DNA from: a virus
Direction: 5' to 3' (one strand)
Virus record (IMG/VR): IMGVR_UViG_3300006921_004083
Location: 1 to 64,000 of that record
Length of the DNA stretch: 64,000 nt
The position numbers and the translations under genes were made by a program. A model generated the notes under the pieces. That model searched no databases, had not been told where the DNA came from, and saw only the letters and a list, made by a program, of their open reading frames with translations. Below, piece by piece: positions 1-64,000 of the stretch (positions are counted from its first letter, which is position 1; each line of letters opens with the position of its first letter).

Positions 1-755
1 CCATCTATCTTAATTGATCTAAAAGGTTTCCAGTCGTCCCATGGAAGGTCCTCTTTCATTATACTTAGATTATAGGTTACCTTGGCCTTCTCAAGGTGTA
101 AAACACCCTTACATCTCTTCCCTGTGGTTTCTACCTTATAAGCAAGAACCTTACCAAATATCCAAATTAACATATCAAAAAAGTGTACCCCAATGTTTGT
201 TACAACTCCACCAGATTTATCTGAGTCACCTTTCCACGAATAATCATACCAAACACCTCGTGGTGTTATGTAATCTAATGTAACTTCATGTGGACGTAAT
301 AAGTCATTACTATTTTGGTATTTTTCTTTGAGTTGTTTAATTAATGGGTGATGTCTAAGTTGGAGTATATTATATATTTTTTTTCCAGTTTCTTTTTCTA
401 ATCCTTTTAATGATTGTAGATGTTTGTCTCTTAGAACTAATGGTTTTTCACATATAACATCACATCCATTTCTAAGAGAAAGTCTTATATGTGCATCGTG
501 TAAATAATTAGGACTACATATTGATACATAATCAATACTTTCTTTATTCCTATAGAGGTGTCGATCAAATCTTTCAGATTCTCTAAAATAAGATGCGTAA
601 GGAAAATACTTATCAATATATCCAACTCCATCATAAGGGTCGAGAAGTGCCACCAAATCATTATTAGTGTCTTTAATTGCTTCAACATGACGAGGGGCAA
701 TGTATCCCCCGGCACCTATAAGTGCAAATCTTTTTTTATTATTGTTTGAACTCAT
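1..755 (-). CDS. wbpB: Gfo/Idh/MocA-family sugar oxidoreductase, WbpB/WlbA-like (3' end outside window)
   Basis: About 251 residues are present, starting at an ATG at 753-755; the C-terminus lies beyond the left edge. The N-terminus reads MSSNNNKKRFALIGAGGYIA, a Rossmann NAD(P)-binding start. The family hallmark EKPL appears near residue 105, and a GGVVTNIGVHFFDML segment matches the helix carrying the catalytic His of WlbA/WbpB. In that family the enzyme oxidises C3 of UDP-N-acetylglucosaminuronate, making the 3-keto substrate for a WbpE aminotransferase. A WbpE-like gene lies immediately upstream with a 17 bp overlap, which supports the assignment. Exact substrate is inferred; another NDP-sugar oxidase of the same family is possible. 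Confidence 0.8.
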   Translation of the reverse strand, partial: MSSNNNKKRFALIGAGGYIAPRHVEAIKDTNNDLVALLDPYDGVGYIDKYFPYASYFRESERFDRHLYRNKESIDYVSICSPNYLHDAHIRLSLRNGCDVICEKPLVLRDKHLQSLKGLEKETGKKIYNILQLRHHPLIKQLKEKYQNSNDLLRPHEVTLDYITPRGVWYDYSWKGDSDKSGGVVTNIGVHFFDMLIWIFGKVLAYKVETTGKRCKGVLHLEKAKVTYNLSIMKEDLPWDDWKPFRSIKID

Positions 756-1857
756 TTATACAAGTTGTTATCGTTTTTAATTCATTTTCACTAAGGTGTG
801 GAGAAATTGGTATGTGTAAAACCTCTTCACATCTTTTTTCGCATTCTGGTAAAGATTGGTCTCCAAAAATCTCTTGGTATATTGGTTGTTTATGTAGCGG
901 AATTGGCCAATAAACAAAGGTTTGTATACCATTATCAGTTAGGTGTTTTTGAAGTTCATCTCTCCCATTTACTATTATAGTATACAAATACCAACTATGA
1001 TTGTCAAGAGTATCAGTAGGATACGGTAATGTAATCCTAGGATTTTTAATATTATCAAAGTAATATCTTGCATTTTTTTGTCTCTTTTCCAGCCATTCTT
1101 CGGAGGCCCCATTTAATAATACACTTAAAAATCTAGCTTGTAGTGCATCCAACCTTAGATTCCCCCCAACCATTTCATGGTAATATCTTTTTTTAGAACC
1201 ATGGGCTCTAATCATTTTTATTTTATTATATGTTTCTTCACAGTCTGTTATAACAATTCCTCCATCTCCTAAACAACCTAATGTTTTGGCCGGGAAAAAA
1301 CTAAAAGAGGCCGCTAGTGAATGTGTTCCAGAATGACCCCCTTCAGGGTAGTAGGAACCAAAAGATTCTGCAGCATCCTCAAATAGGACAACTCCTCTAT
1401 CCTTACAAATATTATTAAGTTCTTTAATTGATTTTGTTTCACCAAAAAGATGAACAAACATTACAGCTTTAGTATTTTCAGTCCAAGCGTCCTTAAATTC
1501 TTTTACTGATGGGTGAAAAGAACCAGGGGCGTTATCCACAAATATTGGGTTTAGTCCGGCAACTAATATAGCTTCCGAACTGGCAATGAAAGTATATGAA
1601 GGTACTAATACATCTGAACCTTTAGGTAAGTCTAGAGACATTAAAATGGCTAATAAACCGTCAGTACCACTAGAGACACCGATAGCATATTTTGACCCCG
1701 TATAGTCTGCGAATTCTTTCTCAAAACGACTAACAGAGTCCCCATTTATAAAAATCCCATCCTCTAAGGATTTATCTAATTCATTGTGTAGATAGTCCCT
1801 ATAAGGGGATAAAAGTTTAGGATAATCAAAAAATTTAATAGTTTCTTTTGTTTGCAT
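739..1857 (-). CDS. wbpE: DegT/DnrJ/EryC1 family PLP sugar aminotransferase, WbpE-like
   Basis: This 372-residue protein has the full length of sugar aminotransferases of the DegT family. Visible landmarks are SSGTDG near residues 62-67, EDAAESFG at 160-167 (Asp for the PLP pyridine nitrogen) and the PLP Schiff-base Lys191 in the FFPAKTLG context. Family members transfer an amino group from glutamate to a keto sugar nucleotide; WbpE acts at C3 of a UDP-3-keto-uronic acid. It overlaps the WbpG-like gene by 23 bp and the WbpB-like gene by 17 bp, so it is co-transcribed and probably translationally coupled. The family is certain; the WbpE role rests on neighbours. Confidence 0.88.
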   Translation of the reverse strand: MQTKETIKFFDYPKLLSPYRDYLHNELDKSLEDGIFINGDSVSRFEKEFADYTGSKYAIGVSSGTDGLLAILMSLDLPKGSDVLVPSYTFIASSEAILVAGLNPIFVDNAPGSFHPSVKEFKDAWTENTKAVMFVHLFGETKSIKELNNICKDRGVVLFEDAAESFGSYYPEGGHSGTHSLAASFSFFPAKTLGCLGDGGIVITDCEETYNKIKMIRAHGSKKRYYHEMVGGNLRLDALQARFLSVLLNGASEEWLEKRQKNARYYFDNIKNPRITLPYPTDTLDNHSWYLYTIIVNGRDELQKHLTDNGIQTFVYWPIPLHKQPIYQEIFGDQSLPECEKRCEEVLHIPISPHLSENELKTITTCINEFKQ

Positions 1858-2968
1858 ATTTTAAGTAAAAGCTTTTAGGTACTAAATTTAGTTTATAAAG
1901 AACATAAAAGAAAGGTCTAAGTCGTTCAAATAGTCTTTTATAGGTAGGATAATCTGTATAGTCCTTCTTCTCATTTGACATTATCTTTTCAAATTCTTGG
2001 TCAGTTAGGTCCAACCTCTTTTTCATTTCAACTACTAGGCTTTCGTCCATTTCTTTTTCTTCATTTATTTTAATAAGTGCTAATTTTCTAGACATTTGTT
2101 CTGATCTAATTAATGCCGAATATTCACATTTTCTTAAATCAATATCGAATTTACTAGGAAGGTAAAAATTATTTACAAAGTATGCTGAACGATTTTCCAT
2201 GTGATGTCCTCCATACCATTCCCATCCATATTCATCATGTAAAAATTTTTTAATTTGTTCCTTATCATAATCCATATAGTAAAGAGGTCTAATCCTTTTT
2301 ATTCTTCTAACTAGGAGTTGTCTCATCCAAGGCCAAAAATCCATAAGAGGTAAAGTCTTCAACGTAGTCTTTCCAAATATTTTATGAATTGATCTAATAT
2401 ATTTGGCATCTTGGTAGAACCACCCTTGTGGAGAAATTCCTTCAGTTCTAAACGAATGTCCATTCCAAATCCATTTTATACCATATTCTTCCGCGGCTTT
2501 ATAAAGAGTGGCCCCAATACCTAAGTCCGTTCCAGAATCGAGATCTGGTACAGATGCTAGGAAAAAAGAACGAACCAAATCGTTATACTCTTTGTTGTCA
2601 ACCACATGTGTATATAAATCCACATCAAGTGAGGTTATCATTCGTTCTATATTCTCAACTGCTATTTTTGAATTCCAAGTGTTGTCAAAATGTACTGCAA
2701 GTGGACGTAGTCCAGACTTAACAGCTAAATGTAATAGAAATGATGAATCACAACCTCCACTCACACCTACTACTACATCGTATTTTTTTCTTTTACCATC
2801 CTTCTTCATCTGGGTAATAATGTCGTTTAATATTTTCCCACCTTCTTCACCCACAGGATATTCTTTATTTAATTCTACGTCTCTTTCACAATAGTTACAA
2901 ACTCCCTCATCGTTGAATTCGATATGAGGTATTGTTTCATCGTAGATACACTTGTTACATATTTTCAT
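1835..2968 (-). CDS. wbpG: N-acetyl sugar amidotransferase, WbpG/PseA-like
   Basis: This 377-residue protein opens with a zinc-binding pair of CxxC motifs (Cys4/Cys7 and Cys24/Cys27), followed by a PP-loop ATP pyrophosphatase signature SGGCDSS at residues 70-76. WbpG/PseA proteins adenylate an acetamido group and replace its oxygen with ammonia, giving an acetamidino sugar such as those in Pseudomonas O5 O-antigen or on flagellin. The ammonia comes from a HisH/HisF-like pair, and both are encoded directly upstream here in the order hisH-hisF-wbpG, the same order as in the P. aeruginosa O5 locus. It overlaps the HisF gene by 14 bp. Length and motifs are complete, so it looks functional. Confidence 0.88.
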   Translation of the reverse strand: MKICNKCIYDETIPHIEFNDEGVCNYCERDVELNKEYPVGEEGGKILNDIITQMKKDGKRKKYDVVVGVSGGCDSSFLLHLAVKSGLRPLAVHFDNTWNSKIAVENIERMITSLDVDLYTHVVDNKEYNDLVRSFFLASVPDLDSGTDLGIGATLYKAAEEYGIKWIWNGHSFRTEGISPQGWFYQDAKYIRSIHKIFGKTTLKTLPLMDFWPWMRQLLVRRIKRIRPLYYMDYDKEQIKKFLHDEYGWEWYGGHHMENRSAYFVNNFYLPSKFDIDLRKCEYSALIRSEQMSRKLALIKINEEKEMDESLVVEMKKRLDLTDQEFEKIMSNEKKDYTDYPTYKRLFERLRPFFYVLYKLNLVPKSFYLKYANKRNY

Positions 2969-3716
2969 AATTTCTTATAATTTTTTCAATTTCATTTTGT
3001 TTAGGGAATCTAATTAATACCCCCATATTTTTTTTAGAGTACACACACAAACTTCCTAACGCCACTCCAGAACTACCATTAATAATGGATTCTTGGATGT
3101 CTTTTGTATTTCCTACCCCTCCACAGGATATGACGGGAAGATGAGTATTTTTACAAATTTCTTTAATTAAGTCAATATCCATACCTTCCCAAGTTCCATC
3201 CTTATCTACTGAATATAATAGAATTTCACCCACACCCAAATGCTCTAAAGTTCTAACATACTCAATAGGAGATAAATCTACTGTTTTTTTATCACAATGT
3301 CTATAAATTTTATGTTTACCCCAGAAATTCTTTTTTACATCAACCGACGCCACTATACTTTGACTCCCAAAAAGTTTTATAGCCTCTTTTATAATCTGTG
3401 GATTCTCAAATAAAATAGAGTTAACTATAATTTTTTCTATTCCTAGTTGAAATAGTTTTTTCATATCCTCTATTGTTCTCACACTTCCTCCGTAACATAA
3501 GGGCATGAAACATTCTCTTGTAATCTTACGTATAACATCAAAAGGAATATCTTTTTTAGATATATCAATTAAAACTAACTCATCCACTTCCTTTCCGTTA
3601 AATATTTTTATCGCATTTACAGCATCTCCCACATAAGAAGGGTTATCGAACTTAACGGTTTTAACCAGTGAACCATCTTTGAGTAGTAAACAGGGCATAA
3701 TTCTAGGTCTTAACAT
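2955..3716 (-). CDS. hisF: HisF-like ammonia-channel subunit (HisF2 type) for acetamidino sugar synthesis
   Basis: This 253-residue (beta/alpha)8 barrel protein has typical HisF length. In histidine biosynthesis HisF uses Asp11 in CLDVKDG and Asp130 to cyclise imidazole glycerol phosphate. Here residues 9-15 read CLLLKDG, so Asp11 is Leu, while the later Asp (Asp126 in ASVDVKK) is kept. My recollection is that HisF2 proteins next to WbpG share this change, consistent with a role limited to holding the glutaminase and passing ammonia to WbpG. The gene sits between hisH (1 bp gap) and wbpG (14 bp overlap), and no other histidine genes are in the window. This is not expected to be a true imidazole glycerol phosphate synthase. 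Confidence 0.85.
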   Translation of the reverse strand: MLRPRIMPCLLLKDGSLVKTVKFDNPSYVGDAVNAIKIFNGKEVDELVLIDISKKDIPFDVIRKITRECFMPLCYGGSVRTIEDMKKLFQLGIEKIIVNSILFENPQIIKEAIKLFGSQSIVASVDVKKNFWGKHKIYRHCDKKTVDLSPIEYVRTLEHLGVGEILLYSVDKDGTWEGMDIDLIKEICKNTHLPVISCGGVGNTKDIQESIINGSSGVALGSLCVYSKKNMGVLIRFPKQNEIEKIIRNYENM

Positions 3717-3717
3717 A

Positions 3718-4317
3718 TTACAAATTTATAAATTTTTCCATTAATTTCATTCCATATTTATGACTTTTTTCGGGATGAAACTGCACACCAAAAATATTAT
3801 TTTTAGAAACCCCAGATGTAAATTTAATACCATAATCTGTCTCTAACATAACATCTTCTTTGTTTTTACATTCAACATAATAAGAATGTACAAAGTAAAA
3901 ACGAGAATCTTCCTCACATAAATCTTTTTTTATTGGTTTTACCTGATTCCATCCCATATGGGGGACTTTTAATTTAGAGTCCCTAAACTTAAATTTTTTA
4001 CACTCTCCTTTTATGAATCCCAGTCCTAATCGGTTTCCCTCTTCACTTTTTTCCATTAGTAGTTGCATACCAAGACAGATACCTAATATCGGCTTGTGTT
4101 TTTCTATTACGTGATGGTGTAATGGTTGTAACCACCCTGACTGAATTATATTCCCCATTGCGTTATCAAAAGATCCAACTCCAGGTAAAACTATCTTATC
4201 AACCGAATCTAATTCTTTAGGGGAGTTAATAATTTGAGTTTTATGATATCCTAAAAAATTTATCATTGATTCAACCGAACCTACATTACCCATTCCATAA
4301 TCAATTATTCCTATCAT
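3718..4317 (-). CDS. hisH: HisH-like class I glutamine amidotransferase
   Basis: A 199-residue glutaminase domain with the complete class I triad: nucleophile Cys81 in GICLGMQ, and His181 and Glu183 in FHPEKS. The oxyanion-strand region LPGVGSF (about 44-50) is typical of HisH. It hydrolyses glutamine and delivers ammonia through the HisF-like partner encoded next. I chose the ATG at 4317 rather than the in-frame GTG at 4326. The ATG gives the canonical MIGIIDYG start and begins just after the stop of the upstream formyltransferase. In this context the acceptor is most likely the WbpG-like enzyme rather than histidine synthesis. Confidence 0.88.
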   Translation of the reverse strand: MIGIIDYGMGNVGSVESMINFLGYHKTQIINSPKELDSVDKIVLPGVGSFDNAMGNIIQSGWLQPLHHHVIEKHKPILGICLGMQLLMEKSEEGNRLGLGFIKGECKKFKFRDSKLKVPHMGWNQVKPIKKDLCEEDSRFYFVHSYYVECKNKEDVMLETDYGIKFTSGVSKNNIFGVQFHPEKSHKYGMKLMEKFINL

Positions 4318-4319
4318 TT

Positions 4320-5261
4320 TTACCACTCAAATTTTTTACCAAATCTCATTTTATTTATTATATTCTCGTTTGATGTATATTTTTTAATATTTTTAATCTT
4401 TAATGCGTTTTCGCCACAACAAACAATAATATATTTACTATTTTTTTCGGCTATAACTCCACTAGGTCCGTAGTAAGGATACTTGATTACCGTAGAGTCC
4501 GATAAAAAATACTTTTCACCATTTATATATGTAAAGGCTCCTGGATATGGGTCGGATTGGGCTCTTATAAAATTGTGTATGTCCGTGTTTTTCCATGACC
4601 AATTAATTAAACCATCTTCTGGTTTTCTAATTGAACAATAACTGATTTTATTTTCTTTTTGGGGGCTCCTTGTGTTGGACTTATTTAAGATACTTTCATA
4701 ATTTTTTTCGATCATATCTAGAGATAGTTTTTCAGTTTCATCTAATAATGAAGAAATATTTGAATTTTCTCCTATTGGTAGTTCTCTCTGATCAATTATA
4801 TCTCCCGTATCTATCCCATCGGATAAATAGAATAAACTTATTCCTGTTTTTTTCTCCCCGTTTATTACGGCCCAAACTAAAGGGGCGAATCCCCTATATT
4901 GGGGTAGTGATGAGGCGTGAATGCCGATTAAACCATTCGGTACCATTTCTAAAACTTCAGGTGATATAATCCAATACCAACCGACTACAATGACTAGATC
5001 GGGATTTTCCTCCCTAATTAAAGTTCCAAGTTCCGAAGGTTTAGTTAATATATTAAGAGGTAACGTATTTTCTTTTGTAAATGATCGAAACTCATTAAAG
5101 TAATTTCTTTCATCACTAGTATCATCAATGGTTACTACCCTCTTTATACTTTCTGGATTAATTGTGTGGAGTTTTTTCAGAATAGAATGTCCAAGTTTTT
5201 TTGAACCCACAAAAAATACCTTATCTATCACAGTATGGCTTCTGGTGTTTTTTCTTTCCAT
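4320..5261 (-). CDS. Formyltransferase of the methionyl-tRNA/sugar formyltransferase fold
   Basis: This 313-residue protein carries the formyl-transfer fold: [10 protein letters not shown] at 115-124 and GIDTGDII at 149-156, with His115 and Asp154 in the catalytic positions. The Asn normally two residues before the His (NxH) is Gly113, giving GIH. I recall similar variants in formyltransferases from surface-sugar loci. These enzymes move a formyl group from 10-formyl-THF to an amino sugar nucleotide or to Met-tRNA; the sugar operon argues for a sugar. The ATG at 5261 overlaps the epimerase gene by 34 bp. A GTG at 5231, directly over the epimerase stop, would start the protein at VIDKVFFVG and is a serious alternative. 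Confidence 0.75.
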
Positions 5262-6208
5262 TTGTTTTTTATGTATTCTGCTGTTTTTAATATCCCCTCC
5301 TCCAAATCAATTTTAGAACTAAAACCTAAAATTTCTTTTGCTTTTTCTACACTAGGTATTCTAATTGCAACGTCTGCGGATAATGGAGGATCAAAGATAA
5401 TTTTAGATTTGGAGTCTAATACTCTACAAATTGTTTGTGCCAAACCTAAAATAGTGATAACCGCTCTAGGATTCCCAATATTAAAACTTTCCCCTATTGC
5501 TTCTGGGTTTGTTATGCACTTTTCTAAACAATTTACAAAATCATCTACATAACACCAAGCTCTTATTTGATTTCCATCTCCATCTATATGGATGTCTTGT
5601 CCTCGTAGGGCACGTTCGATAAAGATTTGTAGAGCCCCATTAGAAGATTGTCCAGGTCCGTAAACATTGAAAGGTCTAATAGTTACTACTGGTAAATTGT
5701 ATTGAGTTGTGTATGCCTTTGCTAAGTGTTCTCCGGCTAATTTACTAACCGCATAAACCCATCTAGCCTCACCGGCTGAACCTGCCACAGTTTGGTCCTC
5801 TTCTTTAGATTTGAATGCCATAGACCCAAAAACTTCTGATGTTGAGAAATCTATGACTCTATCTTTTATACCTAGTTTTTGAGAAACTTCTAAAACATTG
5901 GCAGTACCTATCATGTTAACTCTCATTGTTTTTACCGGATATTTAATTACGGTGTCTATCCCAGCAATTGCTGCCGCATGGATAACTATATCAGGGGCAC
6001 CACCTTTTTCCATAGATGTTGATAGTTTATCATAGTCTAGAATATCTCCTTTAATTATAGTTAAGTTTTTGTGATCACTTAATCCGCTAGTTGAAAGTGT
6101 GTCCCTTTCAAAATTATCATAAACTACTATTTTATGTGTGTCTATAAATCTTTTAATAATTGTGTTGGCAATAAAACCAGCACCTCCTGTTATAAATATT
6201 TTTTTCAT
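5228..6208 (-). CDS. NAD-dependent sugar epimerase/dehydratase (extended SDR)
   Basis: This 326-residue extended short-chain dehydrogenase has the nucleotide-binding GGAGFIA at residues 8-14, an STSEVFG segment at about 122-128 and the catalytic YxxxK as Tyr152/Lys156. The STSEVFG element resembles that of NDP-sugar 4,6-dehydratases and UDP-glucuronate decarboxylases, but 4-epimerases are close relatives, so I do not assign one reaction. It is a soluble enzyme that probably prepares an NDP-sugar donor for the glycosyltransferases of this operon. Its ATG overlaps the end of the upstream GT-B gene by 4 bp. Confidence 0.82.
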
Positions 6209-7479
6209 AATAATACCTCTTTTTCGAATTTAGTTGCAACTGATTTATGTGTTGATGTTTCGTAATACCATTGTAGTCCTTTATGTGCGATATCCCTCAA
6301 CTCCTCTACAGATTTTTCCATTGTGGATTTAAGTACATCTCTGAATTGTTTTGGGTCTTCACCTAAATGTATTACTGGACAAAGGGATGATTTTATGTGT
6401 TTATTGGCCACTTTCATTGAGTCTATTGTGAAGTTATTTATTGTGGCAAAGGTAATGTTTCCACTCATTAGTGCTTCCACAGTACTTCCCCCGAAATACC
6501 CCACTTGAGGGTTAAATTCGTCAACATATATGTGTGCCATTTTTTTAATTTTCATAATTTCACTATTAGGTATCCACCCAGTATTAGGGTCCATTAACTT
6601 TTTAGTAGGTTCATAAGACTCAGGGGTTATATACTCATATTGTAAATCAATTCCAAGTCTTTTATTTTTTTTATTTAAGAAACTAACTAAACCACTTACG
6701 ACTGCGGTTATTATATTTGTACCTTTCATTTCTTTACTAGTGGGTGCATGAAAAATAATAATCTTATTAGTGTTAAATTTTTCATTAATCAAATTAGTTA
6801 CCTTTTCTTTTTCGTTTTCTTTATCATAGGAAGTGTAGATAGATAGATTATTTTGTGGATTGTAAGTAGAGGATATACCTAGTAAGTTTTGATCCTCAAT
6901 ACTTAAATCATTCCAAGATAGTCTATACAAGTCAACCGCGTGTATAATCTTATTAAAATGAGTATTTCCAACAAGATTAAAAATGTCTGGTTGGTTTCTG
7001 TAAACACTACCTGTATGGTACATATGTAGGTTTTTTTCTCTACCGGCTTTAGTATCTTTTAATATGTCCATTTTTAATATTTTACTAAAAATATCTTTTA
7101 TTGTACCTAAAGAATTTGCAGGATTCATTTTTGCACATTCTTTCATCGCTTCTAATTGCCAATTCTGTCCAAATTTTTCGTAGTAATATTGTGGTTGGTG
7201 TTTAATTTGAGGTCCCTTCTCCTCCCCTACTATTATATGAGAAGACTCCGACAACCATTCTTTAGCTTCGGCAATCTCTTTCTCATTTCTTAACCACTCA
7301 TCTTTTTCTTCATTATAAGTTAACAAATCATAATCATGTTTTGTCTCAAAGTCGATGGGGTGAGCACACTCACAAATAACCTTAGACTCAAAACCATCAC
7401 AGTGTTTATTAATAGCTTTAGAGTATTCCGTCATACAGTTAGCATAATCCTTAAACCCAATAAATGTTACTTTTTTCAT
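6205..7479 (-). CDS. Probable GT-B fold glycosyltransferase
   Basis: About 424 residues from the ATG at 7477-7479. This start is preferred over upstream in-frame codons because GGAG lies just before it and it begins directly after the stop of the preceding gene at 7481. The protein opens with [16 protein letters not shown]. The C-terminal half holds a nucleotide-sugar-site-like [12 protein letters not shown], typical of GT4-class enzymes, where the Glu contacts the donor. The N-terminal half is divergent. It sits between a GT2 gene and the epimerase gene, so transfer of a sugar made by this operon is likely. Donor and acceptor are unknown. Confidence 0.6.
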
Positions 7480-7480
7480 C

Positions 7481-8233
7481 TTATTCTCCATAGACAACTT
7501 TTGATACTTCTTGTAATTTTTGTACATACTTCCAATATTTAGTTTCTCTAACATCGGTTAAATCTTCTTTAGGCCAAATCCAATTGTTTCTTTCCCCCTC
7601 AAGATAGTGAGAACCGTGTCCTGGTGGTTCTCCATTTGCCCAAGCTTTTCTTCTTCTTTTTAGTGTTCCTTCTCTCTCTTCTTTAGTTTTGGTGTTACCG
7701 TAATTAATCATCATACCTTCTATAACACCTAATCTTTGTCCAGGAAAAGAAACATCATCCGCCAAATAACGTAAAACAGGATTATATTTGTGTATCATAT
7801 TAAATTTATTTAGTGTCCCGTAATGGAAATAGGTATTGAATGGATCTTTCTTCCCTCTCTCTTCTCCAGTATTAAAAAAGTTTACACATTCTATTTGAGC
7901 TAAGTTAAACCCTCTCCTATCAAGTCGTGCTAAAGCATCGTGAAGAGGTTCTATTGTTACTGGAAATAAATCACACCCATTATAAATTGCCCAATCGGGT
8001 TTTTCTCGGTGAATAGTTGCCACAATATCATTTTGCAACATTCTTAAATCAAAAGACTCACCAGTGTCTAATCTATGTGAAGGTATTTTATTCTCTTGTA
8101 AATATTCCCAAGAACCATCGGTAGACATATTATCTATAATATATGGTTCTAATTTATTTTGTTTACAGTATTCTAGTTTTAGTGGGAGGTACTCTCTTTC
8201 ATTCCACACTGTTAATATACACATTACTCTCAT
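7481..8233 (-). CDS. Small GT-A (family 2-like) glycosyltransferase
   Basis: This 250-residue protein begins MRVMCILTVWNEREYL, followed by an IIDNMSTDGSW segment near residues 32-42, a standard GT2 opening in which the Asp binds the nucleotide. The metal-binding position appears as YNGCDLFP near residue 88, a single-Asp variant of DxD. It resembles the short glycosyltransferase-2-like proteins found in polysaccharide loci. The gene is packed between a two-domain GT2 gene (4 bp overlap) and a GT-B gene (1 bp gap). Donor and acceptor cannot be read from the sequence. Confidence 0.72.
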   Translation of the reverse strand: MRVMCILTVWNEREYLPLKLEYCKQNKLEPYIIDNMSTDGSWEYLQENKIPSHRLDTGESFDLRMLQNDIVATIHREKPDWAIYNGCDLFPVTIEPLHDALARLDRRGFNLAQIECVNFFNTGEERGKKDPFNTYFHYGTLNKFNMIHKYNPVLRYLADDVSFPGQRLGVIEGMMINYGNTKTKEEREGTLKRRRKAWANGEPPGHGSHYLEGERNNWIWPKEDLTDVRETKYWKYVQKLQEVSKVVYGE

Positions 8234-9783
8234 TGTACTACGTTTATAAATTGTCCTAAAAGAGTTGCTTTCTTTTTATCACCTAAAGCTTGTCCTACAA
8301 AAGGAAAAAGCCTTTCTCGATAGTCTTGTTGAAGTCTCTCTAATTTTTCATCACTTTTATTTCTTGTTTTACTTTCATAGTGATATGCCACAGCATCACT
8401 AACAAATAAATTAACTCTTCCCTCTAGTAACACACTAAAGTTCAATTCGGCATCCTCAAAACACTCAATATAGGTTGGATTAAATCCACCAACTTTTGTA
8501 AATAAATCTTTTTCAATTAATAAAAAAGCGCCTGTATTACCCACAACTGGACTAGTCCCCTCTAAACGATGTTTATAACCCTGTCTTAAATTATAGTGGG
8601 TTATTTCAATTCTAGTTAATCCTCGTTCAGTTAACCAATCTTTTTTTAACCACAATAACATTCCACCATGTTGTACAGTGTTATCACCAAAATGTAATCT
8701 TGCCCCAACGGTACCAACTTTTTTTCTATTTTTCTTCCACACATTAACCATTCTAGTGATGGCATCATTGATAAGTTCGATATCATTATTACAAAATAGA
8801 ATGAGTTCAGTGTCCTCATCAACATACTCATATACTACTTCATTGTTTATTTGTGCGAAATTATAATAATCAAATTCGATCAGTTTAGTTTTGTTATTAG
8901 TTTCACAAAACTTTCTAATTTTTTCTAAATTAGTTTCCTCACTCCCTGTATCAGCAACTATTATTTTATAGTTATCGTATATTGTTTTTTCATATATTGA
9001 ATTAAGACAATTAAATAGAATATCTATATTGTCTTTTGTTGGGATTATAATAGAAAGTTTGGGTTGTTTTTTAATTGGTGTTTGTTTTTCCGAATAGAAT
9101 ATATCGAATTCCACCTCCGATGGTAAATTTCCTGAATATCTATTTATAAACTCTATCCGATTCTTTTCCCATTCCTCATTTGTTTGTCCTACAGATTTAT
9201 GGGTAATTCTAATATTGGTAATAACCCCTATTTTTACACCTTCTAAATGGTTAGAAAAAGTAAAATCAATATCATAAAAGTGAAATCCTTTGACTTCTTC
9301 GTTGAAGTGATTTTTAATTTTTGTCCTATTTACTCCAAAAAATAACCCATCCAAGATCACTACCGGAATTATGTTGGTGAGCATCGGTTCAGAATACTTC
9401 GATTCCCAAGTTTTACCGTTCTGTGAATGATTAACAATACCTACCATATTACTTAGGGGTTGGTTTATGTCTTCCCACCAACTACCGCTTTCAGGTAGTT
9501 TCCTAGTCCCGGCTAAACCTAATATACCATAATCTGAAGATTCAAAATGTGATAGTACTCTTTTACCCCATTTTTTTGTGTTAAAAATTATGTCATCATG
9601 ACAAAAAACAATTATATCATTTTTTGCGTCTTTAAGTGCTTTATTATAGATTTCCGTCAAAGAAGACCCATTTGGATTTTCATAAGATAAAACCTCTACA
9701 TTCCTAACACCACAAGTATCTTTTATGTGTTTTATATAACTTTCTTCTAATTTTCTTGTACTAAATACTATTGTTAAACCCAT
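8230..9783 (-). CDS. Two-domain GT-A glycosyltransferase
   Basis: About 517 residues, taking the ATG at 9781-9783. It lies right after the dut stop with an AGGAAA element upstream; the longer ORF would overlap dut. Two GT-A-like halves are visible. The first runs from MGLTIVFSTRK and contains FCHDD (about residue 65), a DxD-type metal site. The second begins near LSIIIPTKDN (about 245) and contains FCNNDIELI, the common GT2 variant motif. Two active sites suggest a bifunctional enzyme that adds two residues or alternates linkages. It is probably cytoplasmic, as no convincing transmembrane helices are seen. Whether both halves are active is an inference from the motifs. Confidence 0.75.
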   Translation of the reverse strand: MGLTIVFSTRKLEESYIKHIKDTCGVRNVEVLSYENPNGSSLTEIYNKALKDAKNDIIVFCHDDIIFNTKKWGKRVLSHFESSDYGILGLAGTRKLPESGSWWEDINQPLSNMVGIVNHSQNGKTWESKYSEPMLTNIIPVVILDGLFFGVNRTKIKNHFNEEVKGFHFYDIDFTFSNHLEGVKIGVITNIRITHKSVGQTNEEWEKNRIEFINRYSGNLPSEVEFDIFYSEKQTPIKKQPKLSIIIPTKDNIDILFNCLNSIYEKTIYDNYKIIVADTGSEETNLEKIRKFCETNNKTKLIEFDYYNFAQINNEVVYEYVDEDTELILFCNNDIELINDAITRMVNVWKKNRKKVGTVGARLHFGDNTVQHGGMLLWLKKDWLTERGLTRIEITHYNLRQGYKHRLEGTSPVVGNTGAFLLIEKDLFTKVGGFNPTYIECFEDAELNFSVLLEGRVNLFVSDAVAYHYESKTRNKSDEKLERLQQDYRERLFPFVGQALGDKKKATLLGQFINVVQ

Positions 9784-9784
9784 T

Positions 9785-10411
9785 TTATTTATTTCCTGTT
9801 GAACCGAAACCGCCAGAACCCCTTTCGGTTTTTTTATTTTTAACGTTATTAATAAAATCAACAAATTCTCCAGTTACCACCGGACACAAACAAGCTTGTG
9901 CGATTCGATCACCTTTCTCTATTTCTACTTCTTTATGACCAAAATTTGCCAATATTATTTTTATCTCCCCTATATAACCTTGGTCAATTGTACCTGGAGA
10001 GTTAAGTACAAAAAGATTTTTCTTAAGTGACAGTCCAGAACGACTTCTAACTTGTATCTCGAATCCTCTTGGGATGTCAAAACTTAGTCCCGTACCAATC
10101 AATTCAACCTCCTTTGGTTTAATTACTTTGTTTTCGGAGGCTCTTAAATCAAAACCACTATCTGATTTATATGCATATTCAGGGTCTTCATTTTCTGATT
10201 CATTTGCATACCCTAAATTAACCATAATCTTATCCATAGGTTGTCCAGTTGAACCTGGTTCTATGGTATCGTTGTAGGCATTAGTTGCGTCCGTAATTTG
10301 GCGGGTTAGTTCTGAAAGTTCCTCCAAGGTCGCGTCTTCAGAAAGAGACTCATACTTATCAACTAAGTGTCCAAACACTTTTTCTATTCTACCTGTATCG
10401 TCTTGTGACAT
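9785..10411 (-). CDS. dut: dUTP diphosphatase (trimeric type) with N-terminal extension
   Basis: All five trimeric dUTPase motifs are present: SDSGFDLRA (83-91), RSRSGLS (122-128), GTIDQGYIGEIK (140-151), GDRIAQ (167-172) and RGSGGFGSTG (197-206). It hydrolyses dUTP to dUMP and pyrophosphate, keeping uracil out of phage DNA and feeding dTMP synthesis. At 208 residues it is longer than the usual 140-155 because of about 60 extra N-terminal residues, which look helical and acidic with no motif I recognise. It lies inside a sugar/glycosyltransferase operon, which is unusual company for a nucleotide enzyme. Confidence 0.95.
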   Translation of the reverse strand: MSQDDTGRIEKVFGHLVDKYESLSEDATLEELSELTRQITDATNAYNDTIEPGSTGQPMDKIMVNLGYANESENEDPEYAYKSDSGFDLRASENKVIKPKEVELIGTGLSFDIPRGFEIQVRSRSGLSLKKNLFVLNSPGTIDQGYIGEIKIILANFGHKEVEIEKGDRIAQACLCPVVTGEFVDFINNVKNKKTERGSGGFGSTGNK

Positions 10412-10414
10412 ATT

Positions 10415-11113
10415 CTATAGATTTTTTACTTTTTTTATTATTTTTATTAAAGAACTCACATCTTTTTCACAATAAGACATAATTTCATTTTTTTTATTAC
10501 TATACCATGATTCATGTATATTTTCTCCATTTATTTTTGATTCCTTAGGTGATGGTATTCCCATAACTGAAGTTACTAAATGTAATGAAGATAATCCCTT
10601 ATAAGAACCAAAATTCCACATTTCTTTTGTATCGAGAGCTCTAACCTCCCAAGGTTTTGTATCGTGAGATGGTAATAATGAAGGAGGGTTAATGCCATTA
10701 ATTAACATTCTCTTACCCAAATAAGGTAAATCAAAATTTTTAATATTATGTCCACATAGTGTAAAACCAACCTTTTCAATCTTAATTAATAACTGAGCAA
10801 TTTGTTTTAATTCATCCTTTTCATTATCGCCACAAAAAGACTGTAACTTTTCCTCCTTCCCGTTTATAAAACCAACACTAGTACATACAATTTTACCGAA
10901 TTCGGGTAATAAACCTGAATATTTCTTATAAAGAAAATCACAATCTTTATCTGAATCCTCAGGGTAATGTCTACGAAAATAAGAACACCCAATACTATCC
11001 CATAAGTTCCATAAGACAGGGTTCTGTTCCTTCAAATCAAAGGAATCTTTGTAAGCTCCAGCAGTTTCAATATCTAGAAACAATAACTTATTTTCATTTA
11101 TATTTTCTAACAT
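10415..11113 (-). CDS. DEDDy-type 3'-5' exonuclease
   Basis: This 232-residue stand-alone exonuclease has the DEDD acidic residues in order: LFLDIETAG (Asp14, Glu16), a HNIKNFDLPYL segment for the second motif, and YCEKD near the C-terminus where the Tyr-x-x-x-Asp spacing marks the DEDDy subclass. It resembles predicted exonucleases related to the proofreading domain of family B polymerases. It may act in DNA repair, recombination or nucleotide recycling. The phage polymerase carries its own exonuclease domain, so this one is additional. A TATATTTG element lies four bases before its start codon. Confidence 0.78.
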   Translation of the reverse strand: MLENINENKLLFLDIETAGAYKDSFDLKEQNPVLWNLWDSIGCSYFRRHYPEDSDKDCDFLYKKYSGLLPEFGKIVCTSVGFINGKEEKLQSFCGDNEKDELKQIAQLLIKIEKVGFTLCGHNIKNFDLPYLGKRMLINGINPPSLLPSHDTKPWEVRALDTKEMWNFGSYKGLSSLHLVTSVMGIPSPKESKINGENIHESWYSNKKNEIMSYCEKDVSSLIKIIKKVKNL

Positions 11114-11125
11114 TTTACAAATATA

Positions 11126-12319
11126 CTATTTTTTTATTAAACTTTTATACCAAGAGGCTCTTTCTTTTGTTACTTCTTTAATATGATATTTTTGTACATC
11201 TTCATACAGTTGTTCCCCTAAATCCTTAATCATATTTGGATTGTTAATTAATCTTTTGATGTATTTATACCATTGTTTATGATTTTTTGAGGTTGGGATG
11301 AGTAGGGAATTTTTCTCGTGTACACAATCGATATTGTAAGGACCATAGTCTTGGGCAATCAATGCTTTTTTATGAAAACCTGCCTCAATAACTTTTAATT
11401 GTGACTTAACTCTATTAAAAGTATGCTCTTTTAGAGGGGCTAAAGAAATATCCATTTCATTGTAATTAGTTGCGTAGGTGGTGATAGGTTTAGTCCATAC
11501 CCTCTTATAGAATTCTCCTCCATCTCCTTTACGTTTCTTAAACTCAAGCAAGGAATCAATATCTGATTGGTTCTCCACCAGTTTATAATCATTTGTGAAG
11601 ATTTGTTCGTACTTGTACCAGACAGACTCCTTTGGTAAAATTGCTCGAACATTTTGTTTTCCTGTATTTTGGTCAATTTCGGTCATAGAACCTCGGGTGT
11701 CAAATCCACATAAAACCATCTGGTATTTATTTTTTAATGAAGCATCAGCATTTAATTTATGAATATTTCCTCTAAGAATTTCTAAATCTGATAAGTGAGA
11801 TGATCCCCCTAACCAACCAATTCTAATTAAATCAGATTCTACTGGTCGTGGTTGAAATTGTCTTTTCTCTGGATCAATAGCATTAGGGAATAATTCAATA
11901 CTTTTATTATATTGTAACATTTCATTTCTAAAAATCTCCGTAGTTGTAGTAATGTGTTGAGCCGCTTTTAAGTTTGCTACTATTCTTTCCCCTAACTTAG
12001 CTTCTTGTATCATGGCATAAGCTGGATGGTCTTTACCTGGAGCCCAATAATCGTCTAAATCCATAATGGTGGTAACTCCCCATTTTTTACAATCCTCTAA
12101 TAACCTTAAACAATTTCCCCAATCTCCCATACTTCTATGAAAATGAACTATATCGAAATCTTGCCAGTATGTATCACGATTTTTCCAAGGATCGTAATTG
12201 ATGTCTATTTTGAACTCATCTGGGAAATATTTCTCTAATGCGATGTGCGGGTCGATTGACCTAAAAGAACCTACTCCGGTCCTGTCTGAGGGTACTACTA
12301 AGATTTTTATTTTGCTCAT
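11126..12319 (-). CDS. GT4-like glycosyltransferase, first gene of the minus-strand operon
   Basis: This 397-residue GT-B type protein starts MSKIKILVVPSDRTGVGSFR. It has a DLDDYW segment near residue 94, an interdomain IGWLGGSSH near 169 and a C-terminal region (IKVIEAGFHKKALIAQ type) where Glu contacts the donor nucleotide in GT4 enzymes. It is the promoter-proximal gene of a 12 kb operon and faces away from the virion gene at 12,431 across a 111 bp divergent region. Target could be virion proteins, host surface polysaccharide or DNA; the sequence does not decide. Confidence 0.72.
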   Translation of the reverse strand: MSKIKILVVPSDRTGVGSFRSIDPHIALEKYFPDEFKIDINYDPWKNRDTYWQDFDIVHFHRSMGDWGNCLRLLEDCKKWGVTTIMDLDDYWAPGKDHPAYAMIQEAKLGERIVANLKAAQHITTTTEIFRNEMLQYNKSIELFPNAIDPEKRQFQPRPVESDLIRIGWLGGSSHLSDLEILRGNIHKLNADASLKNKYQMVLCGFDTRGSMTEIDQNTGKQNVRAILPKESVWYKYEQIFTNDYKLVENQSDIDSLLEFKKRKGDGGEFYKRVWTKPITTYATNYNEMDISLAPLKEHTFNRVKSQLKVIEAGFHKKALIAQDYGPYNIDCVHEKNSLLIPTSKNHKQWYKYIKRLINNPNMIKDLGEQLYEDVQKYHIKEVTKERASWYKSLIKK

Positions 12320-12430
12320 AATTATATTTTTATCTAATAATAATAAACAAATAAAATAATTAAATCAAATAAACTACATATATTAAAATACTTAGTGAGG
12401 TAAATATATTTATCTATATAAACAAAATAC
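12320..12430. promoter_or_regulatory. Divergent AT-rich intergenic region
   Basis: This 111 bp region separates the minus-strand sugar operon from the plus-strand adhesion genes, so it must hold promoters in both directions. On the plus strand a TATTTATC at 12,407-12,414 matches the recurrent TATTTATA motif, 16 bases before the ATG. On the minus side I see only AT-rich sequence with no confident promoter. Confidence 0.55.
12407..12414 (+). promoter_or_regulatory. TATTTATA-type promoter motif (TATTTATC variant)
   Basis: One-base variant of the recurrent motif, 16 bases before the start codon at 12,431. A similar 16-17 base gap is seen at 24,304, 26,819 and 58,886. Confidence 0.45.
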
Positions 12431-15400
12431 ATGGCAATACAAAATTATTACTTTAATAACCTCGATGCGTTCCTAAGTTACGACTCTTTTTGGGACTTTA
12501 ATCTTACTGATGATGAGCGAGATTATAATATGGAAGTAATTTATAATTCTTCTGTAATGTATTATAGTGCGGGAACAACTACATTTTCGGATTCTTTTTA
12601 TTCTTATAAATTACCAGTGATATTGGACTTAAACGATCCAAATAGTTCTCTTCAAATAGACACAATAACTAAGAATGATGATGGGACCACTTCAAATCTT
12701 GGAACCATTACCAATCAAGATGCTGGTGATGGACCAATTAATCCTGGAACTTATTATTCTGCCAATACTTTAGTTAGTAAAATGGCTTGGAGTTTAGCTG
12801 AGGTGACTGACGGACAAGTAGTAGAAGATATTGCATTAACTGGAATTGATAATGGTTTGACTCCTGGAATTACGGGAAGTGTTCTTACCTTAGAAACTAC
12901 TTTACCCACTACTCCCGTAGATTATACTTTTAATCCTCTTTATTATGATTATAGACTTAAATTACATTCAGTAACTGGATATACTAGTTTTTGGGATCGT
13001 AGACTAAATGGGGGGATTACAAGTTTTATTAATATTATAGGTGGGGGTTACCAAAATAATGGTATAGTAGGACAATATGTTGTTAATAGTGGTAATTACA
13101 CTCCAAGTTTAGGTGGTACCGGGGCTGACCTTATAATAAATGTAACAGGATTAACAATAACTGACCAAAACATTACTATTGTTGATGAAGGTAATTCATT
13201 TATAGTAGGAGAAACTATTACAATAAATGATGCTTTACTTGGGGGTGCTGGGGCAACCACACTAATTCTTCAAGTAGGTGGAGTAACAAGTGGGGGACAA
13301 GACACACCAGTAACTTATGGAATGAGGTCAAACTATGACAGGTCTGGTTTTTACTATGACTTATATGGTGGATTTTTCCAAGGGTTTTTTGATTTATGGG
13401 GATATGGATATCGAGTTTTACCAGATAGACAAGAAATGGGGTGGACGGTTGAGTCTTTACTTAAAGTTCGTTCATCTGGAGATAGTTGGAACAACCTAAG
13501 TGGGTATACACTAAATAATTTACATCCAAATAACGAGGGAATCTTTTTCTACTTAGGGGCGCGAGCCGAAAATAAATTTTGGAATTGTTTCCATGGGGAA
13601 ACTGGTTATACGACTACGTTAGGTTACCCTTTATATAGTTGTTCGGGTACTTGTGTTTTTGACGGACTTACTGGAAGTAGTTGTGGAGGACAGACAGGAT
13701 TTACGTACGACTCAAGTGTTTACGGAGGGAATGTTTACACTAGTGCGAGCACAGAGTACCAAATTTTAAGTAATAATTTTGCACTTAGACTTAGTGGTGG
13801 AAGTGGACAAGGATATAAATTAGGTTATCGGGTATTAAGATACACAGGAGATACTAATGCAGAGGGATACGCACAACCAGGTTCCGTTGATATATTTGAT
13901 ACCGACCAAACCCTATGTACTGGAGGTACTTTTACTAGTGGTTTCACAATAGAAGAACAATATACTACCGATACTATTTGTACTGGAGAAACGGCCAACT
14001 CTTGGTTTAAGGTTGACGCAGTATGGAAAAGAAATTACTACTATGGTTCAGATAGAGAAAAATTATGGAGAGGTGGATTAAATCTAATAACCAACATTAC
14101 TTGTGAAACCGCCACTACTGGTACTGTCACAGCAACTACTGGGACTACTGAATACTTGGTGGAAGAGATAGAAAGTGAAAAGATATTTTTACAGAATCCT
14201 GCATGGATTCGTGACATAAAGAGACGATTAGGTACTTTAACACTTTATGTTAATTCTAGACCAGTCTTAAAGGTACCTGATTTTGAGGAGATAATCCCTA
14301 GACGATTAAACGAAGTGGCAGAAAAACAAATAGGAGTACCCTATAATATAAGTTTTGGTGGTGGGTCCCAAGGACTTTACGATTCATTAACTTTAAGTGG
14401 AACACCTAAACAAGCGGCGGTATTGGATTCATGGATTTTTGACTCAACTAATTGGACACAAGTCATATTCGGAGCCCTTATTCTTGAGGGGTTTGATAGT
14501 GATGGGGTCGCGGATCCTTTAAGAGTTCCTGGCGCTTATTTAATCGGAAATGGTAATTCCGCAACCAGTGGAAATGGAGATGACTGGAGTATTGCGATTA
14601 ATGTCGATGCGGCTGGACTACCTGCCTACGCATTAATTGCTGGAGGGTTTGGGTTTTTGGTTGGTGATACAATTACTATTCCTGACGCTTCTTTAGGGGG
14701 TGGAGGTGCCACTGATGTTACAATAACATTAACTTCTACATCTACTGGTATAGTTGCTTATGGGTCAGATGGGGCGACCACAATAACATCTTCAGTCTAC
14801 AACGTAACTTCATACCAAACAAGTACTATTTTTTATGACAATACAAATTATAATCACCCAATAGTTCAGGGTGAGACATATGATGTTATTCTAAAAGGAT
14901 ATTCTATTAGTGGAAATACGGTAAATTCCCCAGCGAATTTTGATCTAGGAGTGTCTGGTATTACAGCAACCGCTCCAAATCCAGTTGTAACATATTTGGC
15001 ACAAAACGAAGAGTTAAGTTTCACATCTTCAACTATACACAGAAGTTATAAGGCAACTGAAACTGGTAATATTTTTGTAGGGGTAACACCTAATTCAGGA
15101 GGAGAAATAGTGATAGAGAGTTTAGTGGTTAGTAAAAGAGCACTAAAGAGAGACCCCGCCGATGAAAATATGTTGATAGAAGAAAATTTTGGGGGTACCT
15201 ATATGGGTGGGATATCACAAATGAGATTTTATAATAAGCCTTTAGATGCTAGTGAATTAAAACATAATTACTACATTAACACAGAAAGATATGGTTTAAT
15301 AGACTGTGATTGTGGCAATGATAATATTTTTGTTGAGGGGTGTGACACCGAATATGCAACATATAATTTTCCAGTGGGACAGGATACCATTTCATTAAGT

Positions 15401-15760
15401 TTTGGACAAAGAATGGTAAGGTGGGACACATATACTAGTGAAAACGTAGATGTTTGGGTTGGGACCTCTAACGGACACCCTCTACCTAGAAGATATAGTA
15501 GTGTTGAACCATACTGTTGTAAAGCAACTGATGGAGTTTGTAATGGAGATAATTATCTTAATTGTCAAACAGAAGCTGATTGTATTAGTACTGATTTTGG
15601 GAAATGTTCGGGTGTTTGGTATGATTCTGGTAATCTTACACCGGATATAGTTAAGTTCCCTTTTACAAGTGTACCAGAAAAACCAATGACAATTACAATA
15701 ACAAGAATAGCCGGAGGAAGTGAGGCTAAAATAACATTTACCGGAAAAAGAGTAAGGTAA
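12431..15760 (+). CDS. Large glycine/threonine-rich virion adhesion or structural protein
   Basis: This 1,109-residue protein has no identified enzyme motif. Two copies of a VGETITI/VGDTITI-type beta element with a following LGG.GATxxxI stretch occur near residues 260-290 and 740-770; such elements are common in T4-like phage fiber and baseplate proteins. A late segment (QMRFYNKPLDASELKHNYY) resembles the end of laminin-G/concanavalin-like domains. A Cys-rich stretch lies around residues 1,026-1,060. It opens the adhesion cluster, ahead of a small BppU-like protein and the beta-roll fiber. A fiber-associated or baseplate-peripheral role is inferred. Confidence 0.6.
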   Translation: MAIQNYYFNNLDAFLSYDSFWDFNLTDDERDYNMEVIYNSSVMYYSAGTTTFSDSFYSYKLPVILDLNDPNSSLQIDTITKNDDGTTSNLGTITNQDAGDGPINPGTYYSANTLVSKMAWSLAEVTDGQVVEDIALTGIDNGLTPGITGSVLTLETTLPTTPVDYTFNPLYYDYRLKLHSVTGYTSFWDRRLNGGITSFINIIGGGYQNNGIVGQYVVNSGNYTPSLGGTGADLIINVTGLTITDQNITIVDEGNSFIVGETITINDALLGGAGATTLILQVGGVTSGGQDTPVTYGMRSNYDRSGFYYDLYGGFFQGFFDLWGYGYRVLPDRQEMGWTVESLLKVRSSGDSWNNLSGYTLNNLHPNNEGIFFYLGARAENKFWNCFHGETGYTTTLGYPLYSCSGTCVFDGLTGSSCGGQTGFTYDSSVYGGNVYTSASTEYQILSNNFALRLSGGSGQGYKLGYRVLRYTGDTNAEGYAQPGSVDIFDTDQTLCTGGTFTSGFTIEEQYTTDTICTGETANSWFKVDAVWKRNYYYGSDREKLWRGGLNLITNITCETATTGTVTATTGTTEYLVEEIESEKIFLQNPAWIRDIKRRLGTLTLYVNSRPVLKVPDFEEIIPRRLNEVAEKQIGVPYNISFGGGSQGLYDSLTLSGTPKQAAVLDSWIFDSTNWTQVIFGALILEGFDSDGVADPLRVPGAYLIGNGNSATSGNGDDWSIAINVDAAGLPAYALIAGGFGFLVGDTITIPDASLGGGGATDVTITLTSTSTGIVAYGSDGATTITSSVYNVTSYQTSTIFYDNTNYNHPIVQGETYDVILKGYSISGNTVNSPANFDLGVSGITATAPNPVVTYLAQNEELSFTSSTIHRSYKATETGNIFVGVTPNSGGEIVIESLVVSKRALKRDPADENMLIEENFGGTYMGGISQMRFYNKPLDASELKHNYYINTERYGLIDCDCGNDNIFVEGCDTEYATYNFPVGQDTISLSFGQRMVRWDTYTSENVDVWVGTSNGHPLPRRYSSVEPYCCKATDGVCNGDNYLNCQTEADCISTDFGKCSGVWYDSGNLTPDIVKFPFTSVPEKPMTITITRIAGGSEAKITFTGKRVR

Positions 15761-15772
15761 CAAATTATAAAG

Positions 15773-15780
15773 TATTTATA
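15773..15780 (+). promoter_or_regulatory. TATTTATA promoter motif
   Basis: Exact TATTTATA only three bases before the ATG at 15,784. If it acts like the -7 box of Bacteroidetes promoters, the transcript would start at or next to the ATG and be leaderless. Confidence 0.55.
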
Positions 15781-15783
15781 TAC

Positions 15784-16185
15784 ATGGACTTTTACATTAG
15801 AAAAAACTCAACTGAACCAATCCTTAAGATGAAGGTTATACAAGATGGAAGAAATGACTTTCAAAATTTTCATGATCAATTGGCAAATTCATCAATAAAG
15901 TTTTCTATGAGAGATGTTACTACTGGTATTTATAAGATACTAAATCGTTCTGGTAGTATTGTTTCTGTACAAAATTTAGATGAAACAGCACCTATTGAGT
16001 ATTACATTTATTATAGATGGAGGGAGGTGGACACAAATAAACCTGGTAGATATCAGGGAGAATTTAGTATTTATCTAAATGATGACTGTGCGGAACTAAT
16101 AGTTCCAATTAGAGATGAATTATATATAAACATAAGCGACAGTTTTGCACGAAGTAATTGTGCTAACTGCGTATCAAATACATAA
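15784..16185 (+). CDS. Small beta-rich virion protein resembling BppU N-terminal domains
   Basis: This 133-residue protein starts MDFYIRKNSTEPILKMKVIQ. It contains an IKFSMRDVTTGIYKI segment and a later YRWREVDTNKPGRYQGEF stretch. That layout resembles the immunoglobulin-like N-terminal domain of phage upper baseplate proteins (BppU type), which links fibers to the baseplate. Three Cys residues lie near the C-terminus. It sits between two large adhesion genes, 11 bp before the beta-roll fiber, which suits an attachment or adaptor protein. The similarity is from motif memory, not a search. Confidence 0.5.
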   Translation: MDFYIRKNSTEPILKMKVIQDGRNDFQNFHDQLANSSIKFSMRDVTTGIYKILNRSGSIVSVQNLDETAPIEYYIYYRWREVDTNKPGRYQGEFSIYLNDDCAELIVPIRDELYINISDSFARSNCANCVSNT

Positions 16186-16196
16186 AAGAAGAATTA

Positions 16197-19100
16197 ATGG
16201 CTTGTAAATGTACACAAACAACAACAAATGCGACCGGAGGAGGGTCAATAACATCAGCACTTAGTGCTTGTACATATCCTCTATGGATAAACCACGTAAG
16301 TGGATGTACCGGTTCGGCCTTGGATATTCATTTTGGTAATCCGGGGGCTAATATCCTTTTTAATGTAGGACAGTATGATTATTATGAAGTGGGTTACGGC
16401 ACGAATAATATAGGTATTAATGTAACTAATCCTATCCATACATTATCTGTTGGGGGAACGATTGATGTTGAACAATATCTCCATCTAGGTGAGTCTGCGT
16501 TAACAGGGAGTTCTGCTGGTTCTGTTTATCTTGGTTATAACGCAGGAGAATCAAGAGATAATAACTCCAATTCAATGAAAAATACAGTAGTTGGAAATGC
16601 TTCTTTGGGATCAGGTGGGGTTCTTAATAATGCAAATGATAATACATCTATTGGATACGGAACACTAATGAATCTAACTAGTGGGAAAATGAACACTGTG
16701 GTGGGTTCTTTAGCGGGTAATGCCTTAACTTCACAAAATGGAAATGTTTATCTAGGTTATGGACAAGGTTATTATTCAACAACAGAAGAAAATACTTTAA
16801 GAATAGGGAATAAGGTACAAAATGGTGGTGGATCAACTAGACCCTTAATACAAGGTGATTTTGCCACTTCAGCGGCTACTATTTTTGGTTCCGCACGAAT
16901 AACTGGTGTACCAAAAGGTGACAACGGGTTTTTAACGATAGACGACGACGGATATCTACACAAATCTAAATTTACTAGTGGTCCTGGTGGTGGTGGTTCT
17001 AATTTATCTTTAGGGGTTTCTAACACAGGTATATGGACCGCTAACACAACAGATGCGGCTGGACTACCTTGGGACACTGCTGGTGATTTGCCGGGTTATA
17101 GAAGTGTTTCTATATCCGGGGGTACTAACAGTACCTCTACCAGTACAGACTGGACTGGAACTAGAGTTGGTATTGGGACAGGTAAACCAACGGTTCCACT
17201 ACATGTTAAAGCTCCTTTTGCTTGGACATATGTGGAGTCGGAGGGAACATCTTCTTACATTGCCTCTATAACGGATTCTACAATCGCTTATCTTGGGATG
17301 GCAGCCGGAGGGGGAGTACAATCAGGGTCTACAACCTGGAGAACCAAATCCTTTACTTCTAATCTATCGTTAGGTGGTGAAGGATTTATTGGAACTGGAT
17401 TCTCTATTATGAGAGCGTCTAGAGAAGTGGCAGGTGATGGGTCAACACAAACGGTAGTTAATCCTTTCGCAATTCTTGGAGATACTGAAAACTTAGACGG
17501 AGCCCTAGTTTTAAGGGGTGATACTAATCTGGGAGGTATTGGTGGTAATAGAGGTGTTGGTATCTTTACGGCTCGTCCAACTAAAGAACTTACTGTTGTT
17601 GGGTCTATTAGTGGTACAGGAGCAATTCATTCAACAGACTACCTAAAATATCCAAATCCATCTTTTGGTACCTATGTAGGATACCAATCTGGATCTGGAA
17701 CTACATCAGACAACTACAATACAGCAGTTGGATACCAATCGATTCAAGATATGGGGACCGCAAGTATGAGTTTGACACAAAGAAATACTGCCGTTGGTTA
17801 TAGGACACTAAATTCTGCAGGTTCTGTTATTGCTGGGACTGTAACCGATAATGTTGCAATCGGATATCAATCTTTACAATTAAACACAGGAGGAGAATAT
17901 AATGTGGGTATTGGAGTGGATACCTTAGGAAGTGGGGTTGATATAGACTCTCACGTGGCAGTTGGATACCAAGTCCTACAAGACTATACCGCAAATGATA
18001 CTGGGTCTAAAGGAAACGTTGGTATAGGTTATAGAACTATGAGAAAGGTCACTACAGGTGGACGTAATGTGGGGATAGGTTATTTTGTGGCGGCAAACTC
18101 AACAACATTAGGTGGATACAATGTTTACATTGGTGACGTTGCAGCAAATGGTGTTGATAACTCAGGGTATGGAAATGTAATTTTAGGGGCCGGTGCGGCA
18201 ACAGGAGGTACACCAGCCAATTCAACAATAGCGGTGGGATATAACGCACAAATTCCTTATGATGATGATTTCTTCATGAATATTGGTGATATCATTTATG
18301 CTAGAAAAGGGGATGCAGGTACTGGTGGTAGAGATACTGTTATGATTGGTGCTGGTTCTTATACACAATCATATACTCCAGACTTTACGGTTGGTGTGGT
18401 TGGTGCGTTAAGTGCAACAGGAGCCATACACTCAACAGATTATATTAAATTCCCTAACCCAGCAAGAAGTGTGTACATAGGTTGGAAAGGTAATTCTGGG
18501 AATACAACAAACACACAAAATACATCACTAGGATTTGATTCTTTTGGTGCAGGATTAAGTCTTATAGATGGGGCATCCGATAATACAGCAATTGGTTTTG
18601 AAACACTTAAATCTATAACAAATAGTTCAAACAATACAGCGGTGGGATCGAATTCACAACCAGAAGTAACAACCGGTTCTAAAAACACATCACTAGGTGC
18701 TAAAAGTTTACTACAAATGGTAACAGGTAGTGATAATGTGGCAATAGGTTATGGATCCTTAGATGAGTCCCATGGAGATAGGTCAACAGCGGTAGGTTCA
18801 GAATCATTGAATGGGGAGATGGATGGGATTCAAAACACGGGACTTGGTTATAGAACTCTTTATCTGAATAACACGGGAAGAGATAACGTAGCTCTTGGTC
18901 ATGGTTCAATGTACGGAGGGTCAGTCAATGCACATAATTACAACACAGCTGTGGGAGCAGGTTCATTATCCGGGATAACAACTGGAGGATGTAATGTGGC
19001 AGTAGGTAATAATGCAGGAGCGGGTATAACTAACCCTTTAGGAAAAATAACAACCGGTTCAAACAATGTTGTAATTGGTTGTCAGGCGGATATCAAAAAA

Positions 19101-21065
19101 GGAGATGGTGATAATCAAACCAACATTAATAATACAATATTCACTAATTGGGGTACCGGTGGGAATACAATCCTTACTCACGCACCAATCGATCCGATAA
19201 AAACTCACGATGTTTATACCCATGGAGATATTATAATAAAACCAACATCTGGTCTTATTGTAAGTGCTTCAACTAATGGTATGACAGTTGAATCGGATAT
19301 TAGGGTACCCGACAATAAAAAGATAATCATGGGTGCCGGTGACGACTTAGAAGTATACAGTGATGGTACTGGGGGTAGAATTGATGTGGGTAGTAGTTAC
19401 CTACAGGTTGCAGGTGATACATTAGATTTTACTGATGGAAGTGCAGTAAGTTATATTCTTAGAGGTTCTGCAGCTGGTGGTGTTTCTTTATATAATGTAG
19501 GAGTTAAGAAATTTGAGACTACCTCTATTGGTGCTACCTTAACAGGTGCATTGTCACTTAAAGACTCATTAGCATTTGGCAATGCGTATATTGGGGAGAT
19601 GGCGGGTAAGTATGCTTCTTCAGCCGCCCACACAACCCAGAATACGATAATAGGTTACCAATCACTATCTAGTCCGTCGATGACAGGTTCTATATCTAAC
19701 ACTACACTTGGTTATAAATCCCTTTCTGCGGCTACTTCTTCACGTGACAATACAGCGATAGGTGCACAATCACAAATGAGTAACACAACAGGAGGGTTTA
19801 ATACAGTAGTTGGTTCAGATTCTCTTCTTTCTAACGAAACTGGGTCATATAATGTTGCGATTGGTGGAAGTGCCTTAAAAGGGGTGGCATCAAACAGTAA
19901 TTCTCAAAATGTTTCAATAGGACATGAGTCTGGATTAGCAATAACTACAGGAAATGCAAATGTATTTTTAGGTTATCAAGCTGGAAGAACATTAACAAGT
20001 GGTACAAATAATATATGTATAGGAGCTGGTACAAACGCCGTAGACGCAACTGGAACTAGACAAATTAATATTGGTAATGTAATATATGGAAGAGATGTTG
20101 CCAATACAGGGTCAATAAACTCCATAGGTATAGGAACAACAACTCCTGGGGCACCAGGTAATTCACCAGCAATACCATTTACGGTAAATGGTGCTATGAG
20201 TGCCACGACACGTTTATATCTTGGTGGTGCTACTGCGGCTAACGGTAACTGGATAGATGGTACTCAGGGTGGTTCAGGTAATGATTTATATATTAATAGT
20301 GCTAATGATGTTGAAATTATAGCAACTGATGATATTACTTTAGAAGCAACTGGAAGAGTTGAGTTTACCGAAAAAAATGCGGCTTCTCCTTCGATGGCGA
20401 TAGACTTAAATGACACCTCAACTCATGCTTATATAGAAAATTATGCAGGTAATGAGGTGGTGGGTATTAATGGATCGACAAGAAGATTATATTTCCTTTG
20501 GCAAGGTGCTATTCCTGCTACTAACCAAAACTGGATTAGTGGTGAAGAAAATGGAGGGGCTGATTTGACTTTAGGTTCTAATAATGATATTGTAATGTCA
20601 GCAACTAGTGTTGGTATAGGAACAACCTCACCAGTAACAAAATTAGATGTACACCATGACCCAACAGGATTAAGTAACAATACTGGTGGTGGTGAAGTGG
20701 TAACATTTGGTTCAGCTGGAGCGGATTACGCAGCGGGTGTTTTAGTACAGTTGAGGGGAGCTTCTAACTGGGTTAAGGCTGATGCCGATGATACCACACA
20801 ACAAGGTAGTCTTCTAGGAATTGCTCTGGGAGCGGCACCAAGTAATGGTATATTATTAAAAGGATTCTATAAAATTAATATAGCAGACGATGTAACAACT
20901 TGGACGGCAGGAGGTCAACTCTATGTTTCCACATCGGATGGTAAAATAACAGAAAGTACTGGTAGTATGGGAAGTGGTGATTACATAAGAGTAGTTGGGT
21001 ATATGACAACGACAACTAATGTAATTTACTTTAACCCAGAATCAACTTATTTAGTAGTAACTTAA
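16197..21065 (+). CDS. Long tail fiber with YadA-like left-handed beta-roll repeats
   Basis: This 1,622-residue protein is dominated by short repeats of the type NTAVGYxSLxxxTxGxxN, the pattern of trimeric left-handed beta-roll heads such as YadA. Three larger modules are visible, beginning near residues 474, 740 and 1,114; the first two open with GAIHSTDY and a PNP turn. GIGTTTP-type turns separate blocks near residues 1,300-1,480. The last 140 residues form a globular tip resembling C-terminal domains of other phage fibers. It likely trimerises and contacts the host surface. Nearly identical short DNA repeats could allow recombination that changes length or specificity. Confidence 0.8.
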   Translation: MACKCTQTTTNATGGGSITSALSACTYPLWINHVSGCTGSALDIHFGNPGANILFNVGQYDYYEVGYGTNNIGINVTNPIHTLSVGGTIDVEQYLHLGESALTGSSAGSVYLGYNAGESRDNNSNSMKNTVVGNASLGSGGVLNNANDNTSIGYGTLMNLTSGKMNTVVGSLAGNALTSQNGNVYLGYGQGYYSTTEENTLRIGNKVQNGGGSTRPLIQGDFATSAATIFGSARITGVPKGDNGFLTIDDDGYLHKSKFTSGPGGGGSNLSLGVSNTGIWTANTTDAAGLPWDTAGDLPGYRSVSISGGTNSTSTSTDWTGTRVGIGTGKPTVPLHVKAPFAWTYVESEGTSSYIASITDSTIAYLGMAAGGGVQSGSTTWRTKSFTSNLSLGGEGFIGTGFSIMRASREVAGDGSTQTVVNPFAILGDTENLDGALVLRGDTNLGGIGGNRGVGIFTARPTKELTVVGSISGTGAIHSTDYLKYPNPSFGTYVGYQSGSGTTSDNYNTAVGYQSIQDMGTASMSLTQRNTAVGYRTLNSAGSVIAGTVTDNVAIGYQSLQLNTGGEYNVGIGVDTLGSGVDIDSHVAVGYQVLQDYTANDTGSKGNVGIGYRTMRKVTTGGRNVGIGYFVAANSTTLGGYNVYIGDVAANGVDNSGYGNVILGAGAATGGTPANSTIAVGYNAQIPYDDDFFMNIGDIIYARKGDAGTGGRDTVMIGAGSYTQSYTPDFTVGVVGALSATGAIHSTDYIKFPNPARSVYIGWKGNSGNTTNTQNTSLGFDSFGAGLSLIDGASDNTAIGFETLKSITNSSNNTAVGSNSQPEVTTGSKNTSLGAKSLLQMVTGSDNVAIGYGSLDESHGDRSTAVGSESLNGEMDGIQNTGLGYRTLYLNNTGRDNVALGHGSMYGGSVNAHNYNTAVGAGSLSGITTGGCNVAVGNNAGAGITNPLGKITTGSNNVVIGCQADIKKGDGDNQTNINNTIFTNWGTGGNTILTHAPIDPIKTHDVYTHGDIIIKPTSGLIVSASTNGMTVESDIRVPDNKKIIMGAGDDLEVYSDGTGGRIDVGSSYLQVAGDTLDFTDGSAVSYILRGSAAGGVSLYNVGVKKFETTSIGATLTGALSLKDSLAFGNAYIGEMAGKYASSAAHTTQNTIIGYQSLSSPSMTGSISNTTLGYKSLSAATSSRDNTAIGAQSQMSNTTGGFNTVVGSDSLLSNETGSYNVAIGGSALKGVASNSNSQNVSIGHESGLAITTGNANVFLGYQAGRTLTSGTNNICIGAGTNAVDATGTRQINIGNVIYGRDVANTGSINSIGIGTTTPGAPGNSPAIPFTVNGAMSATTRLYLGGATAANGNWIDGTQGGSGNDLYINSANDVEIIATDDITLEATGRVEFTEKNAASPSMAIDLNDTSTHAYIENYAGNEVVGINGSTRRLYFLWQGAIPATNQNWISGEENGGADLTLGSNNDIVMSATSVGIGTTSPVTKLDVHHDPTGLSNNTGGGEVVTFGSAGADYAAGVLVQLRGASNWVKADADDTTQQGSLLGIALGAAPSNGILLKGFYKINIADDVTTWTAGGQLYVSTSDGKITESTGSMGSGDYIRVVGYMTTTTNVIYFNPESTYLVVT

Positions 21066-21066
21066 T

Positions 21067-21471
21067 ATGGCATTTTCACAATTAAATGGAATAGCACTGT
21101 GTGACTGGGTCGGAATGAATGGCCTGAATAGAACTGCCACAAGCTCAATTATCGGACAAGATCAAGGCGTTACATGTGGAAAAGACCCTATCTTATCTGA
21201 TGGTCCAACAGTAAGTAGAGAAGTTATATGTACCGATATTCTTGAGAGGGAACCATCAGGTGATGTGAAATTTGTTACAAATATTGGGGAGGCTGGTAAT
21301 TTAGGTGCAAGAAGCGTACTAAGTACTGATGGTGTTTGTTCTGTGGGAACTAAACTACCCGTGGGTTGGTATGTGTTTTTTGGGGAAAATGGTCCGGGAT
21401 ATGACGGATACCAAATAGTTGAAATGGATGGTAGATCATCATGTATGCCAGCCACGATTACAACTTGTTAA
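21067..21471 (+). CDS. Small six-cysteine protein after the fiber gene, unknown function
   Basis: This 134-residue protein starts one base after the fiber stop codon, so it is translationally linked to the fiber. It has six Cys residues, including one in the ALCDW start region and one as the last residue, no signal peptide and no membrane helix. Its Gly/Ser/Thr-rich composition and segments such as LPVGWYVFFGENGPGYDGY suggest a beta-rich virion protein. A fiber tip, fiber chaperone or adhesin role is possible from position only. Confidence 0.5.
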   Translation: MAFSQLNGIALCDWVGMNGLNRTATSSIIGQDQGVTCGKDPILSDGPTVSREVICTDILEREPSGDVKFVTNIGEAGNLGARSVLSTDGVCSVGTKLPVGWYVFFGENGPGYDGYQIVEMDGRSSCMPATITTC

Positions 21472-21502
21472 TTATTTAGTTTTTCTTTTAGAATTTTTTT
21501 TG

Positions 21503-21510
21503 TATATTTG
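21503..21510 (+). promoter_or_regulatory. Bacteroidetes-type -7 box (TATATTTG) before DNA polymerase
   Basis: TATATTTG matches the TAnnTTTG -7 consensus of Bacteroidetes promoters and lies 25 bases before the polymerase ATG after a T-rich run. The same TTTTGTATATTT core occurs before gp32. Host RNA polymerase use in early or middle infection is inferred. Confidence 0.5.
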
Positions 21511-21535
21511 TAGGTAAATATTAACACAAAAACTT

Positions 21536-24262
21536 ATGCCCGTAAAACACGACAAAATTCCCCATATAGACCAAGACACTATTTCATCCTTTTTAGAAGG
21601 ACGAGACCCACAACAATATATTACTGCACTTGAATACGAGGCAGCTAGTAACTATATTCATTTAGTTATTGATGATCCAAATAAAGGGAAATTTACAACA
21701 AGAAAGAAATTAAAACCTTTCCTTTGGTGTAAGGAGGATGTCTTTACATCTGAACAAATTAATTTTTACGGAAGAGATAAAAGAAGGATTAGGACCGCCA
21801 TGAAACAATTCGGTATTAAAATGAAAAAACTAAATACTGTGGGGGATAGTAGACTGGAGGATGGGTTCAAATATCTTGTATATACAAACCAAGGTTTTTA
21901 TACCTTATTGAAATTTTTTGGTGATGGTGGAATACAACCATATAAAAATAGAGAATATTTTGAACTAATCTCCCCAGTTGAACAATATATGATATCAACA
22001 GGTAAACGACTATTTAAGGGTTTTGAAAACTATGACGATGTACATAGACTGGTTTTTGATATTGAAACAACGTCTTTAGAACCATCCGATGGTACAATAT
22101 TTTCTATTGGGGTAAAGGACAATAGAGGATTTGAAGTTGTTTTGGACGCAAACAATGAGGAAGAAGAAAAAGAAATGTTAGTGAACTTCTTCAAAGTAAT
22201 TGATTATGTCCGTCCTTCTATAATAGGAGGGTATAATTCAGAAAATTTTGATTGGTACTGGATAGTGTCAAGATGTGAAATGTTAGGGTTAGATATAAAA
22301 GAGATCGCTAAAACTCTCGACCCTAAGAAAAAATCTAAATTTAGAAGAAGAGAAAATATATTAAAATTAGCCAATGAAGTAGAGAAGTTTGAACAAACTA
22401 GTATGTGGGGTTATAATATTATTGACGTTATTCATTCAGTTAGAAGGGCTATGGCTATTAACTCAAATATTAAATCCGCGGGGTTAAAGTATATTTGTAA
22501 ACAACAAAGAATCGCAAAAGATAATCGAGTATACGTCGATCACGATAAAATCGCAAAATTAAGGTTTGATAAAAATCCTTACTGGATTAATATTAAAACT
22601 GGTGAGTGGTCGGAGTCTAGTGAACAAAAAATACCTGATGGTTGGGAGGAAATAACTGGTAAGGAAATAGTAGAGAAGTATCTACTAGATGATATCTGGG
22701 AGACTTTAGAGGTTGATAACAGTTTTAACCAATCGTCCTTTTTAATGGCAAAAATACTACCAACAATATATGAACGTGTTTCAACAATGGGGACCGCATC
22801 TATATGGAAATTATTAATGTTATCCTGGTCCTATGAAAATAATATTGCCATTCCAACAAAAGGAGAAAAAAGAAGTTTTACCGGGGGATTATCCAGAATA
22901 CTTAAGGTTGGGTACTCAAGAGATATTGTTAAATTAGATTACGCATCACTTTACCCATCAATTATGATTACCCACGGTGTTTATCCAGAATGTGACGTTT
23001 CGGGGGCAATGCATGCCATGTTACAATATCTCTATGATACTAGAAATAAGTACAAATACATGGCTAACGAATGGGCGGAAAAAGGAGATAAAAAAAAGGC
23101 GTCCTTTTTCAAAGCTAAACAATTACCAATTAAAATTATCAATAACTCTATGTATGGTTCACTAACCGCTCCACAAGTTTTTAACTGGGGAGATGTTATG
23201 AAAGGAGAGGAAGTTACCTGTACCGCCAGGATGTACCTTAGATTATTAGTTAGGTTTTTTGAAAATCGAGGTTTCATACCTCTTGTATTAGATACTGATG
23301 GATGTAATTTTAGTGTACCAGAATCAACAAAGAAATATACTTACATTGGTAAAGGAATACATCATTTTGTAGAAAAAGATAAAGAGTATAGTGGTACCCC
23401 CGCCGTAGTTGCGGAATTTAATGACTCTTATATGAGAGGGGTTATGGGACTAGATATAGATGGTTTTTGGAAATCATCAATAAATGTATCTCGTAAAAAT
23501 TACGCTGATTTAACAGAAGATGGTAAGGTAGATATTGTGGGAAATACAATTAAATCTAAAGCACTTCCAGATTATATTAAGGAGTTTATTGATAATGGTT
23601 TGGAGATGTTATTAAATGGTAAAGGACCGGAGTTTATAGAATATTATTATGAACATTTACAAAATATCTATGATTGTAAAATACCACTTAGTAAAATAGC
23701 ATCCAAATCTAGAGTTAAAAGAACAGTTAAATCCTACATCAATAGAGGTAATAATAAAGCTGGTAATCCTCTTCCTTCACAAGCACATATGGAATTGATT
23801 ATAAAAAATAATCTTAGAGTTAGTCTGGGTGATACTATTTTCTATGTAAATAACGGTACTAGGGCGTCTCATGGAGATATACAAAAGAAAAAAGGTGAAC
23901 TAACATTTAATTGTTATCTTTTAGATAAAGACCAAATGGAAAAAAATCCAGATATCTGTGGGGAATATAACAAAGCCAGATATATCTCTAACTTTAATAA
24001 AAGAGTTAAACCTCTTTTGGTTTCTTTTGAACCAGCAATACGAGATAACGTATTGAAGGCTGTAGATAAAAAAGGTTTACTGGAACCAAGAGAGTATTAT
24101 ACTAAAACACAAATGTCACTAATATCTGGAATACCTTTTGCGGAGAAAGATCAGGACACTATGGAAGATTTAATGAAAATGGATGAAAGAGAAGTGGTAT
24201 TTTGGTCAGATATAAATAGTTCACCTAAAGAACATCTAATGTCAGTTCTCTCCACAAAATAA
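21536..24262 (+). CDS. 43: Family B DNA polymerase with 3'-5' exonuclease (T4 gp43 type)
   Basis: At 908 residues it matches T4 gp43 (898). The exonuclease domain shows FDIETTS (Asp175, Glu177), NSENFDW (about 234-240) and a YLLDDIWE segment near 380. The polymerase domain shows DYASLYPSI (Asp468), the KIINNSMYG fingers motif (533-541) and the catalytic DTD at 586-588. It replicates the phage genome together with gp32, gp41 and clamp proteins. It is preceded by a TATATTTG promoter box rather than the TATTTATA motif of the surrounding structural genes, which fits earlier expression. No intein or intron is seen. Confidence 0.97.
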   Translation: MPVKHDKIPHIDQDTISSFLEGRDPQQYITALEYEAASNYIHLVIDDPNKGKFTTRKKLKPFLWCKEDVFTSEQINFYGRDKRRIRTAMKQFGIKMKKLNTVGDSRLEDGFKYLVYTNQGFYTLLKFFGDGGIQPYKNREYFELISPVEQYMISTGKRLFKGFENYDDVHRLVFDIETTSLEPSDGTIFSIGVKDNRGFEVVLDANNEEEEKEMLVNFFKVIDYVRPSIIGGYNSENFDWYWIVSRCEMLGLDIKEIAKTLDPKKKSKFRRRENILKLANEVEKFEQTSMWGYNIIDVIHSVRRAMAINSNIKSAGLKYICKQQRIAKDNRVYVDHDKIAKLRFDKNPYWINIKTGEWSESSEQKIPDGWEEITGKEIVEKYLLDDIWETLEVDNSFNQSSFLMAKILPTIYERVSTMGTASIWKLLMLSWSYENNIAIPTKGEKRSFTGGLSRILKVGYSRDIVKLDYASLYPSIMITHGVYPECDVSGAMHAMLQYLYDTRNKYKYMANEWAEKGDKKKASFFKAKQLPIKIINNSMYGSLTAPQVFNWGDVMKGEEVTCTARMYLRLLVRFFENRGFIPLVLDTDGCNFSVPESTKKYTYIGKGIHHFVEKDKEYSGTPAVVAEFNDSYMRGVMGLDIDGFWKSSINVSRKNYADLTEDGKVDIVGNTIKSKALPDYIKEFIDNGLEMLLNGKGPEFIEYYYEHLQNIYDCKIPLSKIASKSRVKRTVKSYINRGNNKAGNPLPSQAHMELIIKNNLRVSLGDTIFYVNNGTRASHGDIQKKKGELTFNCYLLDKDQMEKNPDICGEYNKARYISNFNKRVKPLLVSFEPAIRDNVLKAVDKKGLLEPREYYTKTQMSLISGIPFAEKDQDTMEDLMKMDEREVVFWSDINSSPKEHLMSVLSTK

Positions 24263-24303
24263 TTAATTCAACACAAAATCCCAAACGTTTTATTATGGTT
24301 TGA

Positions 24304-24311
24304 TATTTATA
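24304..24311 (+). promoter_or_regulatory. TATTTATA promoter motif
   Basis: Exact motif followed by GTATAAAAC, 16 bases before the ATG at 24,328; it heads a block of small genes that runs to 26,691. Confidence 0.6.
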
Positions 24312-24327
24312 GTATAAAACAGATACT

Positions 24328-24906
24328 ATGAATAAAAAGGATTTAATGGAGTTAATTGATTCTACTGGAAGTATTATTTCCGGGGACTATACTATTAATC
24401 ACGATTTTGGTAGTGATAAAACTTCTGATTCGTTTGAAAAAATGACTAGACAAGGGGCCTCTAATTTCTATGGATATAGAAGATTTTGGGGTGAAAATGA
24501 AAAAGATAAAAAACATTCTGAACTTGCGGACAAATTACAAAACAATCCCGCAAAATTTTTCCAAATACTTAAAAAAAATAATAAAGAGTCTGAGTTTGAA
24601 GATTATTTCACTAAAGATAATTCTGAGGATTTAATGAAAGAAATGTTAGAGGATATAGTCACTAATCGTATGGATAGTAGTGATCTTTTACCTACTAACA
24701 ACGATGTGGAAATAATGAGTTTAGAAGAATATTCTGATGAGGACCCTATATTAGTCAAATGGGCTATGTTAATAAAAGAATTGTGGATGGAGCGAGAAAA
24801 TAGTGAAAGACTTATTATTCTAAATGCGTTAATGAAAGATGTGAATTTTACTGAAGTAAGTCCATCCATTAAAGAAAAATTAACAATGATGATTAATGGC
24901 GAATAA
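24328..24906 (+). CDS. Unknown acidic phage protein
   Basis: This 192-residue protein is rich in Lys, Glu and Asp and predicted to be mostly helical, with no membrane segment or signal peptide. I do not recognise it. A FYGYRRFWGENEKDKK segment near residue 47 is the most distinctive stretch. It is the first gene of a run of small genes after a TATTTATA promoter motif and overlaps the next gene by 11 bp. The position before the neck gene suggests a virion-assembly role, but nothing in the sequence proves it. Confidence 0.6.
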   Translation: MNKKDLMELIDSTGSIISGDYTINHDFGSDKTSDSFEKMTRQGASNFYGYRRFWGENEKDKKHSELADKLQNNPAKFFQILKKNNKESEFEDYFTKDNSEDLMKEMLEDIVTNRMDSSDLLPTNNDVEIMSLEEYSDEDPILVKWAMLIKELWMERENSERLIILNALMKDVNFTEVSPSIKEKLTMMINGE

Positions 24907-25378
24907 GGATTTATATGGGAATAAGTACACTATACCTAATGATGTAATTAAGTCTATTAATAATGAAATTAGTAGAAATAAAAATAATAAAACACTAAAG
25001 GGATATAAAAGAGCACAGAATATTGTAAGTGATAAATCTATGACATATTCTATGTTAAAAAGAATGAAGAATTTTTTTGATGGTTTTAAGGGTGGTAAGG
25101 ATAATCCTGAGTATTTGATTAATGGTGGTGATAAGATGAAAACCTGGGTTAATAATACTTTAACTAAATCTAGGGGTGATGTTAATAGGGAAAAAAGAAC
25201 AAAGTCCGACGCAGGGATGAAAAATCAATTTAAGAAAACCCATACAAAGGATCGAGAAAATAAAAATGTCACAAAAGTAAATGTTCCTAGAGCACAAAAT
25301 AACTCCAGACAAATATTTACTAATAAGACAGTATACAAAGAAATGATAAAAACAATAAATAACATACTAAAAAATTAA
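24896..25378 (+). CDS. Unknown basic phage protein
   Basis: This 160-residue protein is strongly basic, with many Lys, Arg and Asn residues, and has a central glycine-bearing segment (FFDGFKGGKDNPEYLINGG). The C-terminal half is low in hydrophobic residues and probably disordered. The charge could suit DNA contact or binding to an acidic partner such as the preceding protein. Its start overlaps that gene by 11 bp, so the two are probably co-translated. No family is recognised. Confidence 0.6.
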   Translation: MANKDLYGNKYTIPNDVIKSINNEISRNKNNKTLKGYKRAQNIVSDKSMTYSMLKRMKNFFDGFKGGKDNPEYLINGGDKMKTWVNNTLTKSRGDVNREKRTKSDAGMKNQFKKTHTKDRENKNVTKVNVPRAQNNSRQIFTNKTVYKEMIKTINNILKN

Positions 25379-25383
25379 TTACT

Positions 25384-25716
25384 ATGGCAACACTAGACGA
25401 AACAGCTAATAACAAAAGAACCGAGGCGTTTGCTATCAATCAAAGTAAATTTGGTTATAACGAAACCGTCGCTTACAGTGAATCTCACCAGAACGCTTTA
25501 AGTGATGGAGATGCTAAAGGTAAAGGTAACCCAGCATTTGCTGGTGGTTTACTTAACGGTTATGCGGCACCAGCAGAAGCTGAGGTAGGTAGTTCTATCG
25601 ACGTTGAAAAACGAACAGAGGCTATCTCAATGAACGAAGGTACTAATGGAATGTCACCTGACACACCATATAGTGGCCCAATTCTAAACCCTTACCCTTA
25701 CCAAACAGAGTCTTAA
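25384..25716 (+). CDS. Unknown small virion-block protein
   Basis: This 110-residue protein is rich in Ala, Gly, Asn and Ser, with a repeated KRTEA element near residues 12 and 77 and a Pro-rich C-terminus. It starts five bases after the preceding stop. No known domain is seen. The two KRTEA units suggest internal duplication of a short peptide-like segment. Confidence 0.55.
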   Translation: MATLDETANNKRTEAFAINQSKFGYNETVAYSESHQNALSDGDAKGKGNPAFAGGLLNGYAAPAEAEVGSSIDVEKRTEAISMNEGTNGMSPDTPYSGPILNPYPYQTES

Positions 25717-25726
25717 AAATTATAAT

Positions 25727-26095
25727 ATGAAATTAACTTCTCTATATAAGGATATAATTTTAGAGGCGGTAAATCGTAATCAAATAATTAGTGCGATTAA
25801 TAATCGTAATATATGTACTATATACTATGAAGGAGACACTATTTCTAATCCTGGGTATAGAGAGATAGAACCATATGTATACGGTCTTTCAAAGAGAGAA
25901 AACCAGGTTGTAAGGGCATTTCAATTGGAGGGGAAGAGCGATACTCCAGAAAATCTACCAGGGTGGAGATTGTTTAGGGTTGATAGAATGGTTGACTTTG
26001 TTAATAGTGGTGATATATTTAATGAAGCAAAACCTTTATATAACCCTACGGGAGATAAGGATATGACAAGGATATACGCACAAGCAAAATTTTAA
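25727..26095 (+). CDS. Small protein with WYL-like segment
   Basis: This 122-residue protein begins MKLTSLYKDIILEAVNR. It contains a segment of the type IYYEGD...GYREIEPYVYGLS...RAFQL...GWRLFRVDRM (about residues 27-85). That order of Tyr, Glu-Pro and Arg-aligned elements resembles the WYL ligand-sensing domain, which in bacteria is usually fused to a DNA-binding domain; none is present here. The likeness is by eye. It could be a small regulator or a nucleic-acid-binding virion factor. Confidence 0.5.
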   Translation: MKLTSLYKDIILEAVNRNQIISAINNRNICTIYYEGDTISNPGYREIEPYVYGLSKRENQVVRAFQLEGKSDTPENLPGWRLFRVDRMVDFVNSGDIFNEAKPLYNPTGDKDMTRIYAQAKF

Positions 26096-26097
26096 TT

Positions 26098-26691
26098 ATG
26101 GCAGAAGCACCAGTAGATATAAGACAATTAGCAGGGATATTAGGAAAATCCAAATCCCTTTTAGATAAAGTAGATGAAACTTTCGGCAAAAGTGGTAGTG
26201 GGGGAGAATATAGTAAAAGTAGTATGAACGAGAATAAACAACCACCATTACCATCAGGTATGGTCGATTCTTCTCAAATGCTTACCAGTTTACCAGCAGG
26301 GCAAACACCACAGATTAGTTCAGACCCAACACAACCAATAAGAAGAACCCTTAAAAACGCTAAAACAACTAAAATGCCAAAAGAAATTGTCGAGGCAATG
26401 GTTAATAATCCAGTGGCCGACCCAGCATCTATAGGGTCAATGGACGGTATGGATCCTGAGTTAATTAAAATGATAAATCCTAATTATCAAAAAGAATCTC
26501 AAAAAGTTATACAAGAATCAACACCTACTCAACAAAATAAAACTACTAGTCCTAGTGAATTAAAATCTTTAATTAGAGAAGTAGTAGAGGAAATTATTGT
26601 TGAAAGAAAGGTTGATGAACAGTTACAAATTAGAGTTGGGGATACCATCTTTACAGGAAAAATAACAAAATCAAAATCAATTAACAAATAA
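26098..26691 (+). CDS. Unknown, largely disordered protein
   Basis: This 197-residue protein has a short N-terminal helix (DIRQLAGILGKSKSLLDKV), then a long Ser/Pro/Gln-rich region that looks disordered, then a helical segment (LKSLIREVVEEIIVERK) near 160 and a short beta tail. It follows the WYL-like gene by two bases. A helix-linker-helix layout is typical of assembly or scaffold-like proteins, but no family is recognised. Confidence 0.5.
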   Translation: MAEAPVDIRQLAGILGKSKSLLDKVDETFGKSGSGGEYSKSSMNENKQPPLPSGMVDSSQMLTSLPAGQTPQISSDPTQPIRRTLKNAKTTKMPKEIVEAMVNNPVADPASIGSMDGMDPELIKMINPNYQKESQKVIQESTPTQQNKTTSPSELKSLIREVVEEIIVERKVDEQLQIRVGDTIFTGKITKSKSINK

Positions 26692-26699
26692 ACATCAAA

Positions 26700-26777
26700 A
26701 TGGAAAATTCTTGTAAAGGACAAAAAGGTGGTTGTTTAGCTAGTAGTGATGCAGGTAGTACTGTAGACCAAAAATAA
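26700..26777 (+). CDS. Possible 25-residue microprotein
   Basis: An ATG eight bases after the preceding stop opens a 25-codon frame encoding MENSCKGQKGGCLASSDAGS and five more residues. It has two Cys residues and an A-rich leader like its neighbours. Too short for composition to prove coding; it could be chance. Confidence 0.3.
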   Translation: MENSCKGQKGGCLASSDAGSTVDQK

Positions 26778-26818
26778 ACATCCTAAAATATATTGTATTA
26801 GTTTTGTTAGTATCTTAA

Positions 26819-26826
26819 TATTTATA
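26819..26826 (+). promoter_or_regulatory. TATTTATA promoter motif
   Basis: Exact motif followed by TTAAAAGAG, 16 bases before the neck gene ATG at 26,843. Confidence 0.6.
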
Positions 26827-26842
26827 TTAAAAGAGAACACAT

Positions 26843-27988
26843 ATGGCAAATGATTCAACTAATATAACCATCGCAGAAAGAGCGTCATTATTTCGTAAGA
26901 CCAGACATCGTTTAGGGGCACCGGTAAGAAAAGTAGAGTTAACAGATGAACAACTTGATACTTTACTTACGATTGCTGTTGAAGACTATGTGCAATACCA
27001 GTATGAATGGTTGGTTGACAATCAATGGCCTAGTTTACTTAACCAAAGTTTAACTCCAGAACAGGTAGTTACTGGACTAAGTCAAAAAACTCTAGGAGTA
27101 GAAATAGAATACACATATGCTTATTCTAAAGCAGTTGGTCTACAAGCTAGAGGTCCTTGGGAATTAAAAACCGACTTTATTGATTTAGTTGGTAACCAAC
27201 AACAGTATCTTTTACCGGCAAATAGAGAGATTAATGAAGTTTTGTGGTATACACCACCTACTCTAGACCAATCTGTTATTGATCCCTTTATAGGAATTGG
27301 TGGTGCGTTTGGTGGAGGTTTTGGTGGTGAAGGTGGATTAGCCCAGTTTGGTATGGGGGCTTATTACGTAATGCCGGCTTTTGATGTTCTTTTGAGACAA
27401 ACGGACAGAAATCTTAAAAATAGAATGATTAGGGGGGATTTACAATATAAATTAACGGCTGGACCAACAGACTCTTCAGGAAATCACCAAAGGTATCTTT
27501 GGTTGATGCCAACACCTGGAGGGAAATATGATAGAGGGGCCATGAGTTTATACCAAGGAAAGGTTTGGTATCGTTATTATGATATTGATAACACATCAGA
27601 CGAAACAAGTTCAGAGGCTTGTTTGAACGCAAATGCTGATGTAATTAAGTTACCTTCTGATGTACCATTAGACGCTATTGAATATGCGTCGTTAAATTTA
27701 CCATCTAAAATATGGGTACGAAGATATCTTTTAGGTTTAGCTAAAGAAACTTTAGGTAGAGTTAGAGGTAAATTTTCTGGTTCATTAAATGTACCAGGTG
27801 CAGATGTATCTATGGATTATGAATCTCTCCTATCTGAGGGTAAAGACGAACAGTCGAAATTAATAGAGGAGTTGGGTGAAAGGTTAACTAGTATGAGTAA
27901 TTTAGGACAATCCGAAGCTCGTTCAACAACGGCTGAATCGTTAAATAAATCTCTTAGTTATATACCGTTGGGTATGTACGTAATTTAA
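26843..27988 (+). CDS. 13: Neck (head completion) protein, T4 gp13-like
   Basis: This 381-residue protein starts with a segment typical of gp13 neck proteins, RLGAPVRKVELTDEQLD (about residues 24-40), followed by a helix with DYVQYQYEW. The C-terminal part has W.RRYLLGLAKETLGRVRGKF, the conserved end region of that family, followed by a PGADVSMDYESLLSEG segment. A glycine-rich insert lies near residues 155-175. gp13 sits below the portal and, with gp14, seals the head before tail joining. T4 gp13 is 309 residues, so this version is longer. Its promoter motif and position before gp14/gp15-like genes agree. Assignment is by remembered motifs. Confidence 0.68.
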   Translation: MANDSTNITIAERASLFRKTRHRLGAPVRKVELTDEQLDTLLTIAVEDYVQYQYEWLVDNQWPSLLNQSLTPEQVVTGLSQKTLGVEIEYTYAYSKAVGLQARGPWELKTDFIDLVGNQQQYLLPANREINEVLWYTPPTLDQSVIDPFIGIGGAFGGGFGGEGGLAQFGMGAYYVMPAFDVLLRQTDRNLKNRMIRGDLQYKLTAGPTDSSGNHQRYLWLMPTPGGKYDRGAMSLYQGKVWYRYYDIDNTSDETSSEACLNANADVIKLPSDVPLDAIEYASLNLPSKIWVRRYLLGLAKETLGRVRGKFSGSLNVPGADVSMDYESLLSEGKDEQSKLIEELGERLTSMSNLGQSEARSTTAESLNKSLSYIPLGMYVI

Positions 27989-27994
27989 TTAATT

Positions 27995-29200
27995 ATGGGT
28001 TTTACAACATTGGTGGATTATAGTAGACAATTAACTCAAACACCGAATACTAGTGCGGAGTTCTCAGGAAATACAACAATTCTTGGTTCCTTAATATTAA
28101 ATTCTATTATAGATGTTAATGGATCTACATACTGTCCAATAACATGTTATCCTTATTATTCTTATTTGTTTATGACAGGTGGAACCCTAACAGATTCACA
28201 CCAAAGATATAACCCAATTACACATACATGGGAGGTAAACATGCCAGACCCAACAGATGCTACTGCGACTGAATATGTTAGAAATCTATATAAGATTAAT
28301 CTAAGTGACGCTGGACAAAACGGTCAATTTGGTGCGTTCGCACAACAAAGTGTTTTTAGATATAAATCTAGTGATTTAACTAATATTGAAAATAGTGGTT
28401 CTCATAATCCAGCTTCCGTTATGATTTTTGGTAGTGGAACCACATCTTCTAGTACTGGGTTCACGGTTTCTAATTTTGATGGTACTCTAGGAATGACTGG
28501 ACTTACTGTTGATGATGCTATGAATGTTATTGTTGGTGACATGAGACCTTTAGCACAATCTCATATTTGGTTGAGGGGGAATACACTTAATAATGTTGAA
28601 TCTCATAAAACTTTAATGATTGGTTCTGACGGTCAAGTAGGGGTAAATGCTTCTAACAGAGCAATAAAAATGAATATAGATTATGAATATGATAGTTCAT
28701 GGTTATATGATCTTAAGCCTGTTCAATTTGAGTTTAGGAAGTTTCCTGGAAATACACAATATGGTTTTATTGCTGAAGACGTAGAAGAAGTTAATAGAGA
28801 ATTAGCAATATATGAGTCGGACGGAAGACTGAGTGGTGTTAAATACGAAGTAATGGCTCCGGTTATTCTTAAAGAATTAATATCTTTAAGAAAAAAAGTT
28901 GACCCTTCATTTAGAAAAACTTATGAGGAGGATAAAGTAAAAGTAGTTTCTAATGATTATGAAATAATATATGATGGTACTATAATTGCTCGAGGAGGTG
29001 GAGATATTAAATTAACAATTTCAGATTCTATATCGGGTATTGTTAGAATTAAATCTTTAGCTAATACTTTAGTTTCCTCTAAAAGGTTAATTGACGAAAA
29101 ATGGAGTGAAATGGAATTAGAGAACGGTAGTAGTATAAGTTTATTGTGTCATAAAGAATTTGTATATATACTTTCTTCAGACGGAGATAAAATTAAATAA
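27995..29200 (+). CDS. Fiber-like protein with S74 intramolecular chaperone domain
   Basis: This 401-residue protein has a beta-rich N-terminal part and a peptidase S74 chaperone region from about residue 218. Landmarks are an SNRAIK start with the Ser/Lys pair, then YDLKPVQFEFR, GFIAEDVEEV and a helix ending LKELISLRKKV near 300. S74 domains help trimeric fibers fold and then cut themselves off. Here about 100 more residues follow the S74 helix, which is not the usual arrangement. It follows the neck gene by six bases and meets the SNF2 gene tail to tail with an 8 bp overlap. Confidence 0.72.
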   Translation: MGFTTLVDYSRQLTQTPNTSAEFSGNTTILGSLILNSIIDVNGSTYCPITCYPYYSYLFMTGGTLTDSHQRYNPITHTWEVNMPDPTDATATEYVRNLYKINLSDAGQNGQFGAFAQQSVFRYKSSDLTNIENSGSHNPASVMIFGSGTTSSSTGFTVSNFDGTLGMTGLTVDDAMNVIVGDMRPLAQSHIWLRGNTLNNVESHKTLMIGSDGQVGVNASNRAIKMNIDYEYDSSWLYDLKPVQFEFRKFPGNTQYGFIAEDVEEVNRELAIYESDGRLSGVKYEVMAPVILKELISLRKKVDPSFRKTYEEDKVKVVSNDYEIIYDGTIIARGGGDIKLTISDSISGIVRIKSLANTLVSSKRLIDEKWSEMELENGSSISLLCHKEFVYILSSDGDKIK

Positions 29201-30962
29201 GTTTTATTTGGTCTATTAAACTCTCAACTATATCTTCTTCTGAATACTCACCCATAATCGTATCAATATTTTTTTGTTTAGACTTTAACGATTTATAAAT
29301 TATTTCTTCGATAGTTTTATCAAAAATAGGATAATAGACATTAACTTTTTTATCTTGACCAATTCGATAAGCCCTATCTTCGGCTTGAGAGTGGGATTTT
29401 GGAACCCAATCTAAACTGTTCATTATCACAACTTCTCCTTTAGTTAGGGTAATACCAACCCCTGCCGATATAATATTACCAACAAATACTTTTATTTTTG
29501 GGTCAGTTTGAAATTTCTCAACACTCTCCTCTTTTTCTTCCGCACTCATGGATCCATTATGTCTTACACATTTTTTAGGGAAAGCGTCCGCTATTTTTTG
29601 TTGCTCATCGTTAAAGTTTGTAAAAATTATGACTTTTTTACCTTGTTCGATTAAGTCTTTTGTGAATTCTATTGTTGATGTTGTTTTTTCTTCTGCTAAA
29701 AATTTTCGTAAAGTTACTAGTTTTGTCATGTGTTCTGCTAAACTAGCGTGCCCATGTTTTAACGACCATGATTTATATTCACCCATTATTTCTTGATATC
29801 CAGATGCGTTTTGTAGTTGATGGTACACTGGAGAAACTATTTTAGGTGGTAAATCTAATATATCTTCTTTTTTTCTTCTAAGAATTGAATCTTTTGTGTA
29901 TTGGTGAAGTTCCTGAAGGTTTGAGGCCCCTTTAGTGTCCCACACTAATCTACCTCCTTGTCCTCTAAATTGTTTACCTTCACAATATCTTTTAACAAAA
30001 TGTATCCAGTCTTGTGATACATAAGACTTACAAACTCTTAATAAGTTATAAAAATCTATTGGTCTATTAGCAACGGGTGTACCAGTAAGTAACCACACCC
30101 TTTTAATGTTTTTGACAAAATCCATAACTAGTTTAGTTCGTTTAGAAGAGGTGTTTTTTATTGCGTGAGCCTCATCAATAATAATTAAATCAAACTTTGA
30201 GTCTAGAATCTCACTCTTTTCTCTTTTCGACACACTTTTATTCTTGGTTGGTAAAGAATGAAAATTCTTCAATATGTCATAGTTAATGATTGTCCACTTT
30301 TCATTAGAATCCCATTTTTTCCCAGAGACTATAGAAATACCCGAATCATAGTTCTCAATTTCTTTTTTCCAATTTAATTTAAGTGAAGAAGGACAAATAA
30401 TAAGTATTTTTTTTGACTCACTAATCATTGCCGCTAACACAGCTGAGGTAGTTTTACCTAATCCCATATCATCAGAAAGAATAAACCTATCATACTCTAA
30501 AAGTTTTTTTATTGCTTCTCTTTGGTGGACCATGGGTGGACGACTACTAAATTGTCCAAAATCTATTCTTTTTACTTCATTCTTTTTTTTCTCTTTAATG
30601 ATAAATTTTTTAGGTATCCATATCATTATGGGGTTTTTTTGTTTTTCATTAAATTTAGCCATCACATGAAGTGTGTCGTCACCATTTGCCAGTATTTTAA
30701 CAAGTGTAAATTTTTTGGGTAAGAAAATTAATCTATGTTGCTCTTGTAATTTTGTGGCAAAATAACTTGATACAGTTATCTCTTTTTCTAGAACTATGGG
30801 TTTCTTTCTATAGTTTTTTTGAATATACTCTATTTGTTTAGGTGTTGGGTTGAATGAGCCTGAAGTTTTTATACGAGATTTAAGACTAAGGATATAGTCA
30901 TTTTCACCTCCATAGGTTCTAACTAAAGATATATAATCTTTTATACGATTTGGATCAAGCAT
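29193..30962 (-). CDS. SNF2-family DNA helicase/translocase
   Basis: This 589-residue superfamily 2 ATPase has Walker A in DDMGLGKTT (164-172), the DEAH box at 263-266 and the SNF2 motif VI RAYRIGQ near 545. The N-terminal 140 residues form an accessory part. SNF2 proteins translocate on double-stranded DNA; phage versions may remodel forks or recombination intermediates, a role T4 gives to UvsW. It is the only large minus-strand gene inside the plus-strand structural region and has its own upstream region (30,963-31,074). Its direction suggests independent, perhaps early, expression. Confidence 0.9.
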   Translation of the reverse strand: MLDPNRIKDYISLVRTYGGENDYILSLKSRIKTSGSFNPTPKQIEYIQKNYRKKPIVLEKEITVSSYFATKLQEQHRLIFLPKKFTLVKILANGDDTLHVMAKFNEKQKNPIMIWIPKKFIIKEKKKNEVKRIDFGQFSSRPPMVHQREAIKKLLEYDRFILSDDMGLGKTTSAVLAAMISESKKILIICPSSLKLNWKKEIENYDSGISIVSGKKWDSNEKWTIINYDILKNFHSLPTKNKSVSKREKSEILDSKFDLIIIDEAHAIKNTSSKRTKLVMDFVKNIKRVWLLTGTPVANRPIDFYNLLRVCKSYVSQDWIHFVKRYCEGKQFRGQGGRLVWDTKGASNLQELHQYTKDSILRRKKEDILDLPPKIVSPVYHQLQNASGYQEIMGEYKSWSLKHGHASLAEHMTKLVTLRKFLAEEKTTSTIEFTKDLIEQGKKVIIFTNFNDEQQKIADAFPKKCVRHNGSMSAEEKEESVEKFQTDPKIKVFVGNIISAGVGITLTKGEVVIMNSLDWVPKSHSQAEDRAYRIGQDKKVNVYYPIFDKTIEEIIYKSLKSKQKNIDTIMGEYSEEDIVESLIDQIKLI

Positions 30963-31074
30963 GCATTATTTATATTATATTGATCAATTAAATAATTATT
31001 AATAGTTATTAGTTATTAGTGGCGTGCTTAATGCTAAATATTAATTATAACTAAGTCAAGAGTATTTATATTAT
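30963..31074. promoter_or_regulatory. Divergent region between SNF2 and the gp14-position gene
   Basis: 112 bp, AT-rich, with a short direct repeat of GTTATTA near 31,006-31,018. The plus side has TATTTATA at 31,063. No clear promoter is readable on the minus side. Confidence 0.45.
31063..31070 (+). promoter_or_regulatory. TATTTATA promoter motif
   Basis: Exact motif, four bases before the ATG at 31,075. As at 15,773, the distance leaves no room for a leader. Confidence 0.55.
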
Positions 31075-31599
31075 ATGACACCTAATAGACCTAATAAAGT
31101 TCCGATTACAAGACTAACTAAATTCTTTGATGAAATTGATTTTGATTTAGAAATTGGTTTTGGTAGAGAGTATATGGAGGGAGACCTTAATATGACTATT
31201 GTGCTCTATAGTGTTGATATTGAAAAAACAGATACAGATGATGTTTATAAAGAAGTTAAGTCACAAGATATTAGGTTTTTCCCACCTATTGAGTTACAGG
31301 TTAATCTGGAAATAGCACCAGGAGAAAATCAAACATACGATAATGGTAGAATGAGATATAGAGATTATGGTAATATGACTTTTAATGTTTATCAGAAACA
31401 GTTGGATGAAAAACAATGTGAAATAAAATATGGTGATTATATTGGATATAGGGACACAGAAGATAATATGAAGTTTTGGACTGTAGTTAATGATGGAAAA
31501 ATATTCTCAGATAACGAACATACAGTATTTGGATATAAAGGAGCGACTAGAACAGTTGAATGTACAACTGTCGATCCTAATGAATTTGAAGGAATATAA
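31075..31599 (+). CDS. Putative neck/connector protein in the gp14 position
   Basis: This 174-residue beta-rich protein lies between a gp13-like gene and a gp15-like gene, where T4 encodes gp14. It has an EIKYGDYIGYRDTEDNMKF segment near residue 117, reminiscent of the platform segments of connector proteins, and no enzyme motif. It starts without a Shine-Dalgarno sequence right after a TATTTATA motif and is two bases from the next gene. The gp14 role is inferred mainly from gene order. Confidence 0.45.
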   Translation: MTPNRPNKVPITRLTKFFDEIDFDLEIGFGREYMEGDLNMTIVLYSVDIEKTDTDDVYKEVKSQDIRFFPPIELQVNLEIAPGENQTYDNGRMRYRDYGNMTFNVYQKQLDEKQCEIKYGDYIGYRDTEDNMKFWTVVNDGKIFSDNEHTVFGYKGATRTVECTTVDPNEFEGI

Positions 31600-31601
31600 T
31601 A

Positions 31602-32726
31602 ATGGGTATACCGAAGAAATTTTTGAAGAATATAAACATTAAGCCAGCTTCCAGGAATCACGAAAGAAGAATGGAGTTATGGCAAGAAGGTATGGATGCT
31701 AGTGGTACCTTTGTACCTAAAGGTGTATTATATGAAGATATGGACAGAGACTTAATTAAGTTAATAGAGGAAGACTTAATGGTGTCAGTAGATGGAGAAA
31801 AAGTACCGGTATTTTTCTTGACTATACAAAGATGGGCTGAATTTGCTAGAACGTGGCAGTTTACTGATAAGAATAGAAATGTACAAATGCCTTTTATTAC
31901 AATAGTTAGAAATCCTGATATACAATTTGGTACAAATCCAGTAACACAATACACTATTCCACAAAAGAGAAGATTTGATTATATGAAGGTTCCAAACTAC
32001 GATGGGGATACCGTAGGGTATGATGTGTATAGAATACCTCAACCTATCGCGGTAAACCTAACATACCAAGTAAGATTTTTTAGTTATAGAATGAGAGAAC
32101 TGAATAAATTTAATAAGATAATAATGCAAGCTTTTCAATCTAGACAAAAATATATTAAATGTAATGGACATTTTTTTCCTGTAGTATTAGAGAGTATTGG
32201 AGATGAAAGCACAATAGACCAATTCGAACAAAAAAGATTCTATGTACAAAACTTTGAGATGCAGTTACAAGGGTACATAATGGATGAAGAAGAGTACGAA
32301 GTTACACCAGCCATTAAAAGAGTAGTTTCTTTATTTGAAACTGAACCTAATGTGGTCCCTAGTAGGAATCAAACAGACGGACTAAATCCTGAGCCAGAAC
32401 TAGTGGAGTATACAACAGAGTTAATATGGGAACCAGCTTCCCAACCACCAGCGATATCAGTACTTACTTCGGAATTTATTATTGACCAAAGTGTCTTATT
32501 AACAGAGTATTCATTAAATAACGCTAGGGATTGTGTACAAATAAATACAGGATGTCCCGCTCAATCTCCTAAGTTTGAAATATCTGTAAATGATGGATCC
32601 TCGTATACATCAGTAGCCTTACCACTCCAAGTCTTACCAGGATATATAATAAGGGCGACCATACTACCAATCGACTATGATATAGACTCTTCTGTTACAG
32701 TTAGAGGTTATATTAACGTTATTTAA
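31602..32726 (+). CDS. 15: Tail terminator/sheath stabiliser, T4 gp15-like
   Basis: This 374-residue protein contains a central segment (PIAVNLTYQVRFFSYRMRELNKFNKIIMQAF, split here as PIAVNLTYQVRFF and MRELNKFNKIIMQ, about 148-178). A later FEMQLQGYIMDEEEYEV follows near 223. Both correspond in order and spacing to gp15 of T4, which caps the tail tube and sheath and joins the head. T4 gp15 is 272 residues; the extra C-terminal 120 residues here look like a beta domain (Pro-rich linker, then ISVNDGSSYTSV). Its stop overlaps by 4 bp the stop of a convergent small gene. Confidence 0.6.
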   Translation: MGIPKKFLKNINIKPASRNHERRMELWQEGMDASGTFVPKGVLYEDMDRDLIKLIEEDLMVSVDGEKVPVFFLTIQRWAEFARTWQFTDKNRNVQMPFITIVRNPDIQFGTNPVTQYTIPQKRRFDYMKVPNYDGDTVGYDVYRIPQPIAVNLTYQVRFFSYRMRELNKFNKIIMQAFQSRQKYIKCNGHFFPVVLESIGDESTIDQFEQKRFYVQNFEMQLQGYIMDEEEYEVTPAIKRVVSLFETEPNVVPSRNQTDGLNPEPELVEYTTELIWEPASQPPAISVLTSEFIIDQSVLLTEYSLNNARDCVQINTGCPAQSPKFEISVNDGSSYTSVALPLQVLPGYIIRATILPIDYDIDSSVTVRGYINVI

Positions 32727-32896
32727 TCATTGTAAAGATCATCCTTTTTTTTATAACGAAGATTAGAACAATTTTGTATAATTAGTTTTTCTACAAATGC
32801 GAACATTTTAAGTCCATTAGTCTCACAGTAGGATTTTAACACGGAATGTGTTTTTGTATCTATTTTAAGGTTTTTATTACGTTTTGGTTTACTCAT
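32723..32896 (-). CDS. Small ribbon-helix-helix-like protein (57 residues)
   Basis: A minus-strand frame of 57 residues starting MSKPKRNKNLKIDTKTHSVL and continuing through KSYCETNGLK and FVEKLIIQN. A beta strand with basic residues, then two helices separated by an NG turn, matches the CopG/Arc-type RHH layout of small phage DNA-binding proteins. It is convergent with the gp15-like gene, and the two stop codons share TTAA (4 bp overlap). TATTTATA ends one base before its ATG. It may be a transcriptional regulator; RHH proteins normally bind DNA as dimers. Confidence 0.6.
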   Translation of the reverse strand: MSKPKRNKNLKIDTKTHSVLKSYCETNGLKMFAFVEKLIIQNCSNLRYKKKDDLYND

Positions 32897-32897
32897 A

Positions 32898-32905
32898 TAT
32901 AAATA
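32898..32905 (-). promoter_or_regulatory. TATTTATA motif before the RHH-like gene
   Basis: On the minus strand TATTTATA is one base from the ATG of the RHH-like gene. Too close for a normal promoter, so chance is possible in this AT-rich gap. Confidence 0.35.
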
Positions 32906-32974
32906 AGTATGAAAAAAGTATGATTCTTTTCATACTAGACCAAAAAAGCCTTCGTACTTTGATAAAAATCATAG

Positions 32975-32982
32975 TATTTATA
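32975..32982 (+). promoter_or_regulatory. TATTTATA promoter motif before the first tail sheath gene
   Basis: Exact motif followed by ATAAAACC, 41 bases before the sheath ATG at 33,024. A similar gap of 42 bases occurs before the tail tube gene. Confidence 0.65.
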
Positions 32983-33023
32983 ATAAAACCAAGAATAATA
33001 TTTAATTAAAAATAAATTAAGAG

Positions 33024-35825
33024 ATGAGTACAAATCAAGTAGTAGTATCACCGGGTGTTTATACATCAGAGAAAGACCTTTCTTTTGTTGCAGCAAGTGT
33101 GGGTATAACAAGCCTAGGGGTAGCAGGAGAGTCTGTAAGAGGACCAGCATTCCAACCTATATTCGTTGGAGATTATGACACATATACAACTTATTTTGGA
33201 GGACAAAATACAGGTGTGTTTACAATAGGTGCAACCAAAGTACCTAAATTTGAATCAACATACATTGCGAGACAATACCTAGAAGAATCAAATAACATGT
33301 ACATGTCACGTGTATTAGGACAAACTGGATTCGATGCCACAGAAGCATTAGTAATTAATGTAAAGGCGGCATCTACAGATCTAGAATTAAAAGATGACAA
33401 TACAGGTAGACCTGTTTCAGGTATGACAGCTTGTGTTATTAGATCACGAAAATCCACTACATCGACAGGAACCTATAGCCAAGCGGCGGTACAAATAGTC
33501 TTAAAAACTAGTGGTGCTCAAGAAGGACCACAAAACGCCGGGTCACCTACAGAACCAATTAATTCTGGTTATGAGTTAGGAGGTGAATCTCAAACTGTTT
33601 TAGCAACTAGTGTTAATCCTTATGTATATGGTTTATGGAGAGACGCATCAGATGATTTTGTTGTTGAGGCAAAGGCACCTGGTACTGGAGTTGTAAACTC
33701 TTGGGTAGTTAACTTTAATCCTAATAGTAATAACTACATATTGAAAGTTTTAGGGAGGGATCCTTATTACGATGGTACAAACAACCCTGATGCTAAACTT
33801 TATGTAGAACAATTCTATCCAAAGGCGATACAAGAACTAGGTAAATCTTTTGGTGGGTCAGCAACATATAACTATTTAGACACAGTTAGAGATATTGCTT
33901 GGTACAACATTCCAAGTGGATGGTCTAATTATACAGATACTTGGCAACCAATCGCTACTGCAGACGGACCAACAACTCCATGGATATATTCAGAAGTTAG
34001 GGGTACAGAAATTGTTAAATTATTTAGAATTATTACAATAGCTGATGGAGACACAGCTAATAATTTCTTAAAATTTAGTATTGTTAACATTGATATAGAT
34101 AATGTTACTTTTGATTTAGCGGTTAGACAATATAGTGATACGGATGCTAAACCAACTATTTACGAGCAGTTCAGAAATTTATCTATGAATCCTGTGAGTC
34201 AAAACTACATAGGGAAGAGAATTGGGACCCTAAATGGTGATTATCCTTTAAGGTCTCGTTATATAATGGTTGAACTTGACGAAAACGCACCAATAGATGG
34301 ATTACCATCAGGTTATGGGGGTTACCCACAGACGAACTATCCTAACTTAAGTGGATTTACTGATGGTCCTGCGTTGGCACAAGCGGCTCCAGGGGCTTTA
34401 CACACCAGAGTAGAACCTTATGTAACTTATAATATAGCATATGATACTATCACAGATAATATTAGAAAAACTTATTTAGGACTTTCTAGTAAAGTAGGAT
34501 ATGACCAAGATATTTTTGATTATAAAGGATGTTCAACTGCACTTGGTACGGCTTGTGCGGCGGCATGGACAGGACATACATACGGATTCCACTTAGACAC
34601 AAGAGCTTCCGGTACCACTTTCTTAAATAATGGTAATAACGGTGATTATAGAGTATGGTTTTCAGGTTCAGTAGGAAGTTTCCCATTCTTTACAACTACA
34701 AGTCAATACGCTGGTACGAATTGTGCTGGTAAGTATTTCGGACCAGGATGTGATGATGGAACGTCCACAACTCTTAATATTTACTCTAAAAAACAATATA
34801 GAAAATTTACTGTAGCACCATATGGAGGACATGACGGATGGGACACTAGTAGAATAAATAGAAGTAATACAGACGTATTCAAAGAAAACAGTACTAGCTA
34901 TACACCAGGATATGGGTCTGGAACAACATCGGTTGCGAATTCAGGGGCATACTCATTCAACAAAAATACTGACTGGTATTCTTATAATACTAATATACAA
35001 AAATTTGCTAATCCTGAAAATGTTGATATTAATTTATTCGCTTCACCAGGTATAGATTATACAAATAATCTTACATTAGTTAATGAAACAATTGAAATGA
35101 TTGAAGATGATAGAGCAGATTCACTTTACCTTCTTACAGCTGAAAATTATAAAGACCAAACAATCTCAACTGCGGTTGACGCTTTAGACGATGCGTCTTT
35201 AGATAGTAACTATACTGCGACTTATTGGCCATGGATACAATATAACGATACTGAAAATAATGTAAGAATTTACATTCCACCAACTGCGGAAGTCTTAAGA
35301 AATATGGCATTAACTGATAATGTTGCATTCCCTTGGTTCGCAACCGCAGGTTATAATAGAGGTATTGTTAAGGCGACTAGAGTTAGAACTAAACTAACAC
35401 AAGATAATAGAGATGACTTATATGAGGCACGAATTAATCCAATTGCAACATTTACAGCGACTGGGCCTGTTATATGGGGTAACAAAACATTACAAACTAG
35501 TTTATCAGCTTTAGATAGGATTAATGTGAGAAGATTATTGTTAAGGGCTAGAAAATTAATTTCAGCAGTAGCAGTAAGATTAGTCTTTGAACAAAATGAT
35601 GAAGTTGTTAGACAAGAATTCCTAAGTCTAGTTAATCCAATTTTAGAAGACATAAGAAGAGATAGAGGTTTAACAGACTTTAGAGTTGTTGTATCAAGTG
35701 ACCCTGAAGAAATCGATCAAAACAAATTGACAGGTAAAATATACCTTAAACCAACTAGAGCTTTAGAGTTTATCGAAATTGAGTTTAATGTTACACCAAC
35801 AGCAACTAGTTTTGATGACATATAA
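33024..35825 (+). CDS. 18: Tail sheath protein, T4 gp18 family (first copy)
   Basis: This 933-residue contractile sheath protein begins with the family start VVSPGVYTSEKDL and a GPAFQPIFVGDYDTY segment. The C-terminal domain is the conserved one: ALDRINVRRLLLRARKL, then FEQNDEVVRQEFL, LVNPILEDIRRDRGL and TGKIYLKPTRALEF. Sheath subunits surround the tube and contract on infection, linked through C-terminal arm strands. T4 gp18 is 659 residues; the extra length lies in middle domains that face outward. A second sheath-type gene follows after 25 bp. Confidence 0.93.
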   Translation: MSTNQVVVSPGVYTSEKDLSFVAASVGITSLGVAGESVRGPAFQPIFVGDYDTYTTYFGGQNTGVFTIGATKVPKFESTYIARQYLEESNNMYMSRVLGQTGFDATEALVINVKAASTDLELKDDNTGRPVSGMTACVIRSRKSTTSTGTYSQAAVQIVLKTSGAQEGPQNAGSPTEPINSGYELGGESQTVLATSVNPYVYGLWRDASDDFVVEAKAPGTGVVNSWVVNFNPNSNNYILKVLGRDPYYDGTNNPDAKLYVEQFYPKAIQELGKSFGGSATYNYLDTVRDIAWYNIPSGWSNYTDTWQPIATADGPTTPWIYSEVRGTEIVKLFRIITIADGDTANNFLKFSIVNIDIDNVTFDLAVRQYSDTDAKPTIYEQFRNLSMNPVSQNYIGKRIGTLNGDYPLRSRYIMVELDENAPIDGLPSGYGGYPQTNYPNLSGFTDGPALAQAAPGALHTRVEPYVTYNIAYDTITDNIRKTYLGLSSKVGYDQDIFDYKGCSTALGTACAAAWTGHTYGFHLDTRASGTTFLNNGNNGDYRVWFSGSVGSFPFFTTTSQYAGTNCAGKYFGPGCDDGTSTTLNIYSKKQYRKFTVAPYGGHDGWDTSRINRSNTDVFKENSTSYTPGYGSGTTSVANSGAYSFNKNTDWYSYNTNIQKFANPENVDINLFASPGIDYTNNLTLVNETIEMIEDDRADSLYLLTAENYKDQTISTAVDALDDASLDSNYTATYWPWIQYNDTENNVRIYIPPTAEVLRNMALTDNVAFPWFATAGYNRGIVKATRVRTKLTQDNRDDLYEARINPIATFTATGPVIWGNKTLQTSLSALDRINVRRLLLRARKLISAVAVRLVFEQNDEVVRQEFLSLVNPILEDIRRDRGLTDFRVVVSSDPEEIDQNKLTGKIYLKPTRALEFIEIEFNVTPTATSFDDI

Positions 35826-35850
35826 CAAGTAGATAAAATTTTTGAAATAG

Positions 35851-38800
35851 ATGGCAAACCAAGTTCCATTATCACCAGGGGTATATACTTCAGAAAGAGA
35901 GTTAACCGCAAATAACGCAGCTATAGGGGCAACAACTTTAGGTACTGTAGGAGAAACTACACAAGGACCAGCATTTGAACCTATATTCATTACAAGTTAT
36001 GATACGTATAAAACTTACTTTGGAGGGTTAAATAAAACAACTTTCCCTGGTACAAATATACCACAATACGAACAATCATATATTGCTAAAACTTATTTAA
36101 GTGAGGCAAATTCATATTACGCTGAACGTATTTTAGGGTATTCTGGATATGACGCTGGTACAGCTTGGAATATAACACTTAGTTATGTTCCTAACTATAA
36201 TAATGTATTTAGGTCTTTTGGGGGTGGAGCTCTTAATGGACTTTATGGATCAGTAAACTACAACCAACTAGGAGGTTTTGGTATACCAGGACTAGACTCA
36301 ACAGGGGCCGTAGGTTCAGCAACAATTGATAATGGGAACGGTACAATTTATACGGCACCAGCAGGTGGTCAACCAGGTTTATATAGTGGAGGTACTTGGG
36401 GGTATAATTTTACTTCGGATGGAGAATCTGCCATAAACGGTGTACAATACACCAACGCTGACGCAGCTGACATTGTGGAGGCAACAGGAAAGAAACTTGC
36501 GGTTATATTCTCATCAACAACTAAAGGATCAGGTGGAAAACTAGTGGTAACGGGTAGTACAGGTGGACAATACTTTGATTCGTCAGGATTACCTCACGTA
36601 TCGGAATTAACAACAACAGCTTATCCGTTATGTTTACTAAGTGGTGAAACTTTTGTTATTTCTACAAACACAACAGCTGGGGGTACAAACCCACTACTTA
36701 ATAATACATCATTTGAAACACCAAGAGTTGCGGAACAAACGAATGCTACGACATACAATTCAATTAGATGGAATCCTGCTATTTCGCGACAGGATAATGG
36801 GAGTACCTTTTCTAATCTCGAACCTTCTAATCTATTTCACGCGGGGACTGGGACTAGAGAAATGAACCCATTAGGTTATCCGGCTACAGGATACACATTC
36901 CAACTAAACTGGAGAAAGGGAAATTATATAGGTGCTCACACAGGAGGGACTCAAGGATGGACAGCACAAACATCAGGTACAGTATTTACCTGGACAGCGG
37001 CAACACAAGAAATGGTTGTTGCTAAATTAAGAAGTAGAGGTAGTTATTCACTTAATACATTTAGTAGAGACGTGGGTGATAGTACTGGAGGTTCAGCAGG
37101 GGTAACATTACAAAATTCACCTTCGTTTGGTGATGGTCCAGGACCGTGTCCCGAAATGGCAGCACCGCCACTATCTCCAGATTGTACCGCAAAGGAGTTT
37201 AGATCAATAAACACAACTAATTATAAACAAAACTTTTATGTTTCAGGATTTACTGCGGCAGGAGCACAATTTAGTTACCAAACAAATCTAGATACCTCTT
37301 CCCAAAATTATTTAACGAAAGTATTTGGAGTGGATCCTTTTGATAAAACACAACCAATGTGGGTGGAAGAGATATATCCAAACAGTTTGAATAACTTAGC
37401 AGCTTCAGCTCTCACATTTAGTAATATCAGTATTGGTCAAGAATCAACTTTTGATAACTACAGTGAAGATTGGCAACCTTTAGCGGCAACAAAAGGACCA
37501 GAAACTCCTTTTATAATGTCAGAAATAAGAGGTAATAAAATATTCAAACTTTTCAAAGCTATTCTTGTGGCGGACGGAAACAACGCAAATGACATGGTTA
37601 AAATATCCATACAAAATATTCAAAAAGACACCAAAAGTTTTTCTCTAGTAGTTAGAGATATAAACGATACTGATACAAATCAAATAATTTATGAGAGTTT
37701 CCAAAATTGTACAATGAATCCTGGAAGTCAAAATTATATTGGTACGAAAGTTGGTACAGAAAATGGGGATTATCCTTTAAGGAGTAGATATATTATGTTA
37801 GAGATCGATGAAGATGCACCAATAGACGCACTTCCAGCAGGTTTCCGAGGATACCCAATTAGAGATTATAGTGGGGCGACACTAGATGACCAGATTTTCC
37901 AAGACCCACCATCTTCTGCAGAGTTAAATGGTGGAAACAGTATAACTAATACGGGAGCCATTTCTGGTTGGCCAGACAGTGTTGCACCTAAACCATTTTA
38001 TAATTTAGTTTACGATACATTAAATGATAATGTAAAAAGAACTTATTTAGGTTGGTCAAGTAAAAAAGGATTTGATAAAGCATTCTTTATTTATAAAGGA
38101 TTGGAGGGAACAAACCCAACCTCACCATATATGTGTGACCCAAATGGTACAGCATGGACTGGTAAAACACCAGGATTCCATTTCGATAATAGAGTTTCCG
38201 GTCTAACACAAACAGATGTATACCAATATGATGTAGGGGCTTACAACTTCAATCCAAGTGGTAACACCTCATTACAAACACAAAATTATTATAATGATAG
38301 TGACTATCTTAAATTTACTGTTATACCTTATGGAGGTAATGATGGTTGGGATAGGTATAGAAAAACTAGAACATATGGTGACACATATATCGTAAACCAA
38401 ACTAATTATGCTACATTCTGGTATAATAACACTATCACTTCCTCATGTTTAGTAACTGATTATTATCCTTATTATGATGGTATTAGAAAATACGCTAATC
38501 CAGAAAGTATTGATATTAGTCTATTTGGTACACCAGGTATCGATTACACTAATAATTTAACATTGGTTAATAGGGCACTTGAAATGATTGAGAATGATAG
38601 GGCTGACGCACTTTATGTAGTTAACTCACCAAACCCAGCCAATCAAACAGTTGATTCGGCAGTAGATAATTTAAGTAATGCAGCAATAGCAAGTAGTTAT
38701 ATGGCAACTTATTGGCCTTGGGTTAGATATAAGGACACTGAAAATAACGTAAGACTCTATCTTCCACCAACAGGTGAAGTGTTTAGAGCTATGGCGTTAA

Positions 38801-39321
38801 CAGATAATATTTCATTCCCATGGTTTGCACCAGCTGGACAAACTAGAGGATTATTAAACACAATAGATAAGGCACAAACTAAACTTACACAAATTAATAG
38901 AGACGATCTTTATATAGGTAAAATAAATCCTATAGCGACTTTTAATGGAGTCGGGGTAGTAATATGGGGACAAAAAACATTAAAAAGTACTGTATCAGCT
39001 TTAGATAGAATAAACGTAAGAAGATTAATGATTTACTTAAAAAAGAAAGTACAATCTGTGGCTATACAATTATTATTTGAACAAAACGATGATATTGTTA
39101 GACAACAATTCCTTTCCTTAATAAATCCGATTTTAGAAGATGTGAGAAGAGACAGAGGTCTAACCGAATTCAAAGTACAACTAAATAGTGACGCTAATGA
39201 ACTAGACACAAATTCGATGACAGGTAAAATATTTGTAAAACCAACTAGAACTTTAGAGTTTATTGAAGTTGAATTTAATATTACCCCTTCTTCCGTATCA
39301 TTTAACGATATAACTCAGTAA
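35851..39321 (+). CDS. 18: Tail sheath protein paralog, T4 gp18 family (second copy)
   Basis: This 1,156-residue protein is collinear with the preceding sheath gene. It shares the SPGVYTSERELT start, the NGDYPLRSRYIM segment, TPGIDYTNNLTLVN, and the C-terminal ALDRINVRRLM and PILEDVRRDRGL. It carries about 250 extra residues between about 112 and 385, rich in Gly, Asn and Ser, at a place where the first copy is short. The extra part probably projects from the sheath surface. Two full-length paralogs suggest a mixed sheath, segmental sheath or specialised end ring. Confidence 0.9.
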   Translation: MANQVPLSPGVYTSERELTANNAAIGATTLGTVGETTQGPAFEPIFITSYDTYKTYFGGLNKTTFPGTNIPQYEQSYIAKTYLSEANSYYAERILGYSGYDAGTAWNITLSYVPNYNNVFRSFGGGALNGLYGSVNYNQLGGFGIPGLDSTGAVGSATIDNGNGTIYTAPAGGQPGLYSGGTWGYNFTSDGESAINGVQYTNADAADIVEATGKKLAVIFSSTTKGSGGKLVVTGSTGGQYFDSSGLPHVSELTTTAYPLCLLSGETFVISTNTTAGGTNPLLNNTSFETPRVAEQTNATTYNSIRWNPAISRQDNGSTFSNLEPSNLFHAGTGTREMNPLGYPATGYTFQLNWRKGNYIGAHTGGTQGWTAQTSGTVFTWTAATQEMVVAKLRSRGSYSLNTFSRDVGDSTGGSAGVTLQNSPSFGDGPGPCPEMAAPPLSPDCTAKEFRSINTTNYKQNFYVSGFTAAGAQFSYQTNLDTSSQNYLTKVFGVDPFDKTQPMWVEEIYPNSLNNLAASALTFSNISIGQESTFDNYSEDWQPLAATKGPETPFIMSEIRGNKIFKLFKAILVADGNNANDMVKISIQNIQKDTKSFSLVVRDINDTDTNQIIYESFQNCTMNPGSQNYIGTKVGTENGDYPLRSRYIMLEIDEDAPIDALPAGFRGYPIRDYSGATLDDQIFQDPPSSAELNGGNSITNTGAISGWPDSVAPKPFYNLVYDTLNDNVKRTYLGWSSKKGFDKAFFIYKGLEGTNPTSPYMCDPNGTAWTGKTPGFHFDNRVSGLTQTDVYQYDVGAYNFNPSGNTSLQTQNYYNDSDYLKFTVIPYGGNDGWDRYRKTRTYGDTYIVNQTNYATFWYNNTITSSCLVTDYYPYYDGIRKYANPESIDISLFGTPGIDYTNNLTLVNRALEMIENDRADALYVVNSPNPANQTVDSAVDNLSNAAIASSYMATYWPWVRYKDTENNVRLYLPPTGEVFRAMALTDNISFPWFAPAGQTRGLLNTIDKAQTKLTQINRDDLYIGKINPIATFNGVGVVIWGQKTLKSTVSALDRINVRRLMIYLKKKVQSVAIQLLFEQNDDIVRQQFLSLINPILEDVRRDRGLTEFKVQLNSDANELDTNSMTGKIFVKPTRTLEFIEVEFNITPSSVSFNDITQ

Positions 39322-39322
39322 G

Positions 39323-40105
39323 ATGAAACGAAGATTGTTATATGAAATAACGATGAGGGCCTATAGTTTTGACTGGGATGACAATATTCTTCATATGCCA
39401 ACAATGATTGATATGGAGAAAAAGAATGGAGATAGTTGGGAAAAAGTAAAATTAACAACAGGGGAATATGCAGAACTTAAGGATTCTCCAGATTATAGGT
39501 ACCCGAATGGAGATATTAAAAATGCCTTTAACGAGTTTAATGACGATAACCAATTCTTAAAAAATGTAGAGGATAGTCTTACGAGTAAAGATTTTGCACC
39601 TTCGTTTAATGATTTTAAGGAGGCCTTATTAAAAGCAAAACCTATATCTATAATTACAGCTAGACCACAATCACCAAAAACTTTGAAAAAAGGAGTTTTA
39701 ATGATAATTGAGGATAATTTTACTGACGAGGAAATAGACGAAATGGTCGAAAATATTAATGATAATTATGATTTTACGGGTGATAACGATGAAATAATTC
39801 AAAAATATATAGAATCTAACTATTATTATCCTGTTTCATTTAGAAATAGATTTGTTGATGTTAAAAAAGAAAAAGGTAATGCTTTAGATGATTTTGTGGG
39901 AAAAGTGGTAAAGGCTTTTGAAAAAATGGATAAAGATAAATATAATAAAATGAGTGTTGGATTTAGTGATGATGACACAGATAATGTAGAACATATGGTA
40001 AAAAAGGTAAAAGAAGAGATATCAAAACAATATCCAGACATTGAATTTTACATTTATGATACTTCGGAAAAAGGTAAAAATAAACTAATCGTACACTCAA
40101 CATAA
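39323..40105 (+). CDS. HAD-like protein in the tail operon
   Basis: This 260-residue protein has a HAD-type motif I, FDWDDN (Asp17 and Asp19), a possible motif II in SIITARPQSP (about 111-120) and a late acidic GFSDDDTDN near 213, in the order expected for HAD hydrolases. The substrate is unknown. Possible roles are a polynucleotide or small-molecule phosphatase, or a non-catalytic virion factor. The ATG at 39,323 lies one base after the sheath stop; the ATG at 39,353 (MRAYSFDWDDN) is a plausible alternative. Confidence 0.6.
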   Translation: MKRRLLYEITMRAYSFDWDDNILHMPTMIDMEKKNGDSWEKVKLTTGEYAELKDSPDYRYPNGDIKNAFNEFNDDNQFLKNVEDSLTSKDFAPSFNDFKEALLKAKPISIITARPQSPKTLKKGVLMIIEDNFTDEEIDEMVENINDNYDFTGDNDEIIQKYIESNYYYPVSFRNRFVDVKKEKGNALDDFVGKVVKAFEKMDKDKYNKMSVGFSDDDTDNVEHMVKKVKEEISKQYPDIEFYIYDTSEKGKNKLIVHST

Positions 40106-40124
40106 ATAATTTTATTTATTGATA

Positions 40125-40132
40125 TATTTATA
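40125..40132 (+). promoter_or_regulatory. TATTTATA promoter motif before the tail tube gene
   Basis: Exact motif, 42 bases before the gp19-like ATG; the leader is A-rich with no Shine-Dalgarno sequence. Confidence 0.6.
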
Positions 40133-40174
40133 GATGTATTGATTAATAATACGAATTAAAAAAAAACTAAAAAA

Positions 40175-40663
40175 ATGGCAGACTTATTAATGAAAATGCC
40201 GGTTCCTTATGAACCAAAAAGAAAGAATCGGTTTATACTAAAATTTCCTTCGGATTTAGGAATCGCAGAATGGATTGTATCTAGTGCGGCTAGACCTTCA
40301 ATAACAATAAACGAAGTTGAGATACCTTTTCTTAATACGAAAACTTTCGTAGCTGGACAGTTCCAATGGGAAACAATTGATGTGACTTTTAGAGATCCTA
40401 TCGCACCTTCTTCTTCACAAGCTTTAATGGAGTGGGTAAGATTACACGCGGAGTCAGTAACAGGAAGAATGGGTTACGCTGCTGGATACAAGAAAAAGGT
40501 AGATCTTTTCATGTTAGACCCAACAGGGGCTATTGTAGAAAACTGGGAACTAAGAGGTACTTTCTTAACTAATGTTAATTTTGGTGACTTAGATTACAGT
40601 GGAGATGATTTAGCGGATGTTTCAGCAACTCTAAGATTCGATAGAGCTATTCTTAAGTACTAA
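40175..40663 (+). CDS. 19: Tail tube protein, T4 gp19 family
   Basis: This 162-residue protein matches T4 gp19 in length (163). Family landmarks are NRFILKFPSDLG, WIVSSAARPSI, a central GQFQWETIDVTFRDPI and the C-terminal SATLRFDRAILKY. Hexamers of this protein stack to form the inner tube through which DNA passes. It is flanked by its own TATTTATA motif and a strong hairpin terminator, so it is probably transcribed alone, which suits a protein needed in many copies. Its start codon follows a run of A residues without a Shine-Dalgarno sequence. Confidence 0.93.
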   Translation: MADLLMKMPVPYEPKRKNRFILKFPSDLGIAEWIVSSAARPSITINEVEIPFLNTKTFVAGQFQWETIDVTFRDPIAPSSSQALMEWVRLHAESVTGRMGYAAGYKKKVDLFMLDPTGAIVENWELRGTFLTNVNFGDLDYSGDDLADVSATLRFDRAILKY

Positions 40664-40687
40664 ACATATTTTACATAAAATATATTA

Positions 40688-40716
40688 AATTAAAGGACCA
40701 CTTCGGTCCTTTAATT
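40688..40716. terminator. Hairpin terminator after gp19
   Basis: A 12 bp stem (AATTAAAGGACC with GGTCCTTTAATT) encloses the 5-base loop ACTTC. The symmetric A/T flanks could serve both strands. Confidence 0.8.
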
Positions 40717-40729
40717 GTTTACAAATCAT

Positions 40730-40737
40730 TATTTATG
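40730..40737 (+). promoter_or_regulatory. TATTTATA-type motif (TATTTATG variant)
   Basis: One-base variant 49 bases before the gp26-like ATG at 40,787 and just after the gp19 terminator, where a new promoter is needed. Confidence 0.4.
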
Positions 40738-40786
40738 ACTATTCTTTAATGAAAAATTATAATTTTTATATAAAAAAAAATAAAAA

Positions 40787-41545
40787 ATGTCAGAAAAAGA
40801 AGTAAAATTTAGTGTACCCTTTGATGTAATTGAATTACCATCGAAAGGATTACTCTATGATGACTGCGAGGAAACTATTAAGATTGAATATATGACCGCG
40901 GAAGATGAAAACATTTTAACTTCTCCTAATCTTTTACAATCAGGTAAAGTACTAGACGTACTTATGGAACGTAAAATTAAACAAAAAGGAGTGAATGCAA
41001 AAAATCTTTTAGTTGGTGATAGAAATGCAATTATGGTATTTTTAAGAGCGACAGCATATGGAGAGATGTACCCAGTAAAATTAACAGACCCACAAACAGG
41101 AGAAGAGTTTGAAACAGAAATCGACCTAAATAAACTAGATGTAAAGTCAATAGGGGCAACTCCAGACGAAAAAGGATATTTTTCGTTTGACTTAAAACGT
41201 AGTAAAAAATCAATTAAATTCAGATTATTAACAGCAAAAGACGAAGAGGATTTAGTTAAAGGGGAAGAAAAAAGACAAAAAATCTTGAAAAATAACGTTT
41301 CAAAATTATTAACTTCTAGATTAGTAACACAAATCATGGAAGTAGACGGAGAAACCAATAAAAGTTACATTGAACAATTTGTTCAGTACTTACCAGCCGG
41401 AGATTCATTAGAGTTAAGAAAATATATGGATGATATTGAACCTGGCATAGACCTGAGGGTAGACGTGGAAGCGCCTTCAGGTGCCGTGTTTCGCAGTCTC
41501 ATTCCCATCACAGTCCGATTTTTTTGGCCTAACGTCGAGTTATAA
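40787..41545 (+). CDS. 26: Baseplate hub protein, T4 gp26-like
   Basis: This 252-residue protein has a gp26-family opening: ELPSKGLLYDD, IKIEYMTAEDENIL and SPNLLQSGKVLDVL, then a LLVGDRNAIMVFLRATAYGEMYPV segment (about 83-106). These proteins assemble or form part of the central baseplate hub. T4 gp26 is 208 residues. It ends in RFFWPNVEL, and the last 65 bp overlap another open frame that continues for 79 codons; a run of seven T lies in the overlap (see the small ORF at 41,481). Transcription probably starts near 40,730. Confidence 0.72.
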   Translation: MSEKEVKFSVPFDVIELPSKGLLYDDCEETIKIEYMTAEDENILTSPNLLQSGKVLDVLMERKIKQKGVNAKNLLVGDRNAIMVFLRATAYGEMYPVKLTDPQTGEEFETEIDLNKLDVKSIGATPDEKGYFSFDLKRSKKSIKFRLLTAKDEEDLVKGEEKRQKILKNNVSKLLTSRLVTQIMEVDGETNKSYIEQFVQYLPAGDSLELRKYMDDIEPGIDLRVDVEAPSGAVFRSLIPITVRFFWPNVEL

Positions 41546-41720
41546 ACAGTCGTTATTCCAAGAAATCTACATACTTGTACATCACGCTGGGTTTACGAGA
41601 GAAGATGTAATGATGATGCCAATATTTGAGAGGCGATCATATATGATTTTATTACAAAAAGAAATTGACGAAAAAAACAAAGCACAAAAAGCGGCAAACG
41701 CTAAAGCGAAGAGGAGATAA
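41481..41720 (+). CDS. Small baseplate-assembly ORF overlapping the gp26-like gene (possible frameshift product)
   Basis: A 79-codon frame beginning with a GTG at 41,481, overlapping the gp26-like gene by 65 bp. Its non-overlapping part contains SSYKQSLFQEIYILVHH and FTREDVMMMPIFERRSY, then a Lys-rich end. That pattern resembles small hub-assembly proteins that follow gp26 in other T4-like phages. The overlap codes for conserved-looking residues of gp26, so the first 15 codons in this frame may not be natural. A +1 shift at the T-run (41,519-41,525) would fuse the two proteins. Confidence 0.55.
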   Translation: MPCFAVSFPSQSDFFGLTSSYKQSLFQEIYILVHHAGFTREDVMMMPIFERRSYMILLQKEIDEKNKAQKAANAKAKRR

Positions 41721-41735
41721 CTCCTCTTCTTTTTT
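41709..41735 (+). terminator. Rho-independent terminator with a gene stop codon in its loop
   Basis: An 8 bp stem (AAGAGGAG with CTCCTCTT) and loop ATAA, followed by a T-rich tail. The TAA stop of the small ORF at 41,718-41,720 sits in the loop, so translation end and hairpin coincide. Confidence 0.75.
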
Positions 41736-41744
41736 TATATAAGA

Positions 41745-41752
41745 TATTTATA
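41745..41752 (+). promoter_or_regulatory. TATTTATA promoter motif
   Basis: Exact motif followed by ATAAAAAC, just after the preceding terminator. It lies 11 bases before a TTG start and 41 bases before an in-frame ATG at 41,794. Confidence 0.65.
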
Positions 41753-41763
41753 ATAAAAACATT

Positions 41764-43401
41764 TTGGATAACAAGACTCGACAATATAATAGAATGAAAG
41801 AATTAATGGGATTAGAACCTATTAATCTTTCTGAACAAACACAACTAGATGTTAGTAAAAATCCTATAACTGCCACAGTAACTGACGTTAGTGTGGATGG
41901 TGAAACTGGGACGGCGGGATTCAATCAAGGAATTGAGGATTTTTCCCAAGGATTTGTAGGTGCGGAAACATCACTTGATGCTGTTAGACAAGGTATAGGA
42001 GTCACTCCTATAAGTCAGGGTATTGTAAATGAGATTGTTTTAGATTATCATTATAAAACCGGTCCTTTTATTCTTAAATATTCGTTTTCTAACGACATAA
42101 AACTCCCTACTGGGGTAATACCTAAGAACACAACTTTTACGACTAAGAATGCAAATTATGTGGGTCTAACAGATAAAGGACAAACCATTTCTGTAGAAAC
42201 ACCAACACCGGTAGAGGTAGAAGATGATAAAACAAACGAAAATAGAAATAGAAATAAAAAAATTGTCGACCTATTCAATACAGTTAATATTAAACTAGGT
42301 CTTAAAGATCCTTTTGTTTTATATTTTAGAAAGAATATAAGACCTATACTTAGAAGGATAAAAAAAGAACTTCCTGAATACGGACTTAATTTTAAGGACC
42401 AAGCAACAAAATGGGAAGGGGACCAAGTAGTTACTGAAAATTTTATAACTATTAAAGATATCTTATTAGAAAATTATACTGAAAGTTTGAAACAACTTAT
42501 AGATCTAAACGCCGCCAAAGAAGCACAAAAGAAAGATAAAAAAATGGCAAACGTTCTAGACAAAGAAATAGAAAAAGAAAAGAAAAAACTAATAGGTATA
42601 ATTAAACCAAAATTCAAAAAAATATTCAAGGAGTACACCAAGGATTTAACAGACGATGATTTAGTTAATTTAATAACATATTTTAATGTGTTTTTAGAAG
42701 GATTAAAAGGATCAAAATTGGGTTACCCACAATATAATATTACATTTTCAGAAAAAAAATTAAATGAGGAGGAAGAAGTTGATGTAGAAGAAGTGATTGA
42801 AACCCCTAAAGATATGTTAATTCATTTAAGGGATGAACAAGAGGTTGTGTTTATTAGTAGAAAATATCCATGTACGGTTACAATAGGTGGAGAACAGACA
42901 GGAGAAAATACAATATTTATAATGGATGCAACCTCACGTTATATCTATAAAGGAGGGGCTAAAACTACACCACAAGGGTCGACCACGGGAGACACAAAAA
43001 CAAAAATAGAAAACAACTTCTATACTTTACCAGTATATAATCAACTACAAAACGACAAAGGAAAATCATTTGACATAACAATGTCGATAGATATAGACCC
43101 TCAGGTTTATTTGGCTAAGGGCAACCAACATGCGGCTTTATTACAAAAACATGAAGGAGATTTATGGAAATATAAAACAAATATGTTAGATAACGGTTTT
43201 GAAATAAAAGAAATAAAATCATCACAAGGACAAACAACGAAGGTTCCTGGAGATGCAAAACTAAGATTTTTATTTAGTAGGGGTACGGAAAATGTTGAAT
43301 TTGGTAAAAAGTATCAGGTCACAGTATTACAAGATAATAATACTTTAGGTAAGTTAAATATAACAATTGATAAAATTAAAAAAGAAACTTCAGGTTTTTA
43401 A
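41764..43401 (+). CDS. Unknown tail-operon protein
   Basis: Up to 545 residues from a TTG at 41,764; an ATG at 41,794 (MKELMGLEPINL) is equally possible and would leave a 41-base gap from the promoter motif, as at the sheath and tube genes. A long Lys-rich helical middle (about residues 250-330) and a beta-rich C-terminal part are visible; a second acidic EEEEVDVEEVIE stretch lies near 340. No family is recognised. It lies between the hub gene and the tape measure gene, so a tail role is likely. Confidence 0.6.
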   Translation: MDNKTRQYNRMKELMGLEPINLSEQTQLDVSKNPITATVTDVSVDGETGTAGFNQGIEDFSQGFVGAETSLDAVRQGIGVTPISQGIVNEIVLDYHYKTGPFILKYSFSNDIKLPTGVIPKNTTFTTKNANYVGLTDKGQTISVETPTPVEVEDDKTNENRNRNKKIVDLFNTVNIKLGLKDPFVLYFRKNIRPILRRIKKELPEYGLNFKDQATKWEGDQVVTENFITIKDILLENYTESLKQLIDLNAAKEAQKKDKKMANVLDKEIEKEKKKLIGIIKPKFKKIFKEYTKDLTDDDLVNLITYFNVFLEGLKGSKLGYPQYNITFSEKKLNEEEEVDVEEVIETPKDMLIHLRDEQEVVFISRKYPCTVTIGGEQTGENTIFIMDATSRYIYKGGAKTTPQGSTTGDTKTKIENNFYTLPVYNQLQNDKGKSFDITMSIDIDPQVYLAKGNQHAALLQKHEGDLWKYKTNMLDNGFEIKEIKSSQGQTTKVPGDAKLRFLFSRGTENVEFGKKYQVTVLQDNNTLGKLNITIDKIKKETSGF

Positions 43402-43408
43402 TTAAGTT

Positions 43409-45913
43409 ATGGCAGAAGATGCGAATAAAAGGATAGCGGAACTCCAACAACAAAGAGAGTTATTACAATGGATGATTGACAATCAAAAGAGGGTCAATAA
43501 CGGTGTTGCTGCCCATCTTAAAGCTCGAAAAGAACTGTATGAGTACACTCAAATGATGCAAGAAGCTGAAAAACAATTTGGTGAAACAACCAAAATGATA
43601 GCTGATCTTGAGGAAAAAAGAATTGAGTTAAGTGAGGAAGAAGAACAAAACTTAAGACAACTTAATAAAGACCTTAAAAAGAAATTAGATATCATAGGTA
43701 AAGAGATTAAGGCTCTTAAAAAAACACTTAGTATAAGGAAAGCGTTAGTTAAGGAAGTTGAAAAAGGGGTTAAAGCTCTTTACGATGAGATGTTCACCGT
43801 AAGAAAATTAACTAACTTATATCTAGAAATGGATAAGGCAATAAGAACACAAAGTGTTAGTATGGGTCTTACCGCAGGTTCTGCAGAAATATTTAGAGAA
43901 AACATGTTAGGGGCTGCAATGTTGGCGGCTCGTTTTAATGTTAGTTTGGCCGAAATTGCTAAAATACAAGGAGATATTTCCTCTAATTTAGGTACCGCAT
44001 CAATTTTAACTGAGGAAGAAATGGAACGATTTGGTGTCCTATACAAACTTTACCCCCAAATAGGTGACATGGCCTCAGACTTAGAACTTTTTGGTATAGG
44101 TTCCATACAAGCCGCTAAGGAATTTGAAAAAATGTTTCAAGACGCCCAAGCATTTGGACTAGACGCAACCAAATTTACTAAAAATATGGGTAAGAACATG
44201 AAACTAATGACCAAGTACAGGTTTAGAGGAGGGATTGAGGATCTAAAGAAAGCTACGGCGTTGACTCAGAGAATGAGACAAGACATGTCCGCATTTTCAG
44301 GATTTGCGGAAAAAGTTATGAGACCTGAAGGAGCAATTGAGGCAGCAGCGGCGTTACAAGTATTAGGTGGTGAAATGGGTAGACTAGGTGACCCATTTAT
44401 GTTAATGTCTAAAGCAAGAAATGACATGGCTGGCTTTACAGAAGAAGTTTTAGGTGCAACAATAGGGGTTGGAGTGTTCAACAAAAGAACAGGGACTTTT
44501 GATTTAACTGCTAATGAGTTAGACCGTCTAAGAGAGTTGGCCAAAATAACAGGACAATCATTTGACGACTTAACAGTACAAGCTAGGGAACAAGCTCAAG
44601 ATCAAAGAATACGTGCTGAAATAAGAGCAACAATAGACCCAAAAGATATAAGTTACTTAAGTGGACTAACAAAATTTGATGAAACTGGAGGTATGTTTAT
44701 TGAGGTTAGAGGAGAAAAGAAGGACCTTTCAAAGGTTACTCAAACAGACATTGAAATTTTAAGACAAGAGGAGGCAACAATGGAAGAAATGGTTAAAATG
44801 CAAATGACCTTCAAAGACAATCTTGATGCAATGGCTAAAATGTTACAATTAACATTACTCCCAATAATGGAATACCTAGGAAACCAAGCTAAAAAATATA
44901 CAGAATTAATGGCTGATTGGTCTGATAGTACTAAAAGATGGGTTACTGCGGGTATTATAGGTTTAACCGCAGCTTTTGGAATTGCTGCGATGTTTACAGC
45001 AGGGGCAAGTATGGGGGCAGGATTTGCGTTTACCTCTGGAGTTGGAAAATTAGCAGGTGGAGGTGGTGGAGCCGCCATGTCGGGATCAGCAGCTTTAGGT
45101 GCGGGTAAAGGACAAATGAAAAGACTTATGGGTACCGCTTTAGTTATAGCATCGATTGGTGTTGCTGTTGCCGCAGTAGGGGCCGGTGTTTATTTTGCGG
45201 TAAAAGGATTTGCGGCCTTGGCAAAAGAAATGAGAAATTTAGATAACCAACAACTAGAAACCCTAAAATCAATTATATTAGGTGTTGGTGTTGGGATTGG
45301 TTTGTTAATAGCAGCGATGGTAGGAGTTACCTTCCTAGGACCAAAGGCAGCTATTGCGATGTTAGCTTTAGGGGGGTCTTTAATGATGGTTGGTATTGGT
45401 GTTGGTATTGCCGCGGCTGGGATATCCCTAATAATTAGTGCCTTAGGTACATTGGCTGGGTTGGACTTTTCCACGTTACCTACTTTTGGGCAACTAACAG
45501 GGTTGGCGGGTGGTTTAGTAGCTCTTAGTGCTGCTTCTTTATTGGCTTTACCTGCAATGGGAGTGTTATCCTCTCTTTCAGCTATGGGGCCAGGTTTAGA
45601 GTCTGCCGGTAGGGGAGTAGGACTCTTAGCGGATAATATGGGTAAATTAGGTGAACATCTACAAACTGTGAGTGTTGGAGATAATGTAGCAGAGTTGGAA
45701 ACAGTAATATCTAGTCTTAATAATTTAATGGTACAAACACAAAAAACACCAATAAAAGTAGAAGTTGGTGGAAGAGTAGACGGTAGTGTTAATGTAGATA
45801 TTGAAGGTAGCGACTTCAGAAAAGATTTACTTAGGGATTCCTTCTTTTTAGAGGAATTAACTAGTAAAATAGAACAAAGGGTAAAGATTAGAGAAAAGAC
45901 TAGTGGATTGTAA
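43409..45913 (+). CDS. Tail tape measure protein
   Basis: This 834-residue protein has the classic tape measure layout. The N-terminal 140 residues form coiled coil rich in Glu, Lys and Gln, the middle is helical and Met/Ala-rich, and a strongly hydrophobic, Gly/Ala-rich region with several membrane-length segments spans about 510-720. It ends with a charged tail after a GGRVDGSVNVDIEG repeat-like stretch. Tape measure proteins set tail length and enter the host envelope on infection. T4 uses gp29 (590 residues); homology to gp29 was not visible, so the assignment is by architecture and by position next to hub genes. Confidence 0.72.
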   Translation: MAEDANKRIAELQQQRELLQWMIDNQKRVNNGVAAHLKARKELYEYTQMMQEAEKQFGETTKMIADLEEKRIELSEEEEQNLRQLNKDLKKKLDIIGKEIKALKKTLSIRKALVKEVEKGVKALYDEMFTVRKLTNLYLEMDKAIRTQSVSMGLTAGSAEIFRENMLGAAMLAARFNVSLAEIAKIQGDISSNLGTASILTEEEMERFGVLYKLYPQIGDMASDLELFGIGSIQAAKEFEKMFQDAQAFGLDATKFTKNMGKNMKLMTKYRFRGGIEDLKKATALTQRMRQDMSAFSGFAEKVMRPEGAIEAAAALQVLGGEMGRLGDPFMLMSKARNDMAGFTEEVLGATIGVGVFNKRTGTFDLTANELDRLRELAKITGQSFDDLTVQAREQAQDQRIRAEIRATIDPKDISYLSGLTKFDETGGMFIEVRGEKKDLSKVTQTDIEILRQEEATMEEMVKMQMTFKDNLDAMAKMLQLTLLPIMEYLGNQAKKYTELMADWSDSTKRWVTAGIIGLTAAFGIAAMFTAGASMGAGFAFTSGVGKLAGGGGGAAMSGSAALGAGKGQMKRLMGTALVIASIGVAVAAVGAGVYFAVKGFAALAKEMRNLDNQQLETLKSIILGVGVGIGLLIAAMVGVTFLGPKAAIAMLALGGSLMMVGIGVGIAAAGISLIISALGTLAGLDFSTLPTFGQLTGLAGGLVALSAASLLALPAMGVLSSLSAMGPGLESAGRGVGLLADNMGKLGEHLQTVSVGDNVAELETVISSLNNLMVQTQKTPIKVEVGGRVDGSVNVDIEGSDFRKDLLRDSFFLEELTSKIEQRVKIREKTSGL

Positions 45914-45946
45914 TGGTTTTTATCCTCAATAAAAGTTAATTAAAAA

Positions 45947-45954
45947 TATTTATT
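45947..45954 (+). promoter_or_regulatory. TATTTATA-type motif (TATTTATT variant)
   Basis: One-base variant followed by CTAAAAGG, 12 bases before the ATG at 45,967; an AAAGGAT element also lies before that ATG. Confidence 0.45.
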
Positions 45955-45966
45955 CTAAAAGGATAT

Positions 45967-48900
45967 ATGTCACTGAATATAGATAATACAATAATAAATG
46001 GAGTACCACAAGCTACAACCACTCAGGAATTGAGGGAATGGCTCCTATCACGTAATTTACCAAACGTGATAACTGAGGCTGGATTCCAACAAAATATTGA
46101 AATGTATCAGGAATCTTCTTTATTATTTGAAGAAGAAAATACTAACATCCTACAACAATTAATAGCAGGTAATGAATATTTTAACACCGGTGTTTTATAT
46201 GATGATGGATTATTAAATACCGGCCAACAAGAATTTAATATATACGGGATAAATAATACTGGTACGTTAAATTTAGATAGTGTAACCAACACATTAGGGA
46301 CACCTATGCCACACATACAATGTGATTTTCCCGAATATATATTCCCAGTACAATCGAGTAAATTATGTGAAATAAATTTATACACTTACGAAGCTGTCTA
46401 CACTGCTGAAGACGGACAAGGTGCCGATTTTTTCGATAATGTAACAAGTAATGGGGATACTGTTGGAGATATAGTACAACCAGGAAGATTTGGTAAACTT
46501 CCTCAGTTTATGATGGGAAGTTTTGATAATAGGTATGGTGCCTTAATTAATTACCCAAGTGATACAGCATCGCTAGTAATGAAAACCCAAGCACAAAACC
46601 CATCAAATAACCCATATTCGTGGTTTATGAGTAATCCTATAATGTATGATTTATTTATTTCTCCTAATTTTGAGGGTAACTTTATGAGATTTGATGCGAC
46701 CACACTGGAACTATCCCCACTAGATAATAGATTTTATGGATTAAAAATAAGTGAAAGAGGATTTCAATTTAATAACGCCACGGCCCCAGATGGTTCTGGA
46801 GTTAAAACCTTTTATACTCCACTACAACCTTATAATGATGGGGTTACCGACAGCGCACCACCAATACTACTTCAAAATACTAGAATATTAGAACAATGGT
46901 TATTGGGTTCGTTTGGTACTAGAACCACTCGAGACTTACTACTTAATAGAAATTTATTTTCTTCAGGAGACATGTATATTGGTGGGAGTCCTAATGTACC
47001 AGCAATTGATTATGTAGAAGGTACTGTTGGTTTGAATAATTCTTATTATAGTTTAGCGTGGGCTCTCTCAGGACCACGTAAACCAAAAACTAATACTAAC
47101 TATTTTGTACAACAGTTAAGAATAAGTGATCTTTTAGGAATAAATAATGATTATGAATTTGGTATTAACAGAGGTTTAGTACAAGAAATTAGACAAGGTA
47201 AAAATAAATCAGAAGAATCCCAAGTAAGATGGACCCCAGAAACGGGACCAGAAGATACTATTGTTAATAGTTTACTTTCACCAGTTGGTGACAAAGGATT
47301 ATTAAATTTTACACAAAAACTTGTTAATACAGCGGCGGTTAACGGAGAGGATTTATCTATTGGTGATAATATAAGACAAGACACAAGATACTTAAAAACT
47401 AAAAATGGAACAATTAGTAGAGGTTCTGGTATATGGAACTATAGAAATGACGGACAAAAACCTTATGCTAGGAGTTGGGTAAGACCCTCCAATGTCTACT
47501 CTCCAGAATCAGGTAATGAAAACCCAGAATCCTACTCCCGATATGATGCCCTTCTAAGACATAGACCATTGGTAATGTCAACAACAGGAGATACCTTTGG
47601 TATGAGAGGAGGTTGGAGTAATGGAGCAAGTGTTATAAATGATGTAAGTGGCGCGCACATAGCACAAAGTTCTAAAGATGATATTAGAAATTTTATGTTT
47701 TCTTTAGAAAATTTAGCTTGGAAGGATAATGTAGATGGGGTTTTAGCTAAACATGAAATAGGACCAAACGGAGGAAGATTGATGTGGTTCCCTCCTTACA
47801 TAGAAAGTTGGACGGAGAACTCAAACGCTAATTATAACCAAACTGATATAATTGGTAGAATTGAACCTATATGGACTTATAAAAATTCAGTTAGACAAGC
47901 AAATCTAAACTTTATGATGGTCACAGATTATCCAGAGGTAATAGATACAATGAACTTTACTGAAAATTCTGACATGGAGGCGGCACAATTCTTTGGAGGA
48001 CAAGATTTTGAAAAACACATTGGACAGATAGCGGCAGGAAAACCACCAACATTTGCTAATCCAGAAGAGTACCAAAATTTATTAGCGGCAGTAGTTGCAC
48101 CAGAACCAGTAAATAATAACCCATTACCTGAAGGGTTCCAAGTACCAACAGAAACCGGACCAGCAGACTCAACACCACTACAAGTATTTTATTATAGTGG
48201 ATGTACCGAAATAGGGAGTGTTGTGTGGGATACATCAAATTCAGATGCGGAGGAGGTTTATAGTGCCACCCAACCAGTCGACACAAACGCGGGACAGTTC
48301 TTCGACACTCAATTTAATGCAGTATCAGGAGGTGAGGCGGAACCTTTTGTTAACACTAATGGACAAACACAATTTGGAGCTGAAATTAATTTTGAGTCTT
48401 TAGGACAATTTCTAGCCAGTGAAGATGGGAAACAATATAAAGTAGTTATAACAACTTATAACGCTCCCGTATTCGAATTAAAGGCAGAAAACCAAGTAAT
48501 AGAAGATATTGCAGACTCAATGGACCCCTCACAAGGATCTATGTTGGTAGAATATTATGCCGACCAATCATATGAGGCTCAAGAGATTTTCGCCAAAGAC
48601 AGAAATACTTGTGCTCCTTTAAGGGCCGAAAATCTTAAAGCTAAACTAACAAATACAATATTATATTATGAACAAGGTAATCCAGTGGTAACCCCGGAGG
48701 TACCACCAGCAACAGACCAATACATAGATGAATGGTATAGTGATCAAGATCCACCTGAAGGTAGGTGGGAGATTAGAGATGGTGGGAGAGTACCTGGAGC
48801 GGGTGAGTTATTACGTGGTCCATTTATAGAAATAGAGCCAGACACTTCATACGCACCAGGACAATATGAGATGGGACCAATAATACCTGTATTACCAGTA

Positions 48901-50289
48901 ACTATTAGTATTGAAGTAAACCCAGAATTAATGTCCATAACGGCAGTTGAGGAGGCAGAAGAAGAATATACAAGAAGATTAACAGAAACTCATAATGATT
49001 ATGTACAAAATAATTTAAGAATTCCAGATGGTGATTATTTTGAAAAACTTAAAGAAACCGATCTTTTTGCTTACCAAACATACAAAGATAAAGTTAAAAA
49101 CTTTCATCCAGCATTTCACTCAGTGCATCCATGTGGATTCAACTCCAGAATGACATTCTTAAACCAATGTCTAAGACCTGGTCCATCCATAAATTCTACG
49201 GTAGGTCCTAATAATATGGCATTTGGTAGACCACCAATATCAGTTCTTAGGTTAGGAGATTTCTATCATTGTAAAGTCGTTATTAATAATATTGACTTCA
49301 GTTATGAACAACCTTTTTGGGATCTTAATCCTGAAGGTATTGGGGCACAACCTTGGATTGTTAGGGTTTCTATGCAAATGTTTATTGTAGGTGGTATGTC
49401 TTTATCTGGACCACTATCACAACTACAAAATGCGGTTTCGTTTAATTATTTTGCTAATACAGAAATTTGTGAACCAGATAGGGCGAACCCTACTAAATAT
49501 ATGACAACTACAACTACCACCACAGAAGAAATAACGGATGATGAAATAACTATTACCAATACTCAAATTGTTAATACTGGTACGACTTATAACTATGATG
49601 GAGATAGTGGTGGTGGTGACGGTGGAGGAGGGTATGATTATTCCGGTGATAGTGGTGATTATGACTATTCAGGTGACAGTGGAGGAGGTTCAGATGAAGT
49701 TCCAACAACAGTCCAATACTACAAATTCCAAGATTCTCAATTAGTACACGCTCTTTTTGAAAATATATGGGATAATACTGATTGGGCAGGAGGGACTAGA
49801 TTTTTTCAGACAGGGGCTGAAGTATCTTTAGGTAGAGTGACTGACGCGTCAGTTACACCAGGGGTTTGGAAACTTAGTTATACAATAAAACCAGACTCAA
49901 TAATGGTTAATAATCAAGCCAGACAGTTAAGTGATTCACAAACTCATCATATGCCTTTAATAACAGATACCGAAGGATGTATGGAACATTATTTGACGGG
50001 TGGGTGTGCCGCACTCGATGCAAGTATGAAATTATTGAATCAAGAAGTAACAAATCATTATATAGAAGTATTCGATAAATACAAAAAGGCAACACCAGCA
50101 GGGTATTGGAATAACCCAACAGCCTACGACACTCCACCGACCGACTACGCACAGGTTGTAATAGAGTATTGTTCTTCGGCGGACGGAAGTCTTTTTGCGA
50201 ATCAAAATATTGCGTTGTGTAAAAATTCATACGGAGGAGCTGAAGCTATCTATAATGCTAATGACTCAGTAATACATTCAAACCATTAA
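45967..50289 (+). CDS. Large tail/baseplate protein, unknown, with conserved marine-phage segments
   Basis: This 1,440-residue protein contains two segments that recur in tail proteins of T4-like environmental phages. One is ESWTENSNANYNQTDIIGRIEP with NSVRQANLNFMM (about 618-660). The other is GRPPISVLRLGDFYHCKV (about 1,091-1,108) with SLSGPLSQLQNAVSFNYFAN near 1,140-1,160. A tract rich in Asp, Gly and Tyr (about 1,210-1,240) looks like a flexible linker before a short C-terminal domain. Position between tape measure and gp53/hub genes suggests a baseplate role. Precise T4 counterpart is not identified. Confidence 0.55.
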   Translation: MSLNIDNTIINGVPQATTTQELREWLLSRNLPNVITEAGFQQNIEMYQESSLLFEEENTNILQQLIAGNEYFNTGVLYDDGLLNTGQQEFNIYGINNTGTLNLDSVTNTLGTPMPHIQCDFPEYIFPVQSSKLCEINLYTYEAVYTAEDGQGADFFDNVTSNGDTVGDIVQPGRFGKLPQFMMGSFDNRYGALINYPSDTASLVMKTQAQNPSNNPYSWFMSNPIMYDLFISPNFEGNFMRFDATTLELSPLDNRFYGLKISERGFQFNNATAPDGSGVKTFYTPLQPYNDGVTDSAPPILLQNTRILEQWLLGSFGTRTTRDLLLNRNLFSSGDMYIGGSPNVPAIDYVEGTVGLNNSYYSLAWALSGPRKPKTNTNYFVQQLRISDLLGINNDYEFGINRGLVQEIRQGKNKSEESQVRWTPETGPEDTIVNSLLSPVGDKGLLNFTQKLVNTAAVNGEDLSIGDNIRQDTRYLKTKNGTISRGSGIWNYRNDGQKPYARSWVRPSNVYSPESGNENPESYSRYDALLRHRPLVMSTTGDTFGMRGGWSNGASVINDVSGAHIAQSSKDDIRNFMFSLENLAWKDNVDGVLAKHEIGPNGGRLMWFPPYIESWTENSNANYNQTDIIGRIEPIWTYKNSVRQANLNFMMVTDYPEVIDTMNFTENSDMEAAQFFGGQDFEKHIGQIAAGKPPTFANPEEYQNLLAAVVAPEPVNNNPLPEGFQVPTETGPADSTPLQVFYYSGCTEIGSVVWDTSNSDAEEVYSATQPVDTNAGQFFDTQFNAVSGGEAEPFVNTNGQTQFGAEINFESLGQFLASEDGKQYKVVITTYNAPVFELKAENQVIEDIADSMDPSQGSMLVEYYADQSYEAQEIFAKDRNTCAPLRAENLKAKLTNTILYYEQGNPVVTPEVPPATDQYIDEWYSDQDPPEGRWEIRDGGRVPGAGELLRGPFIEIEPDTSYAPGQYEMGPIIPVLPVTISIEVNPELMSITAVEEAEEEYTRRLTETHNDYVQNNLRIPDGDYFEKLKETDLFAYQTYKDKVKNFHPAFHSVHPCGFNSRMTFLNQCLRPGPSINSTVGPNNMAFGRPPISVLRLGDFYHCKVVINNIDFSYEQPFWDLNPEGIGAQPWIVRVSMQMFIVGGMSLSGPLSQLQNAVSFNYFANTEICEPDRANPTKYMTTTTTTTEEITDDEITITNTQIVNTGTTYNYDGDSGGGDGGGGYDYSGDSGDYDYSGDSGGGSDEVPTTVQYYKFQDSQLVHALFENIWDNTDWAGGTRFFQTGAEVSLGRVTDASVTPGVWKLSYTIKPDSIMVNNQARQLSDSQTHHMPLITDTEGCMEHYLTGGCAALDASMKLLNQEVTNHYIEVFDKYKKATPAGYWNNPTAYDTPPTDYAQVVIEYCSSADGSLFANQNIALCKNSYGGAEAIYNANDSVIHSNH

Positions 50290-50301
50290 TAAAATAAAAC
50301 T

Positions 50302-50622
50302 ATGAGCGTATATTACAATAGATATTATAAAATGACAAACCAAGGGGGGTACCCTAAGATGATGCCTTTTATTTCATTAAATGAAAAAAACAGTGACAAA
50401 TTTGAAGTTTATAAAAAGGGAGTAACAAGATTCGATAAGCTAAGTCAAAAATATTATGGTAATCCTTTTCATGGTTGGTTAATAATGTTAGCCAACCCAA
50501 CGTACGGAGGACTAGAGTTCGTTATAAAAGAAGGAGAGATTATTAGAATACCCTTTCCCTTCAAAGACACTTTACAAGAGTATGAAGATGCAGTAAATAC
50601 ACACATTAGATTAAATGGTTAA
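50302..50622 (+). CDS. 53: Baseplate wedge protein, T4 gp53-like (LysM-like fold)
   Basis: This 106-residue protein resembles the LysM-like N-terminal part of T4 gp53. It has a YKKGVTRFDKLSQKYYGNP stretch (about 37-55), then WLIMLANPTYGG and an IKEGEIIRIPFP segment. gp53 clamps baseplate wedges to each other around the hub. T4 gp53 is 196 residues, so this is a short form. It is two bases before the giant hub gene, consistent with joint expression. Confidence 0.65.
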   Translation: MSVYYNRYYKMTNQGGYPKMMPFISLNEKNSDKFEVYKKGVTRFDKLSQKYYGNPFHGWLIMLANPTYGGLEFVIKEGEIIRIPFPFKDTLQEYEDAVNTHIRLNG

Positions 50623-50624
50623 TT

Positions 50625-53600
50625 ATGGGGATAAAAATAGTAGATCCAAATAAAGTTATAAGTGAATATATTAGTGACTACCAAAGTGGTCAACCTTTTC
50701 CTACTAACATAGGAGAGGGCCCTGTCACTACACCCCCAGAAGATTTAGTTACGTATGTAGACCTAGAAGTTTTTTTACCGGGTAGGTCTATTATAGTAGA
50801 CGATGTTGCAAGACAACAACAAAGAAAAGAAAACATAGGTTTTGTTGTACCTAAAAATTTACCAAAAGAAAATTATGGAAAATTAGGGACTTCTTGGACA
50901 AATATCGGAGGACTCCAGGGATTTCAAAAAAATGACGACGGGGCGTACACAGTTGATGGAAGTGGAAGTTTTCAAAAACAAGGGTCCTTTAATGAAACTT
51001 TCGGGATACAGGATATTCAAATAAAACTTAACTCCTCTTTTGAGCCTCAAGTTTTTATAACTTTTGTGGATATTAGAGGGGCTTCATTAATGGAACCAGG
51101 ACTCCAATCCCCCTACGCCGCCTTTTTCCACATGCCATATCCTTTATTCACTCTTACTATTAAAGGTTTTTATGGAAGAGGTATTTCTTATAAATTACAC
51201 TTAATGAAATTTAACTCTAGGTTTGATAACGATACGGGAAATTTTATTATAAAATGTGAATTTATTGGTTTTACTTTTACTTATCTTGCTGATATGCCGG
51301 CAATATATGCGGATGTTGGACCAGATTTATTGGGTTTTTATGGGACCGAAGCTGGGGGAGAACACGAATTTGCTACAAATTTTGAGAGTGGTAGAGACCC
51401 TAGAAAACCATGGCCAGAAGGTAGTATGACATTAGGGGTTTATATAAATAATATTGCCACTTTAGCCGCAAAAATGGATCATTTTGAAGATGATTCAGTA
51501 TCTACTGATTATTACTTACTTACAGACAGTCTTGATAGATTAAGAAATATAGAATTAAGGTGGGGTGGAATCGCTAGTGATGTTAATTGTACCGACGCGG
51601 CATCAGCAGGTTGTGGATACGTATTCTCAACCAGTATGGTTATAACAGCAAAAGAGTTATATACCGACACTGGGGCACTCGTGTCTATAGATGAAGCAAA
51701 AGTCTTTAGGAATGTTAATAATGCAGATAATTATCGACAACTTTTATTACAATTAAGGGGTACAGACAAAAATAACGCAGATACTACTTTAACTAATAAC
51801 TCTATTGAGGACGCAAACTTTATCGGATACGTTAATAGTATATATGACAGTATTGACGAGGTGTCTATCGGGTACTTGGGCACTCCCCCATCCACAGCTC
51901 TAATAAATCAAGGAGATGAAAATTACGAGGTTTATGGTACGGTATCTAAGTGTCCAGATTGTACAACGGAAGATATAAGTGAGGGGAGATATGGTATTGG
52001 ACAAATAGATGCGGAAGAATATTTTAAGAAATTAAGAGCGTATATAACCAAGGGAGAGCAACAAGAGAAAGAACTAAAAACAAAAATGAATATTCAAGAA
52101 AATGAATTAAAACTTGACACTCTTGTTATGCCTCCAACTCTTGAAAATGTATTTAAGTTACTATGTAATGGTATTACAGCCTTCCAAAAAGTTTTAGTGG
52201 AGGTGGGGACATTGGCATATACCCAACACAATAATGACGATAATATAAAAGCACTATTATTAAATAATGGTGGTTCAGATATAAAAAGTTTACAAGACGC
52301 CAATTCCGAAATGTATGCCTTTCCTCTATATTATGAAACAAGAAGTGATTCTTTACCTAGTGGGGTAACTGGAAAAATTGAAAAAGTAAGTAGGGTAACA
52401 AAACAGTTCCCAGGTTGGAAAGTAAATAAAACAACTTATGGAAGGCCAGAGTTTATAGTACCAAAAAAATGGCCAGAGATAACTCTAGTAGAACAACTAA
52501 TACGATTCATAATTAAAAAACAAAGAGAACTAAAACAATCTTGGGATCCTGGATCTGCAGAATTCAAAGACGGATATATTCCAGCAATTGTTGAGGAAAC
52601 CCCATTGTTACCTATTAGTCCATATCTAAGACTTACCGATGTAAAAAAACAAATCATACCTCTTTTAATGATTAGGACGATGATGAGATTAGGACATACT
52701 AATAATTTCCCCGTACCTAACCAAACAACAGACTATCCTGGGTTTGGTAGTGAGGACGCAACCACTATATCTATTCTTAAAGAGGCCCTTAAAAATGATA
52801 GTGCCACAAAAACTCTTAGTAGTGATAATGGAGGGTACGATGCGTTGGAAGCACTTGGCCAACTAGAGGCAGAAACTCTATTAACAGGAGTATTAGACAC
52901 TGGTAAAAAAAGACTAAAAGAGATACTGTCAACTCTAACTAATGAGGCATCGATGAATACTCAAAAAGGAAAAGGAAAAAAAGCTACGGAAACAGCAATT
53001 AAGTTATTAAAAGAAGCTGGTTACGGAATTGAGTCAAAAACAGTAGGAGAATATACATTTGTAGGATTCCAAGGGGCTAAAGACCCATTAAATGATGTTA
53101 TTACTTACCATAGTGTTATTGGACTTATAGGACAAGCAGTAGAAAATAAATATGAATATTGGTTACCTAATATAGACACAAAATTAAGCTCCAATATATT
53201 TTATGATACATGTAGTGATGCGGATTATGCAATGGAGTGTAAAGGTTTTTATATTTCATCCGTGGCTCATTATAGAACAGAAGGGTCTAGCGACCAACAA
53301 GTAGAAAATTTAGATAATAAACAAAACGAGGAATTAGTAACGGCAGGAGATAAATTAATTGATTGGTATAAAACTTGTTTTGGAGAAGAAGGAGGAACTG
53401 AATCTGAATATAGTAAAGTTGAAAAGTTAGTTATTGGACCACAAGGAACTCTTGATTATGATTATAAATTATGGTTAGGGTGGGATTTCTTTTCATACTG
53501 GTCTAGAACCAAATATACTGAAAAGGTAAACACAGAGAAACAATCTAATAATTTTAGTAGTTCAAACCATATTAAACCAGACCAATTCGCACCCCACGCG

Positions 53601-56600
53601 ATAAGATACTCTAAACCTACTAGAATTACTAACCCCAATCTAAATAATAGACATAATTATAAAGAATGGGGTTGGAATGCGGATAGACAAACTTTTATTA
53701 TAGAAGATTTTTTATGGATTAAAAATGACTGGACTAATGTAACAATTAATAACTATACAGTAAAAGATGATGCGGGAAACTATCAATACATACCTTATAC
53801 TAGAGCAGCTGATTCAAGCGGATACGAAGAGGCTTTGGACGGACAAGGTAGTGGAGTAGTTAATCCAGAAATGGCAAGTAATTTAGCTTTAGGGTACCTT
53901 TATATTAATAATGTTGGAAAGTATTATGCTAGTAGTGCTCATAAAAATTCCACTTCATTCACTAAAAAAAATAATTTAACAAGATTTTTTGACCAATTTG
54001 CTGGGTACTCAGTTCTTCCCGAATATATCGTTTTACAAATAGGTTCGTGGTTATATAGGGAACAAGAAGTTAATGATCTTATTAGGTGGCCTAACTACTT
54101 TAGTAGTACTGGGGCTAAAAAGAATGGACAGTGGACATTTATGATTCCTAAAAAAACAGAAAGACCACAACCATCAGGAGACATGATATCCGTAGAAAAA
54201 AGTGCTAATGGTGGGGATAAAGTAAAAATATGGACGGCTGAATATAGAAGAGTTTATAGAAACGCATTTAAGTTCGATATCACAAATGATACTAATTGGA
54301 TGAGTGCTTCCGATTTTAACAACGCTTTGTGGTTTATTGGAGGACAATGTTCAGATTGGACAAGTGTTAGTGGACAGAAGGTATTTGATAGTTGTAGTGA
54401 AAGTTATGGTTATGACTATATAGGTGACTCTATATTAAACTTAGCCCCTGAAATTAAAAAACAATTTATAGATTCTTTTATAATGTGGGCAACAGGAAGA
54501 CCTTTAGATACTCAAACCTACAATCTTAGTCCTTCTTTTCCAGAAATTAAAAGAGCACTAACCGCAACTGTTAAAGTTAATGATGATTTATGGAACGAAA
54601 GAGGTTTTTGTTACGATATGGCCAATTATTCAGTTGCGGATTGCCAAGGGTGTCAAAGTCCTTCAACACCACCCACACCAAACCTTAGACCTAATTCACG
54701 ACTTTGGACATCTTATTGTGATAGATCTCCTGTCGGTGTATATAATGGTCCAAGTACCTATCCTGGACAAGGAAATGCTGGATGGGGAGTAGATAATAGT
54801 GGATGGCCAGCACCACAATTAGTTGATATGACCCCACCAGCAGCAGTAGGGATAGTGGATAGAGCGGGGCCGATTAGTTCGGGTGCTAAGTTTTTTGATT
54901 TTAATAATGGTATAAGTACACACACAATTGATGCGGTGGTAAATTATTCCCCTAATCCAGATTATCCTTATATGATTAAAAGACCATTTGGTACAGTAAA
55001 TTTTGCCACACGGGAAACTAATATGTCAGCGACTACCGATAATTATGTTAGGAATTTAGTAAATGATAATACACTAGGGGGAAGAAAATATGGAACTTTT
55101 GTACTTCCTTTACTTTATAATGGGTACGTAAATAACCAAAGAAATTTACCAAACGAAAATTTTAATGGTAAAAAAGCAAAAGATGGAAACTATAATGGTT
55201 CGTTTGGGACATATACAGCGCAGATAGATGTGGCAAAACGGATGGTAGAAAATCCAAGATATGACCATTGGCAAGACACAATGTATCAGTCCTTCGCATC
55301 GGCAGGTTTTAATTATTTCTTTTTAAGAAAGGCGAGTCATACAGATAGAATTGTATCATTTAAGGAAGGATCTACAGGACCTCAAGGTAATGCTGGAACC
55401 TGGGATTGGCCCTGCAATAATGCTGGTAATTCAACAGGATGTCCACCACCATCAGAACAATCCCAATTCGTACAAAATGGTAATTGGTACGATAACGATA
55501 GTTATAACGGTTTTCCCGAAGTAGGACAAGAAGTATACCTAAACATACATTATCGTAATCCAATAAGAAGTCAGTGGTATAGTGGTAAAATGGAAGAAAC
55601 GGATAATTTTGATTATGCTGGTATAAACTATGAACTAGACCATCCTTTTTTAATAGAAAACGGTATAGTAGGAGGGCTGAATCCAGGTAACTACGGTAAA
55701 CCTTCATTTTACGTTCCTAAAACACATTATACCCCTAATTACACTGAAGAAGGTCAAGATGATGGAACGCAGAGACCTGGTAATGAAGTACCACAAACTA
55801 ACGAACTATACCAAATGTTAGAAAATTTCATGAAAAATAGAGTGGCAATTAAAAATGTAACATGGAGACAGTGGGTAGGTGTAGGTAGTAAGGATCCTAA
55901 TAAACAAGTTTATGACGATTTTTCTACTATCTTCACAAGTAAAGATTATCTTACTAGATATTTTGATGCACTTATTGTTAAATTAGTTGACTATGTTAAT
56001 GAAGGGGATGTTGTTGATGATATAAAGGCAGTTGCTAAAGAAGAGGATTTATTGGAAGATAATGATATTAAGTTAGACACATACCTTACTCTAAAGAATA
56101 TTCATGATAAATGGTTAACGGGTTCTGCGTCAGAAGGACTGAGAAAAATGAAATTAAATGCTACTTATGATTTTGACCAAGGTAAAGAATCATGGTTGTA
56201 CTCACAATTTAGTTTTGTTGATAGGGCTTATACTGACATTAAACATAAAATAATAGACCCAACCCCATTACTTAATCTTAAAGAAAATCCTAAAATTAGT
56301 TTATATACATTAATATATGATTTAATTGCTCATAATCAATTTGAATTTTTCCCACTACCCACAACAGTAGACTTCTCTAGTAAAAATTTCGAAAAATCTT
56401 TTATTCCTCATTTAACCGTTGATAAAGAAAGTATTGACCAAAATCCTCGATTTTATGTAATGTACATGGGGGGTTTCTCTGATAGTTTAGATATGGACGA
56501 TAAAGGTTATGAATTTGCCAATGATGGATTTGATATAACTGAAGACCCATGTTTGGATTGTCCAGCAGACTTTTATAAAGGAGAAATAACAACAATTGGA

Positions 56601-58460
56601 AACCAACAGAGCTTACCAAATGCTGTTCTACTAATAGAAGGACAAGCAGAAGATGATGGAGGGTTTAGGATAGGAGGAAGTGGAAACGCAATATCGATAC
56701 CCTCTTATGGAAATTGGGTATGTGTTGGTAATGCAGGGGTAGGAGACTGTAAAATACAAAAACAAGAATTAAAGGCTTTTGCGGTTAATTATGCACAAGA
56801 TAATCAAAACTTCTTTAAGTCCATTGCTCTTGACCAAGCAGAATTTCAAGAAACCCAAGAATCCTTATTAGTAATAGATGCTCTATCTCACGAAGAGGGA
56901 ACAACAAAGGATCCTATGCTTAAGGGACAAAACTTATTGAATGTATACCAAAAGAGAAGTTACTCATGTAAGGTAGATGCTTTTGGAATGATGTCCATTT
57001 TACCATTACAGTATTTCCAATTAAATAACGTTCCAATGTTTCATGGGGCTTATATTATAACTAATGTGGAACATTCAGTAACACAAGGAGACGTTAGTAC
57101 AAGTTTTGAAGGTGTAAGAATATCACAATCAGTTATTCCTTATGTTTCTAGTTTCCTAACGGCAATACAAGATGATAGTGTTGAGGTAAGTGAACCTTAT
57201 GACGAAAAACTAGATACTAGAGACTTAAATGTCTTATCTGGTGATGTAGAACGAGTAGGGGTCTGGTTTGAAAGAAATGTAACCAAGAGTAGATTAAAAG
57301 AAATGAAATCCAAAGGGATAAACAGTGTTTCAATAGAACTCGAATCAAGTTGGGCAGAAACCTCAGGAGGTAGTACTAGGTGGCAAAGTTACGATTGGGA
57401 CTGGCAACCATATAGACAATTTCCAAATGGTAAAAAACATAAATGGACTAAAAGAGCTAGATATTCTTTAGATGGATTAAAGGAGGCGATTAAATTATTA
57501 AGTGAAGAAGATATGTATGTAACCATTATGTTATATTTTAATCCTAATTATAATTACATCGAACCAATGTGCGGGGGAAGTGGAGTTCAACCATATGTAA
57601 AAAAAGATTATGCATCAGAAGGTTTAGATACTCCTTTTACACTTCCAGAATTAGTAAATGAATTAAATAACTATTGTACTAAATGTAAGGTAGACGCTGT
57701 TGAATTTGACCTTGAAGGACATTATAGAAAAACTAGATATTCCAGTGGATGGAAAAGTGGTTCTAAACCTTTAGGTTATAACGACGAAGTCAATAAAAAA
57801 GACTTAGCTAAAGCGGTAATGAAAAAATTACGTGATACTCTACCAGGTGGTACAGAAATAGGTACAACCGTATATGTTGGTAGGAGTGTTAGTACAAATG
57901 AAAATTATTGGAAAGACCCCGCAACTCCTGAATATTCTTGTATAGCAGACTATGTGGCGGTCCAAGCTTACACTCACGCCAAATGTAAACCTAAAAAACC
58001 TTGTAAATCTTGTACACAAGATAGTGATTGTGGAAGTGGAGCTTCATGTGTTGACCAAGGAAATGGTAAAGGTAAAAGATGTTATAATGATGATTATAAT
58101 TGGGGAGGTTATGCCGGACCGGGTAAAAGACAAAAATATAGTGGAAACACAATTAAAAAAATATCAGAGTCCAACTTTAATGGTTCGAGTCCTACAGACG
58201 GTAAACCATATTTAATTATGGGACTTGCAGGATACCATCAAAAATTCGCAGACCACACTATATCCGAGGCTTTAGTAGAGGCTTGGAATGGAGGAATCCA
58301 ACCTATAACGAGTAGTAGTTATGGACCAAAAGAAGTAAGATATTGGTCATATGCTAATGTATTTGGGAATAACGGAGGATATGACTGGAGTACACATTCT
58401 GGTCCAGTGGCGGATTTTATACTAGAACAAACCAGTAAAACAGACGATAACGTTACATAA
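50625..58460 (+). CDS. Giant baseplate hub protein with C-terminal GH18-like hydrolase domain
   Basis: At 2,611 residues this is the largest protein in the window. The N-terminal part (about 100-215) has FGIQDIQIKLNSSF and VFITFVDIRGAS, seen in hub proteins of related phages. A hub-like segment MFHGAYIITNVEHSVTQGDV lies near 2,140-2,160. The last 400 residues form a probable TIM barrel. It carries DAVEFDLE at 2,357-2,364, aligned to the GH18 signature DGxDxDxE with Glu2364 as acid, plus later barrel strands VQAYTH and IMGLAGYH. A Cys-rich insert (about 2,454-2,480) interrupts the barrel. It probably cuts a cell-wall or surface polymer at injection, as gp5 lysozyme does in T4. Confidence 0.72.
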   Translation: MGIKIVDPNKVISEYISDYQSGQPFPTNIGEGPVTTPPEDLVTYVDLEVFLPGRSIIVDDVARQQQRKENIGFVVPKNLPKENYGKLGTSWTNIGGLQGFQKNDDGAYTVDGSGSFQKQGSFNETFGIQDIQIKLNSSFEPQVFITFVDIRGASLMEPGLQSPYAAFFHMPYPLFTLTIKGFYGRGISYKLHLMKFNSRFDNDTGNFIIKCEFIGFTFTYLADMPAIYADVGPDLLGFYGTEAGGEHEFATNFESGRDPRKPWPEGSMTLGVYINNIATLAAKMDHFEDDSVSTDYYLLTDSLDRLRNIELRWGGIASDVNCTDAASAGCGYVFSTSMVITAKELYTDTGALVSIDEAKVFRNVNNADNYRQLLLQLRGTDKNNADTTLTNNSIEDANFIGYVNSIYDSIDEVSIGYLGTPPSTALINQGDENYEVYGTVSKCPDCTTEDISEGRYGIGQIDAEEYFKKLRAYITKGEQQEKELKTKMNIQENELKLDTLVMPPTLENVFKLLCNGITAFQKVLVEVGTLAYTQHNNDDNIKALLLNNGGSDIKSLQDANSEMYAFPLYYETRSDSLPSGVTGKIEKVSRVTKQFPGWKVNKTTYGRPEFIVPKKWPEITLVEQLIRFIIKKQRELKQSWDPGSAEFKDGYIPAIVEETPLLPISPYLRLTDVKKQIIPLLMIRTMMRLGHTNNFPVPNQTTDYPGFGSEDATTISILKEALKNDSATKTLSSDNGGYDALEALGQLEAETLLTGVLDTGKKRLKEILSTLTNEASMNTQKGKGKKATETAIKLLKEAGYGIESKTVGEYTFVGFQGAKDPLNDVITYHSVIGLIGQAVENKYEYWLPNIDTKLSSNIFYDTCSDADYAMECKGFYISSVAHYRTEGSSDQQVENLDNKQNEELVTAGDKLIDWYKTCFGEEGGTESEYSKVEKLVIGPQGTLDYDYKLWLGWDFFSYWSRTKYTEKVNTEKQSNNFSSSNHIKPDQFAPHAIRYSKPTRITNPNLNNRHNYKEWGWNADRQTFIIEDFLWIKNDWTNVTINNYTVKDDAGNYQYIPYTRAADSSGYEEALDGQGSGVVNPEMASNLALGYLYINNVGKYYASSAHKNSTSFTKKNNLTRFFDQFAGYSVLPEYIVLQIGSWLYREQEVNDLIRWPNYFSSTGAKKNGQWTFMIPKKTERPQPSGDMISVEKSANGGDKVKIWTAEYRRVYRNAFKFDITNDTNWMSASDFNNALWFIGGQCSDWTSVSGQKVFDSCSESYGYDYIGDSILNLAPEIKKQFIDSFIMWATGRPLDTQTYNLSPSFPEIKRALTATVKVNDDLWNERGFCYDMANYSVADCQGCQSPSTPPTPNLRPNSRLWTSYCDRSPVGVYNGPSTYPGQGNAGWGVDNSGWPAPQLVDMTPPAAVGIVDRAGPISSGAKFFDFNNGISTHTIDAVVNYSPNPDYPYMIKRPFGTVNFATRETNMSATTDNYVRNLVNDNTLGGRKYGTFVLPLLYNGYVNNQRNLPNENFNGKKAKDGNYNGSFGTYTAQIDVAKRMVENPRYDHWQDTMYQSFASAGFNYFFLRKASHTDRIVSFKEGSTGPQGNAGTWDWPCNNAGNSTGCPPPSEQSQFVQNGNWYDNDSYNGFPEVGQEVYLNIHYRNPIRSQWYSGKMEETDNFDYAGINYELDHPFLIENGIVGGLNPGNYGKPSFYVPKTHYTPNYTEEGQDDGTQRPGNEVPQTNELYQMLENFMKNRVAIKNVTWRQWVGVGSKDPNKQVYDDFSTIFTSKDYLTRYFDALIVKLVDYVNEGDVVDDIKAVAKEEDLLEDNDIKLDTYLTLKNIHDKWLTGSASEGLRKMKLNATYDFDQGKESWLYSQFSFVDRAYTDIKHKIIDPTPLLNLKENPKISLYTLIYDLIAHNQFEFFPLPTTVDFSSKNFEKSFIPHLTVDKESIDQNPRFYVMYMGGFSDSLDMDDKGYEFANDGFDITEDPCLDCPADFYKGEITTIGNQQSLPNAVLLIEGQAEDDGGFRIGGSGNAISIPSYGNWVCVGNAGVGDCKIQKQELKAFAVNYAQDNQNFFKSIALDQAEFQETQESLLVIDALSHEEGTTKDPMLKGQNLLNVYQKRSYSCKVDAFGMMSILPLQYFQLNNVPMFHGAYIITNVEHSVTQGDVSTSFEGVRISQSVIPYVSSFLTAIQDDSVEVSEPYDEKLDTRDLNVLSGDVERVGVWFERNVTKSRLKEMKSKGINSVSIELESSWAETSGGSTRWQSYDWDWQPYRQFPNGKKHKWTKRARYSLDGLKEAIKLLSEEDMYVTIMLYFNPNYNYIEPMCGGSGVQPYVKKDYASEGLDTPFTLPELVNELNNYCTKCKVDAVEFDLEGHYRKTRYSSGWKSGSKPLGYNDEVNKKDLAKAVMKKLRDTLPGGTEIGTTVYVGRSVSTNENYWKDPATPEYSCIADYVAVQAYTHAKCKPKKPCKSCTQDSDCGSGASCVDQGNGKGKRCYNDDYNWGGYAGPGKRQKYSGNTIKKISESNFNGSSPTDGKPYLIMGLAGYHQKFADHTISEALVEAWNGGIQPITSSSYGPKEVRYWSYANVFGNNGGYDWSTHSGPVADFILEQTSKTDDNVT

Positions 58461-58885
58461 TGAAAACATCAAACATAAAGAAATCCTCTCTAGTTGGTAC
58501 CTTTGTAGCAAAAGAATACTATGATCGACTCATCAAAAAATTAAACGACAAGTTCAAAGTAGAACCCAAAAGTATATTTACCCATACAATAAGAGAGGAA
58601 AAAGATAGATATTTTATTACTTATAAAATTAGTTTAGATTATGAAGAGAGAAAATCGTTTAGAAAAAGTATAAAAAACACATTTCCTATACATAAAAAAT
58701 CAACATGTTATTTTACAATAAACGGACTTAATAAATTAATTGAAGAGATATATAAATTAGAAAGTGGAAATGTTAATCATAAGGATTATAAGATACAGTG
58801 GGACGAATATGAAGGTAAACTTATAATGTCTAAGGAAAAACAAGCATATATAATAACATTAGATAGAGTTTTCTTAGATAAGTAA
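58460..58885 (+). CDS. Unknown small protein
   Basis: This 141-residue basic protein begins at an ATG that overlaps the hub stop codon by one base, so it is translationally coupled to the hub. It contains a FVAKEYYDRLIKKL helix and alternating beta segments, with no motif I recognise. A tail-assembly or hub chaperone function would fit the coupling but is unproven. Confidence 0.55.
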   Translation: MKTSNIKKSSLVGTFVAKEYYDRLIKKLNDKFKVEPKSIFTHTIREEKDRYFITYKISLDYEERKSFRKSIKNTFPIHKKSTCYFTINGLNKLIEEIYKLESGNVNHKDYKIQWDEYEGKLIMSKEKQAYIITLDRVFLDK

Positions 58886-58893
58886 TATTTATA
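58886..58893 (+). promoter_or_regulatory. TATTTATA promoter motif
   Basis: Exact motif followed by GTAAAAGAA, 17 bases before the ATG at 58,911. Confidence 0.6.
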
Positions 58894-58910
58894 GTAAAAG
58901 AATTATTATT

Positions 58911-59114
58911 ATGAAAAATGAAAATAAGACATCTAAAGAGAATTTAACACAAACTTCAGAGGTGATTAATGACTTTTTAACAGACGAAAACGTAGTTAAT
59001 AACTCAGTTAAGTCCAAAGACGGTTTAATTGAGTCAACTAAAGTCATAAATAAAAAAGTTATCGTTGAAGACGGTAGAGAATTATTGAGAGAAGTAACAT
59101 TTAAGCACGAATAA
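58911..59114 (+). CDS. Unknown 67-residue protein
   Basis: A small Lys/Glu/Asn-rich protein of 67 residues, helix-forming at the start and ending in a short beta pair (VIVEDGRELLREVTF). It follows a TATTTATA motif and lies two bases before the Pro-rich gene. No family is recognised. Confidence 0.5.
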   Translation: MKNENKTSKENLTQTSEVINDFLTDENVVNNSVKSKDGLIESTKVINKKVIVEDGRELLREVTFKHE

Positions 59115-59116
59115 AA

Positions 59117-59905
59117 ATGGAAAAAAGTCCCTTACTCAGTGAAGAGTTGAAAAGACACCTAGAAATACTTAATTATAGTGATAAAGTATCTAATGGTGTG
59201 ATAGAAGAAAAGTTCAAAGTAACGTTTCAAGAGCAAGAACCTGAAGCGGAACCTGATGATGAGTTGGATATTCCAGATATGGCAGCGGGTGACACACCCC
59301 CACCACCACCTCCAGTAGGGGGAGAAGCAGGAGGGACAATGCCACCACCACCCCCACCAGTTGGCGGAGGAACGGCAGGGGCAACCCCACCACCACCACC
59401 GACTACACCGACTACACCTCCACCACCACCTCCACCAGCACCAGGAGAACAATCACTAGATGAACCAGAAGAGGAAACAGAGGAAGTGGACGTTACCGAT
59501 TTAGTACTAAAGAATGATGAAATAGGAGATACGGTAGAAAAATTTTCAACACAATTAGTAGATATCGAATCTAAGTTTACCGAACTTTCGACTAAACTAG
59601 ATATGATGGATAGAATATTTGATAAGATAGATAGTTTAGAAGATGAAATTCAGAGTATGGCACCACCAACTCCTGTTGAAAAGATGGAATTAAGGTCACT
59701 AGATAGTTTTCCTTACAACCAACGACTAGACAAGTATTTTGATGAAAAAAAGGCACAATATAAAAGATTGAGAGGAATTGATATGGATATGGATAGTGAA
59801 GAAATACCAAAAGAATACACTCTAACAGTAGGTGACACTGAAAATTGGGACGATAACTCTATTGGAAAATCGTTTAATCCTGACTTTGACGACGAGACCA
59901 ACTAA
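59117..59905 (+). CDS. Unknown protein with polyproline linker and coiled coil
   Basis: This 262-residue protein has a short N-terminal helix, then an acidic stretch and several runs of five to seven Pro residues alternating with Gly/Thr/Ala (about 60-110). A helical coiled-coil region follows (about 128-175, DIESKFTELSTKLDMMDRI) and then a mixed acidic tail. It is the last gene before a terminator. The layout suits a flexible tether or a decoration protein. No family is recognised. Confidence 0.55.
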   Translation: MEKSPLLSEELKRHLEILNYSDKVSNGVIEEKFKVTFQEQEPEAEPDDELDIPDMAAGDTPPPPPPVGGEAGGTMPPPPPPVGGGTAGATPPPPPTTPTTPPPPPPPAPGEQSLDEPEEETEEVDVTDLVLKNDEIGDTVEKFSTQLVDIESKFTELSTKLDMMDRIFDKIDSLEDEIQSMAPPTPVEKMELRSLDSFPYNQRLDKYFDEKKAQYKRLRGIDMDMDSEEIPKEYTLTVGDTENWDDNSIGKSFNPDFDDETN

Positions 59906-59943
59906 GTATATTTGACACTTACAATAAATAATTATAATATTAG

Positions 59944-59970
59944 ACCCAACCCGAATAGAGTTGGGTTTTT
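59944..59970 (+). terminator. Rho-independent terminator at the end of the tail block
   Basis: A 7 bp stem (ACCCAAC with GTTGGGT) with a 9-base loop followed by a run of T, 39 bases after the last tail-block stop. Confidence 0.75.
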
Positions 59971-59977
59971 ATTTATA
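59970..59977 (+). promoter_or_regulatory. TATTTATA motif at the terminator edge
   Basis: Exact motif overlapping the terminator T-tract, 84 bases before gp32; its relevance is doubtful because a second promoter candidate lies nearer the gene. Confidence 0.3.
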
Positions 59978-60008
59978 CAAGCATCTTTACTTTAATAAAA
60001 TTGTTTTG

Positions 60009-60016
60009 TATATTTA
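60009..60016 (+). promoter_or_regulatory. TATATTTA promoter box before gp32
   Basis: TTTTGTATATTTA shares its core with the element before DNA polymerase (TTTTGTATATTTG). It lies 45 bases before the gp32 ATG, which has a long A-rich leader. Suggests a shared early or middle class. Confidence 0.45.
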
Positions 60017-60061
60017 ATGAGTAAAAAAATATTAATTAACTAGTTAAAAAAAAAATTAAAA

Positions 60062-60883
60062 ATGAGTAACGTATTAGATTCAATTCTTAAACAGTATGAG
60101 TCCAACAAGTCTGGAACAGGGACCGAAAAAAAGAAAACAGACCTTAGAAAGTATTTCGCACCTTTTTTACCAAAAGGAGAAACAAGCGGAGAAAGAACAG
60201 TAAGAATTTTACCTCCTGAAGATGGAGCTTCACCATTTACCGAAGCTTGGTTTCATGAGGTACAAATTGATGGTAAGTGGCAAAAACTTTACGATCCAGG
60301 TAAGAATGACAATGAAAGAAGTCCTATTACCGAAGTAAATGAGGCGTTATTAATGACAGGAGACGCAGAAGATAAAGTATTGGCTAGGCAGTATAGACCA
60401 AGAAAGTTTTATGTAGTGAGAGTTATCGATAGAGATAATGAAGCAGACGGAGTAAAGTTTTGGAGATTCAAACACAACTTCAAAGGAGATGGTATTATGG
60501 ATAAATTAATTCCTTTATTTCAAAAGAAAGGAGATATTACCAACCCAAGAGAAGGAAGAGATATTAACCTTATCCTTAAAGCTGTTAAATTACCAAGTGG
60601 TAATGGTACCTACACAACAGTATCTACAATTATGGCTGAAGACCCTTCTATGTTAACAACAGATGCAGAGAAAGCTAAACTTTGGATGGCGAATAAAGAA
60701 ACATATAAAGATGTGTATGTAAGAAAAGATGTAGAGTTTCTTGAAAAAGTGGCGAAAGGTGAAAATCCTTATGAAAGAAAAGAAGAAAGTAGTTCTCCAG
60801 TACAAAAGACCTCGGTCAGTGATACTACTTTGTCAGAACTTGACAAAGGAAGTGAGATTAACATGGATGATATGCCATTTTAA
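60062..60883 (+). CDS. 32: Single-stranded DNA-binding protein, T4 gp32-like
   Basis: This 273-residue protein has a basic N-terminal segment (LDSILKQYESNKSG) that in gp32 mediates cooperativity, a core with LRKYFAPFLPKGE and ERTVRILPPEDG, and an acidic C-terminal tail ending EINMDDMPF that recruits partners. The region equivalent to the zinc-binding loop of T4 gp32 has no Cys in this protein. It coats ssDNA during replication and recombination and lies directly before uvsX. Confidence 0.88.
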   Translation: MSNVLDSILKQYESNKSGTGTEKKKTDLRKYFAPFLPKGETSGERTVRILPPEDGASPFTEAWFHEVQIDGKWQKLYDPGKNDNERSPITEVNEALLMTGDAEDKVLARQYRPRKFYVVRVIDRDNEADGVKFWRFKHNFKGDGIMDKLIPLFQKKGDITNPREGRDINLILKAVKLPSGNGTYTTVSTIMAEDPSMLTTDAEKAKLWMANKETYKDVYVRKDVEFLEKVAKGENPYERKEESSSPVQKTSVSDTTLSELDKGSEINMDDMPF

Positions 60884-60894
60884 TAACTATAGAT

Positions 60895-61893
60895 ATGGCG
60901 AAATCAATAAAGAAAAAAACATTCTCATTAGAGGACTTACAAGGAAAGTATAGTACAAAGGCAAAATACAAAGAAGATAGTTTCTTTGATGTTGGTGAAG
61001 CATTTTACAAAGCTTGTGGTATACCAGGACCTGCAGAAGGACATATAAATGTATTTTTAGGACATTCTGACACTGGAAAAACCACAGCTTTAGTAAAAGC
61101 TGCGGTGGATGCCCAAAGAAAAGGTAAATTACCTGTGTTTATAATCACAGAACAAAAATGGGATTTTGAACATGCTAAACTAATGGGTTTTGAATGTGAC
61201 TTAAACGATAATGGTGAATGGAGTGGTACTTTTTTATTTAATGATGGTTTTTCTTATATTGAACAAATCACCGATTACATAAATGAGTTAATAGATGAAC
61301 AACAAAAAGGTAACATTCCTTATGATTTGGTTTTCTTTTGGGATTCTGTTGGTTCAGTACCTTGTAAAATGACTTTTGAAGGTAAAGGTGGAAAAATGCA
61401 TAACGCAAGTACCTTAGCCGATAAGATAGGAATGGGTATTAATCAAAGAATCACGGGATCAAGAAAGGAGAGTTCAAAATTTACGAATACTCTAATAATT
61501 GTTAACCAACCATGGGTTGAATTACCAGATAATCCTTTTAGTCAACCAAGAATTAAGATGAAAGGAGGGGAGGCTATATTCCTTAATTCGACACTCGTAT
61601 TCTTATTTGGTAATCAGAAGAATAGTGGAACATCAAAAATTAACGCCACTAAAAATGGTAGAAAAGTGGCTTTTGCGACACGAACAAAAGTATCGATACT
61701 CAAAAATCATGTTAATGGTATTGGTTTTTCCGATGGAAGGGTAATTGTAACCCCACACAATTTCATAAGTGATGATGCTAATGAAATTAAAAAATACAAA
61801 GAATCACACTCAAGTTATTGGGTTGAACAATTTGAAAAAGCTGGTGAAAAAGTAGAAGACGGCGGCTTTGAACTTATAGAAGAGAATGTTTAA
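60895..61893 (+). CDS. uvsX: RecA-like recombinase UvsX
   Basis: This 332-residue recombinase has Walker A GHSDTGKT at residues 56-63 and a Walker B-type VFFWDSVGS near 146-154. An IIVNQPWVELPDNPF segment and an MKGGEAIF segment (about 220-230) belong to the L2 and DNA-binding region. It polymerises on ssDNA coated with gp32 and drives strand invasion, which in T4-like phages also starts replication. It is 11 bp after gp32 and precedes rnh in the same reading frame, with one stop codon between them. Confidence 0.93.
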   Translation: MAKSIKKKTFSLEDLQGKYSTKAKYKEDSFFDVGEAFYKACGIPGPAEGHINVFLGHSDTGKTTALVKAAVDAQRKGKLPVFIITEQKWDFEHAKLMGFECDLNDNGEWSGTFLFNDGFSYIEQITDYINELIDEQQKGNIPYDLVFFWDSVGSVPCKMTFEGKGGKMHNASTLADKIGMGINQRITGSRKESSKFTNTLIIVNQPWVELPDNPFSQPRIKMKGGEAIFLNSTLVFLFGNQKNSGTSKINATKNGRKVAFATRTKVSILKNHVNGIGFSDGRVIVTPHNFISDDANEIKKYKESHSSYWVEQFEKAGEKVEDGGFELIEENV

Positions 61894-61911
61894 CCCTTTA
61901 ATTACCATGAG

Positions 61912-62943
61912 TTGAGACGAAGAAATAATCAGAAAAAATTTGAAACCCTTATAGTTGACGGAGATGCTCTATTAAAAAGAGCATTCTTCGGGGCTAAGAA
62001 TGTTTTTAACGAAGAAAAAGAACATATTGGAGGATTATTCCAGTTTCTTAATATACTTAGAAAAACCCTTTCCCAGAAACACTATAATAAAGTAGTTGTA
62101 TTTTGGGATGGACAATATGGTAATCTAACTAGAAGAAAGATTTACCCAAACTATAAGATTAATAGAAAAAAATCTAGAAATTACGATTCAGAATCTTTTT
62201 TAAGACAAAAATTAAGGACCCAACAGTACCTAGAAGAGTTATACGTAAGACAATATGTTAATGAGGATACAGAGGCTGATGATCTTATCGCTTATTATTG
62301 TCTTAATAGAAAGAAAAATGAACTTATAACAATTTATACGGCAGATAGGGACATTGTACAGTTAGTAAATGAAGGTGTCTATGTTTATTTACTAGATAAA
62401 AAAGAATTAGTAAAAGAGGATACCGTTTTAACTACTAGAGAGTTAGACTATCTACCTAAAAATGTCTGTTTAGTAAAAATGTTAATAGGTGATTCTTCAG
62501 ACAATATTTTAGGTATAAAAGGACTATCTCCTAAAAGATTAGGTGAATTAATGCCAGATCTTAGGACTCGAAAAGTAGAATTGGATGAGATTAAAGAATT
62601 GGAATATGAGGGGGATAATTGGAGAGTAACGAAAGTATTAAATAATATAAAAACAGGAACCAGTAATGGTGGAGTATTCGGTGACGAACTTTACCAAATA
62701 AATAAAAAAATAATTAACTTAAATGAACCTTTAATAAACGAAGGGGCTAGGAAAAACGTAGAAGATTTAGTAAACTTAAATCTAGATCCAACAGGACGAG
62801 ACTACAAGAACGTAATTAGAATGATGATTGATGATGGGATAGTAAATATAATACCAGCATCATACGAAGACCAATCAGAATTTTTAATTCCTTTTATAAC
62901 ATTAAAAAATAACGAAAAAAAAAATGGAGAGAACAAAGAATAA
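61912..62943 (+). CDS. rnh: RNase H/5'-3' exonuclease, T4 rnh-like
   Basis: This 343-residue FEN-type nuclease keeps the acidic metal-site residues: LIVDGDALLKR, VVFWDGQYG, TEADDLIAYYC, YTADRDIVQL and IGDSSDNILGIKG. It removes RNA primers and flaps. The only usable start is a TTG at 61,912: no in-frame ATG lies between the uvsX stop and this point, and the next in-frame Met is far inside the protein. An out-of-frame ATG AGT TGA at 61,907 overlaps the TTG. It overlaps the next gene by 20 bp. Confidence 0.87.
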   Translation: MRRRNNQKKFETLIVDGDALLKRAFFGAKNVFNEEKEHIGGLFQFLNILRKTLSQKHYNKVVVFWDGQYGNLTRRKIYPNYKINRKKSRNYDSESFLRQKLRTQQYLEELYVRQYVNEDTEADDLIAYYCLNRKKNELITIYTADRDIVQLVNEGVYVYLLDKKELVKEDTVLTTRELDYLPKNVCLVKMLIGDSSDNILGIKGLSPKRLGELMPDLRTRKVELDEIKELEYEGDNWRVTKVLNNIKTGTSNGGVFGDELYQINKKIINLNEPLINEGARKNVEDLVNLNLDPTGRDYKNVIRMMIDDGIVNIIPASYEDQSEFLIPFITLKNNEKKNGENKE

Positions 62944-63388
62944 ATACACCGATAAATTTGAGTTTATCTTAAGAATTAATGATAACATTATTTGCCAAAG
63001 GTACTTTAATATCAGAGGATATAACAATAGAGCGAAAGAGTCTATGGATCTTAGATGGGATTTAGGGGACATTGTAACAACAATACAAAGTTATTTACAA
63101 CAGAAAACAGAAGATTTTCTTTGGTTAAACTATAACCCTTACTCACTAAAAAACTCCGTAGTAAAAGAAGTTGATAAACAAGAAGAGGACTACTTCACCT
63201 TTGAAATTAGAGTCGACGGTAAGGTTATAATTATCGAAAGATTCACAGGAATGGACTTCCCACCGAAGGTAAGGTACTCAGTAAACATAAAATCCTTGAT
63301 ACCATCTATAATATCAAAGATACAACGAGGATTAAGTCAAAGAAAGTACACAAAAGTAGTAGACCATTACGAATGTAGTACTAGGTAA
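62924..63388 (+). CDS. Unknown protein between rnh and gp41
   Basis: This 154-residue protein is beta-rich with a basic centre and contains a FNIRGYNNRAKESMDLRWDL stretch (about 28-47). It overlaps rnh by 20 bp and precedes the helicase gene, so it may act in replication. No family is recognised. Confidence 0.55.
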   Translation: MERTKNKYTDKFEFILRINDNIICQRYFNIRGYNNRAKESMDLRWDLGDIVTTIQSYLQQKTEDFLWLNYNPYSLKNSVVKEVDKQEEDYFTFEIRVDGKVIIIERFTGMDFPPKVRYSVNIKSLIPSIISKIQRGLSQRKYTKVVDHYECSTR

Positions 63389-63404
63389 TTAAGGAGAAAT
63401 AGTA

Positions 63405-63412
63405 TATTTATA
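63405..63412 (+). promoter_or_regulatory. TATTTATA promoter motif before gp41
   Basis: Exact motif followed by ATAAAAGA, 19 bases before the helicase ATG at 63,432. It shows the motif is not limited to structural genes. Confidence 0.55.
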
Positions 63413-63431
63413 ATAAAAGAAAATTTATAGA

Positions 63432-64000
63432 ATGACAGATAGAAATTTTGGGTACTTAGGAGATAAATTCCAATTAAAGTTACTTTCACTTTTAATAGTG
63501 GACAACAAGTTTGCAGACAACATAGTAGAGTCGATAGAACCAACATATTTTGATGACCAATATTGTAGATTATTGATGCAATTAATTAAAGAATATTATA
63601 CAAAATATGAAACGGTTCCTACACATGATTCTTTAGACCAACTTATTAGAATTGAGGTGTCAAACGAAACGGCAAAAGAATACTTAAAAGATACCTTAAA
63701 AAAATTAAAGGATCAAGATTTTGCAGATGCGGATTTCACCCAACAAACAGCCTTAAAATTTTGTAAACAACAAGAAATAAAAAAAGCCATTTCTAGTTCA
63801 GAAAAAATAATGTCTAACGGTAATTTCGAAGACTATGATAAGATAGAAGATTTGTTTAGAAAGGCACTAAGTGTTGGTAATGATAAGGAAGATGGTATTG
63901 ATGTGTTTACCGCTCTAGAAGATGTATTGGCAGATGACTTTAGACACCCAGTGGCGACAGGAATAACAGGAATCGATAACATTACTAATGGAGGACTATC
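63432..64000 (+). CDS. 41: Replicative DNA helicase, T4 gp41/DnaB-like (3' end outside window)
   Basis: The first 189 residues are present, starting MTDRNFGYLGDKFQLKLLS. They form the helical N-terminal domain of DnaB-type helicases, with EPTYFDDQYCRLLMQLI, then a linker helix region and TGITGIDNITNGGLS, the start of the RecA-like ATPase domain just before its Walker A. The ATPase motifs lie beyond the right edge. It unwinds DNA ahead of the polymerase and works with primase. Placement after uvsX and rnh supports the call. Confidence 0.85.
   Translation, partial: MTDRNFGYLGDKFQLKLLSLLIVDNKFADNIVESIEPTYFDDQYCRLLMQLIKEYYTKYETVPTHDSLDQLIRIEVSNETAKEYLKDTLKKLKDQDFADADFTQQTALKFCKQQEIKKAISSSEKIMSNGNFEDYDKIEDLFRKALSVGNDKEDGIDVFTALEDVLADDFRHPVATGITGIDNITNGGL

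Follow-up and report, generated by a model that had tools for sequence, protein, structure and literature searches.

Whether a phage crosses the wall of its host is decided by the envelope-cutting enzymes in its virion, and in the literature surveyed these are lysozymes, GH25 and GH23 enzymes and peptidases. The locus described here raises the question of whether a marine phage could carry a different kind of glycosidase, related to GH18, on its baseplate hub. Recognisable GH18 proteins are rare in phages (13 of 50,697 phage records, with two GH18 queries), and a literature search found no description of a GH18 enzyme on a baseplate hub. The window, a stretch of 64 kb belonging to a 123,782-bp virus record, contains one giant gene whose product ends in 412 residues that neither family libraries nor a PDB sequence search could recognise. 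The reading that we favour, with modest confidence, is that these residues form a very divergent GH18-like TIM-barrel glycosidase, fused to the hub, that would digest envelope glycan locally. If true, the envelope-breaching toolkit would gain a new catalytic component in the form of a GH18-like hub enzyme, and there would be a testable account of envelope breach for a marine lineage with a hub that has no match among named phages.

The gene is a single uninterrupted frame encoding 2,611 amino acids and, as the original prediction had it, contains DAVEFDLE, at residues 2357-2364. Close relatives of the C-terminal domain were found in IMG/VR only (L001 at 80%, L002 and L003 at 74%), and in all three the protein ends with the same fused domain. 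Comparison of the domain with these relatives gives a dS of ~1.4 and a dN of 0.13-0.17, so synonymous change far exceeds replacement change and the domain is maintained by purifying selection. No credible match to the whole protein or to the domain was found in Pfam, PHROGs, NCBIfam or PDB chains, and tblastn of either against the 50,697 phage records returned nothing credible. Scans of IMG/VR with the beta6 and beta8 motifs recovered the known relatives plus chance matches in tiny frames and nothing else, and an alignment (A1) run against 20 mixed and 396 Bacteroidota genomes gave weak spurious matches only. Partial matches of the domain to transaldolase and methyltransferase (E 0.035 or worse) were rejected.

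The gene lies among components of a contractile tail, as indicated by two sheath genes in the window. A gp19-like tube gene is present in the record, just below the cut-off, a gp53-like wedge gene lies immediately upstream of the giant frame, and gp25- and gp6-like wedge genes occur further along the record (Table 1). Within the protein, residues 2115-2164 align with the C-terminus of an unannotated 721-aa protein from the uncultured huge phage LR756508 (hhalign E 1.4e-4), and the same stretch shows weak similarity to phrog_52, a "tail protein" (E 0.032). On the basis of this match and the position of the gene, the 2,611-aa protein is likely the baseplate hub. The proposal that the domain is fused to a hub is therefore moderately supported by this segment and by the gp53-like neighbour, although no PDB chain and no curated family names the segment or the protein as a hub. 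Searches with the N-terminus gave no match.

Table 1. Features of the window and of related or neighbouring loci, with the basis for each assignment
Feature	Coordinates	Strand	Basis or remarks
Giant baseplate protein, probable hub with C-terminal GH18-like domain	50625..58460	+	one open frame; architecture common to L001, L003
gp53-like baseplate wedge gene, directly upstream	50302..50622	+	phrog_7145 E 1.4e-6; Pfam gp53 E 0.027, below cut-off
gp27-like hub C-terminal segment (probable), residues 2115-2164	56967..57116	+	hhalign E 1.4e-4; phrog_52
Variable linker between hub and barrel, residues ~2183-2194	57171..57206	+	lowest conservation in alignment A3
Predicted GH18-like TIM-barrel domain, residues 2200-2611	57222..58457	+	hhalign against GH18 profile with controls; dS, dN against relatives
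beta4 motif DAVEFDLE, residues 2357-2364; predicted acid Glu2364, helper Asp2362	57693..57716	+	Glu in register with GH18 catalytic Glu
beta6 ADYVAVQAYTHAK, residues 2441-2453; predicted catalytic-site Tyr2449	57945..57983	+	aligned with GH18 beta6 and hevamine DYVWVQFYN
Six-Cys insert, residues 2454-2486, predicted beta6-alpha6 loop	57984..58082	+	all Cys invariant in relatives
beta7 PYLIMGLAGYHQK, residues 2528-2540	58206..58244	+	53% identity over 15 aa to beta7 of Flavobacterium GH18 protein L086
Predicted beta8 KEVRYWSYANVFG, residues 2569-2581; possible site Trp2574	58329..58367	+	92% invariant
Tandem tail-sheath genes	33024-35825; 35851-39321		933 aa; 1,156 aa
Further giant proteins	window 45967-50289; L006:5403-9233, 9236-14509, 15578-19171; L007:3259-7323
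Tandem small-ORF pair of relatives	L001:4539-5815; L002:3200-4482; L003:8079-9361		window counterpart region 59905-60062
Sigma-70 factor	L008:3831-4631 (G000 107831-108631)		regions 1.2, 2 and 4
NrdJ-type ribonucleotide reductase	L006:823-2736 (G000 64823-66736)
Amidase_2 gene	L008:5872-6501 (G000 109872-110501)

To compare the domain with GH18, proteins of this family were gathered from genomes with PF00704, aligned by MAFFT and matched to the domain by hhalign. The resulting alignment runs from alpha3 to beta6 over 100 columns (score 46, E 1.8e-5, probability 78%), an E-value whose exact figure should not be over-read because the profile mixes diverse GH18 members and its sub-profiles are weaker (chitinase-type E 0.0012, spore-type E 0.017). 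Several profiles and families were compared, and each E-value given here stands for one comparison; larger rebuilt GH18 profiles gave E 4e-5 to 8e-5. In this alignment the catalytic Glu is paired with Glu2364, and the Tyr of GH18 beta6 with Tyr2449. Null comparisons scored at most 22.8 for 148 chunks of the phage itself (with the two barrel-overlapping chunks left out), at most 22.5 for 60 column shuffles, 13 for the reversed alignment and at most 29.5 for 54 unrelated proteins carrying D[AG]xEFDxEG. When the motif was masked the domain scored 29.4 and kept its register, which indicates that the motif is weak alone, yet that its surroundings are not random.

The GH18-like barrel of the original prediction thus stands as a remote homology, with controls passed and Glu2364 at the acid position, but not as strict membership of GH18. 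The curated PF00704 model matches neither the protein in a Pfam scan nor anything in the virus record at E <= 10, beta3 does not carry SxGG, and the GH18 profile also gives a score of 42 with one GHL10 protein, so that a match to this profile is not exclusive to GH18. For these reasons the domain is not to be filed as GH18, and "GH18-like" is a working name. From the profile alignments, the domain nevertheless reads as closest to GH18 among the five families compared, and we consider it quite likely to be a GH18-like barrel. AlphaFold, run on the single domain sequence (mean pLDDT 40.3) or on a four-row alignment with three distinct rows (pLDDT 39.6), predicted beta/alpha alternation with no resolved barrel, both models being too poor to use; a Foldseek search with the four-row model gave no significant match and is given no weight.

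The alternative that survives best keeps a TIM-barrel glycosidase of the superfamily that includes GH18 but assigns it to a different family, either a GHL10-like, a GH5-like or a so far undescribed one, whose chemistry would differ and whose substrate could be, for example, capsule or exopolysaccharide. The GHL10 profile (PF02638) aligns in order with beta1-beta4 over 132 columns (E 0.0029) and the GH5 profile (PF00150) with beta1-beta3 (E 0.0036 to 0.0078), and the GHL10 protein mentioned above comes near the domain's own score against GH18. The scores of these two profiles (30.7 for GHL10, 27-29 for GH5) are, however, clearly below the 46 of GH18, nothing in them is matched past beta4, and the GH18 match covers beta4-beta6, with a beta7 that is GH18-like too; we regard this alternative as unlikely, if worth keeping in mind. 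Together, the GH5, GHL10 and GH18 pieces mean that predicted beta1 to beta7 are matched in order by TIM-barrel glycosidases. The matches to GH5 and GHL10 are partial and N-terminal, and GH25, one of the families named at the outset, was rejected on a best profile alignment of 10 columns (E ~0.07). DUF4015 was also rejected, as its profile, built from four members only, does not align.

The predicted active site of the GH18-like barrel can be followed strand by strand. In beta4, DAVEFDLE agrees with the GH18 pattern DxxDxDxE in having Glu as acid and Asp two residues earlier, with Glu, not Asp, at the second acidic position, and every position is invariant in the relatives except V2359 (V or I). 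Such a motif by itself is no better than chance: a scan for D[AG]xEFDxEG in one genome per species (84,980 species) gave 61 matches, none of them in a recognisable GH18 protein. In beta6, DYVAVQAYT aligns with the GH18 strand that carries the active-site Tyr, and this is also the best local match of hevamine (DYVWVQFYN; the query agrees with PDB 1hvq over all 273 residues) to the domain. The beta7 sequence YLIMGLAGYHQKFAD pairs with KLIMGLPFYGKKFDN in a GH18 protein from Flavobacterium (53% over 15 aa), and Trp2574 in predicted beta8 resembles what we take to be the GH18 beta8 Trp; beta7-beta8 alone gave no significant match to GH18 profiles. The SxGG motif at beta3, present in most but not all GH18-like proteins, is absent here, the strand reading VTIMLYFNPNY. 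Asp2362, Glu2364, Tyr2449 and Trp2574 are invariant in the three relatives.

An intact and invariant catalytic set (Asp2362, Glu2364, Tyr2449 and possibly Trp2574) favours an enzyme over a lectin, and with somewhat less confidence than for the barrel itself we predict that the domain is an active glycosidase. A catalytically dead GH18-like barrel, through which the hub tip would bind surface or wall glycans, has precedents in the chitinase-like lectins and xylanase inhibitors found among GH18 homologues in the PDB, and the Cys knob described below could serve as a binding module, but typical chi-lectins have lost the acid whereas all of Asp2362, Glu2364 and Tyr2449 are kept here, and we find this explanation improbable. 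The idea that the motif arose by chance, in a domain that has some other alpha/beta fold and serves as a structural element of the baseplate, is less probable still. The motif does occur in many unrelated proteins, and neither curated libraries nor AlphaFold recognise a barrel, but the score of 46 compares with at most 29.5 in three types of null, and TIM-barrel glycosidases match in order at beta1-beta4, beta4-beta6 and beta7.

The Cys-rich insert directly follows beta6 (CKPKKPCKSCTQDSDCGSGASCVDQGNGKGKRC), which would place it on the catalytic face, within the beta6-alpha6 loop. It lies between predicted strands beta6 and beta7, as had been proposed, with six Cys at 2454, 2460, 2463, 2469, 2475 and 2486, but extends to residue 2486 and not 2480. 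Cys is ~18-fold enriched here relative to the remaining sequence (binomial P 9e-7 for one sequence window, ~0.002 for all such windows). These six Cys and four others in the domain are invariant in the relatives, while the positions between the insert Cys are 60% invariant versus 92% for beta4, beta6, beta7 and beta8. The Cys spacing resembles that of small disulfide-rich modules, with sub-threshold similarity to the Cys-rich repeat TIGR04201, Dickkopf_N and knottin models; no knottin- or Dickkopf-type module matched above the curated cut-off. Phage Milano offers a precedent for disulfides within a contractile tail and its baseplate (PMC10811340), and a metal-binding knob could also be envisaged. 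A more ambitious version of the hub-enzyme reading, in which the domain represents an undescribed GH18-clade family acting as the contractile-tail hub enzyme of marine Bacteroidota phages, with a disulfide-locked, knottin-like beta6-alpha6 knob as a substrate gate or redox-dependent lock in the virion, seems to us doubtful.

Compared with GH18 (PF00704), the domain shares a beta4 DxxxxDxE with Glu as acid, a beta6 Q/M-x-Tyr and a beta7 LIMGLxxY, but is too divergent for the Pfam model and differs at beta3 and in its insert after beta6. The insertion domain typical of chitinases is placed between beta7 and alpha7. Among tail enzymes, the gp5 lysozyme of T4 sits on the gp27 hub, in the hub complex of a contractile tail, and cuts glycan at entry (PMC3004832). 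The domain is predicted to act likewise, as a glycan-cutting enzyme used at entry from the central hub complex; in T4, however, the fold is an unrelated one, that of a lysozyme inserted in a separate spike protein, whereas here it is the C-terminus of the probable hub itself that carries the GH18-like barrel. That the domain takes the place of the gp5 lysozyme, as first suggested, is plausible, no other tail lysozyme having been seen among the proteins scanned (part of the ORFs), though a separate Amidase_2 gene, the sole other cell-wall enzyme among the ORFs scanned (again a part), is found elsewhere and encodes a probable endolysin. In a jumbo phage that infects Bacillus, a baseplate-associated GH25 enzyme is believed to cut the wall locally at entry (PMC4870245); it also belongs to a TIM-barrel glycosidase family, is a virion component positioned close to the baseplate and acts on the host wall, but it is a separate protein, and the GH25 profile does not match our domain. 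A chitinase is reported as a virion component of phage Basilisk in work cited within PMC4870245, and the likeness lies in an enzyme of that name in a virion, with a Bacillus host that differs. The domain most likely cuts sugars of the host envelope in the course of infection, and the locus would thus combine a known design, an envelope enzyme on the tail hub, with an unusual part, a GH18-like barrel bearing a Cys knob.

The sigma-70 factor of the phage was compared with 25 genomes from several phyla (assigned from record titles), and its ten best matches (213-223 bits) are Bacteroidota or close allies, followed by Chlorobiota (209) and Firmicutes (189). This one gene hints that the host is probably a member of the Bacteroidota; the NrdJ-type ribonucleotide reductase, 68% identical to that of Microcystis phage Mel-JY01, points to a different host group. 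With a Gram-negative (Bacteroidota) envelope, peptidoglycan would be the likeliest substrate, followed by other GlcNAc-containing surface glycans, and we name peptidoglycan only tentatively. Upon contraction, the hub-borne domains, of which there would be three should the hub be a trimer like that of T4, would come into contact with the host envelope and cut a glycan with an N-acetylhexosamine beside the scissile bond, with Glu2364 as acid/base and Asp2362 orienting the N-acetyl group of the substrate, as in GH18. Local cutting of peptidoglycan would then open a hole for DNA entry. The Cys-rich knob, on the active-site face, would probably help to grip or select the substrate, and disulfides may hold it together once the virion is outside the cell.

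Several other features of the region were observed. Both sheath proteins match sheath families in their C-terminal part only, their long N-terminal parts being unrecognised. The baseplate region and its surroundings also encode five more giant proteins (~1,200-1,760 aa) that are almost without recognisable domains. In the relatives, two tandem small ORFs with TLKENI...YEFDY...VMAQEV, which resemble the Peptidase_S74 chaperone motif, separate the 250-aa gene from that of the ssDNA-binding protein; the counterpart region of the window has no such pair. Elsewhere in the 2,611-aa protein, CxxC pairs occur at residues 443-446, 1340-1343 and 1976-1979, possibly as disulfides or metal sites, and the last of these is kept in the relatives.
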